Positions 1 to 64,000 of a stretch of 64,000 nucleotides of DNA are shown here, one piece after another (within the stretch, counting starts at the first letter, position 1; each line of letters opens with the position of its first letter). The stretch is from Deroplatys truncata (lineage: Eukaryota > Arthropoda > Insecta > Mantodea > Mantidae): NCBI GenBank assembly GCA_030765065.1, contig CM060978.1, positions 219,127,498 through 219,191,497 of the forward strand, in the 5' to 3' direction. The translations under genes were made by a program, and so were the position numbers. The notes under the pieces were generated by a model. It did no database searches. It was not told the DNA's origin and saw only the letters and a program-made list of their open reading frames with translations.

Positions 1-69
1 AGCTTTATTTGGCATTTAAAATAGCCTATAATTGAATGTCCTACCAAGTAAAATGTAAACCATACTCAC

Positions 70-224
70 CAGGAATATTTAATAGAGCCCCAATATCATC
101 CCAAGCTTTCTTCGTCACCGCAACATTTTTAAAATTCTTGTCACGGTCATTCCACAAGAAATTTCTGGTCTGCACCTCCGAAATCAAGACGTCTTTTTCT
201 TCTTTGGAGCACTCGGTCGGTCAT
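70..224 (-). pseudogene. MADF-domain first exon, start disrupted
   Basis: Read on the minus strand, this stretch encodes the beginning of a MADF (Myb/SANT-like in Adf-1) domain: a valine-leucine-isoleucine start, the tryptophan of FLWN, the RDKNFKN segment and KKAWDDIG, ending ALLNIPG. MADF domains bind DNA in many insect transcription regulators and PIF/Harbinger partner proteins. The reading ends at position 70, exactly at a strong 5' splice donor (GTGAGT at 69-64), as MADF genes often do. The nearest ATG (224-222) is out of frame because the four bases CCGA are duplicated just after it; with one copy the ATG would be in frame. This may be a pseudogene, an allele, or a sequencing error. The later exons lie outside the window. 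Confidence 0.6.
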
Positions 225-229
225 GTTAA

Positions 230-960
230 AACACTTGATCTAAGCGACGCGTTGAGAATCTCAAACAATACTGCGCGTTGAGCGACAGGTAGTGAAGGTC
301 CGCGCGGTCCCTTCCCCTCCAATTTGACGCGCCGCTCACACTGTGGCCAACCGAACCTAATCTCTATTGTTTGCTACTACCGCCCGGCGTGCCGCGCAGC
401 TCGTCGCTTGCAGCCTGGCCCTTACGTCTAGCGGGCATATAGGGTAGAGTATTTTCATCGATACAAACAATGGCCGCCTGGTGTGCCAAGACAGGACGGC
501 TAACCCTCTTAATCGTGGCCTCTTTTGAGGCCACCACAAGCACACTATTTCGCAGTATTTGTGATTCTTAAATAAAGAAATTTACTTTATATTCCCCAGG
601 TTTCAGTCAGGGCTTCGGCAATGTCTGGAGGTTGGGAACCCAGCCTTGTTTCGCTCCTGCCCTTCCGCAGCAGCAACCTACCACCTTTACTAACGGGGGT
701 GCATGCGCGGGACCCCGCTCTTCCTTTCGACCTTTCCTACAATCTCCTAAGATCCCAAAAAAGTCCTCACGCTACCACAGCTGGATGCTTACTGAATGTA
801 GGAACGTTCTGACATCAAGATGGCGGCTATAGCCCTACTCATCGCCACGATAGACCAAAACGTCTGGGATTTTCTGGACTGCCCTCATACTTGTACATTA
901 AAATGCGTATCTGAAGCTTCAGAGAGCTGGTCCGCATTTTCTATGCATTAACCTGCGGCT
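230..960. other. No recognisable gene; moderately GC-rich stretch
   Basis: GC is higher than in the surroundings at about 290-440 and 610-730. This could be the 5' flank or promoter of the MADF exon, which reads away to the left. I see no coding frame with recognisable motifs, no tRNA and no clear repeat. Short open frames here look like chance. Confidence 0.4.
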
Positions 961-980
961 GATGGAAGCATAAAAATATC

Positions 981-1893
981 TAAGTTGCTACATTCACATG
1001 GCTTAGACCATGAATTCTTCAACAAACTATTTTTATACAAGAGTATTGTTCTATCTACATTATGCTAATCCAGATAAACATTTGCAGAAATTATTTTAAT
1101 ACATGTTTCCTTGTAAATACAAGGGGAATAAGGGAATACAGTACACTTATGAGATAGTCAAATCTTTTAAAAGCTGGTTGGTATGTGATGGCTTTGAAAT
1201 CCCGTTCCTTTTACATGACTACGAGAAAAAACGAATAGCGGTTTTGCCATTGAAAAAGTATAGCTAAAGTACTTACAATTCAAAACAATGATAAAGAATA
1301 TCTCGTAAATAGTTAATGCCACAAACAATTTCATTTGTTATCAGTTATGTGACTCAACGAGATATACGTCTTTGTGCAATAAGCTTTTATCTTGGCTCGT
1401 ACGGTATACCATATATATGTTATAAAAATCATTCAGAATGAAAATGACTTCACAGGCTAGACCCAGAAAATTCAAGGTTTACATTCCTTGCCATAGAAAT
1501 ATCTTAAAATATGATTAATCAAAATCGTTAGATCATTTTTAAGAAAGTAAAAAATACTGAAAACTTGTTCATAAAGGGTAATTTTGATTGGGGGATTTTA
1601 TTGAAAACCTTCGTGTCCCATCTTTGGAAGATGCTGCATTTAAATACCAAGATCTGTATTTAGTTTTTGAGTTATGCTGTTCAGACAGGCACACAGACAG
1701 ATGGACGGACATTCTCTCTCTCTCTCTCTCTCTGTCTCTCACGCTCGCGCGCACACACACATACATGGACCTTTTTCCAAATATGTTTTTTTTTTAATTC
1801 AGGAAGTCTCAAAACATGTATTTCCAGTGAAATGTAGACATAAAATTTTGGAGTGGAATACAAAACCTGCTTCGTTTACTTACTATAGGTAAG
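981..1893 (+). repeat. Family A dispersed repeat, diverged copy 1
   Basis: Follows the plan of the better copies (for example 2547-3401): a start resembling TACACTCACATG, an ATTTTTA segment, the 'aaggggaat...gatagtcaaat' core, the 'gggggattttattgaaaacc' block near 1590, a CT/CA microsatellite (about 1685-1765), and an ending that resembles TTACTATAGGTAA. Many substitutions show it is old. The tail microsatellite has switched largely to CT repeats here. Confidence 0.6.
1711..1765 (+). repeat. (CT)n then CA-rich microsatellite
   Basis: About nine CT units followed by mixed CA repeats, at the position where other family A copies carry CAGA/CA tracts. Confidence 0.8.
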
Positions 1894-2546
1894 CCACAGA
1901 GAAATTAAACAAGTATTTTGTTTTATATTATCTGGAATTCCACGTAATCCGTCTCTAAACCAGTACGTCGAATTGAACTTTTGCTATCAGTTACTTTCCA
2001 TACTCCAACACGAAGATATGAATACACTGGCCCTGCAATAAGCAGATGAAACATATAACTGCGTCCATGTCCAAAGTAATATGTAGCATAATATTTAACC
2101 AGTATAAAGTATTTCGACGTAGCATGAAACAACATATTATACGTAACTGCAAAAAGGTGTTCTTTTCAGGTCTCGTTTCGATATTAATACTCAACCTGAA
2201 AGCTCTTTTCCCATACACTTACGTAGACAACTATTCGCCTTAAAATTTGGCTGCTTTATTGGTAAATGTAAACTTAATTGTTATTGAAATTTAATCTACT
2301 TTTGCAAAAATTACGAGATAAATAAATATGAATCCTGCGCATGTGTTATTTTATACTCCCGGCTTCAGTGCCGGGGTAATTATGCATTTGGACGCTTTAT
2401 ATCTCACCTAGGTAATTTCGATATGTTAGTGTATTTATAAATTACTACAACAAAGACCACATGAATCAGCTACTTCTAAGTTTTCGTAACTATGTAACCA
2501 GCAGATTATAGTCTTATCTAAAAACATCATCCACATCGAAAAAAAT
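1894..2546. other. No recognisable gene
   Basis: AT-rich sequence. Open frames on both strands at about 1920-2240 overlap each other and show no family motif. Nothing supported. Confidence 0.4.
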
Positions 2547-3401
2547 CTGATGTGTTACACTCACATGACTTTCTCTACTCTTGTACAAACTATTTTTACA
2601 AACGCTTATTCTCCATATGTTTCATGTTAATCGAGATGTTAATTTTATTGCTAATTCTCTTGTAGATGCAAGGGGAATTGGTGGGCTTTAAGCGATAGTG
2701 AAATGTTTTAAGAGCTGGCTGCTATGTGGCGCATTCCATTCTCTTTGCATGTCAGGACATAAAAAATGAATAACGAATTCCCATTTGAGAAAAATCATAA
2801 GTATTGGAAAATTTAAGGGAATAACAGGCAATATCTCGAAAATGGTTCACTCAATAAAAAAATGTATATGACATAAATGGCGTATTTAAAAGCCATCTAC
2901 ATTTTTTGTGTAGTAACATTTTGTCTATCTCTTATGGTTCACCAGTTATGCAAAAGTCGTTCACAATGAAGAATACTTTTGGAGACATTCCCAGAAAATT
3001 CAAGCTATACATTTTATTTTTCATGAAAGTATCTTAAATATATGATATTTTCATCAAAATCGTTAGAACCATTTCTGATTAAATTAAAATTTTCAAAATA
3101 ATGTTCCATGTAAAGGGTAATCTGGGGTGGGGGATTTTCTTGAAAACCTTCGTGTCGCATTTCTGGAAGATACTGAACCTAAATGCCAAGTTTGGTGTTT
3201 ACCCGACTGTTCGTTTCTGAGTTATGCTGTTCACAGACAGACATACACACAGACACACAGACACACACACGGACATGTTTCCATAAATGCTTTTTTTGGA
3301 TTCAGGGGGCTTCAAAACATATATTTTCGGTGAAATCTTGGTATCAAATTTTTGGGTGGAATACAATACTCCCTCTACTTACTATACGTAGTAGAGAAAG
3401 T
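2547..3401 (+). repeat. Family A dispersed repeat, copy 2
   Basis: A complete copy, starting TCTGATGTGTTACACTCACA and ending GTAGTAGAGAAAGT, with A-runs outside both ends. Near both ends lies ACTTTCTCTAC in opposite orientation, an imperfect 11-bp inverted repeat; the hairpin TACTA-tacg-TAGTA precedes the 3' end. A CA/CAGACA microsatellite lies at about 3232-3280. No transposase is encoded, so it is a non-autonomous, unclassified element. Frames through the 'GDFLENLR' region stay open in several copies but look non-coding. Confidence 0.75.
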
Positions 3402-4637
3402 AAAAAGGAAAGAAATAAAGAAAAAAGTAAAACTAAACAAAATAGCAGGAACTATTGCTTTGCAGTAATGTTTCCTGCAAATGTTTATTCGTGTCTTTAC
3501 CTAAGCAGCAATTAAATATTGCGCAAATCAAAAGTAGCTACAGAAAACAAAGTTAACAGTTTGGCGTAGATCTGAAAGTAGGAGAATGGAGAAATGCTGC
3601 GTTGTGAGCATATCAGTAACGGTTTCAGGTTTGTAGTAGGTGGACATTCCTTACAAAAAGCAGGTAGGACTCCTAGGGGCCATAGATCAAATACACGCTT
3701 AGAATAGGTCATATTGATTGATTAATTTAATCATTCAATTTTAATGATTCATCAAATGAGTAAAATCTAATTCTAATTTTGATCGCATAGCTATTTAAGT
3801 ACTGTATCCGATGCTGCAGAATAGCTTATATTCAGTTATAAATGCCAAATTCTTTCTTAAGTGCATGGAAAAACCAGAAATATAACCTATCATTATTTCC
3901 TACACAACAATACCATAAAAACAGCAGCCTTATGAATTATTTGTAACTTTCATACAATACCTTGTGCGAAAATATCCAATCTCAAGCTTAAAGCAGGAAG
4001 AAAAGGATATAAAAATATTGAACTCCTTTACAACTCGTGGTAATACTTAGGAAATGTAAATAAATGGCAAATGCATCACTGAAATACTTTAAACCTTCGA
4101 AAAGAGAAGAATTTCAAATTATACTCTAGTTATTTTCCAGACAACTAGGATGTGCGTTTGGAACTTTGTTGCATGCAGTTTAGTGCGACTTTAAGACTGG
4201 GTATAGAAGACAGAGCTAAGGTAACTCAGAAATATCTAACGGCGGATAATTCACCTGATATATTGTTTTCTGTTTCCTTAAATCTTGTAATGTTAAGCAC
4301 TTTCATGTTTGATTATTATTTCTTATTTTATACAGTATGATCAGTGCTGTCAGCATGGAAGATCGAAACAGGAATCAATAACCTTTAATTAAAAAAAGGA
4401 ACTTGTCTTCCTTTGCTCACTTAGGGTATGGCAAACGTGGTAAGCGAATACTGAAATCAGAATAAAGAATATGTTATTTAGTGAAACAGGCGTCCGAAAA
4501 ATATTGCAGGTTCCAAAAAATGAATGACAATGAATAATTATCAAAATATTGTACTGAAGCAAAACGTTCCTGAAAACTTATTGAAGACTTAACTGATCCA
4601 CTTTATCTTACACCTGCATTAGGTTACAAACAAACAA
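3402..4637. other. No recognisable gene or repeat
   Basis: AT-rich intergenic sequence. I see no convincing coding frame, tRNA or repeat boundary. Confidence 0.4.
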
Positions 4638-4857
4638 AATTGATGTGTTGCATAGTATCTTTGTTAATGTATACAAACTATTCTTATGGAAGCTTATTTT
4701 TTCGGCTTAATTTTAATGAGATAATCCTTTGTTAAATAGCTACATTAGACTTTTCTTATAGATAAAAAGAGAATAGTGATACTCAAATGTTTTAGAACTG
4801 GACGCTATTTGCTGACCTCAAAATCCCATACTCTTTCCATGCAATCGCGAGAAACAG

Positions 4858-5160
4858 CCTACGGGAAGCCACAGCCCCCACAAGACCAGGGGAAGGGTTG
4901 TCCAATGACACTCCCTCCCGTGGGGTTTTCCATTAGGACCAGCACTTGAACATTTAAACTGCCCCCACCCGCTTGCGCAGGGACGAAGTGGATATGCCAC
5001 TTACACGCTCAACCCCAAAGGGAAGACTACCGAGAACCTCGGTAGGGCAGCCAGTGAGCTAGCACAGTGTCTACCGGCTAACCAGAGCGGTACCAGAGGA
5101 CCTTGAAGCATCTCACAATCCCGCCTGCACTCACCCACCCGTATCGAGACCAACCCAATC
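4858..5160. mobile_element. 303-bp SINE-like insertion with 15-bp TSD
   Basis: The 15-bp direct repeat AATCGCGAGAAACAG flanks it exactly (4843-4857 and 5161-5175), and removing it restores the family A sequence. It is GC-rich against an AT-rich background. A TSD of this length points to LINE-type reverse-transcriptase mobilisation. I cannot assign it to a tRNA class; on the minus strand its first ~35 bases loosely resemble the 5S-rRNA C-box region, which is only a hint. It has no coding potential. Confidence 0.7.
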
Positions 5161-5285
5161 AATCGCGAGAAACAGGTGAACATTAACAGGACTTAAGAAG
5201 AATGACAAAGTATTGGAGAATTCGAACCTTTAATAACGGATAGTTCAAAAACAGCTTATGCCACAAAAAAGTTAGATACTTAAAA

Positions 5286-5518
5286 CATTTTTAGTTAAGT
5301 ATAATGTCCTTTAACGTGGGAGGTCAATCGGATGATGAACGAATAAAATGGATGAAATTATACTAAATGAGCCAGGGCCCATAGAGCTTAAGGTTACTCG
5401 ATATTCGTCTGCTTAAGATAACGGAAACCCCCGGAAAAAGCCTCATTTTAATTAAGATTCGAACTTAGGATCTGCTGAATGTGAGGCAGACACGCTACTG
5501 CCATACTACAGAGGCGGG
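5286..5518 (-). mobile_element. tRNA-derived SINE with 7-bp TSD
   Basis: On the minus strand the head shows a pol III box A-like segment (TAGTATGGCAGTAGCG) and a box B (AAGTTCGAATCTT), then the 'ttttccgggggtttcc' motif seen in other SINEs of this window. The flanks share CTTAAAA (5279-5285 and 5519-5525). It is inserted in family A copy 3. Confidence 0.65.
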
Positions 5519-5772
5519 CTTAAAATAAATTGTATATTTTAAAGAAATTTACAATTTTGTGCAGTACGTTTTCGTGCATCGCTTAACGTTTACCGGTTGT
5601 ACAAAAGTATACAAAATTCCTTCCGAATGAAGAAACTTCATAGACTATTCCAGAAAATCCAATATATACATTTTATTTGTCATGTTAATGTCTAAAACGT
5701 TGGTATTTTACACAAAATGGTTAGAGACATTTGTGGAAAAATGAAACTTTTCGAAACATTTTCCATGTTAAA

Positions 5773-6228
5773 TAGATAGATAAATAAGGTATCTTTATTG
5801 GTTTCAAATTATTGAAGTTATTTCACAAGTATTTAGTGCATGGGTCATTGACCGTACATGCATATTTAAGATACAGGGTATGTGACAAAATAAACAACAG
5901 AGAAAGAAAATACAACAAAAAGGAACAAGAAAAATGGAAATAGAGATAAATTACCTATGTCTAACTGAACAAATTTGAACTAGCTTCGCGCACTTTAGCC
6001 AAAAAATTGCCCATGTTTTGCCAGTTCCTCTGGTCAGTCAGTAGATCCCAACATGCCAATCTCTTTCTTGAGGGACTTAAGAATTTTTCTTTGAGTTTAA
6101 TCTTTCGCTGGTTCTCCCACTGTGCACATTCCGCCAAAATATGTACCCATTCCTCATCCAAATCACAGAATGGGCAGATTCTCCTGTCAGTCATTTTCTG
6201 TGCCCTCCAGCCCCCCAGTCTACACCAA
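5773..6228 (-). pseudogene. 5'-truncated LINE 3' end with RT C-terminal zinc finger
   Basis: Read on the minus strand, the open frame carries CPFCDLDEEWVHILAECAQW, a C-x2-C...H...C pattern typical of the C-terminal zinc knuckle after the reverse transcriptase of insect non-LTR retrotransposons. The reverse transcriptase itself is missing, as expected after 5' truncation. The 3' tail (5771-5787 on the plus strand) is an ATAG/AAT-rich repeat. It sits inside family A copy 3; the first residues of the longer open frame (upstream of about 6228) are family A sequence, not protein. Confidence 0.65.
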
Positions 6229-6618
6229 AGCTTGGGGTGGGGGATTTTCTTGAAAATCTTCGTGTCACATCTTTGGTACATTCTGTACTTAAATACTAAG
6301 TTGATATTTACCCGACTTTCGCTTTTTAGTTATGTTGTTCATAGACACAAACACACACATAAACACAGATCTTTTTCTAAAACTGTTCCTTTGGAATTAG
6401 GGGGATTTAAAACATGTATTTTTGGTGAAATCTCCATATCGCATTTTTGGGTGGAATGCAATACCTACCCTCTCTATCTAGTTGTGTAGTGTACTGTGTA
6501 CTACAGAGAAAGTAAAAAAGCTTAACTTTTCTTAGTTCTCTTTATGTCAGTTAATTGTTCTTTAACGCTAGTAATGTGTGGGAACACATAATCATATTTC
6601 ACAATTGTATTGTCAAGG

Positions 6619-7762
6619 TGCGGCGGTCACCTCCTCATCCGTTGCTGTTAGGCTTACCTTGACGCTTCTCCCGTTGCTTCCAGAAGTTCTCAGCGTGTTG
6701 GTTCTCTTCAATTTATCCTCGGCTAGCTGCAGTAATTTTTCTTAAACTATATGGGAGCATGGACTTATCCTCGGTAAAGGAAAACGTAGATCTCGGGTGG
6801 TGATATAGGAAGACATAGACTTGCTTTGTTTATGAAAATATGACACTGCCGTTTCTTTTTATTTAATTAACACTCGTAGTATACAAAACTAGTATTGCCG
6901 CTGTAAAATACTGTCCACCGCTGTTAAACTATGGCGCGGATATGAGACGAAGTTTAAATATTCTTATTGTCGCTTTAAGAGTAGCAGATCTTAGGTGTGT
7001 TGTTAGAACTATCTTGATTCCCTGTTTTGGCGCGATATCTCACACATCCTGCAGCATCTCTCCCTGACCACACATGACATAAACTGCCGAATAAAATGCA
7101 ATACTAAGCTGACATTACAAAGCTGACTTGATTCCTTTCTGGGCGCGATATCTCACGCATCCTGCAGCATCTCTCCCTGACTACACATTACCAAAACTGC
7201 CGCGAATTTTCCCCAAACAGATCCATTTATAGTCTCAGGCTTCTGAGGCTGCTTCCTTTCCTATTGGTCCATTTTTAGCGCGACTCGACGCGTCTAACTA
7301 TTTCGAATAAACTTTCAGGGATCTCATTGGTCCAATTTTAATATAAATCGCGGCTTTTCCTACATTTACCGTTAAGGTTGTCTTTCTCACTCACTTGGTC
7401 ACGGCGAATTATCAAATAATGGGACAAAGGCTCTACACCCTCGCTGTAGGAATAATAGCACAGCGACCGGAGAGAGGTAATAAAACTAGGTTTTCTGCCT
7501 TCGAAAGCACTATTCCTGTAGCTAAAACTTTCCCTCGTGGACAGTATTTTAACATAGCGCTTAAATTATTTACATTAAACCATTTATAACTCTACTAATA
7601 TTAATAACCTAGATAGATACATAATGTTAAATCACCCTTCTTAAAATATACAAGCAGTATGAGAAAAAGATATTTACATAATACGATTTAACATCACTAA
7701 AAGTTAATTAATAAGTTATCTGTAATTATAGTTCTTGGGCTCGGCCTAGAGTTGCCGTTTCA
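6619..7762 (-). repeat. 3' LTR of the gypsy-type element
   Basis: The left copy, downstream of pol. It contains an imperfect internal duplication with a 114-bp period (7014-7085 and 7128-7200; both include GCGCGATATCTCAC and the CCTGCAGCATCTC block). A minus-strand AATAAA lies at 6863-6858. It also carries a plus-strand TATAAAT at 7342-7348 behind two ATTGG (inverted CCAAT) motifs. Confidence 0.95.
7342..7348 (+). promoter_or_regulatory. TATA-like box on the strand antisense to gag-pol, in the LTR
   Basis: TATAAAT preceded by ATTGG at 7263-7267 and 7326-7330. The orientation is opposite to gag-pol; the same arrangement recurs in the right LTR at 14716-14722. It could be an antisense LTR promoter or chance. 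Confidence 0.3.
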
Positions 7763-8155
7763 AATTGCCCTGTTCTGGAAAAGAATAAATTTTTCAACAC
7801 TTGATACAATTTTCTTTTACAGAATAATTCCTCTGATTATGGCCTTTGTTCGTTTGTTTTGTTGACAGAGACCCTTCGCTATACCTGCTCCTTCACAAGG
7901 GCTCTGACAAACCGGTGATGTTTATATTTGGGTCATTCACTCTACACTCTCCCTTTAAAAACAGGTTTCCGAGAGACATTCTTATACACAATACATTTCC
8001 CGCACACGAATAACTTGTGACGCATACAAATACTCTAATACCCAATTTAAGTTCTAAAATTAAATCTATTTACATACATATTGGTACATAATTATTATGC
8101 CTTTATTTATTTCTTTACATCCTTATTTATCGGGTGTATTACCTTTACTATTTGT
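7763..8155. other. Untranslated region between pol and the 3' LTR
   Basis: About 390 bp with no long open frame, so no envelope gene. The stretch next to the LTR, read on the minus strand (AGAACAGGGCAAT), is only partly purine-rich and is the likely but imperfect polypurine tract. Confidence 0.6.
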
Positions 8156-11100
8156 TCACAGGGGTGTTACCTCATTTCGAGTAAAACTAACCTGATTCTT
8201 TTCATTATATTCTTCACCCTTCTCATTCTCTAAACATTTGTACGGTTTGAGCAACTGTTTATGGTATCTCCCTACGATCTTGGAATTCTTTATTTCTTGT
8301 AACTCAAATGTATCCGAGCCAAAAATGTTAATCACCCGGTATGGACCTTTAAATAAATTTTCCATTCTATGATACCTTTTGTTCAGAATGCTAGACTTTT
8401 TCTTGTCCCGTACCAATACTAAGTCTCCCAATTTGATCAACCAGTGTTTTCGTTTCTTCTTCTTAAACTTTTCTTTTCTTTTCTGCGCCTTATTGGCCAT
8501 TCTTTCAAAAGCTTTCTTAAACATCTCTTCTTCCGTTAGTGCTTTCGGATCTTTAGCTTCTAGTGTCTGTGGTAATTCCCCTTCGAGTGTTTCCATTAAT
8601 TTCCCCTTCATCAGCTCGATGGGCTTATAACCGGTAGTAGGGCTCACACTTTCATTTAAAATACTTTCGATGCGCTGATAGTGATTTGCCCAATCACTGT
8701 GTTTTTTATTGGCCAAAATTCTCAAATAAACCGAAATGTCCCGTATTATTCTTTCGCAGGGATTGCTTTGTGGGTGGTATTTTGAGCAATGATACAACGT
8801 GATTTCGTTTTCTTTTAAGGTGTCTACAAATTTTCTGCTGGTAAATATTGAAGCATTATCACATAAAATTGCCTTCATCTTTCCAAATTGTGGAACATAC
8901 GACTTCATTATCTTCCTTAGGCATGTTTCACTTGTAATCTTCCGGACTGGGTAAATTTTCACAAATTTTGAAAATACATCTATTAACACTATTATATACC
9001 TAAATCCAAATTTACTACGAGGCATCTCACCATGACAGTCCAAGGTCACTAACATTCCTGGTTTTTCTCTTAGTATTGAGTTTGTCTCGTATTCGTATTG
9101 TATATTCAGTGGCTTTGCTTTTTGACATTGTAAGCATGTCGAAATTATTCTCCTTACTTTATGGTGTAATTTTGGAATATACAGGTTTTCTTGGATCATT
9201 AAAGCGGTGCGTTCTGAGCCAGAATGTGCTAGAGCTTGATGGAACGTGCTTATGAGTTCATTCTCCATGTTCTTAGGTATATATGTCTTCCATTTCTGTA
9301 TTTCACTGCCATGTAGTTTATATAACACGCCCCCTTTTAACCCTATGTTTCCCTTGATATTTTCATCTATTTCTGGGGCCTTTTTTATTAATTTATTTAA
9401 CTTCTCATCTCGTCGCTGCTGGTCCCCTATTCCTTTTAATTCTTTTATCAATCCTTTACTCAAGGGTATTTCAATACTCATTAATGTTACTTCATTTTTA
9501 GGGCGTTCTATTCTCTCCGGTATTTCACTGTTGTTATGTAACCTAGACAGCAAATCGCTAAAAACATTTGTTTTTCCTGGAATGTGTTTCACCTCAACAT
9601 CATACGAAAGAATCTCATGGATGTACCTAGATAATTTAGTACTCGTAAGCCGACAACGTTTCATAAATGAAAGACTCACATGATCTGTGTATATAATAAC
9701 CTTCTGTAGATATATATATGATCTAAATTTCTGTAGTGCGTAATACACAGCACAGATCTCTAATTCGGTGACCGAAGCATTTTTCTCTATTTGACTTAAA
9801 CCTCTTGAAGCGGTACTTATCACGTGCAGTTGATTTTCCTCATCTGATTGGGCTAGGACACACCCATATCCGTGACCTGAAGCATCCACGTAAATCACAT
9901 ATGGTAGGTTGTCCTTGGGTCTCTCTAGTAGAATTGATTTTGCAAATAGTTCTTTTATCTTTTCAAAAGCTTTCTGGTGTACCTCGTCCCATTTCCATCG
10001 CACTTTCTTTTTAAGCAATTCGCGCAAAGGTGCTATTTCTGCGGCGTACCTCAGGATAAATTTGCTTTGATAATTTAGCACTCCAAGAAACGACCTAACC
10101 TGCTTAACACTCTTGGGCGCTGGTATTCTTCTCACAGCCGCTACTCTTTCTTCGTTTGGCTTTATTCCTCTATCATTAATTACATAACCTAGAAATTCCA
10201 CCTCACGGATGCAAAATTTGGATTTATTAATGTTCACCGTCATACCGTTTTCTCTCAGCTTTCTAAGCACATAATCCACATGTTTAATATGCTCATCAAA
10301 ATTTTCATCAACTATTAGAAAATCGTCGATATATTGGATCAAAAATTCGTCGGCTGAGTCGCCAAATATTTTATCGATGGCTCTTAATAGTCCACTACAT
10401 GACGTAAGCATACCAAAAGGCATTCTCAAAAATTCGAACTGTTTCCCAAAAAATAAAAAAGAAGTATACTTTCTAACATCCTCGTGAAGCTCAATCTGCC
10501 AGTATGACGCAGTTAAATCAATGGTGGAGAAATACTTGCCTTTGGTTATTTTTGACAGCAATTTTTCTACACTTTCGCTCCGAAATCTGTCTGGTTGAGT
10601 GTGTTTATTTATCTTTCGACCATCTATCGTCATCCTAAGTTCGCCATTGCGTTTCGTCACCCAACATAATGGACTGCTATATGGAGAATTTGACTTTTGT
10701 ATTATTTGGTCTCTCAACATTTTATCGATCACTTGTTTGGCTCTCTCCCTTAATGCAATCGGAATATCCCGATACTTGTGTGTGAAGGGTGCAATATCTT
10801 GTACCTTAAAACTGTGTTTGTATGCTTTGCACTTGCCTGGGACGTCCGAAAATACCGCTTTGTTTTCTTGTAACATTCGCCTTAATAGATGCCTTTGTGT
10901 CTCTGTGAGGTTCTCGGCAAGGGTCACTTTCTCCTCTACTGCTTCTACCTGGCTGCCGGTATCTTGGAATTCTTTATTTCGGGCGTAACCATAATCTTTC
11001 TCATTGTGCTCCGTATACCCGTTGTAAAACCTGTCAGCAAACGCATGCATCTCATCGGTTTCTTCCCCTTGTACTATAGCAATTAATTTCTCACTCCTAC

Positions 11101-11728
11101 CTGTTTGTACTAATTGTACGAAAAATCTTTCTTCGGCGATATCTTCTTCTCCTTGGGTTTTGTTATAAGTATCCTGCTTCATACCCTCTACAAAAGGGAT
11201 TTCTAATAGTTTTCTGTTCTTCTCTATTTTCAAAACTTTATCAGCAAAATCAACCCTAGCTCTTAATTCAAACAAAACGTCACACCCAATCAAAATGTCA
11301 CAAATCAAATTATTGATTACCAGAAAAATAAACTCAAATTTGTCTTCTCCTATTTTTATGTTCAACATTACTTGCATTTTTATTCGGGTAACCTCTTTGT
11401 TAACTGCTACCCGGCATACCGTGTTCCTTATGGGTAATGTCATTAGCTTAATTCCTTTATTTACCAGGTTCTGATATAACCTCAGGCTGCATACACTCAC
11501 ATTGGCTCCAGAGTCTATTAAAGCGTTATATTCTTCATCCAACAATACTACTTTTATGCTAGGGGAATCTGTCAGATCCTTTTCCGAGTGATTTTGAATA
11601 GTAGTTATCAGTTCTCCCAGTATAAAGTCATCTTTGAGCCCTGTTTCACATTTTCTGTTTATTTGAGAATTTTGCGCGCTTAGAATCCGCTCCGAGCTCC
11701 TGATTGGATCCTGTCTTAGTTTTCCGGG
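8156..11728 (-). CDS. pol: Pol polyprotein (protease, RT, RNase H, integrase)
   Basis: The open frame runs from 11728, just inside the gag end, to the stop at 8156; no ATG is needed because it lies in the -1 frame relative to gag. Numbering from codon 11545: an aspartic protease DSG lies at about residues 11-13 (ALIDSGANVSVC); reverse transcriptase has YFSTIDL and the YIDD box at Y405; RNase H has its first aspartate in YVDASG at D554; the integrase HHCC zinc finger lies at about 765-805; the integrase core has D836, D896 and E931 with an NPCER ending; a C-terminal KGPYRV module follows. All expected catalytic residues are present and there is no internal stop, so the enzyme set looks intact. 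Confidence 0.95.
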   Translation of the reverse strand, partial: PGKLRQDPIRSSERILSAQNSQINRKCETGLKDDFILGELITTIQNHSEKDLTDSPSIKVVLLDEEYNALIDSGANVSVCSLRLYQNLVNKGIKLMTLPIRNTVCRVAVNKEVTRIKMQVMLNIKIGEDKFEFIFLVINNLICDILIGCDVLFELRARVDFADKVLKIEKNRKLLEIPFVEGMKQDTYNKTQGEEDIAEERFFVQLVQTGRSEKLIAIVQGEETDEMHAFADRFYNGYTEHNEKDYGYARNKEFQDTGSQVEAVEEKVTLAENLTETQRHLLRRMLQENKAVFSDVPGKCKAYKHSFKVQDIAPFTHKYRDIPIALRERAKQVIDKMLRDQIIQKSNSPYSSPLCWVTKRNGELRMTIDGRKINKHTQPDRFRSESVEKLLSKITKGKYFSTIDLTASYWQIELHEDVRKYTSFLFFGKQFEFLRMPFGMLTSCSGLLRAIDKIFGDSADEFLIQYIDDFLIVDENFDEHIKHVDYVLRKLRENGMTVNINKSKFCIREVEFLGYVINDRGIKPNEERVAAVRRIPAPKSVKQVRSFLGVLNYQSKFILRYAAEIAPLRELLKKKVRWKWDEVHQKAFEKIKELFAKSILLERPKDNLPYVIYVDASGHGYGCVLAQSDEENQLHVISTASRGLSQIEKNASVTELEICAVYYALQKFRSYIYLQKVIIYTDHVSLSFMKRCRLTSTKLSRYIHEILSYDVEVKHIPGKTNVFSDLLSRLHNNSEIPERIERPKNEVTLMSIEIPLSKGLIKELKGIGDQQRRDEKLNKLIKKAPEIDENIKGNIGLKGGVLYKLHGSEIQKWKTYIPKNMENELISTFHQALAHSGSERTALMIQENLYIPKLHHKVRRIISTCLQCQKAKPLNIQYEYETNSILREKPGMLVTLDCHGEMPRSKFGFRYIIVLIDVFSKFVKIYPVRKITSETCLRKIMKSYVPQFGKMKAILCDNASIFTSRKFVDTLKENEITLYHCSKYHPQSNPCERIIRDISVYLRILANKKHSDWANHYQRIESILNESVSPTTGYKPIELMKGKLMETLEGELPQTLEAKDPKALTEEEMFKKAFERMANKAQKRKEKFKKKKRKHWLIKLGDLVLVRDKKKSSILNKRYHRMENLFKGPYRVINIFGSDTFELQEIKNSKIVGRYHKQLLKPYKCLENEKGEEYNEKNQVSFTRNEVTPL

Positions 11729-11731
11729 TTA
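11716..11731 (-). promoter_or_regulatory. Probable -1 frameshift site at the gag-pol junction
   Basis: Gag ends ...GAA AAC TAA; the pol frame is open from the codon after a TAA at 11731-11729 and lies at -1. The overlap is only about 13 nt. GGAAAAC immediately before the gag stop resembles, but does not match, the canonical X XXY YYZ slippery heptamer. I did not identify a downstream pseudoknot. Stop-codon suppression is excluded because the frames differ. Confidence 0.55.
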
Positions 11732-13698
11732 TCGACACTATTTGGTGCTCCGCTAGTCTCTTCCACATTTCCCGCTCTCTGAGTTTGCCTATAGTTTCCT
11801 CTGTTTCCTCTAAAATGTCCCCGGGAAGGTCTCTCTCTCCTTTCGTTTCTTTCTGGGTCATTTTCGTCATACCTCTCTCCTATATCGCTTTCCCCTCGGT
11901 CAGAAAAATAATGTTCCCTGGATCTGTTTTCATTGTTTCTGCCTCTCCTATAGCTAAAACGGCCCCTGTATCTTGGTCTGGTTTGTATAGCATTTATGTG
12001 ATATTGGTTATCACCTTCCCTCCTGAAACGGTTATTTTGACAGTTCCTGTTCCCGGATTGAGGCACGTCGTTCCAGTATCTCTCTCTGGGGTTATAGTTC
12101 CCTCTCGCGTTTCCTCTCCAATTCGCATTCCTTGAATTATCCGGTAATGGTCGAACTGTATAGTTTTGTACGTGGTTCCTACTACTTGTCTCGAATGATG
12201 ATACCAACTCAATCAATTCGGGAATAGAATTTGGCTTCGCAATGAGTAGGTAATGGTGTATCCGTTCTGGATAATGTGGTACAATCATATTAATGAAATC
12301 CCTCTCGCTTATGGGTGGCTCGATTAGTCTACTACTCTGTGCTTTAGTTAGCAAATAATCTACCATGCTTAGGTTTCCGCGTTCATCGTACTTGCCATTA
12401 ACTAGGATAGATCTCACCTGGTTCTGAGTATTAGTACTCCAATACTTATTCAAAAATGCCCTTCTGAAATATTCAAAATTATTATTCTCCCCCAAAGTCA
12501 ATCTTACCCATTGGAGAACCCTTTGACGTAAACCTTTACGAACGATTAACATCTTTAGCTCGTCCGGAATCTGCTTCAAACGGAAATACTCCTCAAGGTC
12601 ATTTAGGTATTGTTTAGGATTATCAGCCGAATTTTCCTCGAAAGTAGGTACCCCTATCTCATTTAATAAATGGTAGTTTGCATTACTTGCATGGTTAGAT
12701 GTACATTGGTGCCCTGCATTGACATTATATGGGTCGGCAGCTGGACTTTGGCCTCCATTTGCCTCCCTAAAAGTGGTGCTAGTTTCACTGGGTGAGCTAT
12801 CATCACTCTGTCTCACACTTATCCCTAGTCTACCAATAGAGCGTTTTAACTCCTTTACACAATTTTCATGCTCTTCCACCCTCTTCACAATTTCATGATG
12901 ATTTGAGAGCTGTTCAGTCATTTTTGACGAAAGTTCATTCATCTTTCCCTGATCCTTTTCTAACACTATTCTAAATTCTTTGAACTCCCTTTGAATGTTA
13001 GATTCTAAGGTACTTTGTTTTTTTTCTAAAGAAACATTTACAGCTCTTAAGTCATCATCCAATTGTTCCTTTATGGCTAAGCTGGTAACACTTAATTCTG
13101 TTTCTACATCCTTCCTTAGTTTTTCTACATCGTTTCTTAGACATAGTTGTCCTGCCTGAATTTCTTGCACTACCATCCCTTGCTGACTGAATTTGGAGTC
13201 CAATTGACTTTGTAATCGGGTGACCTGTTCACCTAAATATTCCCTCATCTCCTGAGCTAATTCCCCTCTCATCTTCCTGTTTTCCTCTCTGACATATTCA
13301 CCTATCTGTATACTCTGCTCATTTAATTTCCCTTCCAAATTTTTATTTTGTTCACTCAAATTTCTTTTTGACTCCTTACTCAGCTCATTTAATTTCCCTT
13401 CTAAATTTTTAATTTGTTCACTCAAATTTCTTTTTGACTCCTTACTCTGCTCATCTATCTTTGCGCTCAAATGTTGAAGCAATATTAGCAGCTGGTTTTG
13501 ACCTGCGTCAATGACCTGCTCAATCGGTGATTGCCTTTCCCTAACTTCTACTTCAGCTGCACCCATATTTTCTCCATCTGTTGTTATGCTGACAATAGCC
13601 TCCCCATTCAGTTCTTCCAAATCTTCCCTTGACCTACTCATGGTTCCGTTAGCAAGTTCTACCTCCCTAGTAATGACTTTACCCCCTCTCAATAACAT
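11716..13698 (-). CDS. gag: Gag protein with coiled coil and RG-rich tail
   Basis: The frame is open from 13719; the first ATG is at 13698, which I prefer to the GTG codon at 13719. The protein is about 660 aa. Residues ~70-290 are a long charged coiled coil rich in K, E, Q and N. Residues ~357-511 match a retrotransposon capsid/gag domain (NPKQYLNDLEEYFRLKQIP, then QRVLQWVRL and FRRAFLNKYW). The tail (~515-640) is rich in arginine, glycine and asparagine, with repeated RG, RGN and RRG. No CCHC knuckle is visible, so nucleic-acid binding probably relies on the basic tail. A 66-bp tandem duplication (13317-13382 and 13383-13448) repeats one 22-residue coiled-coil unit. The stop is at 11718-11716. 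Confidence 0.92.
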   Translation of the reverse strand: MLLRGGKVITREVELANGTMSRSREDLEELNGEAIVSITTDGENMGAAEVEVRERQSPIEQVIDAGQNQLLILLQHLSAKIDEQSKESKRNLSEQIKNLEGKLNELSKESKRNLSEQNKNLEGKLNEQSIQIGEYVREENRKMRGELAQEMREYLGEQVTRLQSQLDSKFSQQGMVVQEIQAGQLCLRNDVEKLRKDVETELSVTSLAIKEQLDDDLRAVNVSLEKKQSTLESNIQREFKEFRIVLEKDQGKMNELSSKMTEQLSNHHEIVKRVEEHENCVKELKRSIGRLGISVRQSDDSSPSETSTTFREANGGQSPAADPYNVNAGHQCTSNHASNANYHLLNEIGVPTFEENSADNPKQYLNDLEEYFRLKQIPDELKMLIVRKGLRQRVLQWVRLTLGENNNFEYFRRAFLNKYWSTNTQNQVRSILVNGKYDERGNLSMVDYLLTKAQSSRLIEPPISERDFINMIVPHYPERIHHYLLIAKPNSIPELIELVSSFETSSRNHVQNYTVRPLPDNSRNANWRGNARGNYNPRERYWNDVPQSGNRNCQNNRFRREGDNQYHINAIQTRPRYRGRFSYRRGRNNENRSREHYFSDRGESDIGERYDENDPERNERRERPSRGHFRGNRGNYRQTQRAGNVEETSGAPNSVDNPEN

Positions 13699-13992
13699 GT
13701 GTTCACAAAACTGAGTCACTACTCTGCATGCCTTTTTGTTTGTTTTTGAATAAAAGTTCTAACCTGTATTTTTTTTCAATGTTAACTGATGCGTTCCGGG
13801 TTCGAATCCTGGTGAAGTTCTAGAAGCGATGTTCTCAGCTGTTTTGTTGTCCCACGTAGGTAGACTAGAAGTTCGCGTTGTAATTTTGTTCTGCTGTGCC
13901 CCTTTCCTCTGAAGATTCTTCGTCTGTTCGTTGTTTCCTAGTACTCCGTTTGAGTCGTTCTTCCTTTCGATCTCCACGTTATGGCGCCAGTT
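13699..13992 (-). other. 5' leader with primer-binding site
   Basis: Three bases inside the 5' LTR, the minus strand reads TGGCGCCATAACGTGG (13989-13974). TGGCGCC is the usual start of a primer-binding site for tRNA-Lys-type primers; the remainder does not match a tRNA I can name. The leader also contains a tRNA T-arm-like CCGGGTTCGAATCCTGG on the plus strand at about 13798-13814, without a box A. Confidence 0.65.
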
Positions 13993-15136
13993 TGCGGCGG
14001 TCACCTCCTCATCCGTTGCTGTTAGGCTTACCTTGACGCTTCTCCCGTTGCTTCCAGAAGTTCTCAGCGTGTTGGTTCTCTTCAATTTATCCTCGGCTAG
14101 CTGCAGTAATTTTTCTTAAACTATATGGGAGCATGGACTTATCCTCGGTAAAGGAAAACGTAGATCTCGGGTGGTGATATAGGAAGACATAGACTTGCTT
14201 TGTTTATGAAAATATGACACTGCCGTTTCTTTTTATTTAATTAACACTCGTAGTATACAAAACTAGTATTGCCGCTGTAAAATACTGTCCACCGCTGTTA
14301 AACTATGGCGCGGATATGAGACGAAGTTTAAATATTCTTATTGTCGCTTTAAGAGTAGCAGATCTTAGGTGTGTTGTTAGAACTATCTTGATTCCCTGTT
14401 TTGGCGCGATATCTCACACATCCTGCAGCATCTCTCCCTGACCACACATGACATAAACTGCCGAATAAAATGCAATACTAAGCTGACATTACAAAGCTGA
14501 CTTGATTCCTTTCTGGGCGCGATATCTCACGCATCCTGCAGCATCTCTCCCTGACTACACATTACCAAAACTGCCGCGAATTTTCCCCAAACAGATCCAT
14601 TTATAGTCTCAGGCTTCTGAGGCTGCTTCCTTTCCTATTGGTCCATTTTTAGCGCGACTCGACGCGTCTAACTATTTCGAATAAACTTTCAGGGATCTCA
14701 TTGGTCCAATTTTAATATAAATCGCGGCTTTTCCTACATTTACCGTTAAGGTTGTCTTTCTCACTCACTTGGTCACGGCGAATTATCAAATAATGGGACA
14801 AAGGCTCTACACCCTCGCTGTAGGAATAATAGCACAGCGACCGGAGAGAGGTAATAAAACTAGGTTTTCTGCCTTCGAAAGCACTATTCCTGTAGCTAAA
14901 ACTTTCCCTCGTGGACAGTATTTTAACATAGCGCTTAAATTATTTACATTAAACCATTTATAACTCTACTAATATTAATAACCTAGATAGATACATAATG
15001 TTAAATCACCCTTCTTAAAATATACAAGCAGTATGAGAAAAAGATATTTACATAATACGATTTAACATCACTAAAAGTTAATTAATAAGTTATCTGTAAT
15101 TATAGTTCTTGGGCTCGGCCTAGAGTTGCCGTTTCA
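13993..15136 (-). repeat. 5' LTR of the gypsy-type element
   Basis: Same length as the left LTR and apparently identical over the stretches I compared, including the small open frame at 14769-14963. It carries the element's promoter for gag-pol (minus strand). The minus-strand AATAAA lies at 14237-14232. Confidence 0.95.
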
Positions 15137-15140
15137 AAGG

Positions 15141-15821
15141 CCAGGTAATTGGTCTACTGTACCGAGATACAAAAATTGTACATCACATGCGATTTAAGTG
15201 TGGTGGATTACTACATTTTAACTTATTTATAAGTATACTTTAAAGACAATGTGCAATGCTGCAAGTGTCTTTTAATTTCCTTCATTCTAATTAACCTATT
15301 TCAGGATTACAGCAGTGTTCATTTATTCTAGCTGTGTTTAAACGAAGCTTCTAAACTAAATCAGGTTTATCGTAGTTGTCTTCTAAGTTAATCGTCTTTA
15401 GCTAAATAGACGTTAACAATCTCTACATGAAACTGTCCTTACTGCGGATGCATAAAGCGTGGTGATAATAGAATATATGTGGAAAGTGTCTACATTGTAA
15501 ACTGGCAGCTGATACACAAAATTAATTTTAAACACAGAGGCTATTCTAGAGGCGAGTGAAGGACTATCCAGTCAAGTGCTGACCAAGCTTAATGATCCTT
15601 ATCTAGAAAGCAAGGCTGGAATTGCCTTTCCGCAAGAAATTACGGTGTTTAATTTACGCTGTTCTAAACGCTCCAGCTTAAAGGATCACTGCACGTATTT
15701 GTTTGCTCAGGACAAAATCTCTTTGTAACGAATACGTCTGCAGTCCATTCCTTGGGAGTGTTTTTCTTTCCCCTTCAACCTGAAAGCCAACGCTCCGTTA
15801 TTTTAAACAGAATAGGAAGAT
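15141..15821. other. No recognisable gene
   Basis: Sequence between the LTR element and the LINE tail. I see no coding frame, tRNA or known repeat boundary. Confidence 0.4.
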
Positions 15822-17880
15822 TAGATTAGATTAGATTAGATTGCATTCTGTGAGTTCACTAGCAGCCATAAAGGCTTGTGAACATAGAACATGTCAAGGA
15901 AATGTACAAAAATTATATATAAACATAAATATTACATAGAATATGGAACATTTGAAATAAAATACACATATTATATGCGTGTTAAGGAAATGTACAATAA
16001 AGTTACATATATACATAAATATTACATAGTATACAGAACATTTAAAATAAAATAAAGACATACTATACACAAAATGAAGCAAATCAAGTGTTGTAATTTT
16101 GTACAGAGTTGAATACCTCCTTACTGTTATAAGGTTAACATACGTATAGGCAAGAACAGTTATTTTAACATTCACTAGGATTTTACCTTTGTTCTATTTG
16201 ATTTGTAATGCATAGCATTTACTGTCAGTTCTTAATATACATACATTTAAATAGCTTCATTAATTCTAGAGCAGGCATCAAATATGACTGGCAATTGTCA
16301 TTAATATTTACTAATACTACTTACAGAGCTATATAAGTATTATCATCAGGATAATTTGTCATTCAGATAATCTTTTACAGAATAATATGCTTTTGAGCAT
16401 AGGTACTCTTTAACAGCAGTTTTAAAGACATTGAAATTGTCAACTTTTCTCTTAAGATCATTAGGGAGAGTATTAAATATTTTTATGGTCTCGTAATATA
16501 CACCTTTCTGGAAGCAAGAAAGCTTTGCACTGGGATGATGGATGTTACCCTTTTGTCTAGTGTTTATCTCATGAATTTCCATGTTTGTAATAAATGTGGT
16601 TCGATTGCATACATAGAATTTTAAGATTGAAAATATATACATGGAAGGTAGGGTTAATAACTTTAGTCTTCTAAAAAGATGTTTGCAAGAGTGTCTGCTA
16701 TGAGTGCTGGAAATGATTCTTATAACCTTCTTTTGCATGAGGAATATTCGTTTACTTTCTACCGAATTTCCCCAAAATAATATTCCATATTCAATGATAG
16801 AGTTAAAATATGCATAGTTTACTAATTTAAGTGTATCTATAGAACTGACATTTACCAATGCTCGGATAGCATAACATGCAGAACTGAGTTTGGGTATGAT
16901 ATACCTAATGTGAACTTTCCAATCTAAATATCTGTCTACTTGGAGGCCCAGAAATTTAATGTTGTCTATTTGTTCTAGTGACATGTCATTAATCCCAATT
17001 TCTATTGGAGTGTGTAGTGATCGATGGGTTATAAATTTAACAACTTTTGTTGTGTCTAGATTTACAGATAATTTGTTAGCTTTAAACCAGTGTGACATAC
17101 AGTTCAAAACATAATTCAATTTAATTACACCACTCATTCAAGTTTTTACTAATCACCAGAACACTCGTGTCATCAGCAAACAGAATTATACTTGCAATAT
17201 CCTTTATATAAAGTGATAGGTCATTTATATAGATCAAGAATAATAAAGGTCCTAGGACTGAACCTTGGGGCACTCCATGTGTTACTGTTTTCCATTTTGA
17301 TGTATGTTTTCCAAATTCAATATCATTGACAACTTCAACACTTTGTTTTCTTTTATTTAGATATGATACGAACCAACTTAGAGTTTCATTTTTTAGTCCA
17401 TAGAATTTCAATTTTGCTATCAGAATATCATGATTAACACAGTCATATGCCTTTGCTGTCACAAAAAATCCCACCTACATGCATTTTTTTGTTTAATGCA
17501 GTTAACACTTCATGAGTAAGTTTATAAGTTGCATTATTGGTCGACATTCCTTTTCTGAACCCGAACTGATCCCTGACAAGTATGTTGTTACATTCAAGGT
17601 ATTTATAAAGTCTATTAAACATCACCTTTTCAAGAACCTTAGAGAAAAATGGCAAGAGAGATATTGGTCTATAATTTGAAACATTATTGCGTTCGCCTTT
17701 TTTGAAAAGTGGTTTAACAATGGAAAATTTCATTCTGTCAGGGAAAATTCCTGACCTTAGTGACTCATTGCACAAATAACTAAGGGGAGTGGAAATTTGA
17801 GATGAGCATGATTTTAAGACTTTTATGGTTATTTCATCATAACCAGAAGAGTTTTTTGTTTTGAAGGAGTTAAATACTTA
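15822..17880 (-). mobile_element. 5'-truncated LINE (non-LTR retrotransposon)
   Basis: A minus-strand reverse-transcriptase remnant with a 3' untranslated region and a microsatellite tail. The tail is five TAATC-type units (plus strand ATTAG, 15822-15842). The 3' UTR contains an 88-bp imperfect tandem duplication (15893-15980 and 15981-16068). The first recognisable protein is the KTKNSSGYDEI block near 17870, so the endonuclease and all upstream parts are missing. Confidence 0.85.
16346..17870 (-). pseudogene. LINE reverse transcriptase, broken by two frameshifts
   Basis: Three overlapping minus-strand frames hold successive parts of one reverse transcriptase: 17870-17443 (NYRPISLLPFFSKVLEKVM and QFGFRKGMS), 17474-17121 (KAYDCVNHDIL, GVPQGSVLGPLLFLIYINDL and the FADD catalytic box), and 17137-16346 (thumb region with NKLSVNLDTTK, then a C-terminal region). 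The HGVPQGSVLGPLLF and FADD signatures fit the CR1/L2/Jockey group of LINEs. The breaks are at about 17450-17470 and 17125-17135. The catalytic aspartates survive, but the protein cannot be made from one frame, so this copy is dead. Confidence 0.85.
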
Positions 17881-17950
17881 TTAGCATACTTATTAGCATA
17901 TTGAAGGCGATTCCACAAATTTTAACTAAAATAATTTTATCATATGAGGA

Positions 17951-18838
17951 AGTATTTTTAACACTAAAATGATTTTGGTCTAATTGTATAATATATATAT
18001 ATATATATATATATAATTCAAGCAATATATGTATGTAACAATATATAAAAAATGCATGTAACAGTCATTGTATATGTTTATATTATTGTATCCATGTGTA
18101 AAAATGTTATGTGAATGTATTAGGTAATTTAATAATGTAGGAGCTGTGAGAATAATAGGTCAAAAGTTGCTAACAATGAGATAACAATGAAGTAGCCTTG
18201 AGGCAATAATGAGTTTGAGAGTTTAATAATGCTACTTGTGATTCTTGGAAGTAATAATGTAATTTTAGTGACAGTTTATAAAATAGCCAATCAACAACCA
18301 GAAAAAGCTTTAGCTAAATGAAGGTAATCTATTGGATTAGGAATAGCCAATCAGAGACTTGAAATACAGAAATTTACAAGTTTAGGCGGTTGAAATCAGT
18401 TCAGTTGCCTGCAGACAGTGATTGTAACCGGATGCGTTGCTTGTGCGTCCTCGAGAGATTTAATGCGTATTCGTCTGAGACGAAAAATAAGTTTACGTGT
18501 TAAAAAGCGCAATTAATTAATAAAAAGAATCTCACAGCTCTCTATATCAGTGAAGTGTTATTTAAATCGTGTCAAGTATTAATAAAAGGAGTGGAGTAAA
18601 ATTATAATCTGCGTAAGCCTAAATTCTTAGTCGCACCACAACCCTGCCAAAACATCCATGTCTCTAACAATAATACTGACGCAGCCGAGGCAAACATAAA
18701 TATATAATATTTAAAGAAACAGTCAGATTACAAAGTTAATATTTTTAAACTTAGGGCGAAGGCTACCGGAAACTGTTTACAATACGTGCGGTTGCAACTA
18801 CTACAAGTTCGGCTCCCCAACAGTTGAAATATAATACA
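17951..18838 (+). repeat. Family C repeat, copy 1 (solo-LTR candidate)
   Basis: About 890 bp shared with 59787-60701, from AGTATTTTTAACAC to GAAATATAATACA. It contains TGTAGGAGCTGTGAGAAT at about 18137 and ends near GGCTCCCCAACA, which resembles a TG...CA long terminal repeat with AATAAA-type signals, but no internal region accompanies either copy. A (TA)n tract lies at 17989-18014. Confidence 0.6.
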
Positions 18839-19892
18839 ACTCCTTCAATAAATATCTACTTCACATAATACTAAAATAAAGTAGAAAAGTAATCTACTAA
18901 ATTTAAAGACCTGGATTTTTTTTTGTTTATAAAATATTAATATTCTATTTTGTATAGTAGGCATCAAGAATTAGTGTATACTACCCAAAAATTCAATAAC
19001 CAATTTCACCGGTAATATGTTTTGAGGTTACATTCAAAAGTAACATTTTTTAGGAAAAGATCTGTATATGTGAACAGCGTTATTCAAAAACGAAAAATTG
19101 GATAAATACCAAACACATTTTTTTTTATTTTATCAGAAAAACATAATCAGTTCTGGTATTGGTTTGCAGACTTGTTACAAATTTTATCTGGCTCGGCTGT
19201 TCAATTTTTCTACCACTTCTTCACTCTGTTCATCCAAACAATTTCTTCGTCGAAATTCCTTCCATGTATATAGAAGTCCATGAAAGGCGGTGAAAGAATA
19301 GTTAGTGTAGCCTATTTTGACCAACATTCTTTTCTTCTTCATTAAACCGCAGCTCATGGCCAGCCTTTTAAATGGATAAAAGCGCATTCTGCTCCCATGA
19401 GATCAAATCCGCATTCTCGAAGCGAGATAAGTTATATGGTTAATATTTCGGCAGCTTCTTCACGTAACTTAGGTTTTCTGTCAAGTTTAGAAACAGAAAA
19501 GGCCTCTTTTTGGGGTGAAACTATAAGGATTGTGGTGGTACATCATAAATTCTACAATCAATTACAGTCAATGTTCAAGACCGACTGAATATACATTGTG
19601 ATCCCAGCGCTGACTGTTTCTGCGGCTACGCACAACTGTTTCTCTGTTCAAACAGAGAAAACTGCTATAAATGTACATCGGGCAACCTATGGCCATATCA
19701 CACGCAGTAGCTCTGCCCATTTTTGCTCCAATGAGTCATTTTATAGTTTGTTGATCACCCCGGCCTGTAAATACATGCATATGCAAGACACTTCCCATTA
19801 TTTCGGGAACGTTGTGTCTGAAGCTATTCTTCCAGCCAAAGTATTGTTTTAGCACTATCAGTAAGTCATGGCGCTCATTGATTAAATGGCTC
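18839..19892. other. No gene; contains an old family A fragment
   Basis: Positions ~18920-19130 resemble the 3' part of family A on the minus strand ('ttgtatagtaggcat', 'ttcaccggtaatatgttttgag', 'gtgaacagcgttattcaaaaacg'), strongly diverged. The rest shows no coding frame with recognisable motifs. Confidence 0.4.
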
Positions 19893-19975
19893 TTACTCAC
19901 CGAGTAAGATAGCTCTGGCGGTAACGTCTGTGGACAGCTTTCCGGGTGTCCTGGGTTCAAATTCCTCGGGCCGAC
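19893..19975 (+). mobile_element. tRNA-SINE head, split by the palindromic element
   Basis: Box A (ATAGCTCTGGCGGTAACG) and box B (GGGTTCAAATTCC) of a tRNA-derived SINE. It breaks off at GCCGAC (19970-19975); the body resumes at 37059 (TCGTGGTTTCTCTCAGTCGCC), matching the body of the intact SINE at 49887-50387. It therefore marks the insertion site of the 17-kb element. Confidence 0.75.
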
Positions 19976-20170
19976 AGTAGAATAAGAATGCCGATTCTGA
20001 AACAAAGGAAGATGCCGACAAGCGATAAAGTTCTTTGATCTATGCCGCTAGCCCCGCCCCCTCCCTTTGTGTGCTTACATGCCGCCAGGTCTCGTGTCGT
20101 TAGGCCCCGCCCCCTCTCGCTTTGTGTGCTTACCTAATGCCGACAGTGTCTGTGCTAACAGGTCCTACCC
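19976..20170 (+). repeat. Subterminal region with ATGCCG motifs and GC-rich tandem units
   Basis: ATGCCG occurs five times in about 160 bp (near 19985, 20010, 20042, 20079 and 20136), and the segment CCCCGCCCCCTC...TTTGTGTGCTTAC occurs twice about 54 bp apart. This is the usual place for binding sites of a mobilising enzyme. The mirror copy lies at about 36860-37052. Confidence 0.6.
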
Positions 20171-20410
20171 CCTCCCCAATGCGATCTACTGTGGCGTCAT
20201 GACTTGAGGGAATTGTTTTCTCGAGGCCTGCCGCCCCTCGGCAAATTAATTAGGTAATGTTCGTCAAACATTTTTTTTATGATTACTAAGGTCTGCAGAT
20301 TGCATCCTCGAGCAATTAAGTTTTTTGAATAATGAATTGTTGACTGGAGCGTGAGTATAAGTAGTCTGCTCACGGTAACAGTCTGTCATGTAATGAAACA
20401 CTGCAGCCTT

Positions 20411-20706
20411 CTTCTTCTATCTGGGCAAAGCGCTTGTCCATTAGCTGAACATGTTAGACGCTTTCAACACATTAATAGGCTTTTAAGTTTACATTCCGGA
20501 TCTGTTTACATACATTAGCGATCAACGACATACTTCCGTCTGGAGGTAACGGTGACACACATTAGCTGACCCGTTAGACGCTTTCACTCCATTAGCGAAC
20601 AAGAGCCCGGCATGTAATGAAAAAACCCGTAACCTACTTCTGTCTGATGGTAACGGTGACCTCTATTAGCTGACATCTTTAGACCCTTTCACCTCATTAG
20701 CGAACA
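20411..20706 (+). repeat. ~104-bp imperfect tandem repeats upstream of the arm gene
   Basis: Three units share ATTAGCTGAC..., GTTAGACGCTTTCA... and CATTAGCGAACAA, clearest at 20531-20604 and 20635-20706 with a degraded unit at 20411-20478. They lie directly upstream of the TATA box at 20771. Mirror copy at about 36322-36618. Confidence 0.6.
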
Positions 20707-20770
20707 ATGCCAGTAATTGTTTTCCTAAGTGCTCTACAATCTCTCACCACTTCAGCTTTAGTGGGGGAAT

Positions 20771-20780
20771 TATATAAAAG
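20771..20780 (+). promoter_or_regulatory. TATA box of the left-arm gene
   Basis: TATATAAAAG, 109 bp before the predicted start codon at 20880, with no other ATG in frame between. Mirror at about 36248-36257. Confidence 0.55.
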
Positions 20781-20879
20781 CAGCATCTTCTCCAATGATT
20801 TTCACAGTATCGTAAGAACACTGCGATCTAAGCACTCTGCAAACTTTATTCTTTCAACGTGGAAATTACATCGAACAGC

Positions 20880-22432
20880 ATGTCTGGTAAGTTGTATCAC
20901 CAATTCATCTTCATTAAAAAGTTAACTTATTACTTAGTACATTTAACTTTTATTTGCGTTCTTGTTTTTAATGACGGCTCTTTATTTGTAAATAGCTGAG
21001 TATTCTAAAAGTTAATAGCTAGACAGTTGAATTTTTTCTGAAATGTGAACAGTTTAGTTAAGTATTCATTTTAGACAAGCTTATTCTACATTTAATAGCT
21101 AACTGCGCGAATTCTCAAAAAATGTGAACAATTTAGTTAAGTATTCATCTTGTTGAGAAATTATTATTCCAGATATTTAAATACAGGGTTTCACAGAGTG
21201 AATTATATTCCTTTCTAGACAAAATACAATTACTTGATTACCCTACGATTCGAATAAATAATGTTCTGTATAAATATTCTTCCGAGGGTAAGCGGCGGTA
21301 TTCGATCCGGGGACTTCATGTTTGCATGCATTGATCGAACATTCATCAGTTAATGTTTCATTCCTCTTGTGCATTTTATTTAGTAAAAACTTCCAGTCTG
21401 TTTCCATCACATTAAAAATTAACGTTTTTGCTTTAGAATATTACAAAAAGTCTGTTGCGCGAATCATTCACTCTAACAAAGTAAATGTTTACATTATATT
21501 AAAACATTTAAATCGGAAAATATAGTACTTAATGAACTTCATTAGTGAATCAGAACCTCAATTATATTTACACATATTATCATTTTTATTATTATATTAT
21601 ACAGAAAAAGTTAATAATTTTGTAACTTTCAAATAAATGAAATTTAGTTATGCAACACATTCTCTAATAAAGAATATGTTTTTTCTCTTCCTAATGCAGA
21701 AAGTTTGACATCTCAACTTAACACATTGGCTGAGGGTAGCATTTACCCGACCGTTCAAAGACTACAAGATCTTCAGCCAGAGGAGCCTTATAATATAAAA
21801 TCCATAAGAAAAATTGATACGAGATACGGTGCTAGAGTGGTTGCGGTTTTAGACAATAATCAAGTGTTTCTTCCGACAAGATATTCAACCCTAACAAGCC
21901 AACAGTTGGATGAAATGCCAGGAAAGTTTCAAATGGTATATCATGGTGTAGTACCATCCGGCAAGTTTAAGACATGTAAATTGTCTTTTCTTCCTGTTAA
22001 GGTTTGTAGAAATAATTCAGCTATCCTTTCAAAGCTTCATTTAGAGTTACATTTGTTGAGTTTATAAATTCACACTTCCTAGGATAACATTCATCTAAAG
22101 TATACATCACTGTGTAAATAACGCTTAGGATGTAGTCTGGGCGAGGACCTGCAGAAAGAAGTTTAATAGTCTATTCACTGATTCTTTACCTCAAAGCAGA
22201 TACCTACAGCAAGTTGCAAATAATTTCCATTAGGGTAGCAGTTGTCAAAGCATGCATCACTGTATTAAAACAAATATGTGTAAATAATGTCTAGATTGTA
22301 GTCTGAGTGATTTCGTGCAGAAAGAAGTTTAATACCACATTGCATTGATTCTCCGCATCGAAGTATATACCTACAACAAGCTACAAATAATGTGAATGTT
22401 TGTTACAGGAATGTCCAGATGAATGTAAATGA
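20880..22432 (+). CDS. Spliced small gene of the palindromic element (left arm)
   Basis: Three predicted exons: 20880-20886 (ATGTCTG, then donor GTAAGT), 21700-22001 (after CTAATGCAG; ends AAG before GTTTGT) and 22409-22432 (after TTGTTACAG; ends TGA). Phases agree at both junctions and give a 110-aa protein. Without the second splice the frame runs on to a stop at 22067. The protein is small and beta-rich in appearance, with DTRYGARVVAVLD and VFLPTRYSTL as its best-conserved-looking core; this resembles small OB-fold, single-strand DNA-binding-like proteins, but that is only an impression and I cannot name the family. A candidate AATAAA is at 22713. It is the only intact-looking gene of the element and may serve its replication. 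Confidence 0.6.
22085..22400 (+). repeat. Imperfect tandem duplication overlapping intron 2
   Basis: Two units of about 150-165 bp share CATCACTGT, GTAAATAA, TGTAGTCTG and GCAGAAAGAAGTTTAATA. They lie inside the predicted intron 2 of the arm gene. Mirror at about 34629-34944. Confidence 0.6.
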
Positions 22433-22919
22433 AGAGGAAGAATGAGATAGCTTAAAACAACACGAACAGAAATGTGATAGGAACATCCTCAACATGAAGA
22501 ATTGCAGCACCGTCCAGCATGGAACATTCGAGTGTGTAGAATATAGCAATAATATATAAATTATGTACTCATTATTACTGCTATACATGCCAATACCATT
22601 GATTTCATAAATAATTTCATAATTGTTTAAAGAAGAATGTATTATCTTAAAACATTGATGCTACATGAAATCTAAACAAAAAAGTTATTGAACTATTACT
22701 GAAAGAGACCTGAATAAATGGGAATCTAGAAGCCAGAACCATCTTAATATTGGACTGTATGATATGAGGTGTATAAAAAGATTAATAAAAATGAGGGCTA
22801 TGTAATATAAACAACATTTATTTTTTATAAAACATTTTCCTATTACATTCCTTCACAAAAAAAAACCCGAACATATTTCCCAAAGACAAAAGTGATAGTC
22901 TAGACCTTCTAAACATACA

Positions 22920-23830
22920 GTTATAGGGGGAAAGGATGCTCTCCTGAAACATTAGGTCTCTAGACAGAAGCATTTATAGGGGAGAGATAGGGAATACCAG
23001 GGCTGATGCTAGGCTAGTCAGATGCTAAAGGAGGGAGGGATATGCTTTATACGAGAGAGATAGGGAATACAAGGAAAGATGCTATACTAAACAGGACTTG
23101 AAGGGTAGAATATGAGCGATATAGCGAACCGAGGAGAGGTATTAGGATAGGAGTTTTGAATGATAGAGTAGGCGTTTATATGCGAGAGATAGGGAATACG
23201 AGGGTCGATGCTAGGCTAGACGGTGTTGAATGAGGGAATGCATCTTATATGAGAGAGGTAGGGGAATATGAGGAGACGTGTTAGGCTAGACAGGGTTTGA
23301 GGTGTGGAATATGCGTTTATATGGGAAAGATAGGGGAAACGTGTACATATAATAGGCTATACAGATGCTGAAGGACGGGAATATAGGCTTATACGGGAGA
23401 GATAGGGAAATACGAGGAGAGGTGCTAGACTAGACTGATGCTGAAGGAGGAGAGGATACTCTTTATACGGAAGAAATAGGGAATACGAGGAGAGGTACTA
23501 GAAGGGTAGAATATAGCGTTTTTATATGAGGGAGCTAGCAAACCGAGGAGAGGTATTAGGCATGGAGGTCTGAATGAGAGATTATACGTCTATATGAGAA
23601 AAGATAGGGAAAACGAAGGTAGGTGCTAGGTTGAGAGAGTCTTCAAGGAGGAAAATGCATTTATATGAGAGCGGTAGGGCATACGAGGAGAGGTGCTAGT
23701 CTAGACATGGTTTGAGGATTAGAGTATACGTTTATATGGGAGAAATGGAAAACGGGAGAGATACAAGGATAGACAGAGATTGAAGGAGGAGGAATGTAGG
23801 TTTATACTGTAATATAGAGAGTAATTCGAT
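22920..23830 (+). repeat. ~70-75-bp minisatellite, about 12-13 units (left arm)
   Basis: Degenerate units with the recurring elements GAGAGATAGGGAATACGAGG, AGAGGTGCTAGGCTAGAC and GGAATATGCGTTTATA. Non-coding. Mirror copy at about 33198-34108. Confidence 0.75.
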
Positions 23831-24491
23831 TATAAAACTTTCCTCATCCAGCCTTACAACACTTTTATATACTTATTTTCTAAACCTTACAAACTTTATA
23901 TTTGTTAAACAGTAGTGCGCGAGACGGAGAGGGACAAACAGTATATCGGTTTACAGTGAAGTATACGTCCTAACCTATTCCCACCTTGTTTGTTCTGGAT
24001 CTTCTCATTGTCTATCATCATCTAACGTAACCACGTAACAAGACGTAACACAGGAAATCATACATATGGCACATTAATAAAAAAAATAAATAAATAAAGG
24101 TATATATAATGAAACATAAACAAGTAGACAGAGGGTCATTGATACACAGAAAACCAGGAGTTGTATGTACTGAGACCATAGATTAGTATAGGCAAACAAC
24201 AAAGAAGTGAATTTATAGTGTAAATAGCCTAATATTTTCAAATATTATTATAGTCTAAAAGTATATAACTTAATTATGTATCGAGTATTGAGAAATAAAC
24301 GTTATTCATTATTCACTAATCTCAGATCACTGCAATTGTATTGAATCAATTCACAATTGTTAATGCCATTCAACTTTCATTTGTCTCTGATACATAAACA
24401 AATTGCAAAATGGAGAAGGACGAAAGTAATAAAAAGACTCAGGCAGCAAATTTTAAGAAAGAAGAGAAAGATATATGACCGACATTGTTTT

Positions 24492-25080
24492 AGAACACAA
24501 ATTAGTGTTGAAAATAAAATGACTGATAGCTCTGCTAAGCGTAAGGAAGAGACATGGAAATAAATTGCAAATGAGTACAATTCTAGGAAGATCATCCAAT
24601 GTGAATGAAAATCCCTGAAATGATATTATGAGAACATAAAGAAAAGAATGAAGCAAGCAAATGTCATTGACAAGGTACGATTGTACAAAACTGTAGGCGT
24701 ATGTATGTACCGCCTTTCTTAGATAATAGTAGCCAAATAACAATTGTTGCTCTTCTATTCAATCGCCAATGAGTTTAATGATGAAGTTGGATTCCATTCA
24801 GAAGTAATCACCACAGTGAAGGACATTGAAATAGTAAATCCAGTTCCAACATGTCATTCAGCAATTTTAATAACAGGTAAGGAATTTGAAAAAAGAGAAA
24901 GTGTAAAGGTTGCGTTTGCAGTTCCCATACAGAACTTTCAACTCCATTGCCTGAAAAGAACAAAGATGGCATAAGAGAGGGTTTTTATGAGAGGAGGCTT
25001 GAGTGTTTGGAAGAAGAGTACACAGTGAAAATGAAGATCTTGAAATTGGAACTAGAAATGAAAGAATCTCAGAAAAATTA
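24492..25080 (+). pseudogene. Myb/SANT-like DNA-binding protein pseudogene (left arm)
   Basis: One frame reads KRKEETWK, stop, IANEYNSRKIIQCE, stop, KSLK, stop, YYENIKKRMKQAN, which is the layout of the Myb/SANT-like domain of many insect regulator-like proteins (W...IA.EYN...SLK..YEN.KKR.K). Further on, after more breaks, FYERRLECLEEEYTVKMKIL and LELEMKESQKN form the usual C-terminal coiled coil of that family, ending at a TAA near 25080. At least three in-frame stops show it is dead. The mirror copy carries the same stops. It may be a host gene fragment captured by the element or the relic of an accessory protein. Confidence 0.65.
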
Positions 25081-26169
25081 AGCGTTGTTAATAACTTATA
25101 CAAACATAAATATATTACAAAAAAGTAATGAAACAGGCAAGGAATAATATGGATAAAGAAACTGTTAAGCAGATCTACTATAGCACATTTTAATTTGCAA
25201 ACAACGATTACATTTCAAAATGTTGGTATTCGGACGATCCAGTGTTAATTATGATAGGCACAGAAGTGTTTCTCAAAATCTAAAAACACATAGCAATTTA
25301 AGATATCTATGTATTAATCTTTAGAGAGAAACTGTACTTTTACTCAAAGTGTTTAATAACTTTTAAAGCTAGAGAATGTCATTTAAGGTTTCCACATCCC
25401 AAAAAATTCAGATTTCTCAGAATTGCGCAATTTTCATTACACGCTGTTATTTATTTTCGTAACTATTCAAAAAATTGCATACGTGAGCTTTTTTCCCTTA
25501 ATTGCATTCAGTTAATCATACCTTCCATAATACTTATACATTGCCTACGAGCTCAGGAGAAACATGGCAAGGCTACTTAATACTCCAAAAGTATCCCTTA
25601 AATTACTGGGGGATTCCTGCGAACAGGAGTATTTCGGAAATGTTTAATATCACAAAAATATTTATTTAAAATAAATTGTATTTATCTAATAAGATATTCA
25701 TTTCTTCACCAGTAAGTTATTCAGATTCCCTGGAAATAAAGAAAACTTTATAGAACTTTTGATACGCATTTTATTTATTATACAAATATAGCTATTTTTC
25801 AGAAAATCAAATATAAGGAATCGCAGTCACTGGCATCTTTAAAGAGCGTCCAACTCCAGAATGAAATATAGCATTTATCTGGCTTTTCTTATGATGTTAC
25901 GCTGTTCACAGAGATTTACGAGTTGAAAGACTAAAAACACGTAAACATGTATATGCACAAGCGCGAGCGCACGCGCACACACACACATATGTACGAAGCT
26001 CTTTGCTTTCGTTTACAGGACCTCAGAACATGCATTACGCTGCGTGTCCCTAGCGTTTCCAGCTCTTGAATCGTTCCAGCTAGTGGAATGTCTCTACCAT
26101 CTTCATGTCAACGATCTGTTACTCCGAATTAAAGTTTGGTGATCTGTATAGACCTGTACAACATGCATT

Positions 26170-28365
26170 ACGCTATGTAACAACATGATCACGCTATGTA
26201 ACAACATGATCACGCTATGTAACAACATGATCACACTATGTAACAACATGATCACGCTATGTAACAACCTGATCACGCTATGTAACAACATGATCACGCT
26301 ATGTAACAACATGATCACGCTATGTAACAACCTGAGCACTCTATGTAACAACATGATCACGCTATGTAACAACATGATCACGCTATGTAACAACATGATC
26401 ACGCTATGTAACAACATGATCACGCTATGTAACAGACTCATCACGCTATGTAACAACATGATCATGCTATGTAACAACATGATCATGCTATGTAACAACC
26501 TGAGCACGCTATGTAACAACATGATCACGCTATGTAACAACATGAACACGCCATGTAACAATACGATCACGCTATGTAACAACATGTTCACGCTATGTAA
26601 TAACATGATCACGCTATGTAACAAACTGATCACGCTATGTAACAACATGATCACGCTATGTAACAACATGATCACGCTATGTAACAACATGAACACGGTA
26701 TGTAACAACATGAACACGCTATGTAACAATACGATCACGCTATGTAACAACATGTTCACGCTATGTAACAACATGAACACGCTATGTAACAACATGAACA
26801 CGCTATGTAACAACATGAACACGTTATGTAACAACCTGATCACGCTATGTAACAACCTGATCACGGTATGTAACAACCTGATCACGCTATGTAACAACAT
26901 GATCACGCTATGTAACAAACTGATCACGCTATGTAACAACATGATCACGCTATGTAACAACATGATCACGCTATGTAACAACATGATCACGCTATGAAAC
27001 AACCTGATTACGTTATGTAACAACCTGATCACGCTATGTAACAACATGATCACGCTATGTAACAACCTGATCACGCTATGTAACAACACGATCACGCTAT
27101 GTAACAACATGAACACGCTATGTAACAACCTGATCACGCTATGTAACAACATGTTCACGCTATGTAACAACACGATCACGCTATGTAACAACATGAACAC
27201 GCTATGTAACAACCTGAGCACGCTATGTAACAACATGTTCACGCTATGTAACATCATGAACACGCTATGTAACAATACGATCATGCTATGTATCAACCTG
27301 ATCACGCTATGTAACAACACGATCACGCTATGTAACAACACGATCACGCTATGTAACAACCTGATCACGCTATGAAACAACATGTTCACGCTATGTAACA
27401 ACATGATCACGCTATGTAACAACATGATCACGCTATGTAACAACCTGATTACGCAATGTAACAATATGATCACGCTATGTAACAACCTGATCACGCTATG
27501 TAACAACCTGATCACGCTATGTAACAACATGTTCACGCTATGTAACAACACGATCACGCTATGTAACAACATGAACACGCTATGTAACAACATGATCACG
27601 CTATGTAACAACATGTTCACGCTATGTAACAACACGATCACGCTATGTAACAACATGAACACGCTATGTAACAACCTGAGCACGCTATGTAACAACATGA
27701 TCATGCTATGTAACATCATGAACACACTATGTAACAATACGATCATGCTATGTAACAACCTGAGCACGCTATGTAACAACCTGATCACGCTATGTAACAA
27801 CATGATCACGCTATGTAACAACCTGATCATGCTATGTAACAACATGAACACGCTATGTAACAACATGAACACGCTATGTAACAACCTGATCACGCTATGT
27901 AACAACATGATCACGCTATGTAACAACCTGATCACGCTATGTAACAACTTGATCACGCTATGTAACAACAGATCACACTATGTAACAACATGATCACGCT
28001 ATGTAACAACCTGAGCACGCTATGTAACAACAGCATGACGCTATGTAACAACACGATCACGCTATGTTACAACCTGATCACGCTATGTAACAACATGTTC
28101 ACGCTATGTAACAACATAATCACGCTATGTAACAACCTGATTACGCTATGTAACAACCTGATCACTCTATGTAACAACATGATCACGCTATGTAACAACC
28201 TGATCACGCCATGTAACAACATGTTCACGCTATGTAACAACACTATCACGCTATGTAACACCCTGATTACGCTATGTAACAACCCTATCACGCTATGTAA
28301 CAACTTGATCACGCTATGTAACAATCTGATCACGCTATGTAACAACATGATCACGCTATGTAAAT
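26170..28365 (+). repeat. 21-bp minisatellite, ~104 copies (left arm)
   Basis: Unit approximately ATCACGCTATGTAACAACMTG, with variants CTGATCACG, ATGTTCACG, ACGATCACG and CTGAGCACG. Because 21 is a multiple of three, several frames on both strands stay open for hundreds of codons (heptapeptides such as LLHSVIM and ITLCNNM); these are repeat artefacts, not proteins. The right arm holds ~101 copies (28731-30862). Confidence 0.95.
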
Positions 28366-28507
28366 AGGGTGGACCATTTAAGTTGAGGCTATACAATATA
28401 TCCAAAACTAAGCGTTGTAGAAAGAAATGTCTTTAATAAAACTTGATTGATATTATGACGAAAGTAAATACCGCTAGCCGTATTTTGTTTGGAGGACGTT
28501 ATGAGGG

Positions 28508-28580
28508 TCATTTCAGGGTCTTTTTAAATGGGACCCTAATTGTAGGTTCCCATTTAAAAAAATAAATTGACCCAAAATGA
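28508..28580. other. Centre of the palindrome, hairpin loop
   Basis: The arms continue almost to the midpoint: AAATGGGACC and GGTTCCCATTT pair around a loop of only a few bases (TAATTGTA region, ~28535-28545). Outside it the pairing includes GGGTC/GACCC with small mismatches. There is no unique spacer or gene at the centre. Confidence 0.8.
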
Positions 28581-28730
28581 CCCTCATAACGGCCTCCAAA
28601 CAAAACACGACTAGCGGCATTTACTTTCGTCATAATATCAATCAAGTTTTATTAAAGACATTTCTTTCTACAACGCTTAGTTTTGGATATATTGTATAGC
28701 CTCAACTTAAATGGTCCACCCTATTTACAT

Positions 28731-30862
28731 AGCGTGATAATGTTGTTACATAGCGTGATCAGATTGTTACATAGCGTGATCAAGTTGTTACATAGCGTGA
28801 TAGGGTTGTTACATAGCGTAATCAGGTTGTTACATAGCGTGATTATGTTGTTACATAGCGTGAACATGTTGTTACATAGCGTGATCAGGTTGTAACATAG
28901 CGTGATTATGTTGTTACATAGCGTGAACATGTTGTTACATAGCGTGATCAGGTTGTAACATAGCGTGATCGTGTTGTTACATGGCGTGATAGTGTTGTTA
29001 CATAGCGTAATCAGGTTGTTACATAGCGTGATTATGTTGTTACATAGCGTGAACATGTTGTTACATAGCGTGATCAGGTTGTAACATAGCGTGATCGTGT
29101 TGTTACATAGCGTCATGCTGTTGTTACATAGCGTGCTCAGGTTGTTACATAGCGTGATCATGTTGTTACATAGTGTGATCTGTTGTTACATAGCGTGATC
29201 AAGTTGTTACATAGCGTGATCAGGTTGTTACATAGCGTGATCATGTTGTTACATAGCGTGATCAGGTTGTTACATAGCGTGTTCATGTTGTTACATAGCG
29301 TGTTCATGTTGTTACATAGCATGATCAGGTTGTTACATAGCGTGATCATGTTGTTACATAGCGTGATCAGGTTGTTACATAGCGTGCTCAGGTTGTTACA
29401 TAGCATGATCGTATTGTTACATAGTGTGTTCATGATGTTACATAGCATGATCATGTTGTTACATAGCGTGCTCAGGTTGTTACATAGCGTGTTCATGTTG
29501 TTACATAGCGTGATCGTGTTGTTACATAGCGTGAACATGTTGTTACATAGCGTGATCATGTTGTTACATAGCGTGTTCATGTTGTTACATAGCGTGATCG
29601 TGTTGTTACATAGCGTGAACATGTTGTTACATAGCGTGATCAGGTTGTTACATAGCGTGATCAGGTTGTTACATAGCGTGATCATATTGTTACATTGCGT
29701 AATCAGGTTGTTACATAGCGTGATCATGTTGTTACATAGCGTGATCATGTTGTTACATAGCGTGAACATGTTGTTTCATAGCGTGATCAGGTTGTTACAT
29801 AGCGTGATCGTGTTGTTACATAGCGTGATCGTGTTGTTACATAGCGTGATCAGGTTGATACATAGCATGATCGTATTGTTACATAGCGTGTTCATGATGT
29901 TACATAGCGTGAACATGTTGTTACATAGCGTGCTCAGGTTGTTACATAGCGTGTTCATGTTGTTACATAGCGTGATCGTGTTGTTACATAGCGTGAACAT
30001 GTTGTTACATAGCGTGATCAGGTTGTTACATAGCGTGTTCATGTTGTTACATAGCGTGATCGTGTTGTTACATAGCGTGATCAGGTTGTTACATAGCGTG
30101 ATCATGTTGTTACATAGCGTGATCAGGTTGTTACATAACGTAATCAGGTTGTTTCATAGCGTGATCATGTTGTTACATAGCGTGATCATGTTGTTACATA
30201 GCGTGATCATGTTGTTACATAGCGTGATCAGTTTGTTACATAGCGTGATCATGTTGTTACATAGCGTGATCAGGTTGTTACATACCGTGATCAGGTTGTT
30301 ACATAGCGTGATCAGGTTGTTACATAACGTGTTCATGTTGTTACATAGCGTGATCATGTTGTTACATAGCGTGATCATGTTGTTACATAGCGTGATCAGT
30401 TTGTTACATAGCGTGATCATGTTGTTACATAGCGTGAACATGTTGTTACATAGCGTGATCGTATTGTTACATGGCGTGTTCATGTTGTTACATAGCGTGA
30501 TCATGTTGTTACATAGCGTGCTCAGGTTGTTACATAGCATGATCATGTTGTTACATAGCATGATCATGTTGTTACATAGCGTGATGAGTCTGTTACATAG
30601 CGTGATCATGTTGTTACATAGCGTGATCATGTTGTTACATAGCGTGATCATGTTGTTACATAGCGTGATCATGTTGTTACATAGAGTGCTCAGGTTGTTA
30701 CATAGCGTGATCATGTTGTTACATAGCGTGATCATGTTGTTACATAGCGTGATCAGGTTGTTACATAGCGTGATCATGTTGTTACATAGTGTGATCATGT
30801 TGTTACATAGCGTGATCATGTTGTTACATAGCGTGATCATGTTGTTACATAGCGTAATGCAT
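28731..30862 (-). repeat. 21-bp minisatellite, ~101 copies (right arm)
   Basis: Inverted counterpart of 26170-28365. Mirror pairing shows the right arm lost net 126 bp (six units) in one part (26103-27968 versus 29183-30922) and gained 63 bp (three units) near the centre. Copy number is thus the main difference between the arms. Confidence 0.95.
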
Positions 30863-31946
30863 GTTGTACAGGTCTATACAGATCACCAAACTTTAATTCG
30901 GAGTAACAGATCGTTGACATGAAGATGGTAGAGACATTCCACTAGCTGGAACGATTCAAGAGCTGGAAACGCTAGGGACACGCAGCGTAATGCATGTTCT
31001 GAGGTCCTGTAAACGAAAGCAAAGAGTTTCGTACATATGTGTGTGTGTGTGCGCGTGCGCTCGCGCTTGTGCATATACATGTTTACGTGTTTTTAGTCTT
31101 TCAACTCGTAAATCTCTGTGAACAGCGTAACATCATAAGAAAAGCCAGATAAATGCTATATTTCATTCTGGAGTTGGACGCTCTTTAAAGATGCCAGTGA
31201 CTGCGATTCCTTATATTTGATTTTCTGAAAAATAGCTATATTTGTATAATAAATAAAATGCGTATCAAAAGTTCTATAAAGTTTTCTTTATTTCCAGGGA
31301 ATCTGAATAACTTACTGGTGAAGAAATGAATATCTTATTAGATAAATACAATTTATTTTAAATAAATATTTTTGTGATATTAAACATTTCCGAAATACTC
31401 CTGTTCGCAGGAATCCCCCAGTAATTTAAGGGATACTTTTGGAGTATTAAGTAGCCTTGCCATGTTTCTCCTGAGCTCGTAGGCAATGTATAAGTATTAT
31501 GGAAGGTATGATTAACTGAATGCAATTAAGGGAAAAAAGCTCACGTATGCAATTTTTTGAATAGTTACGAAAATAAATAACAGCGTGTAATGAAAATTGC
31601 GCAATTCTGAGAAATCTGAATTTTTTGGGATGTGGAAACCTTAAATGACATTCTCTAGCTTTAAAAGTTATTAAACACTTTGAGTAAAAGTACAGTTTCT
31701 CTCTAAAGATTAATACATAGATATCTTAAATTGCTATGTGTTTTTAGATTTTGAGAAACACTTCTGTGCCTATCATAATTAACACTGGATCGTCCGAATA
31801 CCAACATTTTGAAATGTAATCGTTGTTTGCAAATTAAAATGTGCTATAGTAGATCTGCTTAACAGTTTCTTTATCCATATTATTCCTTGCCTGTTTCATT
31901 ACTTTTTTGTAATATATTTATGTTTGTATAAGTTATTAACAACGCT

Positions 31947-32535
31947 TAATTTTTCTGAGATTCTTTCATTTCTAGTTCCAATTTCAAGATCTTCATTTTC
32001 ACTGTGTACTCTTCTTCCAAACACTCAAGCCTCCTCTCATAAAAACCCTCTCTTATGCCATCTTTGTTCTTTTCAGGCAATGGAGTTGAAAGTTCTGTAT
32101 GGGAACTGCAAACGCAACCTTTACACTTTCTCTTTTTTCAAATTCCTTACCTGTTATTAAAATTGCTGAATGACATGTTGGAACTGGATTTACTATTTCA
32201 ATGTCCTTCACTGTGGTGATTACTTCTGAATGGAATCCAACTTCATCATTAAACTCATTGGCGATTGAATAGAAGAGCAACAATTGTTATTTGGCTACTA
32301 TTATCTAAGAAAGGCGGTACATACATACGCCTACAGTTTTGTACAATCGTACCTTGTCAATGACATTTGCTTGCTTCATTCTTTTCTTTATGTTCTCATA
32401 ATATCATTTCAGGGATTTTCATTCACATTGGATGATCTTCCTAGAATTGTACTCATTTGCAATTTATTTCCATGTCTCTTCCTTACGCTTAGCAGAGCTA
32501 TCAGTCATTTTATTTTCAACACTAATTTGTGTTCT
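31947..32535 (-). pseudogene. Myb/SANT-like pseudogene (right arm)
   Basis: Mirror of 24492-25080 with the same stops and the same broken frames (the open segments at 32464-32670 and 32053-32283 are identical to their left-arm partners). Decay therefore preceded duplication of the arm, or the arms have been homogenised since. Confidence 0.65.
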
Positions 32536-33197
32536 AAAACAATGTCGGTCATATATCTTTCTCTTCTTTCTTAAAATTTGCTGCCTGAGTCTTTTTATTA
32601 CTTTCGTCCTTCTCCATTTTGCAATTTGTTTATGTATCAGAGACAAATGAAAGTTGAATGGCATTAACAATTGTGAATTGATTCAATACAATTGCAGTGA
32701 TCTGAGATTAGTGAATAATGAATAACGTTTATTTCTCAATACTCGATACATAATTAAGTTATATACTTTTAGACTATAATAATATTTGAAAATATTAGGC
32801 TATTTACACTATAAATTCACTTCTTTGTTGTTTGCCTATACTAATCTATGGTCTCAGTACATACAACTCCTGGTTTTCTGTGTATCAATGACCCTCTGTC
32901 TACTTGTTTATGTTTCATTATATATACCTTTATTTATTTATTTTTTTTATTAATGTGCCATATGTATGATTTCCTGTGTTACGTCTTGTTACGTGGTTAC
33001 GTTAGATGATGATAGACAATGAGAAGATCCAGAACAAACAAGGTGGGAATAGGTTAGGACGTATACTTCACTGTAAACCGATATACTGTTTGTCCCTCTC
33101 CGTCTCGCGCACTACTGTTTAACAAATATAAAGTTTGTAAGGTTTAGAAAATAAGTATATAAAAGTGTTGTAAGGCTGGATGAGGAAAGTTTTATAA

Positions 33198-34108
33198 TCG
33201 AATTACTCTCTATATTACAGTATAAACCTACATTCCTCCTCCTTCAATCTCTGTCTATCCTTGTATCTCTCCCGTTTTCCATTTCTCCCATATAAACGTA
33301 TACTCTAATCCTCAAACCATGTCTAGACTAGCACCTCTCCTCGTATGCCCTACCGCTCTCATATAAATGCATTTTCCTCCTTGAAGACTCTCTCAACCTA
33401 GCACCTACCTTCGTTTTCCCTATCTTTTCTCATATAGACGTATAATCTCTCATTCAGACCTCCATGCCTAATACCTCTCCTCGGTTTGCTAGCTCCCTCA
33501 TATAAAAACGCTATATTCTACCCTTCTAGTACCTCTCCTCGTATTCCCTATTTCTTCCGTATAAAGAGTATCCTCTCCTCCTTCAGCATCAGTCTAGTCT
33601 AGCACCTCTCCTCGTATTTCCCTATCTCTCCCGTATAAGCCTATATTCCCGTCCTTCAGCATCTGTATAGCCTATTATATGTACACGTTTCCCCTATCTT
33701 TCCCATATAAACGCATATTCCACACCTCAAACCCTGTCTAGCCTAACACGTCTCCTCATATTCCCCTACCTCTCTCATATAAGATGCATTCCCTCATTCA
33801 ACACCGTCTAGCCTAGCATCGACCCTCGTATTCCCTATCTCTCGCATATAAACGCCTACTCTATCATTCAAAACTCCTATCCTAATACCTCTCCTCGGTT
33901 CGCTATATCGCTCATATTCTACCCTTCAAGTCCTGTTTAGTATAGCATCTTTCCTTGTATTCCCTATCTCTCTCGTATAAAGCATATCCCTCCCTCCTTT
34001 AGCATCTGACTAGCCTAGCATCAGCCCTGGTATTCCCTATCTCTCCCCTATAAATGCTTCTGTCTAGAGACCTAATGTTTCAGGAGAGCATCCTTTCCCC
34101 CTATAACT
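33198..34108 (-). repeat. ~70-75-bp minisatellite (right arm)
   Basis: Mirror of 22920-23830 with the same order of variant units. Confidence 0.75.
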
Positions 34109-34596
34109 GTATGTTTAGAAGGTCTAGACTATCACTTTTGTCTTTGGGAAATATGTTCGGGTTTTTTTTTTTGTGAAGGAATGTAATAGGAAAATGTTTT
34201 ATAAAAAATAAATGTTGTTTATATTACATAGCCCTCATTTTTATTAATCTTTTTATACACCTCATATCATACAGTCCAATATTAAGATGGTTCTGGCTTC
34301 TAGATTCCCATTTATTCAGGTCTCTTTCAGTAATAGTTCAATAACTTTTTTGTTTAGATTTCATGTAGCATCAATGTTTTAAGATAATACATTCTTCTTT
34401 AAACAATTATGAAATTATTTATGAAATCAATGGTATTGGCATGTATAGCAGTAATAATGAGTACATAATTTATATATTATTGCTATATTCTACACACTCG
34501 AATGTTCCATGCTGGACGGTGCTGCAATTCTTCATGTTGAGGATGTTCCTATCACATTTCTGTTCGTGTTGTTTTAAGCTATCTCATTCTTCCTCT

Positions 34597-36148
34597 TCAT
34601 TTACATTCATCTGGACATTCCTGTAACAAACATTCACATTATTTGTAGCTTGTTGTAGGTATATACTTCGATGCGGAGAATCAATGCAATGTGGTATTAA
34701 ACTTCTTTCTGCACGAAATCACTCAGACTACAATCTAGACATTATTTACACATATTTGTTTTAATACAGTGATGCATGCTTTGACAACTGCTACCCTAAT
34801 GGAAATTATTTGCAACTTGCTGTAGGTATCTGCTTTGAGGTAAAGAATCAGTGAATAGACTATTAAACTTCTTTCTGCAGGTCCTCGCCCAGACTACATC
34901 CTAAGCGTTATTTACACAGTGATGTATACTTTAGATGAATGTTATCCTAGGAAGTGTGAATTTATAAACTCAACAAATGTAACTCTAAATGAAGCTTTGA
35001 AAGGATAGCTGAATTATTTCTACAAACCTTAACAGGAAGAAAAGACAATTTACATGTCTTAAACTTGCCGGATGGTACTACACCATGATATACCATTTGA
35101 AACTTTCCTGGCATTTCATCCAACTGTTGGCTTGTTAGGGTTGAATATCTTGTCGGAAGAAACACTTGATTATTGTCTAAAACCGCAACCACTCTAGCAC
35201 CGTATCTCGTATCAATTTTTCTTATGGATTTTATATTATAAGGCTCCTCTGGCTGAAGATCTTGTAGTCTTTGAACGGTCGGGTAAATGCTACCCTCAGC
35301 CAATGTGTTAAGTTGAGATGTCAAACTTTCTGCATTAGGAAGAGAAAAAACATATTCTTTATTAGAGAATGTGTTGCATAACTAAATTTCATTTATTTGA
35401 AAGTTACAAAATTATTAACTTTTCTGTATAATATAATAATAAAAATGATAATATGTGTAAATATAATTGAGGTTCTGATTCACTAATGAAGTTCATTAAG
35501 TACTATATTTTCCGATTTAAATGTTTTAATATAATGTAAACATTTACTTTGTTAGAGTGAATGATTCGCGCAACAGACTTTTTGTAATATTCTAAAGCAA
35601 AAACGTTAATTTTTAATGTGATGGAAACAGACTGGAAGTTTTTACTAAATAAAATGCACAAGAGGAATGAAACATTAACTGATGAATGTTCGATCAATGC
35701 ATGCAAACATGAAGTCCCCGGATCGAATACCGCCGCTTACCCTCGGAAGAATATTTATACAGAACATTATTTATTCTAATCGTAGGGTAATCAAGTAATT
35801 GTATTTTGTCTAGAAAGGAATATAATTCACTCTGTGAAACCCTGTATTTAAATATCTGGAATAATAATTTCTCAACAAGATGAATACTTAACTAAATTGT
35901 TCACATTTTTTGAGAATTCGCGCAGTTAGCTATTAAATGTAGAATAAGCTTGTCTAAAATGAATACTTAACTAAACTGTTCACATTTCAGAAAAAATTCA
36001 ACTGTCTAGCTATTAACTTTTAGAATACTCAGCTATTTACAAATAAAGAGCCGTCATTAAAAACAAGAACGCAAATAAAAGTTAAATGTACTAAGTAATA
36101 AGTTAACTTTTTAATGAAGATGAATTGGTGATACAACTTACCAGACAT
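34597..36148 (-). CDS. Spliced small gene of the palindromic element (right arm)
   Basis: Mirror of the gene at 20880-22432: exons 36148-36142, 35329-35028 and 34620-34597, with the same donors, acceptors and phases. The first intron differs by a single base in length (812 versus 813). The encoded exon-2 protein is identical to the left copy. The TATA box is at about 36257-36248. The two copies are transcribed toward the centre, facing each other. Both therefore look equally functional or equally untested. Confidence 0.6.
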
Positions 36149-37058
36149 GCTGTTCGATGTAATTTCCACGTTGAAAGAATAAAGTTTGCAGAGTGCTTAG
36201 ATCGCAGTGTTCTTACGATACTGTGAAAATCATTGGAGAAGATGCTGCTTTTATATAATTCCCCCACTAAAGCTGAAGTGGTGAGAGATTGTAGAGCACT
36301 TAGGAAAACAATTACTGGCATTGTTCGCTAATGAGGTGAAAGGGTCTAAAGATGTCAGCTAATAGAGGTCACCGTTACCATCAGACAGAAGTAGGTTACG
36401 GGTTTTTTCATTACATGCCGGGCTCTTGTTCGCTAATGGAGTGAAAGCGTCTAACGGGTCAGCTAATGTGTGTCACCGTTACCTCCAGACGGAAGTATGT
36501 CGTTGATCGCTAATGTATGTAAACAGATCCGGAATGTAAACTTAAAAGCCTATTAATGTGTTGAAAGCGTCTAACATGTTCAGCTAATGGACAAGCGCTT
36601 TGCCCAGATAGAAGAAGAAGGCTGCAGTGTTTCATTACATGACAGACTGTTACCGTGAGCAGACTAGTTATACTCACGCTCCAGTCAACAATTCATTATT
36701 CAAAAAACTTAATTGCTCGAGGATGCAATCTGCAGACCTTAGTAATCATAAAAAAAATGTTTGACGAACATTACCTAATTAATTTGCCGAGGGGCGGCAG
36801 GCCTCGAGAAAACAATTCCCTCAAGTCATGACGCCACAGTAGATCGCATTGGGGAGGGGGTAGGACCTGTTAGCACAGACACTGTCGGCATTAGGTAAGC
36901 ACACAAAGCGAGAGGGGGCGGGGCCTAACGACACGAGACCTGGCGGCATGTAAGCACACAAAGGGAGGGGGCGGGGCTAGCGGCATAGATCAAAGAACTT
37001 TATCGCTTGTCGGCATCTTTCTTTGTTTCAGAATCGGCATTCTTATTCTACTGCCGAC

Positions 37059-37140
37059 CAATCTGTCTTTCCTTTCTTCTTCGTGGTTTCTCTCAGTCGC
37101 CAAGGTGAACACTGGATTGTATATTTAATACCACTATCCA
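37059..37140 (+). mobile_element. SINE body downstream of the palindromic element
   Basis: TCGTGGTTTCTCTCAGTCGCC...GGTGAACACTGG corresponds to TCGTAGCTTTCCCCTGGTCGCC...GCAAATGCCGAG in the intact SINE at 49887-50387, and continues the head at 19893-19975. Its true 3' end is not clear. Confidence 0.6.
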
Positions 37141-38420
37141 AAGTAGTAAAAATGAAAATAGAGGTAATAGCGAATGCTCTGCCATCTATCCACAAATAAT
37201 GAAAGTAGGTACACAGCATGGCACCCCAATGTCATCTGCTCGACACGTGTAAAAGCAGAGATGCAGTGGCCCAATGCTAAGCTCTCTAAGGACACGTGTC
37301 GAAGCTGCCATCTGCCGTCACAGAAAGAGCTACAGTTGCCTAGCGCTAAGGCATCTGTGGACACGTGGTACAGAGATGAGACATAGAAGGCACACACCGA
37401 TTCACAGGTATCTCCTAGCAGAGCGTTTGCGATTTGGCCACGAATTTAAAGCGAGTAAAATAAGTAGAGAGGGAAAAAATAGCAACATTTCAGTTGTATA
37501 TGAAAGCTGGGCTGAAATCCATGGTTATGTTTCCAGTATTTAAATGTTAAGCAACATTCACTTCATTCGCAGTGCCCTTCGCTCTGTTAATCCAGGTTTA
37601 TCAACCAACTACGTGGTGTATTGCATGTCTCGAAGTATTGGACTACCGAAAAATTATTTAAAAGTACTCTGTTTTATCTGATAACATAATAAACATAATA
37701 AAAGACACTACACGACATCTTAATTACTTGGCAGTTAATTTCACCGTTATATTTCCTAGATCTGCAAAGAGGAATAGTTAATTAGAAAAGCCAAAATTTT
37801 TAACACCGTCGTCGACATCATCATCATTATTATTATCTCCTTGTATTAGGTATAGGTTTGAAGCCCTGTTCCAGCGTGAATTCACCAACTTTTTATATTT
37901 CAGTCAATTTTATTGTGCTTTAGTTTGGCCTACCATCGTACCAACGTTATATAGCATATTTTTTTCTCCATTTTCTTTACTTTCCTTCTGTGTTATCGTT
38001 CACGTAATATGTGTTTAATGAATCTCATGTGTATTTCCTTGATATTTTCCCGGATAATCCATAAACTTTACAGAAGTTAAATTTTAGTTGTATGTATTTC
38101 TATTACGTTCTTTCTCTTTAGTGCTAAATTCCATTTTTAATTGCTAAATAAATAATATTGATATTGAGAGCACCTCATCAAAACCTAAGAGAAATAATTT
38201 ATTCTAAGCTCTTTTTTTATCCACATATTCACCCTTTTTATACTTTAGCTAGATATATAAATAAAATGGGCAACTTGTAAAACTTTAATTTCTAAAATTA
38301 TTGTTGTGAGTCAATATTATTTCGTATTCTAAATCTCTTCTTCTTCAATTTATAAACTTTCTGATTTATTCAGCCTTAGGTGCCACGCCGATTCTTTGAT
38401 ATCTAGCCATCTACTTGTGT
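37141..38420. other. No gene; short tandem repeat near 37230-37380
   Basis: GACACGTGT recurs about every 65-70 bp (near 37241, 37291 and 37359) beside GCTAAG and CAGAGATG, suggesting three decayed tandem units. The rest is AT-rich without recognisable coding frames. Confidence 0.4.
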
Positions 38421-39274
38421 TTACTTTCTCTACTACGTATAGTAAGTAGGGGAAGTATTGCATTCCACTCAAAAATTCGATACCGAGATTTCACCGGAAA
38501 TGCATGTTTTGAGACCTCCTGAATCCAAAGAAAGCATTTTTGGAAACATGTCCGTGTGTGTGTCTGTGTGTCTGTGTGTCTGTGAACAGCATAACTCAGA
38601 AACGAACAGTCGGATAAACACCAAACTTGGTATTTAGGTTCAGGATCTTCCAGAGATGCGACACGAAGGTTTTCAATAAAATCCCCCCACCCCAGACTAC
38701 CCTTTACATGGAAAATTTTTCGACAAGTTTAATTTTCTCAAAAATGGCTCTAACAATTTTGATGAAAATATTATATGTTTAAGATAATGTCATGATAAAT
38801 GAAACGTATATCTCGAATTTTCTGGGAATGTCTCCAAAAGTATTCTTCATTGTGAACGACTTTTGCATAACTGGTAAACCATAAGAGATAGACAAAATTT
38901 TACTACACAAAAAATGTAGATCGCTTTAAAATACACAACTTATGTCATATACATTTCTTTTGTGGAGTGAACCGTTTTCGAGATATTGCTTGTTATTTCC
39001 TTAAATTTTCCAATACTTATACTTTTTCTCAAATTCGTTATTCAGTTTTTTGTCCTGGACATGCAAAGAGAATGGAATGCGCCACATAGCAACCAGCGTT
39101 AAAATATTTGATTATCGCTTAAAACCTACCATATTCCCCTTGCATCTACATGAAAATTACCAAAAAGATTGACATCTCGATATCTCGATTAACATGAAGC
39201 ATATGGAGAATAAGCGTTTGTAAAATTAGATTGTACAAGAGTAGAGAAAGTCATGTGAGTGTAACACATCAGAT
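38421..39274 (-). repeat. Family A dispersed repeat, copy 4
   Basis: A complete copy in reverse orientation, from TTACTTTCTCTACTACGTAT to CACATCAGA, 854 bp. The microsatellite is short GT/CTGT at about 38554-38586. Well conserved with copies 2, 5 and 6. Confidence 0.8.
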
Positions 39275-39590
39275 TTTTTACCTACAGTCCTTGGCTGGCG
39301 TAGGTGTATGACTGGAATTCTATTTAGATGACTTTTCTTACTATTCCAGTTCTGCTGAATTATTTTTATACTATCATTAATTCTACTTCTTTTCTAATAT
39401 CGTCATTTCCTCCTTTATTCAATAAAAAGTAAGATTTTCGCTGCTTCAGTTTTAATAAAATGACATAAAGTAATTGCATTAACCAAACATAAAATTTATA
39501 TTGATATAGATCAATAACTTCTTAATTTCCCTTTCGTTCTCCTTCCTTCCTAACAGTTATAGCGTGACAAGCTTATTTGTTCCAAAAAAA
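39275..39590. other. No gene between two family A copies
   Basis: AT-rich spacer with no recognisable feature. Confidence 0.4.
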
Positions 39591-41311
39591 TCGGATGTGT
39601 TACACTCACATGACTTTCTCTACTCTTGTACAAACTATTTTTACAAACGTTTATTCTCCATATGCTTCATGTTAATGGAGATATCGAGATGTCAAACCTA
39701 TTGGTAATTTTCTTGTAGATGCAAGGGGAATATGGTAAGTTTTAAGCGATAGTCAAATATTTTAACGCTGGTTGCTATGTGGCGCATTCCATTCTCTTTG
39801 CAAGTCCAGGACATAAAAAAATGATCTGTTGTGTTACACTCACATGACTTTCTCTACTCTTGTACAATCTATTTTTACAAACGCCTATTCTCCATATGCT
39901 TCATATTAATCGAGATATCGAGATGTCAATCTTATTTGTAATTTTCTTGTAGATGCAAGGGGAATATAGTAGCTTTTAAGCGATAGTCAAATATTTTATC
40001 GCTGGTTGCTATGTGGCGCATTCCATTCTCTTTGCATGTCCAGGACAAAAAAATGAATAACGAATTTGAGAAAAAGTATAAGTATTGGAAAATTTAAGGA
40101 AATAACAAGCAATATCTAGAAAACGGTTCACTCAACAAAAAAAATGTATATGATATAAGTTGTGTATTTTAACGCGATCTACATTGTTTGTGTAGTAAAA
40201 TTTTGTCTATCTCTTATGGTTTACCAGTTATGCAAAAGTCGTTCATAATGAAGAATACTTTTGGAGACATTCCCAGAAATTTCGAGATATAAATTTCATT
40301 TCTCATGACATTATCTTAAACATATGATATTTTCATCAAAATCGTTAGAGCCATTTTTGAGAAAATTAAAATTTTCGAAAAATGTTCCATGTAAAGGGTA
40401 GTCTGGGGTGGGGGGATTTTCTTGAAAATCTTCGTGTCGCATCTCTGGAAGATACTGAACGTAAATACCAAGTTTGGTGTTTATCCGACTGTTAGTTTTT
40501 GAGTTATGCTGTTCACAGACACACACACAGACACACACACACAGACACACACATACACAGACACACACACGGACATGTTTCCAAAAATGCTTTTTTTTGG
40601 ATTCAGGAGGTCTCAAAACATGTATTTCCGGTGAAATCTCGGTATCGAATTTTTGGGTGGAATGCAATGCTTCCCCTACTTACTATACGTAGTACAGAAA
40701 GTAAAAATGAATAACGAATTTGAGAAAACGTATAAGTATTGGAAAATTTAAGGGAATAACAAGCAATACCTCGAAAACGGTTCACTCAACAAAAAAATGT
40801 ATATGACATAAATTGTGTATTTTAACGCGATCAACATTTTTGTGTAGTAAAAGTTTGTCTATCTCTTATGGTTTACCAGTTATGCAAAAGTCGTTCACAA
40901 TGAAGAATACTTTTGGAAACATTCCCAGAAAATTCGAGATATACATTTCATTTGCCATAAAAATATTTTAAACATATGATATTTTAATCAAAATCGTTAG
41001 AGCCATTTTTGAGAAAATTAAAATTTTTGAAAAATGTTCCATGTAAAGGGTAGTCTGGGGTGGGGGGATTTTCTTAGAAACCTTCGTGTCGCATCTCTGG
41101 AAGATACTGAACCTAAATACCAGGTTTAGTGTTTATGCGACTGTTCGTTCCTGAGATATGCTGTTCACAGACACACACACGGACATGTTTCCAAAAATGA
41201 TTTTTTTGGATTCAGGGGGTCTCAAAACATGCATTTCCGGTGAAATCTCGGTATCGAATTTTTGGGTGGATTACAATACTTCCCCTACTTACTATACGTA
41301 GTAGAGAAAGT
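39591..41311 (+). repeat. Family A copy 5, split by a younger copy
   Basis: 5' part 39591-39824 and 3' part 40711-41311; the sequence resumes exactly in register (ACATAAAAAAATGA then ATAACGAATTTGAG). Confidence 0.8.
39825..40702 (+). repeat. Family A copy 6, nested in copy 5
   Basis: 878 bp from TCTGTTGTGTTACACTCACA to GTAGTACAGAAAGT. The flanks share up to eight bases, AAAAATGA (39817-39824 and 40703-40710); because of the A-run the true duplication could be 4-8 bp. This gives the best evidence for the element's exact ends. The CA/CAGA microsatellite is long here (40516-40570). Confidence 0.8.
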
Positions 41312-42559
41312 AAAAAGAAAATTGAATGAAATTGTATATAATTATCGAAAATAATTACTAGAGGCTGCATTTCAGTAACAGTATTATATATATTGACACA
41401 CAGATTGTATTGTGTTTTGTTATTGGAAAGCCATAGCACTAACGCCAAAGCGAGTAATAACCCCACATTCAGCCTGATTATCACAACAGCAACCTACTTT
41501 GATGATAATTTCGTTTTATTTTGAGCACGAGTTGTGGAAATTAGCGCTCCCGATGATAATAATACCTGGCACAGCTTTGGTTTGAATATCAGTCCCCAGC
41601 AGCAAGTAATCATATTCCAGACCGCAGTGTATTGCACCTGATGAATGACGCAACCATCTGATGCTCCGAATCTCTTGTGAATTATCCTGAGAGCGAGCAT
41701 CTGTAATTAATTGTGCTTTATTGCCTCTTAATTGAGAAATATTTAGACAACCTGAGGTAAGAAATTAACATGTTTAGATATTATTATATTAGTGCATATC
41801 AATAAGTATGTAAATTGAGATAAATAACAACGATGAAGAGTATGGGATGAAGTTAAACATAAACAAGATAAAATTGTAGTCAGGGCCGAAAGACAAACGT
41901 AAGATGCAAGAGATGTACTATTATAATAACAACATCAGTTGTTTTTCAAGAATTAAACAATGGAGCAATGGCAAAAGAGTACTCCATTTGAGAGCTGCAT
42001 GGATCGTTCATCTCCCTCTCTAGGCAGCTCCAGTAGTGGAACAGGTCTTCCAGCCAAGAATTGTTAGGGACCTCCATGCATCTCTGCGGCCTATCTCCCT
42101 GCGTATTGTAGCCTTCTATAGTACTTTATCTTCATCCCTGCCTTCTCCAGGGTGGTAACTGCAATGGCTATGTAGGCCCAAGTGTGTGAATGTGCTCCCA
42201 TTCGTTGTATAACTATAACCTATGCTTTATTTAGTTCTTAACCTTAAAGTCGTACAATGATAACTAGTCTGCATTTTCAAACTTTTTGTTACATAATTAC
42301 TTAAAAGTAGGTGTTCTTGAATCACGTTTTTATGCTGATTCCAGAAATAACTTTCTTTTTTTCTATTACGTCAGGTTTTTACTCAAAATAAGTAATGTTT
42401 TGACAATTTTACAAATGAGCGTATAAAAGTATTGAAATACCATTTCACACAACGTAAGTTTTTATGCAAGAAACATTTTAAGAATACTCTCAAGAACTCC
42501 CCTAATTTATTTCATGGCTACATTTTAACAAAACAAGAAGCCAAAGTGTTTTATTTATT
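41312..42559. other. No recognisable gene
   Basis: AT-rich sequence; a somewhat more mixed-composition stretch at about 41990-42180 has no clear coding frame. Confidence 0.4.
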
Positions 42560-43140
42560 TTTTTTTCAAACTTTCTCTTCTTTGACTTCCTTGCAGATCC
42601 TTGAAGATGTCCTTCCTCAACATCCAACAGTAGTCGGCCATCATAGTTTCATTCCATCTCCCCTGCTACCTCCTCTCCATTTCCTTAATATCTTGGTGAA
42701 AACGTCCACCCTGCTCTTCACTATAATGTCGCAGATTTTCTGGAAAGTAGTCGATATGTGAATGCAGAAAATGCATCTTTACACTCATGTTACAACCCAT
42801 CTTCTTGAAATTTTCCAACATTGTTTCTACAACGGCCTTGTAATTAGGATCTTTGTTATTGCCTAAGAAGTTTTCAGTAACTGATCGGAAGGCGGCCCAT
42901 GCTTCTATTTCTCTCTCATTCATTGTCTTCTCAAAATCTTCATCATTCATCATTTTCATTATTTGAGGACCAACAAAAAATGCAACCTTTAATTTGTCTT
43001 GTGTAATGAAGGGAAATTTCTTGGAAAGGTACTTGAAGCAGGTTTCATCCCGTGGTAGAGCCCTTACAAATTGCTTCATCAAGCCCAGTTTTATGTGTAG
43101 TGACGGAGGCAATATCTTTATATCTCTATATTTTTGAAGT
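42560..43140 (-). pseudogene. Fragment of a multicopy uncharacterised arthropod protein
   Basis: Minus-strand frame with LPPSLHIKLGLMKQFVRAL, FVGPQIMKMMND, WAAFRSVTENFLGN, MSVKMHFLHSHIDYFPENL and QGGRFHQDIKEMERR, a pattern I know from many copies of an unnamed protein family in arthropod genomes. An in-frame TAG (42665-42663) cuts it after MERR; beyond it the same frame continues QGRWNETMMADYCW to a stop near 42560, as in full-length relatives. The N-terminal portion of the family is missing; the open frame upstream of about 43140 (hydrophobic MILTHWFLL...) does not look like it. Function is unknown. Confidence 0.6.
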
Positions 43141-43299
43141 GAAATTGTGAAAAACTGTACGTGAAAGAAAAAAACTAAAAGCAGTTCTGAAATCAGCAGA
43201 AACCAGTGAGTCAGAATCACCTATTATTTTGCAGTCATCCGATATCACGCAGACTAGTGTAATTAAAAACATAAAAATTGGCGGTTTCAATATGTATTT

Positions 43300-43694
43300 A
43301 CATGTTTGTTACACCTGTACTAATAGCCTATGCAGCTGTATGTAGCAGCTGCATAGCCCCAACAACACCGTATTTCACGTGTGTAGATATCCTTTGTGCG
43401 TTAAAAGAATTGCAGAACTTCACGGGGCAATTCCAAGTAAACACAGGCCAGTGGGAAAGTGCCGCGGTAGTGCAGTCTAACTTTATTCTATTCCTTATGC
43501 TTATCAATGAACGCGATGAACAGATCCCGCTCATTGTGAGGCAGTATCAAGCTTGCACTATTGTACATCCTGTAATGATCTGTGTAAAAACACCGAAAGG
43601 GATTCCATTTCAGTAACAGAGACTACTTTTTAACAAATACTAATTTTTATAATTTTAATAATTCATAGACGTTTCACTGCCGTTTTGCGAGGGC

Positions 43695-43727
<33 letters not shown>

Positions 43728-44060
43728 CATCATCATCATCATCTAAAAGTACTGTTGCGCTGATTTCATTCATAAAACGGGCCTTCGAAATGTTTGCACT
43801 GTTGAATGATACAATGTTTCAACCGTCACCGCAATGTTTCTGAGAACCGCTAATCCACTTCGCCGATATAAGCAAGAGGAGTAGAACGAAGGTCGATCAC
43901 GCTACCGCGCTAGTTCCCCACTGACCTGTGTTTACTTGGAAATGCCCTGTTAAGTAGTGCAGCTCTTTTAATGCACGAAGGGATATCTGCACGTGAAATA
44001 CGCCGCTGTTGGGCCATATAGGTATAAGCATAACAGGAGTGTACTTACACACGTGAGTGT
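43300..44060. repeat. Fold-back repeat, family D copy 1
   Basis: Inverted arms at about 43310-43480 and 43895-44050 share CGTATTTCACGTG, AGATATCC, GTTAAAAGAATTGCAG-like and TTCCAAGTAAACACAGG segments. No coding capacity. (ATT)n(ATC)n at 43699-43743 lies between the arms. A second copy is at 53390-54660. Confidence 0.55.
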
Positions 44061-44504
44061 GTATATGCAGTATATCTATATTTCGGAAATGGAAAGTGCT
44101 ATTGATATGCAGTTTTCACAGCATTGATTGGTAGTCAGGGGCTCGTACATTTAGCCTATAAACAGATTTTAATAATGCTGAGAAATGTATTTTTTGAGCA
44201 AACATACAATTTTTTAAATGGAACAATGCCTAGTTACATCAACAGAATAAAGGTAGGGTAAATTAGAATGTCAATGGTCTTTGCTGCAGGATTCTAGTGT
44301 AAGTGGTTTACGAGAAATCGTGTTTAGAAGTTTCCAACCCGACAATTGTTTGTCTTCAACCTGCTTAGTTGCTAGGTACGATGTTGTTAGTTTGTTTGCA
44401 TTGTATTTTCTGTTTGGTTGCATTGCGACTTTCTAGTCAGTTAGTTTGTGACAGTTCAAGCAGTAAGTCGTGAGTGGCAGATGGGGTTTGCTAATGCATA
44501 AAAA

Positions 44505-45484
44505 GCCGACATGCTCGTGGTGTATGGAGAGCTTAGGAAGAATGCAGTTCGTTCCTGTACGGTGTATGCGCAAACGTATCCCAATAGACGTCAACCATCG
44601 AGACAATTATTTATCAACCTCTTCAACCAATTACGTGAAAGTGGTACTGTAACACCTAGAAAACGTAACAGAAACAAACAAGTGACTGGAGAAGAGGCAG
44701 AAGATCCGCAAATTAGTTCCTACACATTCGAAGTGGAAGTATCACAAGTCAGGCCTGCGCATTCGCCATCGACATTGGTTCCATCCCTATCACATCTCTC
44801 TCCAGCAAGAGCTGCATAGAAACGATTTTGAGAATGGTGTTAACTTTTGTACATGGGCATTAAGACATGATACTCCAGATTCATCATGTATCTTCTTTAG
44901 TGATGAGGCAACATTTACTAATCATGGCCAGGTAAACCGCAGAAACATGCATCATTGGTCTGTTGACAATCCTCTTTGGCTTCGTCAGGTGTAACGTCAG
45001 CGTCCATGGAGTTTAAACTGTGTTGTGGGATAGTGAACCATTAGCTCATAGGCCCTTTGTTCATAGAAGGAACAATGAACTCGCACAAGTATCGCAGCCT
45101 CCTGACAGACCACCTGCCGCAGATGCTAGAAGACGTTCCTTTGCAGACTAGGAGGAGCCTGTGGTACCAAGATGCTGGCTGTCCAGCCCATAGTGCACGA
45201 AGTTCTGCAGCTTGTCTTAAGGATTGTTTCCAAATCGTTGGATTGGACGATAAGGACCTGTACCTTCACCGGATCTGACTCCTTTAGACTTTTTTCTGTG
45301 GGGAAGGCTGAAAGACACTGTCTACAAGGAAGTACCAACTACACCGGACGATATGAAACGACGTATTACTGCTGCCTTCTCCGAAATTTCCGCTGAAATG
45401 CTAGAACATGTGCAGCAGTCTTTCCATAGCAGACTGGAAGCGTGTATTGAAGCTACCGGTGGTCATTTTGAACACAACCTTTGA
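44505..45484 (+). pseudogene. Decayed DDE transposase with DUF4817-like HTH
   Basis: Begins MLVVYGELRKNAVRSC and FINLFNQLRESGTVTPRKRN, the DUF4817-like helix-turn-helix common in insect mariner-type transposases. A different frame continues RIRHRHWFHPYHI, then FSDEATFTNHGQVNRRN (first catalytic Asp). Further frames carry FIEGTMNSHKYR, a GCPAHS block and SPDLTPLDFFLWG near 45266-45300, ending GGHFEHNL at 45484. The protein is broken by several frameshifts and stops (for example right after WLRQV near 44990). In the second catalytic block the usual QHDG reads QDAG, so the Asp position itself looks altered. Not functional. Confidence 0.8.
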
Positions 45485-45767
45485 AGGGCTATGTTCTCTT
45501 TACTTGTAAGAATCCACAGAAATATTGCAATTCCCTTTTGGTTTTTCTTTAGTTTGTGCTACCACAGGTTGTACAAGTGTCGGTGCTTAAAAGGTTCAAA
45601 ATAAGATTTCTCGTAAACCACTTGCACTAGAATCTTGCAACAAACGCCACTGACATTCTAATTTACCCTACCTTCATTCTGTTGATGTAACTAGGCATTG
45701 TTCCATTTAAAGAATTGTATGTTTGTTCAAAAATTACGCTGTCTCAGTATTATTAAAATCTGTTTTG

Positions 45768-46906
45768 TAGCGTTTTGTGGCGCTACTTTGTTGTATTACT
45801 CTTACCTCTGCGATCTTGTAGGTGAAGTCTTCAGGACTCGAGATCGCCGATATCAGTCAGGAAGCACTTATGGACGTCGCATCTTAGGGTCAACTGTCGG
45901 CGAGTCGGTCTGAAATTCCCTACTGTTATTGTTAGGGTAGGATTGCGGGAGGGTGACACTAGGATATTATTCTTGAAGAAAACGTTTTGACTTACTCACT
46001 AAAACGCGTATTCCTGCCAGAAAACCTGAAAGATTCTTGTTCTTTTTCTACCCCTTACGGTTCTTATGTAAGAATATTTTCTCCCTTTGGTGCACTAACA
46101 TTTTGCTCCGGCTAATTATTTATTATTTAAGGCGCTCTTTCACACTTCTTTTAATTCCTGCGAACTTGAATTCATTTCTTGCGGCGTGTTAAGTTATTTA
46201 TTATCTTGTATGAAATAATTTCAACGACAATATAACACTATATAATTATTCCACACGAATTACTTTATGATTACATTTTGGTGCGGCACTTTAAATCTTG
46301 GAAACGTTATCCTTTTCTTGTCTTTTTTGACTCAACGTGATGCGTGTTTCCTTACCGGAGAATCATGGCAGACTGTCCAAGAACCACGATTGCATGCACA
46401 TATATCAATGACTGTCCTCCTCCAAAGTTTATACATGTCACTGCGTCTTCCTATGTTTCTATTCGTTCTCGCACTTATTCTCTACGCTTATTGGTTGCCT
46501 GGTTGAAAATTCAAAGTTTAACTGTGAGAAATGTCCGTTGCCTCATAGCGTCTGTTTGCTTGAAAACATGTCTCGTACCCAGGAAGTACAAAAGAAGGTT
46601 TCGATTTTTATGGCCCCAAGCTGGGAAAACATAATGGACAGTCTAAAACGAAGCTACTGTTATTCTTGCCTAAATCTTGCAGTTTTTCTTATGCAATTAC
46701 GGCTTTATTTATTTAACAATATTATTGGAACTTAAAACGTATTTACAGCTTATGAAGGGCTTTCGGTTGATACAATTTGTAATCCTACGGCTTTAAAATT
46801 ATGGAAATTTATCAAATTGAATATTAATTAATTATTATAATTCCTAAAATATAATTATTATAGAGTTCCTTTTTATGTGTTCTTAATCGGCGGAAATATC
46901 ACTACA
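45768..46906. repeat. Family B repeat, copy 1
   Basis: About 1.14 kb shared with 58880-60962 (TCTTCAGGA, GTCGGCGA, TCTGAAATTCCCTAC and ATCTTGCAG blocks in the same order). The ends are TGTAGCG...CACTACA, short inverted repeats. It interrupts the right TIR of the mariner-like element. No coding capacity; unclassified non-autonomous element. Confidence 0.6.
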
Positions 46907-47097
46907 GGTTATAGGCTAAATGTACGAGCCCCCGACTACCAATCAATGCTGTGAAAACTGCACATCAATAGCACTTTCCATTTCCGAAATATTTGCGGTG
47001 CAAGTTTTAGGTGATTCACCTTGTATCGTACATGTGAATATACGATTATGTACCATTGTGGTGAATAGGTATGTTATCAATACAGAAGAAATTTGCC

Positions 47098-47830
47098 CTT
47101 CACTACGTACGTATAGGAATATTGTATTCCACACAAATAGGATGTTGAAATCTCACCGGAAAAAGGAAATGTATGTTTTGAACCCCCCTCAATGCCCCCA
47201 AACTAATTTTTAGAAAAACGGTTTTCGGTGTATTTCAATGCGTTTATGAACAGCACAGCTAAAAAATAAAAAGTCGGTTAAATCTGAAACTTGGTGTTAA
47301 AGTTCAGGACGTTCTAAGGAGCAACACGAGGATTTTCAAGAAAACTGCCGCTCCACAAACTACGGGATGTCACGGAAAGAGTATGTAAATTTTAAATCCA
47401 AAGGTCCGGCCTTTAAATACCTGAATATCGATTTCAGCACTTTCCGAGGTTATGATACGAAATTTTAAAGGAAGTCCTCTCACTTTAAACTACTTTAATT
47501 GGTAAAATTCTCTTAACTTTTTATTTCTCAAAAGTGGTTCTAAAAATTTTTATTAAAGTGCCGTATGTTTAGAGAATTTTAGTGATATAAAGAATGCATA
47601 TCTTTAATTGTCTCAGCATAACTTTTAAAGTCCTCTTTATTCTGAATGATTTTTGTATAATTAGGAAACCACCAGAGACAGAAGCAATCTTAATACCCCC
47701 AAAAAATGTTGATCTCGTTAAAGCAATCAACTTATGGGAAATAAACTTTTTGGAGCGTTAACCATGCCAGAGATATTCTTTGTTATTATTTTAAATGTCC
47801 AAATAATTTATACTAATCTCTACTGCAAAT
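47098..47830 (-). repeat. Family A dispersed repeat, old diverged copy
   Basis: Reverse orientation: 'attgtattccacacaaa', 'tctcaccggaaaaagg', 'gtatgttttgaac', 'cagcacagctaaaaa', 'ggttttcaagaaaa'-like parts in family order. Heavily diverged, without a long CA/GT tract. Confidence 0.5.
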
Positions 47831-47840
47831 TACCTTTTTT

Positions 47841-48714
47841 ACTTTCTCTACTATGTATAGTAAGTAGGGGAAGTATTGTATTCCACCCAAAATTTCGATA
47901 CCAGATTTCACCGGAAATATATGTTTTCAGACCCCTGAATCCAAAAAAAGGATTTTTGGAACCATGTCCGTGTGTGTGTCTGTGTGTGTGTGTGTGTCTG
48001 TGTGTCTGTGTGTCTGTGTGTCTGTGTGTCTGTGTGTGTGTGTGTGTGTCTGTATGTCTGTGAACACCAAACTTGGTATTTAGGTTCAGTATCTTCCAGA
48101 GATGCGACACGAAGGTTTTCAAGGAAATCCCCCACCCCAGACTACCCTTTACATGGAACATTTTTTGAAAATTTTAATTTTCTCAAAAATGGCTCTAACG
48201 ATTTTGATTAAAATATAATATGTTTAAGATATTTTCATGAAAAATGAAATGTATATCTTGAATTTTCTGGGAATGTCTCCAAAAGTATTCTTCATTGTGA
48301 ACGACTTTTGCATAACTGGTAAACCATAAGAGATAGACAACATTTTACTACACAAGAAAGGTAGATCGCGTTAAAATACACAATTTATGTCATATACAGT
48401 TTTTTTTTGTTGAGTGAACCATTTTCGGGATATTGCTTGTTATTCCCTTAAATTTTTCAATACTTATACTTTTTCTCAACTCGTTATTAATTTTTTTTTT
48501 GCTCTGGTAATGCAAAGAGAATGGAATACTCCACATAGTAACCAGCTCCTAAGTATTTGACTTTCGCTTAAAGCCTACCCCTTGCATCTACAAGAAAATT
48601 AGCAATAAGATTAACATCTCAATATCTCGATTAACATGAAGCATATGAGAATAAGCGTTTGTAAAAATAGTTTGTACAAGGGTAGAGAAGGTCATGTGAG
48701 TGTAACACATCAGA
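47841..48714 (-). repeat. Family A dispersed repeat, well-conserved copy
   Basis: From ACTTTCTCTACTATGTATAG to CACATCAGA in reverse orientation. It has the longest GT/CTGT tract of the family here (47968-48062). Confidence 0.8.
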
Positions 48715-49870
48715 TTTTTTATGTTCTAGTATTAAATACAAATCGGAGAAATTTCATTTCTGCAGACTCGATTAGCCTAAAATGGTCTCATGTCAATGTC
48801 TAAATTAAACACACAAACAGTAATTAAGCTCGGCCACATTGCATAATTTCAGTAATGTTGCACTTCTTGCATTGTGTTTCAGTGATACTTTATTGCTCCG
48901 CAAACTGCCTGCATGTAATCAGGTTTCATTCGTCGTTCCCTGTTCGTTTTCTTTTTTCCATGTAGCTCTCTAAATATTTAAATTCAAATACCTATTTGAC
49001 AATATTTCCGTCTGTTAAGAGATCTGATTGACTGTGGTACTCATTATTTACATTATTTACAATCTGGCTTAATTTATATACCACTAGGTGGAACTTTTCG
49101 GATCTTCCTTTTATTAGCTGCTCATGAGGGAAAGCTAAAGCTTTAAAATCTGTATTTCCATTGGTTAAAGCCTGTCACCTAACATTTAATGTCCTCATAG
49201 TGTAGGTCAAAGTGTGTACCTTTGTATCATGTTTAATTACTACTGTTTCCTCCGTTTTATGAAGTTGCCATCCTTATTGTATTGTTTCTGATTTGATTTT
49301 ATTGTTCCTGATTTTATTTTATTGTTTTTAAATTTCATACTTTTTAAGGCTTATCATAGTAACGGCCATTAGTTGTAAGCGCTAAAAGTATTTATGAATG
49401 AATGTCTGTTGTACGTATGATAAATATTTCTTAGAGTTAGTCTGGAGCGTGTAACAGAAAGACACGTTTGTTTTCAGGCTGCTAGGTTTAAAATTCTAAT
49501 TGAAGAGGAAGAAAAAAGCAAATATTCCAATTGTGTAATGCTTGTTTGTTTCTGTGATGCAGAAGCCTACTAGAGAATGAATACAAATGTCTCGTGTTGT
49601 TGTTGAAAGCCGTTATTTCGCGAAGATCGAGGGAGAACATGAATAGCCGGCGTGTGCTGAAAACATACGAAAGTGCACATTCTGCCGCGGTTCTTCATGA
49701 AATGACGGAGCTGGTTAGCCATATAGTGTAATTCTAACCTCTAACCTGAGCCTAACTAACCTTAACTGTCTAATATAAACTAAACTAATCCTAATCTACC
49801 TTAACCTAACCTAATCTTTCGCTATATACTGCCTTTTAGAGGCCCCGTCCGGTTGTGTATAGAATGACGT
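48715..49870. other. No gene; degenerate CCTAA-rich stretch at 49735-49830
   Basis: Mostly AT-rich. Near its end TAACCT/CCTAA words recur (TAACCTCTAACCT, CTTAACCTAACCTAAT), reminiscent of decayed insect telomere-type (TTAGG)n repeats, though the match is loose. Confidence 0.4.
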
Positions 49871-49886
49871 TACACTATATGCCGGC

Positions 49887-50387
49887 TTACCAAGCGGGAT
49901 GGTTCAGGCGGTAACGTCTGTGGCATACATTCGGGAGGTCTCGGGTTTGGTTCCCAATGACCGCTCACTCTGAACATGGGGTCTTTCGTAGCTTTCCCCT
50001 GGTCGCCTAGGCAAATGCCGAGTGTATTCTATCACGATTTCTCCTTTCACCCCTTTTCTTCTCGTTTCAGGTGAGTTTTCAGGTCCTGTGGTGCTGGCGG
50101 TGTCGGAAAGATGGCGTAGATGCTTGCATATCGCAAAGATTTCCCACCGTGAACGCCAGAGTGCATTCTCCCGCACATTACGGTCGCTTCGTCGCCCTTT
50201 TGGGATTCTTCGTCTGTACTGGTGCGCGGGTGTTTCAATTGGAAGTATTAGGGACTTCTGCGCGTCTCTATAGTGCTGTCTGCCTACGGATCTGGGACCT
50301 CCTACGGCTCTTTCACCTTATATCTGCATCCCGGAGATGTGTAGCCACAATAGATAAGTCGGTATCCCCTCTCCGATAAACAGATCC
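49887..50387 (+). mobile_element. tRNA-derived SINE with 16-bp TSD
   Basis: Flanked exactly by TACACTATATGCCGGC (49871-49886 and 50388-50403). The head has box A (GATGGTTCAGGCGGTAACG) and box B (TCGGGTTTGGTTCCC). The body is GC-richer than the surroundings and includes TAGCTTTCCCCTGGTCGCC, the segment used above to recognise the split SINE at 19893/37059. Full length 501 bp, long for a SINE. Open frames inside are not conserved coding. Confidence 0.85.
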
Positions 50388-50403
50388 TACACTATATGCC
50401 GGC

Positions 50404-50964
50404 CTTTCATGTTCTGCCTAGCTCAGCCATGAAGGATTTAAGCAAAGCCCTTCACATAACAGTAAACATCTTATTTCAACGTTCGCATCGACGGCTTCAT
50501 ATGCTTGCATTGCGAAAGGAAGGGGAGAAAAGCATAAAGAGAATCTATGGCCTTCAATGACATTTTCGCTTTGTATCTCGGCGGCATTCAACAAATAATT
50601 TCAGAAAGTGACAGATTTATCGGCATCTGAAGGTTGTGCCCTCAGAGCAAGCATCTGTTAACATCCTTGGTAGGCGCAGCTTTCTATTTTTCCTTTTTGG
50701 CAACCTAAGATTGAGGAACGAGTGCTCGGTAAAAAGCGCCAAAAAAAAAAAGAAGAGGGAGATGAGCATGCTGTGATCTTACAGCGAGTGGTATTTTATT
50801 GCCATAAACAATAAGATCAGGAGAAGCGGTCTTCCGGTACATAAAGCAGCAACGTCTGGCCGAGTTTCTAAAACTGAAACTGCTCAGAGTAGCAAAACAT
50901 GTTAAAAGTTATTTCTGCTTCGCCAACAAATCTCCTGCTAAAAATCGTCATTTACGGTATAAAT
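50404..50964. other. No recognisable gene
   Basis: No repeat boundary or coding motif seen. Confidence 0.4.
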
Positions 50965-51343
50965 AACATAACTGATATGATACATTCACATGACTTTTCT
51001 GCCTTCTATCTCCATTAGTGGGTATACAAACTTGTCTTACTAAAGCTTATGTACTACATTTAGTCCAAATAAACCTTTGCAAAAATACATAAACTACACA
51101 CTTCTTAACAACACAAACACAATAGCGATAGTCAAAGATTTAAGATCTGGACGCTATATGCTGGTCTTAAAATTCCATACTGCTTTCATGCAATCGCCAG
51201 AAACAACTGAAAATCGACAAGAATTTAAAAAAGAATGAAAAATATAGAACAATTCGAACCTTCGATAACGGATATTTCAGAAAGTGCTTATGCAACAAAA
51301 ATACTTATTTTAAGTAAATTGTATTTTAAAGAGATATATTTTT
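50965..51343 (+). repeat. Family A, diverged 5' part
   Basis: GATACATTCACATGACTTTTC start and the 'gcgatagtcaaa...gctggtctta' core in forward orientation, cut off where the reverse-oriented copy at 51344 begins. Confidence 0.55.
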
Positions 51344-52840
51344 ATTTTCTCTACTATATATAGTAAGTAGGAGAAGTATTGTATTCCACCCAAAAATTCG
51401 ATACCGAGATTTCACCGGAAATATATGTTTTGAGATCCCCTGAATAAAAAAAAAATTTTGGAAACATGTCCGTGTGTGTATCTGTGCGTGTGTCTGTCTG
51501 CCTGTCTGTCTGTGAACAGTATAACTCAGAAACGAACAGTCGGATAAACACCATACTTGGTATTTACGTTCAGTATCTCTCAAAGATGCGACACGAAGGC
51601 TTTCAAGAAAATCCCCCCACTCCAGATTACCGTTTACATGGAACATTTTTCGAAAATTGTAATTTTATGAAAAATGGCTCTATCGATTTTGATTAAAATA
51701 TCATATGTTTAAGATATTTTCATGACAAATAAAATGTATATCTTGAATTTTCTGGGAATGTCTCCAAAAGTATTCTTCATTGTGAACGACGTTTGCGAAA
51801 CTAGTAAATCATAAGAGATAGACAAAATTTTACTACACAAGAAATGTAGAACGCGATAAAATACACAATTTATGTCATACATTTTTACTTTCTCTACTAC
51901 GTATAGTAACTAGGGGAAGTATTGTATTCCACCCAAAATTTCGATACCGAGATTTCACCGGAAATACATGTTTTGAGACCCCCTGAATCCAAAAAAAGCA
52001 TTTTTGGAAACATGTCCGTGTGTGTGTCTGTGTGTCTGTCTGTCTGTGTGTCTGTGTATCTGTGTGTCTGTGTGTCTGTGTGTGTGTCTGTGAACAGCAT
52101 ATCTCAGAAACGAAGAGTCGGATAAACACCAAACTTGGTATTTAGGTTTAGTATCTTCCAAGGATGCGACACGAAGGTTTTCAAGAAAATCCCCTCACCC
52201 CAGAGTACCCTTTACATGGAAGATTTTTCGAAAATTCTAATTTTCTCAAAAATGGCTCTAACGATTTTGATTAAAATATCATATGTTTAAGATATTTGTA
52301 TGCCAAATAAAATGTATATCTTGAATTTCCTGGGAATGTCTCCAAAAGTATTCTTTATTGTGAACGACTTTTGCATAACTGGTAAACCATAAGAGATAAA
52401 ATACACAATTTATGTCATATATATTTTTGTTGTTGAGTGAAACATTTTCGAGATATTGCTTGTTATTCCCTTAAATATTTCAATACTTGTTTTCTCAAAT
52501 GGGAATTCGTTATTCATTTTTTTGTCTTATATAGGCAAAGAATATTAATCTGTGGCAAAGGGAATGGTGCTACACCTAGCAACCAGCTATTATGTATGTG
52601 CTTAAAGGCTACTGTATTTCTATATTGCCCTTGCAAATACAAAACAAGGGGAACATAGTACACCTTAAGCGATAGTCAAATATTTTTAGAACTGGTCGCT
52701 TTGTGTAAAATGTAATTCTCTTTGCATGTCAAAAGATCGTTTCTGCAAATGTTTATCTCGATTAATATTAAATATATGGGATTAAAAGTTTGTAAAAATA
52801 GTTTGTAGAAGAGAAAGTCATGTGAGTGTAACACATCAGA
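51344..52840 (-). repeat. Two abutting family A copies in reverse orientation
   Basis: A partial copy 51344-51886 is followed by another beginning ACTTTCTCTACTACGTATAG at 51887 and ending CACATCAGA at 52840. The second has a small internal deletion near 52398 (its 'gacaaaattttactacac' block is missing). GT/CTGT tracts lie at 51470-51512 and 52017-52092. Confidence 0.75.
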
Positions 52841-52909
52841 ATTTTGTTTTACTACATACGTCACCATAGACGGTGGACACTGGTGATACATGCAATGAAA
52901 TTATATTTA

Positions 52910-53085
52910 GGAAAGAAATTTTGGGAAGGAAGCATTCCAGGCTTAAGTTCACTGTACTTCCCAGGCATTTGCCAGTTATGCGGATTGAGGTGAACATGGA
53001 AAAAACTTCATACAGTGACGACAGCTCTGGCGAGATTTGAATTGCGGAATTCTCGATTGTGAACCTTACATGCTATGGTAAGGTA
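52910..53085 (-). repeat. Decayed tRNA-SINE-like repeat, family E copy 1
   Basis: Shared with 57200-57390 (GAAAGAAA...TTTGGGAAGGAAGC, CCAGTTATG, ACTTCA, CGATTGTGAACC-like parts). On the minus strand a box B-like CAATTCAAATCTC is present, suggesting an old tRNA-SINE head. Confidence 0.4.
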
Positions 53086-53389
53086 TATATAACTATAGCT
53101 TAAAAATCGCTATAGCCCACTGTATCCTTCTTATACTTACAACCAAATGTGTAAATTCTGTAATGAAAGTTTTGTAACAAGATAGAAAGTTAAGTTTTTG
53201 TAAGAATAGTGAGTAAAGAAAGCCATATCATAGCAAATCATTTGACGAAACTGGACACATTACAAGACTAATTATTATTTTATTAAAGGTTTCCATGGAA
53301 ATTACGCGAAAGGTTAATTTGATATTTACTTCTGTTAGTTCATGAAAACGAAATTCACTGCAGATATTCTTCAGTTCTCGACCATATTG

Positions 53390-54660
53390 TACTCTGTTGT
53401 ATGGAATAATATACGCCCAGATAGATCAGGTGGCCTAACAGTGCACCGTATTTCACGTTCGTTAAAAGAGTTGCAGAACTCAACGGGGCAATTCCAAGTA
53501 AACACAGGTGGGTGGAGAACTGGCGAATCAATGTGAGCGACCTTCGTTCTACTCCTCTTACAATGAAGATGAACGAATCACTCTCATTGAGAGGCAGTTC
53601 CCAGGTTTGTATTAAAGGGTACATTCTATGTTGATAGACAAGAGCGGTGTATGTACTGCTTTCAGACCGAAAAACTCTTGGAAACGTTATTTTTGTTGGA
53701 ATAAACGCAATTTATATTGAAAAATGATTAAAAAGTCTTTATTGGTCCTATTGGTAAGCGTCCATAGCTATTTTATTAAATTGTGTTTAGCTGTTCATGT
53801 CTAACATTGCGGACAATACCACTGTAGAGTTAAATCAAAATATTAAAGCGCCGTAACGAAAACCATGCAAACACGAGTGCACGTAGTTTTCACTGCAATT
53901 TTGTTCGCTTCCTATAATAATATTATTCATATATATATTTATCATATATAATCTTCTTCTTTATCTGTTTAACCTCCTCTTATGTAGGACTTACACCCCC
54001 CAGGACTTACAGGCGGGTGCCTGGGGTCAGAGGCCCGTCGAGGAGCAGACACTCATGGATCAGATAGAATATCCAGGATGGGTGATCAGCCCGATGCCTG
54101 GTATGGGAAGGAAGTAGATGAAACGAAATGATGGTGAAGTGGATGAAAGGAAAGGTGATGTTGGAGCAGTTGGTGGAATGAATGGCGGGGGTGAAACAGG
54201 AGAACCCGGAGAAAACCCGCCCAGACGCCCCCCACATGCGGGATTGAACCCGGGCCGCTTCGGTGAGAGGCGAGCGGTCTAACCACTCGACCACGGCGCC
54301 GCCTATTTATCATATATAATCATTTATCATATATATTTCCAATTCCATTATGATATTAACGGAATTGGAAAACATTTTAAGACCTCTTTGGTCTGTAAAC
54401 AGTATACTGTTCGTGTCTATCATCACTGACTGTGACTCTAGTTCAAGCCTGGGAACAGCCTCTCAATGAATGCGAGCTGTTCGTCGTCTTCACTGTTAAG
54501 CAGGAGTAGAACGAAGGTCGCTCTCGTTAATATGCGCCAGTTCTTCACTTACCAGCGTTTACTGACGACTGACGTCCAGATCTGTAACTCTTTTAACGCA
54601 CGAAGGAATATCTGCACACGTGAAACGCGGCGCTGCTGGGCCACCTGGTATACATATAGC
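53390..54660. repeat. Fold-back repeat, family D copy 2, with nested SINE
   Basis: Arms at about 53440-53610 and 54446-54655 are inverted relative to each other and homologous to 43300-44060 (GTTAAAAGAGTTGCAGAACT versus its reverse complement with changes; ACCTTCGTTCTACTCCT in both). The SINE at 53954-54303 sits between the arms. Confidence 0.55.
53954..54303 (-). mobile_element. tRNA-derived SINE with 18-bp TSD
   Basis: Flanked by TATTTATCATATATAATC (53936-53953 and 54304-54321), a perfect 18-bp duplication. On the minus strand the head is a well-preserved tRNA-like region: box A in CCGTGGTCGAGTGGTTAG, box B in CCCGGGTTCAATCCCG. The body includes a GGGTTTTCTCCGGGTTCTCC motif. The sharp tRNA features and perfect TSD indicate a young copy. 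It is not a tRNA gene because the acceptor stem is not closed. Confidence 0.9.
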
Positions 54661-55234
54661 TGTTATAGAGCGGATAAGGAGAGATATGTTCACAAAATCG
54701 ACTTGAGTAAATTGCAATCTCAAGAATTAAGGGACTGCCAGACAAAGCAGCAAACTTTATCCATCGTAGAATGGATGCAAAGTTTAAAGAAATAACTTTT
54801 CGTAAATTAGCCTGTTCAGAACATGTGTTATGGACTCCGTGAAAATTATATCTCTAATTGCTTCCGTTCCAGATGTTAACTTTCTCAACAACTTTAAAAT
54901 GCTTCACATTTGTTTCGTACATACACTTCATCGATTTGGAGTATGACAACAGTTTGGAGCCAAGAGGAATATGAAAGAAACGTACTATGTATTTAATGTT
55001 TTGGAAGTGTGTGGGCAAATACACTTCTTCCTCTTAAAATAATATATTTAGAAAAATAGTTATGCAAACTGATACTTTCTTCTCTCTTCACTTCGTTGTT
55101 TTGACTCCTGTTCTATCTTCACATACACGAGAACTGTCACTGCTATCCGATTTGCTCTAAAGTTGATTTATAACATTATTATCGAGATTCCGAAGTATGA
55201 CATTCTTTCTTAACACACATTTCTTCCCTTTTTT
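54661..55234. other. No recognisable gene
   Basis: AT-rich; nothing supported. Confidence 0.4.
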
Positions 55235-56166
55235 ACTTTCTCTACCACGTACATAAAAGGCACAAAAGGTACTGCATTTTACTAACAAATTCGATACCGG
55301 GATTTCATAGGAAATATATGTTTTGAGGTCCCCTAAATAAAAAAAGCGTTTTTACCTTCTATATTGTATACTACATAATAGGTAGGAAGACACTATATTC
55401 CATCCTAAAATTCAATACAGAGATTTCAGAAGTAATACACGTTTTGAGGCCAACTGAATTCAAATAAAGCATTTTTAGAAAATGGAGCGCGCCCGCGTAT
55501 GTAAGCCTTTGAAGAGCATAACTCAAAAAGGAAAAGTCAGATAAATACCAAACTTGGTATTTAATTTCAGCATCTTCCTAAGATGCGACACGAGGATTTT
55601 CATGAGCATACCCCTCTCCAATAAACCTTTACATGGAACATTTTTCGATTTTTTTTTTATCTTTTCAAAAGTAGCCCCAACGCTTTTGATAAAAATACCA
55701 TATATTAAATATATTTATAAATATGTTTAACTTTCTGGGAATAACCTGTAAAGTACTCTTCATTCGGAAGGAATTTTGCGTAATCTTGTATAACTGGTAT
55801 ACCTTAAGCGATAGGCGAAAACATAATGCACAAAAAATGTAGATTTGTTTAAAACACATAATTTATTTCAAACAACTTTTGTTGTGGCATAACTCATTTG
55901 CGAGATATCCGTTATTATTGATTCGGTTGGTGCAATACTTTGTCATTCTTCTTTAAGTCCTTTTGATTCTCAGTGGTTTCTCGCGATTGCTGGAAACAGT
56001 ATGACATTTTAAAGCCAGCATATATTCTCCAGTTCTTAAACATTTGACTGTCGCTGTTCCCTTTGTATCCGTAACGAGATAGAAAAACAAACATTTGTAA
56101 GAATAGTTTTATCTCCACTAATAACCGATAGAGGGTAGAGAAAGTCGTGTATGTGTAACATATAAG
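55235..56166 (-). repeat. Family A dispersed repeat, diverged copy with duplicated end
   Basis: Reverse orientation from ACTTTCTCTACCACGT to 'gtgtaacatataaga'. The terminal ~120 bp of the family occurs twice (55240-55350 and 55355-55480), so a second decayed copy or an internal duplication is present. No long GT tract. Confidence 0.6.
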
Positions 56167-57199
56167 AATTTTTGCTGTTGTTCTCATTTAGCTTTAATTC
56201 CTTGCTTATGTTTGTTTTTAGATACTGGTTCCTAATGTTGCAATCTTTTAGTGATCTTAAACTTTCCTTTCTGATGTCCGTATTTTGAGCAGGTTTGTAG
56301 AAAGCCATATATGTTTAATTTCCTTATACAGGGCGATCGATTTATGGTCCGGCTGTGGATCTCGTACGTGCCCCGCGCGTTGTAGTGCAAGCGAACCATG
56401 CATACACGCGGTCCATGGCCGCGCCAGAAAACGATCACGCTATACTTGGGATTGCCATTACTTTGTAATCTCGAAATTATGTTTATCTCTGTGCATTTTT
56501 AAATGGATTTATTGTTTCGTAATTTTATTATTGTTAAACTCACTTACATTTCTATTTATATATACACAAGATCAAGATCACCTGTTTGCCTTTATATTTT
56601 TGTGTCCGGGGTCACCCCAATAGCGGAGTGCGCATACGACACTCCCGTTATCATGGTTGGAGAATTGGAGCAGAGAACTCCGAAATGAACCACAATATTT
56701 GAAACAATTCAAAACCCACTGTAGAAACTAGTGTAGCCTTGCCTCCAGATGCAAAGACCACACTTTGAACACCTCCTTTAATGGATAAAAATGTATAGAG
56801 GTTCTAAAATGTAACATAATGTAATATTGTAATTCCTTGTTAAGGTCAATCGTTAGTGAAATTTGACTGAAATTAGATGAAAAATTAAACAAAAATAGTA
56901 CATTTCAAATGAATTTTGTATGTATTAGGAATATGCTTAAACGAAGTCAATGGAGAGTTGCAGCCACATATTCCCAATTTTTTTGCAAACGTCCCGCTTG
57001 CTGACCCAGGTTTACGGAGGCTGTTTGCTTCTATTTACATGTACTATCAACCTATCAGTTTGTGCTATCGGTAATGATGAATCCTCCTGTATCATTCCTG
57101 TAATTTCTCGTCACTGTCTTCTGTAATTCATGGATGGAAGCACTGATGGATTATTTTAGTATTACTTAACCCCCGTTATTACATCACTATGTTCACAGA
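56167..57199. other. No recognisable gene
   Basis: GC-richer at about 56330-56440, but no coding motif or tRNA found. Confidence 0.4.
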
Positions 57200-57390
57200 T
57201 GGAGGAAAAGGAAAAGGAATTTTTGGAAAGAAACGTTCTAGGCCTAAGTTTAAGGTACCTCCATGGCACTTACTAGTTATGTGATCTGAAGAAAACCTGT
57301 AAAACTTCAGTTAGGGAGAACGCTCTTGGGATTTTAACCGCGAATCTACGATTTACGAATCCATGCTTTAGCCATTTTGACACTAAAGGA
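57200..57390 (-). repeat. Family E copy 2, decayed
   Basis: Counterpart of 52910-53085; clearly related but with many differences. Confidence 0.4.
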
Positions 57391-57669
57391 TGAAATCGCC
57401 ACAAAAACAGAAACTTGCCCAAATCAATCAAACGATTGGAAAATTCGAGAGGCCGGACATATTAACTACCATAAAAGCCGTTCAAGGGGCCAAGAGAATC
57501 AAAGTTAGCTGAGTTTTGAATGTTTTGGAAGAAACGAGTAATCGTTGATGGAACAAAATTTGAAAAACTCTGGTAATACATGCCATTAATTTATATTTGT
57601 TGCAACATATTTTAAACAAAGTAAGATATGCATTAGCCAATGCTAAATGACACGATAAATTTTAGCTCA

Positions 57670-57790
57670 CATTCCCTAGCAGCAATGAGATGGCGTAATG
57701 GGTAAATGCCACAACCCATTCTCCAGGAAAGGCTGTTCGGGCCATTCCACTGTCGGTCTACACGGGCGGCAGTTACGTCTCACAGTGTTT
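57670..57790 (+). repeat. Possible decayed tRNA-SINE head
   Basis: GAGATGGCGTAATGGGTAAATGCC resembles a box A region in parts, and CTGTTCGGGCCATTCC a box B at suitable spacing. Weak. Confidence 0.3.
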
Positions 57791-58072
57791 GCATCAACCA
57801 GTCAGTAGTTACAGAGCTATCAAGCCGTTTAATTAAGTAAGGGTAGAGGTGTAAAAATATTCCAGGAATCCTAAACAGTTCCTAGCGGATCAATCTGATT
57901 TCAAAATGGAGCCAAATAATATGTTTTATCTAATATTCCATTCAGAAAAAAACTCACATCACTTCTGTCATCATGGTCACTATTCTCATATTGCAATTAT
58001 AAATTACATATAAATTATTATTGCAATGTATATATTATCATTAAGATTATGTAAATAATATTAAAATATATC

Positions 58073-58364
58073 AGTCGTCCTACGTGGTGTAGTGGTTACC
58101 ATGCTAGCCTCCAGTTCCCGAAGTCGCGGGTTTAAACCCGGCGGAGAGCGATGGATTTTTTCGGGCGTAAAAATCCCTAGCATGGCTTCCTTCGGAAGGG
58201 AAGTAAAGCCGGTCCTGTGTCGTAGGTTTACGGACGTAAAATAACCTCAAGCCTGATAAAGAGGCCTCTGAGGAAAATTATCGGTCTTTCACGCCCAATG
58301 TAGAATGGGACGCTAAGGACCATAGTAGTTAAACGGCGTGCATAAATAAAAAACTGAATTTAAT
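58073..58364 (+). mobile_element. tRNA-derived SINE with 12-bp TSD
   Basis: Flanked by TTAAAATATATC (58061-58072 and 58365-58376). Box A lies in CCTACGTGGTGTAGTGGTTA and box B in CGCGGGTTTAAACCCGG. The body contains ATTTTTTCGGGCGTAAAAATC. 292 bp; it is a different family from the SINEs at 49887 and 53954. Confidence 0.85.
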
Positions 58365-58429
58365 TTAAAATATATCTGTAAAGATAGACAGACAAACAGG
58401 CAGATATATAGATAATTTTGTTTTTTGAG

Positions 58430-58745
58430 TTTTGTCAACTTCCCGCATGTCGGTCTAAAATGCTTACTGTGCAATCCCTTGACAGGTTGCTTTCATAATT
58501 TCCCAAATTCTGTTCCCTGAACGAGTTGTAGTATTTTTGTTCCAATATCAGCATCCTTTCTATGTCTTCCCTAGTTATTGAAAGAATGAGTCTATTTCTT
58601 TTCAGCAATGGGCAATCAAACAGGAAATGCGAGGCAGTTTCCTCATCCTCTCTACATTATACAGATGGGCTTGTAGCATTGTAGCCACCTGGTTTACGTA
58701 GATGCTTCCTGAAGTAAGTACCAGTAACTTTGGAATATATTTCCT
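58430..58745 (-). pseudogene. LINE 3' fragment with RT C-terminal zinc-finger remnant
   Basis: One minus-strand frame reads KVTGTYFRKHLRKPGGYNA, TSPSV, a stop, then CREDEETASHFLFDCPLLKR and on to a stop near 58434. The CREDEET...H...DC pattern is the C-terminal zinc knuckle of Jockey/R1-type reverse transcriptases. An in-frame stop replaces part of the expected first cysteine region. The catalytic part is absent. Confidence 0.6.
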
Positions 58746-58879
58746 TTTTTTTCTATTTTCGTTATAAATTGACCTAAACAGGTAACAACTGTTTATTCTT
58801 TTGAAACATTCAATTTTGCCGCTGCGCTTATGCCTCCTTTTTTCGTCCGCGTACAATGTAGGGATTTTCATCGTCGTCG

Positions 58880-60962
58880 TTGTCTTACCTACGTCATCGT
58901 AGACCTCGCCGCTATGACTTAGGGGTCGTCTTCAGGAATCGATGTCACCGAATGTCAGCTAGGAAGCACACGTCGTCATCTCAGGGTTCAGTTGTCGGCG
59001 AATCGATCTGAAATTCCCTACGGCTATTATGTCAGGATAGGATTCAGGAGTGGTATCACCAGGATATTGTCTAGAATGAAACATTGTTTTCACTTTTCTC
59101 ACTTCAACGCTCTTTATGCTAGAAATCCTGCAAGATCCTATTTTTGTCACTATCACGCTAGACTCTCATGATTATGTCGTGGTTCACTAACATCTGATCC
59201 GCTAGTTACTCAATTACTCGGTGCTCTATCGCCCTTCTTTAGTGTAGCATTAACTTGAAAGAGACACTTGACAAATATTAAATTGGTTATAAGTTTGCAT
59301 AAAAGCTATACCGACGAATACTATTATTACGATAGATAAATATTCCGTACAAATCACTTCGTCGTTACATAATAGCGGGGTACTTCACAAATTTAGAAAC
59401 TTAGCGTCCTTTCCTGAATCGGAAATAGGTGTTCCCTTAACAAGGAATCACGACGAACTGTGTAAAATCCACGCTTACGTTCACGTATACCAAGTTACTA
59501 CTAACCTCCAGATTTCTGTACATGAAGCCACGGCTTTGTATCTTCTCATTGGTGCTAATAATCATTCTGTATCTTTATTGGCCCTTCGGTTGAAAATTTA
59601 AAGTATAAACGGTAGGAAGTGGTCGTTGCTCGTAACGTCTACTTTTCTTGAAACTTGGTTCATCCCCTTCAAATACAAAGAAACGGAGTTTTATGGCCTC
59701 ACGTTTGGAAAAATACAATGAACATTTTAGAGCGAAGCTACTCTATTTCGCTTAAATCTTGCAGATTTTCTTATGCAACTTGATGCAGTATTTTTAACAC
59801 TTAAATTATTTCAGTCTAATTATATAATAAAAAATATAATAGCCCGCCTTAAAGCAATATGTATATGTAACAATATATAAAAAGTTTATATTACAGTCAT
59901 TGTATATGTTTATATTATTGTATACATGTTCAATAAAGTTATGTGAATGTATTACGTAATTTAATAATGTAGGAGCTGTGAGAATCATAGGTTAAAAGTT
60001 GCTAAAAATGAGGTAAGCTTGAGGCAATAATGAATTTGAAAGTTTAGCAATACTACTAGTCATTATTGGAACAACAATAATGTAAATTTTGCGACAGTTT
60101 ATAAAATAACCAATCAACAGCCAGAAAAAAAGCTTAAGTTAAATGAAAGTATTCTATTGGATTAGGAATAGCCAATCAGAGACTTGAAATACAGAAATTT
60201 ACAAATTTAGGCGGTAGAAATCAAATCAGTTGCTTGTAGACAGTGTTTCTAACAGGACGTGAGATGCGTCCTCAAGAAATTTAATACGTATTTTGTGTGA
60301 GACAAAAGTAGTTTATGTGTTAAAAGGTGCAAGTAATTAATAAAAAAAGAATCTCACAGCTCTCTTTCTCTATACCAGTTAAGTGTTATTTAAATAGTGT
60401 CAAACATTAATAAAAGGAGTGAAGTAAAATTATAATCTGTGTAAGCCTACATTCTTCAGTCGCACCATCTCCCTGCTAAGACATTCATGTCTCTAAAACA
60501 TATACATACTGACGCAGCCGAGGCAAACATAAATATATAATATTTAAAGAGGCAGTCAAAATTATAAAGTTAATATTCTTAAACTTGGGGCAAAGGCCAC
60601 CAGAAAGTACATTTGGGGCGAAATGCTACCGGAAACTTTTTACCATACGTGCGGTTGCAACTACTTCAAGTTCGGCTCCCCAACAGTCGAAATATAATAC
60701 ATTTTCTTCAAACTGACTTTTCATACGTAGCAGCAACAAACCTTCTTCAAATTACGCTTTTGTTTATTTGACAGTATTTATGAAACTTTTAACATATTCA
60801 CACTTTTTGAAGGCCTTTTGATTGATATAGTTTTAATCCGATTACACTAAAGTGTAGAAAATTATCAAGTGGTGTATCAATTAATCATTACTAATTCATA
60901 AACCATAATTAGTTAAGATTTAATTTTTGTGTAGGTGTACTCAGGCGGAAATAGCGCTACAA
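58880..60962. repeat. Family B repeat, copy 2, interrupted by family C
   Basis: 5' part 58880-59779 and 3' part ~60748-60962 match copy 1 in order (TCTGAAATTCCCTAC, CTTAAATCTTGCAG, GGCGGAAATA), ending AGCGCTACA. The family C element lies between. Confidence 0.6.
59787..60701 (+). repeat. Family C repeat, copy 2
   Basis: Counterpart of 17951-18838, with the same AGTATTTTTAACAC start, GTAGGAGCTGTGAGAATC, AATCTCACAGCTCTCT and GGCTCCCCAACAG. About 915 bp. It is inserted in family B copy 2 and so is the younger of the two. Confidence 0.65.
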
Positions 60963-60989
60963 CAGCAACAGATTTTTGTTGATATTCTA

Positions 60990-61021
<32 letters not shown>

Positions 61022-62829
61022 CTTTAATAACTTGTTCATTCAGTAAAAACATAATCAAGCTGTATGTTAAAACTGGGTAGAGATTGTAACCTTTTCGTTT
61101 TTCTACTGATAATCCACCATTAGCCTGTCTTTTGAAAAGAGAGAAGCTTCTTCTTCTTCTTCTTCTTCTTCTTCTTCTTCTGCTTTTTTATGTATCATGT
61201 CCCTGGTGAAGAGTTGCAATACACAGCAATTGCTCAGGTATTTAGGGGACAGAATGAGAATTCGAAATTCCAGTTAAAAATTCCACTTGAATTCAAGTTC
61301 CATTGAAGACTCTTAAAATATATGCGATGATTGCTATTGTGCCTACGTTCTCAAGACACTTAAAATTGTACAAGAAGTGACATTCGAATTTGAGAAACAC
61401 GGACATGTCCCTCATTTACATGAATATAGTAATTGTTTAAATATCATCCATCATTTATGTGCCAAATGAACTTTGGCTAACTCAGTTAGATATTTGGGGA
61501 GATTTTTTTTCTTCGTTCTAAGGCTGCCTTAAGATGTTGAAACGTTGAAGTTGCATAACATCCACATACTTTGTGTCTACTTTTATAGAGAAATCGCTTC
61601 ATATTTCTAGTATAATATCATGCAGGGTTTACCACAAGATTTATGGGTAACGATGACTTTCCTTTCCTTGGCAGAAATGCAGGAACGATGTGCTGCCTGG
61701 CAAGAAAATAGCTTATTCGATCAGCTTGGTATATGACGTGGATGGTGTACACTATGATTATCATACATGCGATCTTCTATATGGATAAACCATATAAATA
61801 CATGTCTATTGTGGTTTTTCACCTGCTAGTTCAGAGTCTGTGAAGAGAAGGTAAAGTAATGCAACTACTGCTGGTAATATAGTTAAAAGACGTTTTAGCT
61901 ATGGCATCGATCCATAAATTTATTTACTGTTAAAGACATCATAGAGAATAGAGTGCGAGATCACAGAGCCTGTATGACGAAAGACGAAGCAGCGGAATGC
62001 TACTTGGGGATCAATGGTAAGGGATACGAAACAAAATGAAGGATAGGCTGATTGTGTCGAGTTTTACAATCAATACAAAATACAAGATGTATTCCTCTTG
62101 TCCCACCAGCTTTTCCCTTAACATTAACCTTTGTCTTTTCCCAGACCCACCTGTCCTACTCATCTCAGCGATTTTTCTCTATAGGCGCACAAAAATCCTC
62201 TATTGGCTTATACTGTCGTGAATAGGTAATTTAATTCCATGTGTAGCTTCAAAGCCTCACTTTGACAGGAGCGACTAAGACTGAAAATTATCCAGATATC
62301 AACATAAAGTTGTGGTACAGCAGCTCAGCAAAAATAATCCATAACTACACTGCATACATTATCAATCAGAAACTTCCTGAATGAATGGCATATACTAATT
62401 TCTTACGAATTTAAATATAAAATTACATACAAGTTATCCACAGTAATAAGTCTGTTTCTGATATACAATCTACAGCCTAGGCCGCTAAAGTACTATTTTT
62501 GGGCTTGTTAAGAGACGAGAAGTAACTGCTTTACATTGTAACGCCTCAAAGATTATAGACAGGCATGCAAAGAGCTTCTCTGGGAGAGATGGCCTCCTAG
62601 CACACTGATGCGACATTGCTGTTAAGGTGAGAAGCACTCGCTCTACATTAATGCCTGGTACATGTAGAAATGTTCAGCCTAGTAAAGGTTTGTGAAGAAC
62701 TTTCAGTGAAAAACTCACAATAGAGCATCTAACCGGGATAACAAGCGTTCTTAGCTTCCTACTGTAAAGCTGATGATGTTAATCACAACGTTTACCTTAG
62801 ACAACCACATAGGATAGGGACAGAACTAG
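60963..62829. other. No gene; microsatellites (AAT)n and (CTT)n
   Basis: (AAT)n at about 60988-61020 and (CTT)n at about 61148-61181. The remainder is AT-rich with no supported coding frame. Confidence 0.5.
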
Positions 62830-63368
62830 GAGAGGGACGTAGCACTTGGACCTAGGCAGATGTTTAGTGCCTGAGCCCCTGACGGGGCGCCTCCGGGAGG
62901 GGGGAGACAGAGGGCAGCCGGGGCAGGAGGCACGGCAGGCAGAGGGTAGGGTCCCTACCGTTTACAGATTTAAACTCCCGGGTGGGGAGTGCAACCGGTT
63001 CCCCTTCGCCCCTCTGGGCTTACATATCCCCTGGGGGTCTGAGACACGGAGACCGCCTTCCTCCGGGGGACGAAGGTTTATTCAGAGCATCCTTTCCTCT
63101 TGCCATGCACACGCCAAGACCTCCCTCCGACATTTGCAAACCTGAAAGAGACCATGCAGATGAAAGGTGAAGTGAAATGAGAATGGAGATGAAATGGAGG
63201 AACAAGAAATTCGGGGGATGTAATGATCCTTCCCAGCATTCGCCTAGCAGCCCGGGGAAACCCCCGAAAAACCCCATGGGTCAGGAAGGTTAGCTGTGGG
63301 AATCGAACCCACGACCTCCAGAATGTAGGCCACAAACGTTACTGCCTGAGCTATCCCGCTAGATTAGA
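62830..63368 (-). mobile_element. tRNA-derived SINE, GC-rich body
   Basis: On the minus strand the head has box A (GATAGCTCAGGCAGTAACG) and box B (CGTGGGTTCGATTCCCAC), then GGGGTTTTTCGGGGGTTTCC and a GC-rich body. The head closely resembles that of the SINE at 49887. No clear target duplication was found and the left end is uncertain. Confidence 0.7.
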
Positions 63369-64000
63369 GGACCATGTTATAATTGGCCTATTTTTTGCAG
63401 GAATGATTTAAAAATGAATCCTTATTCATACTTTTAAATAAAAAAAATATTCGACAAAAAATATTCTCGAATTTCACTAAATGATACAAAATATAATATT
63501 GTAACTAAAATCATTTTTCCAATCCAATAAGAAGCAACTAAATTACTTTGTCCAATCTAGTGAAGGCTTGTATTTTCCGATTATTCTATCATGGCTCCGC
63601 GCACCGCACTTCTTTCTGCATTCGTTTACAGCAATCAACTGATGATGATGCTCGTATCGGTAACCTCGACCTCAAGCAGGTCGTGTGTCACCTCTCTTGG
63701 ATTGAAATTTCTTCTTCGTCTCCTCATCTTCCTCTTCTTGGTCTCTCTCTCTCTCTCTCGCTTGTTCGCTCGCTGCTTTTGTGTATGTTGTTATTGGCAG
63801 GCTCGCTCCTTGAACATATAAATGCGGAGTTGCCAATTTAGAAATTTTTGTGACACAGACAACCCAGAAATTCTACTTAGCCACGGCCATAATACTCTGG
63901 GACAAAGTGCCATCAAATCCCAACAATGGATCGTTCAAATATTGCGGCCTGATAGCCTGCATGCTAGAATATGATAAAATTTATGGGATAAAGCAGAATA
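63369..64000. other. No recognisable gene; (TC)n tract
   Basis: (TC)n at about 63742-63759. Open frames at 63548-63841 show no family motif. Confidence 0.4.

Follow-up and report, generated by a model that had tools for sequence, protein, structure and literature searches.

A large family of end-to-end palindromic mobile elements in the mantis Deroplatys truncata, probably copied through a hairpin half

A 17.1-kb palindrome as one copy of a mobile family

The stretch of DNA analysed here (hereafter the window) comprises 64,000 nt of Deroplatys truncata (GCA_030765065.1, CM060978.1, positions 219,127,498-219,191,497, forward strand), and contains a palindrome of 17,077 bp (19976-37052) that is a member of a large mobile-element family; with a probability of about 0.6, we interpret this family as non-autonomous elements copied via a hairpin half and integrated by a Polinton/Maverick-type integrase. 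The initial annotation had described a near-perfect 17.1-kb palindrome inserted as a unit with a 6-bp target duplication; the first point is borne out by alignment of the arms and the second by the exact match of GCCGAC on both sides (19970-19975 and 37053-37058). Beyond that annotation, the 4.29-Gb genome contains many related elements, whose arms are equal within an element and unequal between elements.

The left arm extends from AGTAG to the centre (19976-28540, + strand), and the right arm (28541-37052, - strand) is its mirror image, ending in CTACT. The two align with 97.9% identity across 8.33 kb, almost all differences lying in a 21-bp minisatellite (about 105 units at 26158-28363 in the left arm, about 102 at 28725-30867 in the right); the remainder shows 4 mismatches and 3 small indels in 6.19 kb. 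The spacer separating the aligned arm blocks is also palindromic, save for an asymmetric core near 28535-28546.

The palindrome had also been proposed to interrupt a SINE, a claim that now appears weaker than originally written. The left flank aligns to 49861-50420 with a score of 56.4, above the top of 100 shuffles (42.4), and the joined flanks align through the junction to two copies, one at about 50 kb and the other on the opposite strand within 63.0-63.4 kb (alignments made without shuffle comparison), but the right flank by itself scores 43.6, under the top value of its 100 shuffles (76.9). The target duplication and the family evidence are independent of the SINE.

The family across the genome

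The search for further elements, in which the best 40 of 3324 candidates were scored, yielded 16 pairs and 8 unpaired ends. We read the window pair and ten others; the pairs C16:260.8M, C9:99.4M, C14:93.8M, C2:67.6M and C1:108.3M and the 8 unpaired ends lie outside this set. All ten further copies are mirror-armed with AGTAG...CTACT ends (the two halves of one, E3, exclude 149 bases) and exact 6-bp duplications, as expected for copies of the same element. AGTAG ends occur in 11/11 read elements and are extended to AGTAGT in five of the 11. Across the genome there are at least 128 element-like pairs, and among 100 end sites listed by position all 32 pairs face inward, with a median spacing of 17 kb.

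Such structures could also be put down to misassembly or to an inverted duplication of the chromosome, since long palindromes are difficult for assemblers, and one diverged pair (see below) indeed has mirror-image flanks. We find this explanation hardly credible: the 11 read elements each sit between unrelated flanks and carry an exact 6-bp duplication, every one different, their arms show private changes and unequal array lengths, and the identical layout recurs at more than 100 places in the genome.

Gene and repeat content of the arms

The initial annotation had seen no polymerase or integrase in the palindrome. This stands, as neither gave a match in the window arm outside the minisatellite, but the arms are not devoid of genes: the frame of a small spliced gene is uninterrupted in 10/10 type-A arms. 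In the left arm (+ strand), its predicted exon 1, a start codon followed by a GTAAGT donor, lies at 20880-20886 and exon 2 at 21700-22067, for a whole predicted protein of 124 aa; a TATA-box-like sequence, recognised by eye, lies upstream (20771-20780). The right-arm counterparts on the - strand are at 36142-36148 (predicted exon 1) and 34962-35329 (exon 2). Exon 2 found no match in protein searches at E 0.001 and none in Pfam above the cut-off, and the gene had no relative among viral contigs. A resemblance to OB-fold proteins was dropped because a single-sequence structure prediction of exon 2 reached only pLDDT 37. For a second small gene, the start pattern was recovered in 1 of 9 copies, and this result was set aside.

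Pfam searches over six frames of 19976-26151 returned a single match, a Myb_DNA-bind_5 remnant (PF13873, E 0.00012; 24510-24656, + strand) in a translation read with stops as X, and no match to polymerase, integrase, protease, ATPase or capsid. The longest ORF outside the minisatellite in five other arms is 167 aa, and minisatellite ORFs of 100-620 aa were rejected as genes, being artefacts of the 21-bp period. Degenerate tandem repeats of ~70-73 bp occupy 22970-23807 of the left arm (+ strand) and are mirrored at about 33220-34054. Rfam returned nothing at gathering scores on 19500-37500, and ARAGORN no tRNA gene within the 64-kb window.

Arms resemble their own partner and the tip does not

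The nearest relative of every arm is its own partner, in 22/22 arms over the 640 bp compared and in 10/10 type-A arms over 4.6 kb, where divergence amounts to at most 0.17% within an element versus 0.55-1.54% between elements. Differences between partner arms are mostly private to one arm (18/20 over 4.6 kb), and few have both states elsewhere (2/20 over 4.6 kb, 2/8 over 640 bp), these few speaking against the hairpin reading. Gene cassettes correspond in the two arms of an element wherever both are readable, and the terminal stretch (19976-20011 in the left arm of the window element, + strand), which varies among elements, is the same in both arms of one element bar single substitutions; in the mosaic element E7 cassettes and terminal variants likewise agree between the arms. 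This closer match of arms within a copy than to any other copy read suggests multiplication through a hairpin.

The centre behaves differently. The window element has a central imperfect palindrome (28364-28724) with an asymmetric core near 28535-28546; the asymmetry is of the same kind in all nine elements with a readable centre (E4 is without inner left arm and centre, and the centre of E5 was not found). The inherited asymmetry is confined to the innermost bases, being common to 9/9 elements as far out as 28 bp and to 2/9 at 84 bp from the centre, and it occurs in both orientations, with a split of 4 versus 5 elements.

Chromosomal gene conversion, which keeps the arms of sex-chromosome palindromes equal, would produce the same arm equality and leave an unconverted tip. 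On this view, the element would derive from a Polinton, be non-autonomous and have terminal inverted repeats of extreme length, with arms equalised after insertion. We judge this unlikely in view of seven diverged pairs, presumably older elements, read over their outer ~140 bp. The two ends differ by 4.3-7.2% in six of the seven, which counts against continuing arm-to-arm repair, and 6/7 carry a 6-bp duplication. In E1 and in E9, the array lengths of the two arms still differ by one or two ~415-bp units. Among the diverged pairs, two observations weigh against the hairpin reading: the own partner is still nearest for 7/14 ends, one of these a tie, and one pair is without the duplication.

Under the hairpin reading, the copied unit would be one ~8.5-kb half, closed at the central tip by a putative hairpin. 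Copying round this hairpin, or fold-back priming there, would make the second arm anew in each round and yield a palindromic inverted dimer, whose open ends would probably be replicated by a protein-primed PolB and which a Polinton/Maverick-type integrase would integrate, both enzymes being supplied in trans. The tip may escape renewal because within the hairpin it lies in a loop or a mismatched stem, and its two orientations could correspond to two ways of reading through it.

Relation to Polintons and to other superfamilies

Polinton/Maverick elements have a total size of 15-20 kb, similar to that of the family element, and combine terminal inverted repeats of some hundred bases with their own gene set, whereas the family element is wholly inverted repeat. 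Vertebrate Mavericks are described as having (AG)n or (AGT)2 end motifs together with 6-bp duplications (PMC8097293), and the family resembles them in its AGT-repeat-like AGTAG ends and in the 6-bp duplications of all 11 read elements and 6/7 diverged pairs. In contrast, it shows no match to the polymerase, integrase, protease, ATPase and capsid genes of Polintons, and we accordingly do not file it as a Polinton proper. The genome is rich in PolB matches with long open frames (best 76 of 11882 candidates scored), yet no family gene hit or pair lies within 40 kb of any of 73 PolB places (150 family hits and 67 pairs compared, 16 unpaired hits being left out). One end variant, searched exactly in the genome, gave 42 matches and was not found beside a PolB place; 13 unpaired matches to it, read over 201 bp each, included none recognisable as a PolB element. 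The suggestion of a non-autonomous Polinton relative is therefore consistent with the ends and duplications, but finds no support from a helper with the same ends, as judged from this one variant.

A foldback-type element from another DDE superfamily (Dada, IS3EU, Ginger or P/Galileo) seems to us quite improbable. Dada and IS3EU are likewise described as producing 6-bp duplications, and the inverted repeats of Galileo as long and repetitive (PMC3573991); the available descriptions of Dada, IS3EU, Ginger and Galileo, however, do not list AGTAG ends. According to these descriptions, Dada lacks terminal inverted repeats and inserts into small RNA genes, and it was set aside for an element that is entirely inverted repeat; IS3EU/GingerRoot, defined by TA..TA (IS3EU) or TG..CA ends with 6-bp duplications, was set aside on the AGTAG...CTACT ends, and Ginger, with TGT ends and 4- or 5-bp duplications, on both ends and duplication length.

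Possible parallels and implications

Drosophila Foldback elements and Galileo share with the family very long, internally repetitive inverted arms (for Galileo, PMC3573991), but differ in superfamily, ends and duplication. In parvovirus-type hairpin replication, mismatched hairpin tips occur in two orientations, as does the tip seen here in sequence; the family differs in its 8.5-kb arms and its integrated copies with duplications, and no related gene was found. Kikuchi et al. in 1985 reportedly described derivatives of the yeast linear plasmid pGKL1, a hairpin plasmid and an inverted dimer. The likeness would lie in a half-genome closed by a hairpin, a palindromic dimer and reliance on a helper's protein-primed polymerase, here proposed from sequence; those were laboratory extrachromosomal molecules, whereas the present family is chromosomal, carries target duplications and has a putative hairpin. 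Within-element arm equality is, to our knowledge, not a known feature of Foldback or Galileo, and our literature search, in which subscription papers were poorly covered, retrieved no recognisable prior description of such a palindromic family.

More tentatively, the family could represent a transposon class with a genome of just one ~8.5-kb half that ends in one hairpin telomere and is integrated in the form of an inverted dimer, with arms re-copied from one template in each round and a fast-changing terminal 20-35 bp that may serve as a helper-recognition tag exchangeable in one step. Under such re-copying, a change in one arm, be it a swapped gene cassette or a new terminal sequence, would either spread to both arms or disappear. 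The family places many long palindromes, which are fragile DNA, in one genome. If the hairpin reading is true, such a large chromosomal family, palindromic throughout, with arms renewed in every round and a tip exempt from renewal, would allow hairpin replication to be tested in a eukaryotic transposon by sequence alone. It would also reveal how an element parasitic on Polinton-like elements maintains the compatibility of its two ends with a helper.

Structure and abundance of the palindrome family

The two arms of the palindrome at 19976-37052 of the window align with each other at 97.9% identity, and nearly all of their differences lie within an inner 21-bp minisatellite; the outer 6.19 kb show four mismatches and three small indels, and the centre is an imperfect palindrome in its own right. 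The duplication proposed in the initial annotation, GCCGAC, stands exact on either side, while the match to a SINE is good for the left flank and, for the right flank taken by itself, not significant. Elsewhere in the window (6619-15138), two 1146-bp direct repeats, 100% identical, enclose two ORFs (1190 and 680 aa) with a gypsy-like appearance on visual inspection; this is probably a very young LTR retrotransposon.

When the genome (4.29 Gb, 818 contigs) was searched with the first 400 bp, the best 40 of 3324 candidates comprised 16 pairs facing inward and 8 ends without a partner. Ten of the 15 non-window pairs were read (E1-E10), and further copies with the same ends do exist: AGTAG on both sides and mirror arms are present in all ten, and the 6-bp duplications are exact and each different (11/11 counting the window element). 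Without the minisatellite, the arms of read elements diverge by 0.017-0.51%, the maximum being that of E1, a figure that includes a tandem array with one unit missing in one arm; E4 is internally deleted. A degenerate end pattern of 27 bases was found at 1879 places in the genome, and its reversed control at 0. Among the first 100 places, taken by chromosome order and therefore not selected by score, 71 are of the palindrome family type (32 pairs and 7 unpaired ends). All 32 pairs face inward, with a median spacing of 17.0 kb (14-20 kb in 27/32), and have identical end variants on both sides, the commonest in 28 and a rarer one in 4. If this share holds elsewhere, extrapolation gives several hundred elements.

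Another multi-copy inverted repeat was observed (L051-L058 and L077-L080, e.g. C3:104575545-104575745 and C12:231164855-231164970). Its 86-bp flanks are 97-100% identical, with at least 71 matches (best 40 of 657 candidates), mostly divergent pairs about 90-140 bp apart; the core starts with AGTAG and ends with CTACT, like the palindrome family ends, and holds a variable stretch that differs from copy to copy.

Genes and layouts of the family

Shared blocks are separated by differing content, namely a gene-bearing cassette in the window element, E2, E4, E7 and E8 (type A), or a ~415-bp tandem array in E1, E3, E5, E6, E9 and E10 (type B; read out in E10, inferred from unit-length offsets in E1, E3 and E9). 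The spliced gene of the cassette, encoding a 124-aa protein, is intact in 10/10 type-A arms with one amino-acid variant. Across the five type-A left arms it holds one silent and one replacement site in 375 bp, its intron 7 variable sites in 813 bp and the remainder 93 in 3392 bp, numbers too few to prove selection. A second protein of 156 aa, encoded on the opposite strand, is found in both arms of E1, E3 and E5-E10 and in the single complete arm of E4, and is absent from both arms of the window element and E2. It has one relative in the protein collection (40% identity, equal length, E 1.4e-13), and weak matches suggest that it may be zinc-finger-like.

The best 150 of 7174 candidates for the 124-aa protein, 144 of them stop-free, form 67 pairs less than 30 kb apart, all inward, with 16 unpaired; the best 150 of 7071 for the 156-aa protein (148 stop-free) form 66 pairs, all outward, with 18 unpaired. 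With five pairs in common, these searches yield at least 128 distinct element-like pairs; the elements actually read number 11.

Relationship between the arms

The nearest relative of an arm is its own partner in 22/22 arms over the 640 outer bp, in 10/10 over 4.6 kb of the five type-A elements and in 12/12 over 870 columns of the six type-B elements. Over the 4.6 kb, the two arms of a type-A element diverge by no more than 0.17%, whereas arms of different type-A elements diverge by 0.55-1.54%. Arm differences are private in 18/20 cases in type A, 2/2 in type B and 6/8 in the 640 bp (overlapping sets). Old differences would be expected if an element simply inherited both arms, and the read arms hardly carry any. 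Cassette or array layout is identical on the two arms of an element, and E7 combines, on both arms, the type-A gene with outer-end sequence that clusters with type B. Several versions of the outermost ~35 bp exist, and they match from arm to arm up to single substitutions. The first 200 bp account for 44/102 of the sites that vary among the type-A left arms.

Equal arms would likewise be expected under gene conversion in the chromosome. As a test of conversion versus renewal we used a diverged end type (seven pairs, outer ~140 bp only), whose pairs, judging from the divergence of their ends, appear to be older members. Six of the seven have an exact 6-bp duplication, and the ends of these six differ by 4.3-7.2%; the partner is nearest for 7/14 ends (one tie) and another element for the rest. 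Arm equality thus does not seem to last as pairs age, at least across the outer ~140 bp, which argues against long-term upkeep by conversion. The seventh pair (C16:492036849-492052779; L067, L068) has identical ends and flanking 10 bp that are mirror images, with no direct duplication. Of the best 40 matches to this end type, 38 lie on contig C16 (707 of 4290 Mb), the source of the query.

At the centre, the same asymmetric bases occur up to 28 bp from the middle in all nine elements with a readable centre; asymmetry is common to 8/9 at 46 bp, 6/9 at 60, 3/9 at 70 and 2/9 at 84, and is confined to one element at a time beyond. Four elements have the core in one orientation, five in the other. 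A mismatched hairpin tip would leave such a pattern if each arm were copied from its partner but the tip stayed out of this copying.

Possible link to Polintons and proposed mode of inheritance

Outside the minisatellite, the only match to Pfam in the window arm is a Myb_DNA-bind_5 remnant, with none to an integrase or polymerase. According to PMC8097293, vertebrate Mavericks have (AG)3 or (AGT)2 ends and 6-bp duplications, which the ends and duplications of the palindrome family fit. PolB has at least 152 matches in the genome (best 76 of 11882 candidates), and in a good part of them the reading frame stays open for about 1260-1315 codons. However, of 73 PolB places, 0 are less than 40 kb from the family hits and pairs they were compared with. 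In one region (L050, C3:71462300-71464299), opposite-strand ORFs adjoin a PolB gene with a short repeat in between, one of them dUTPase-like by eye. We infer a helper element of Polinton/Maverick type that would supply integrase and PolB in trans; integration of the family is probably Polinton-like. The palindrome family is real, large and strange, and inheritance through a hairpin, the second arm being recopied in each round, is the best-supported reading.
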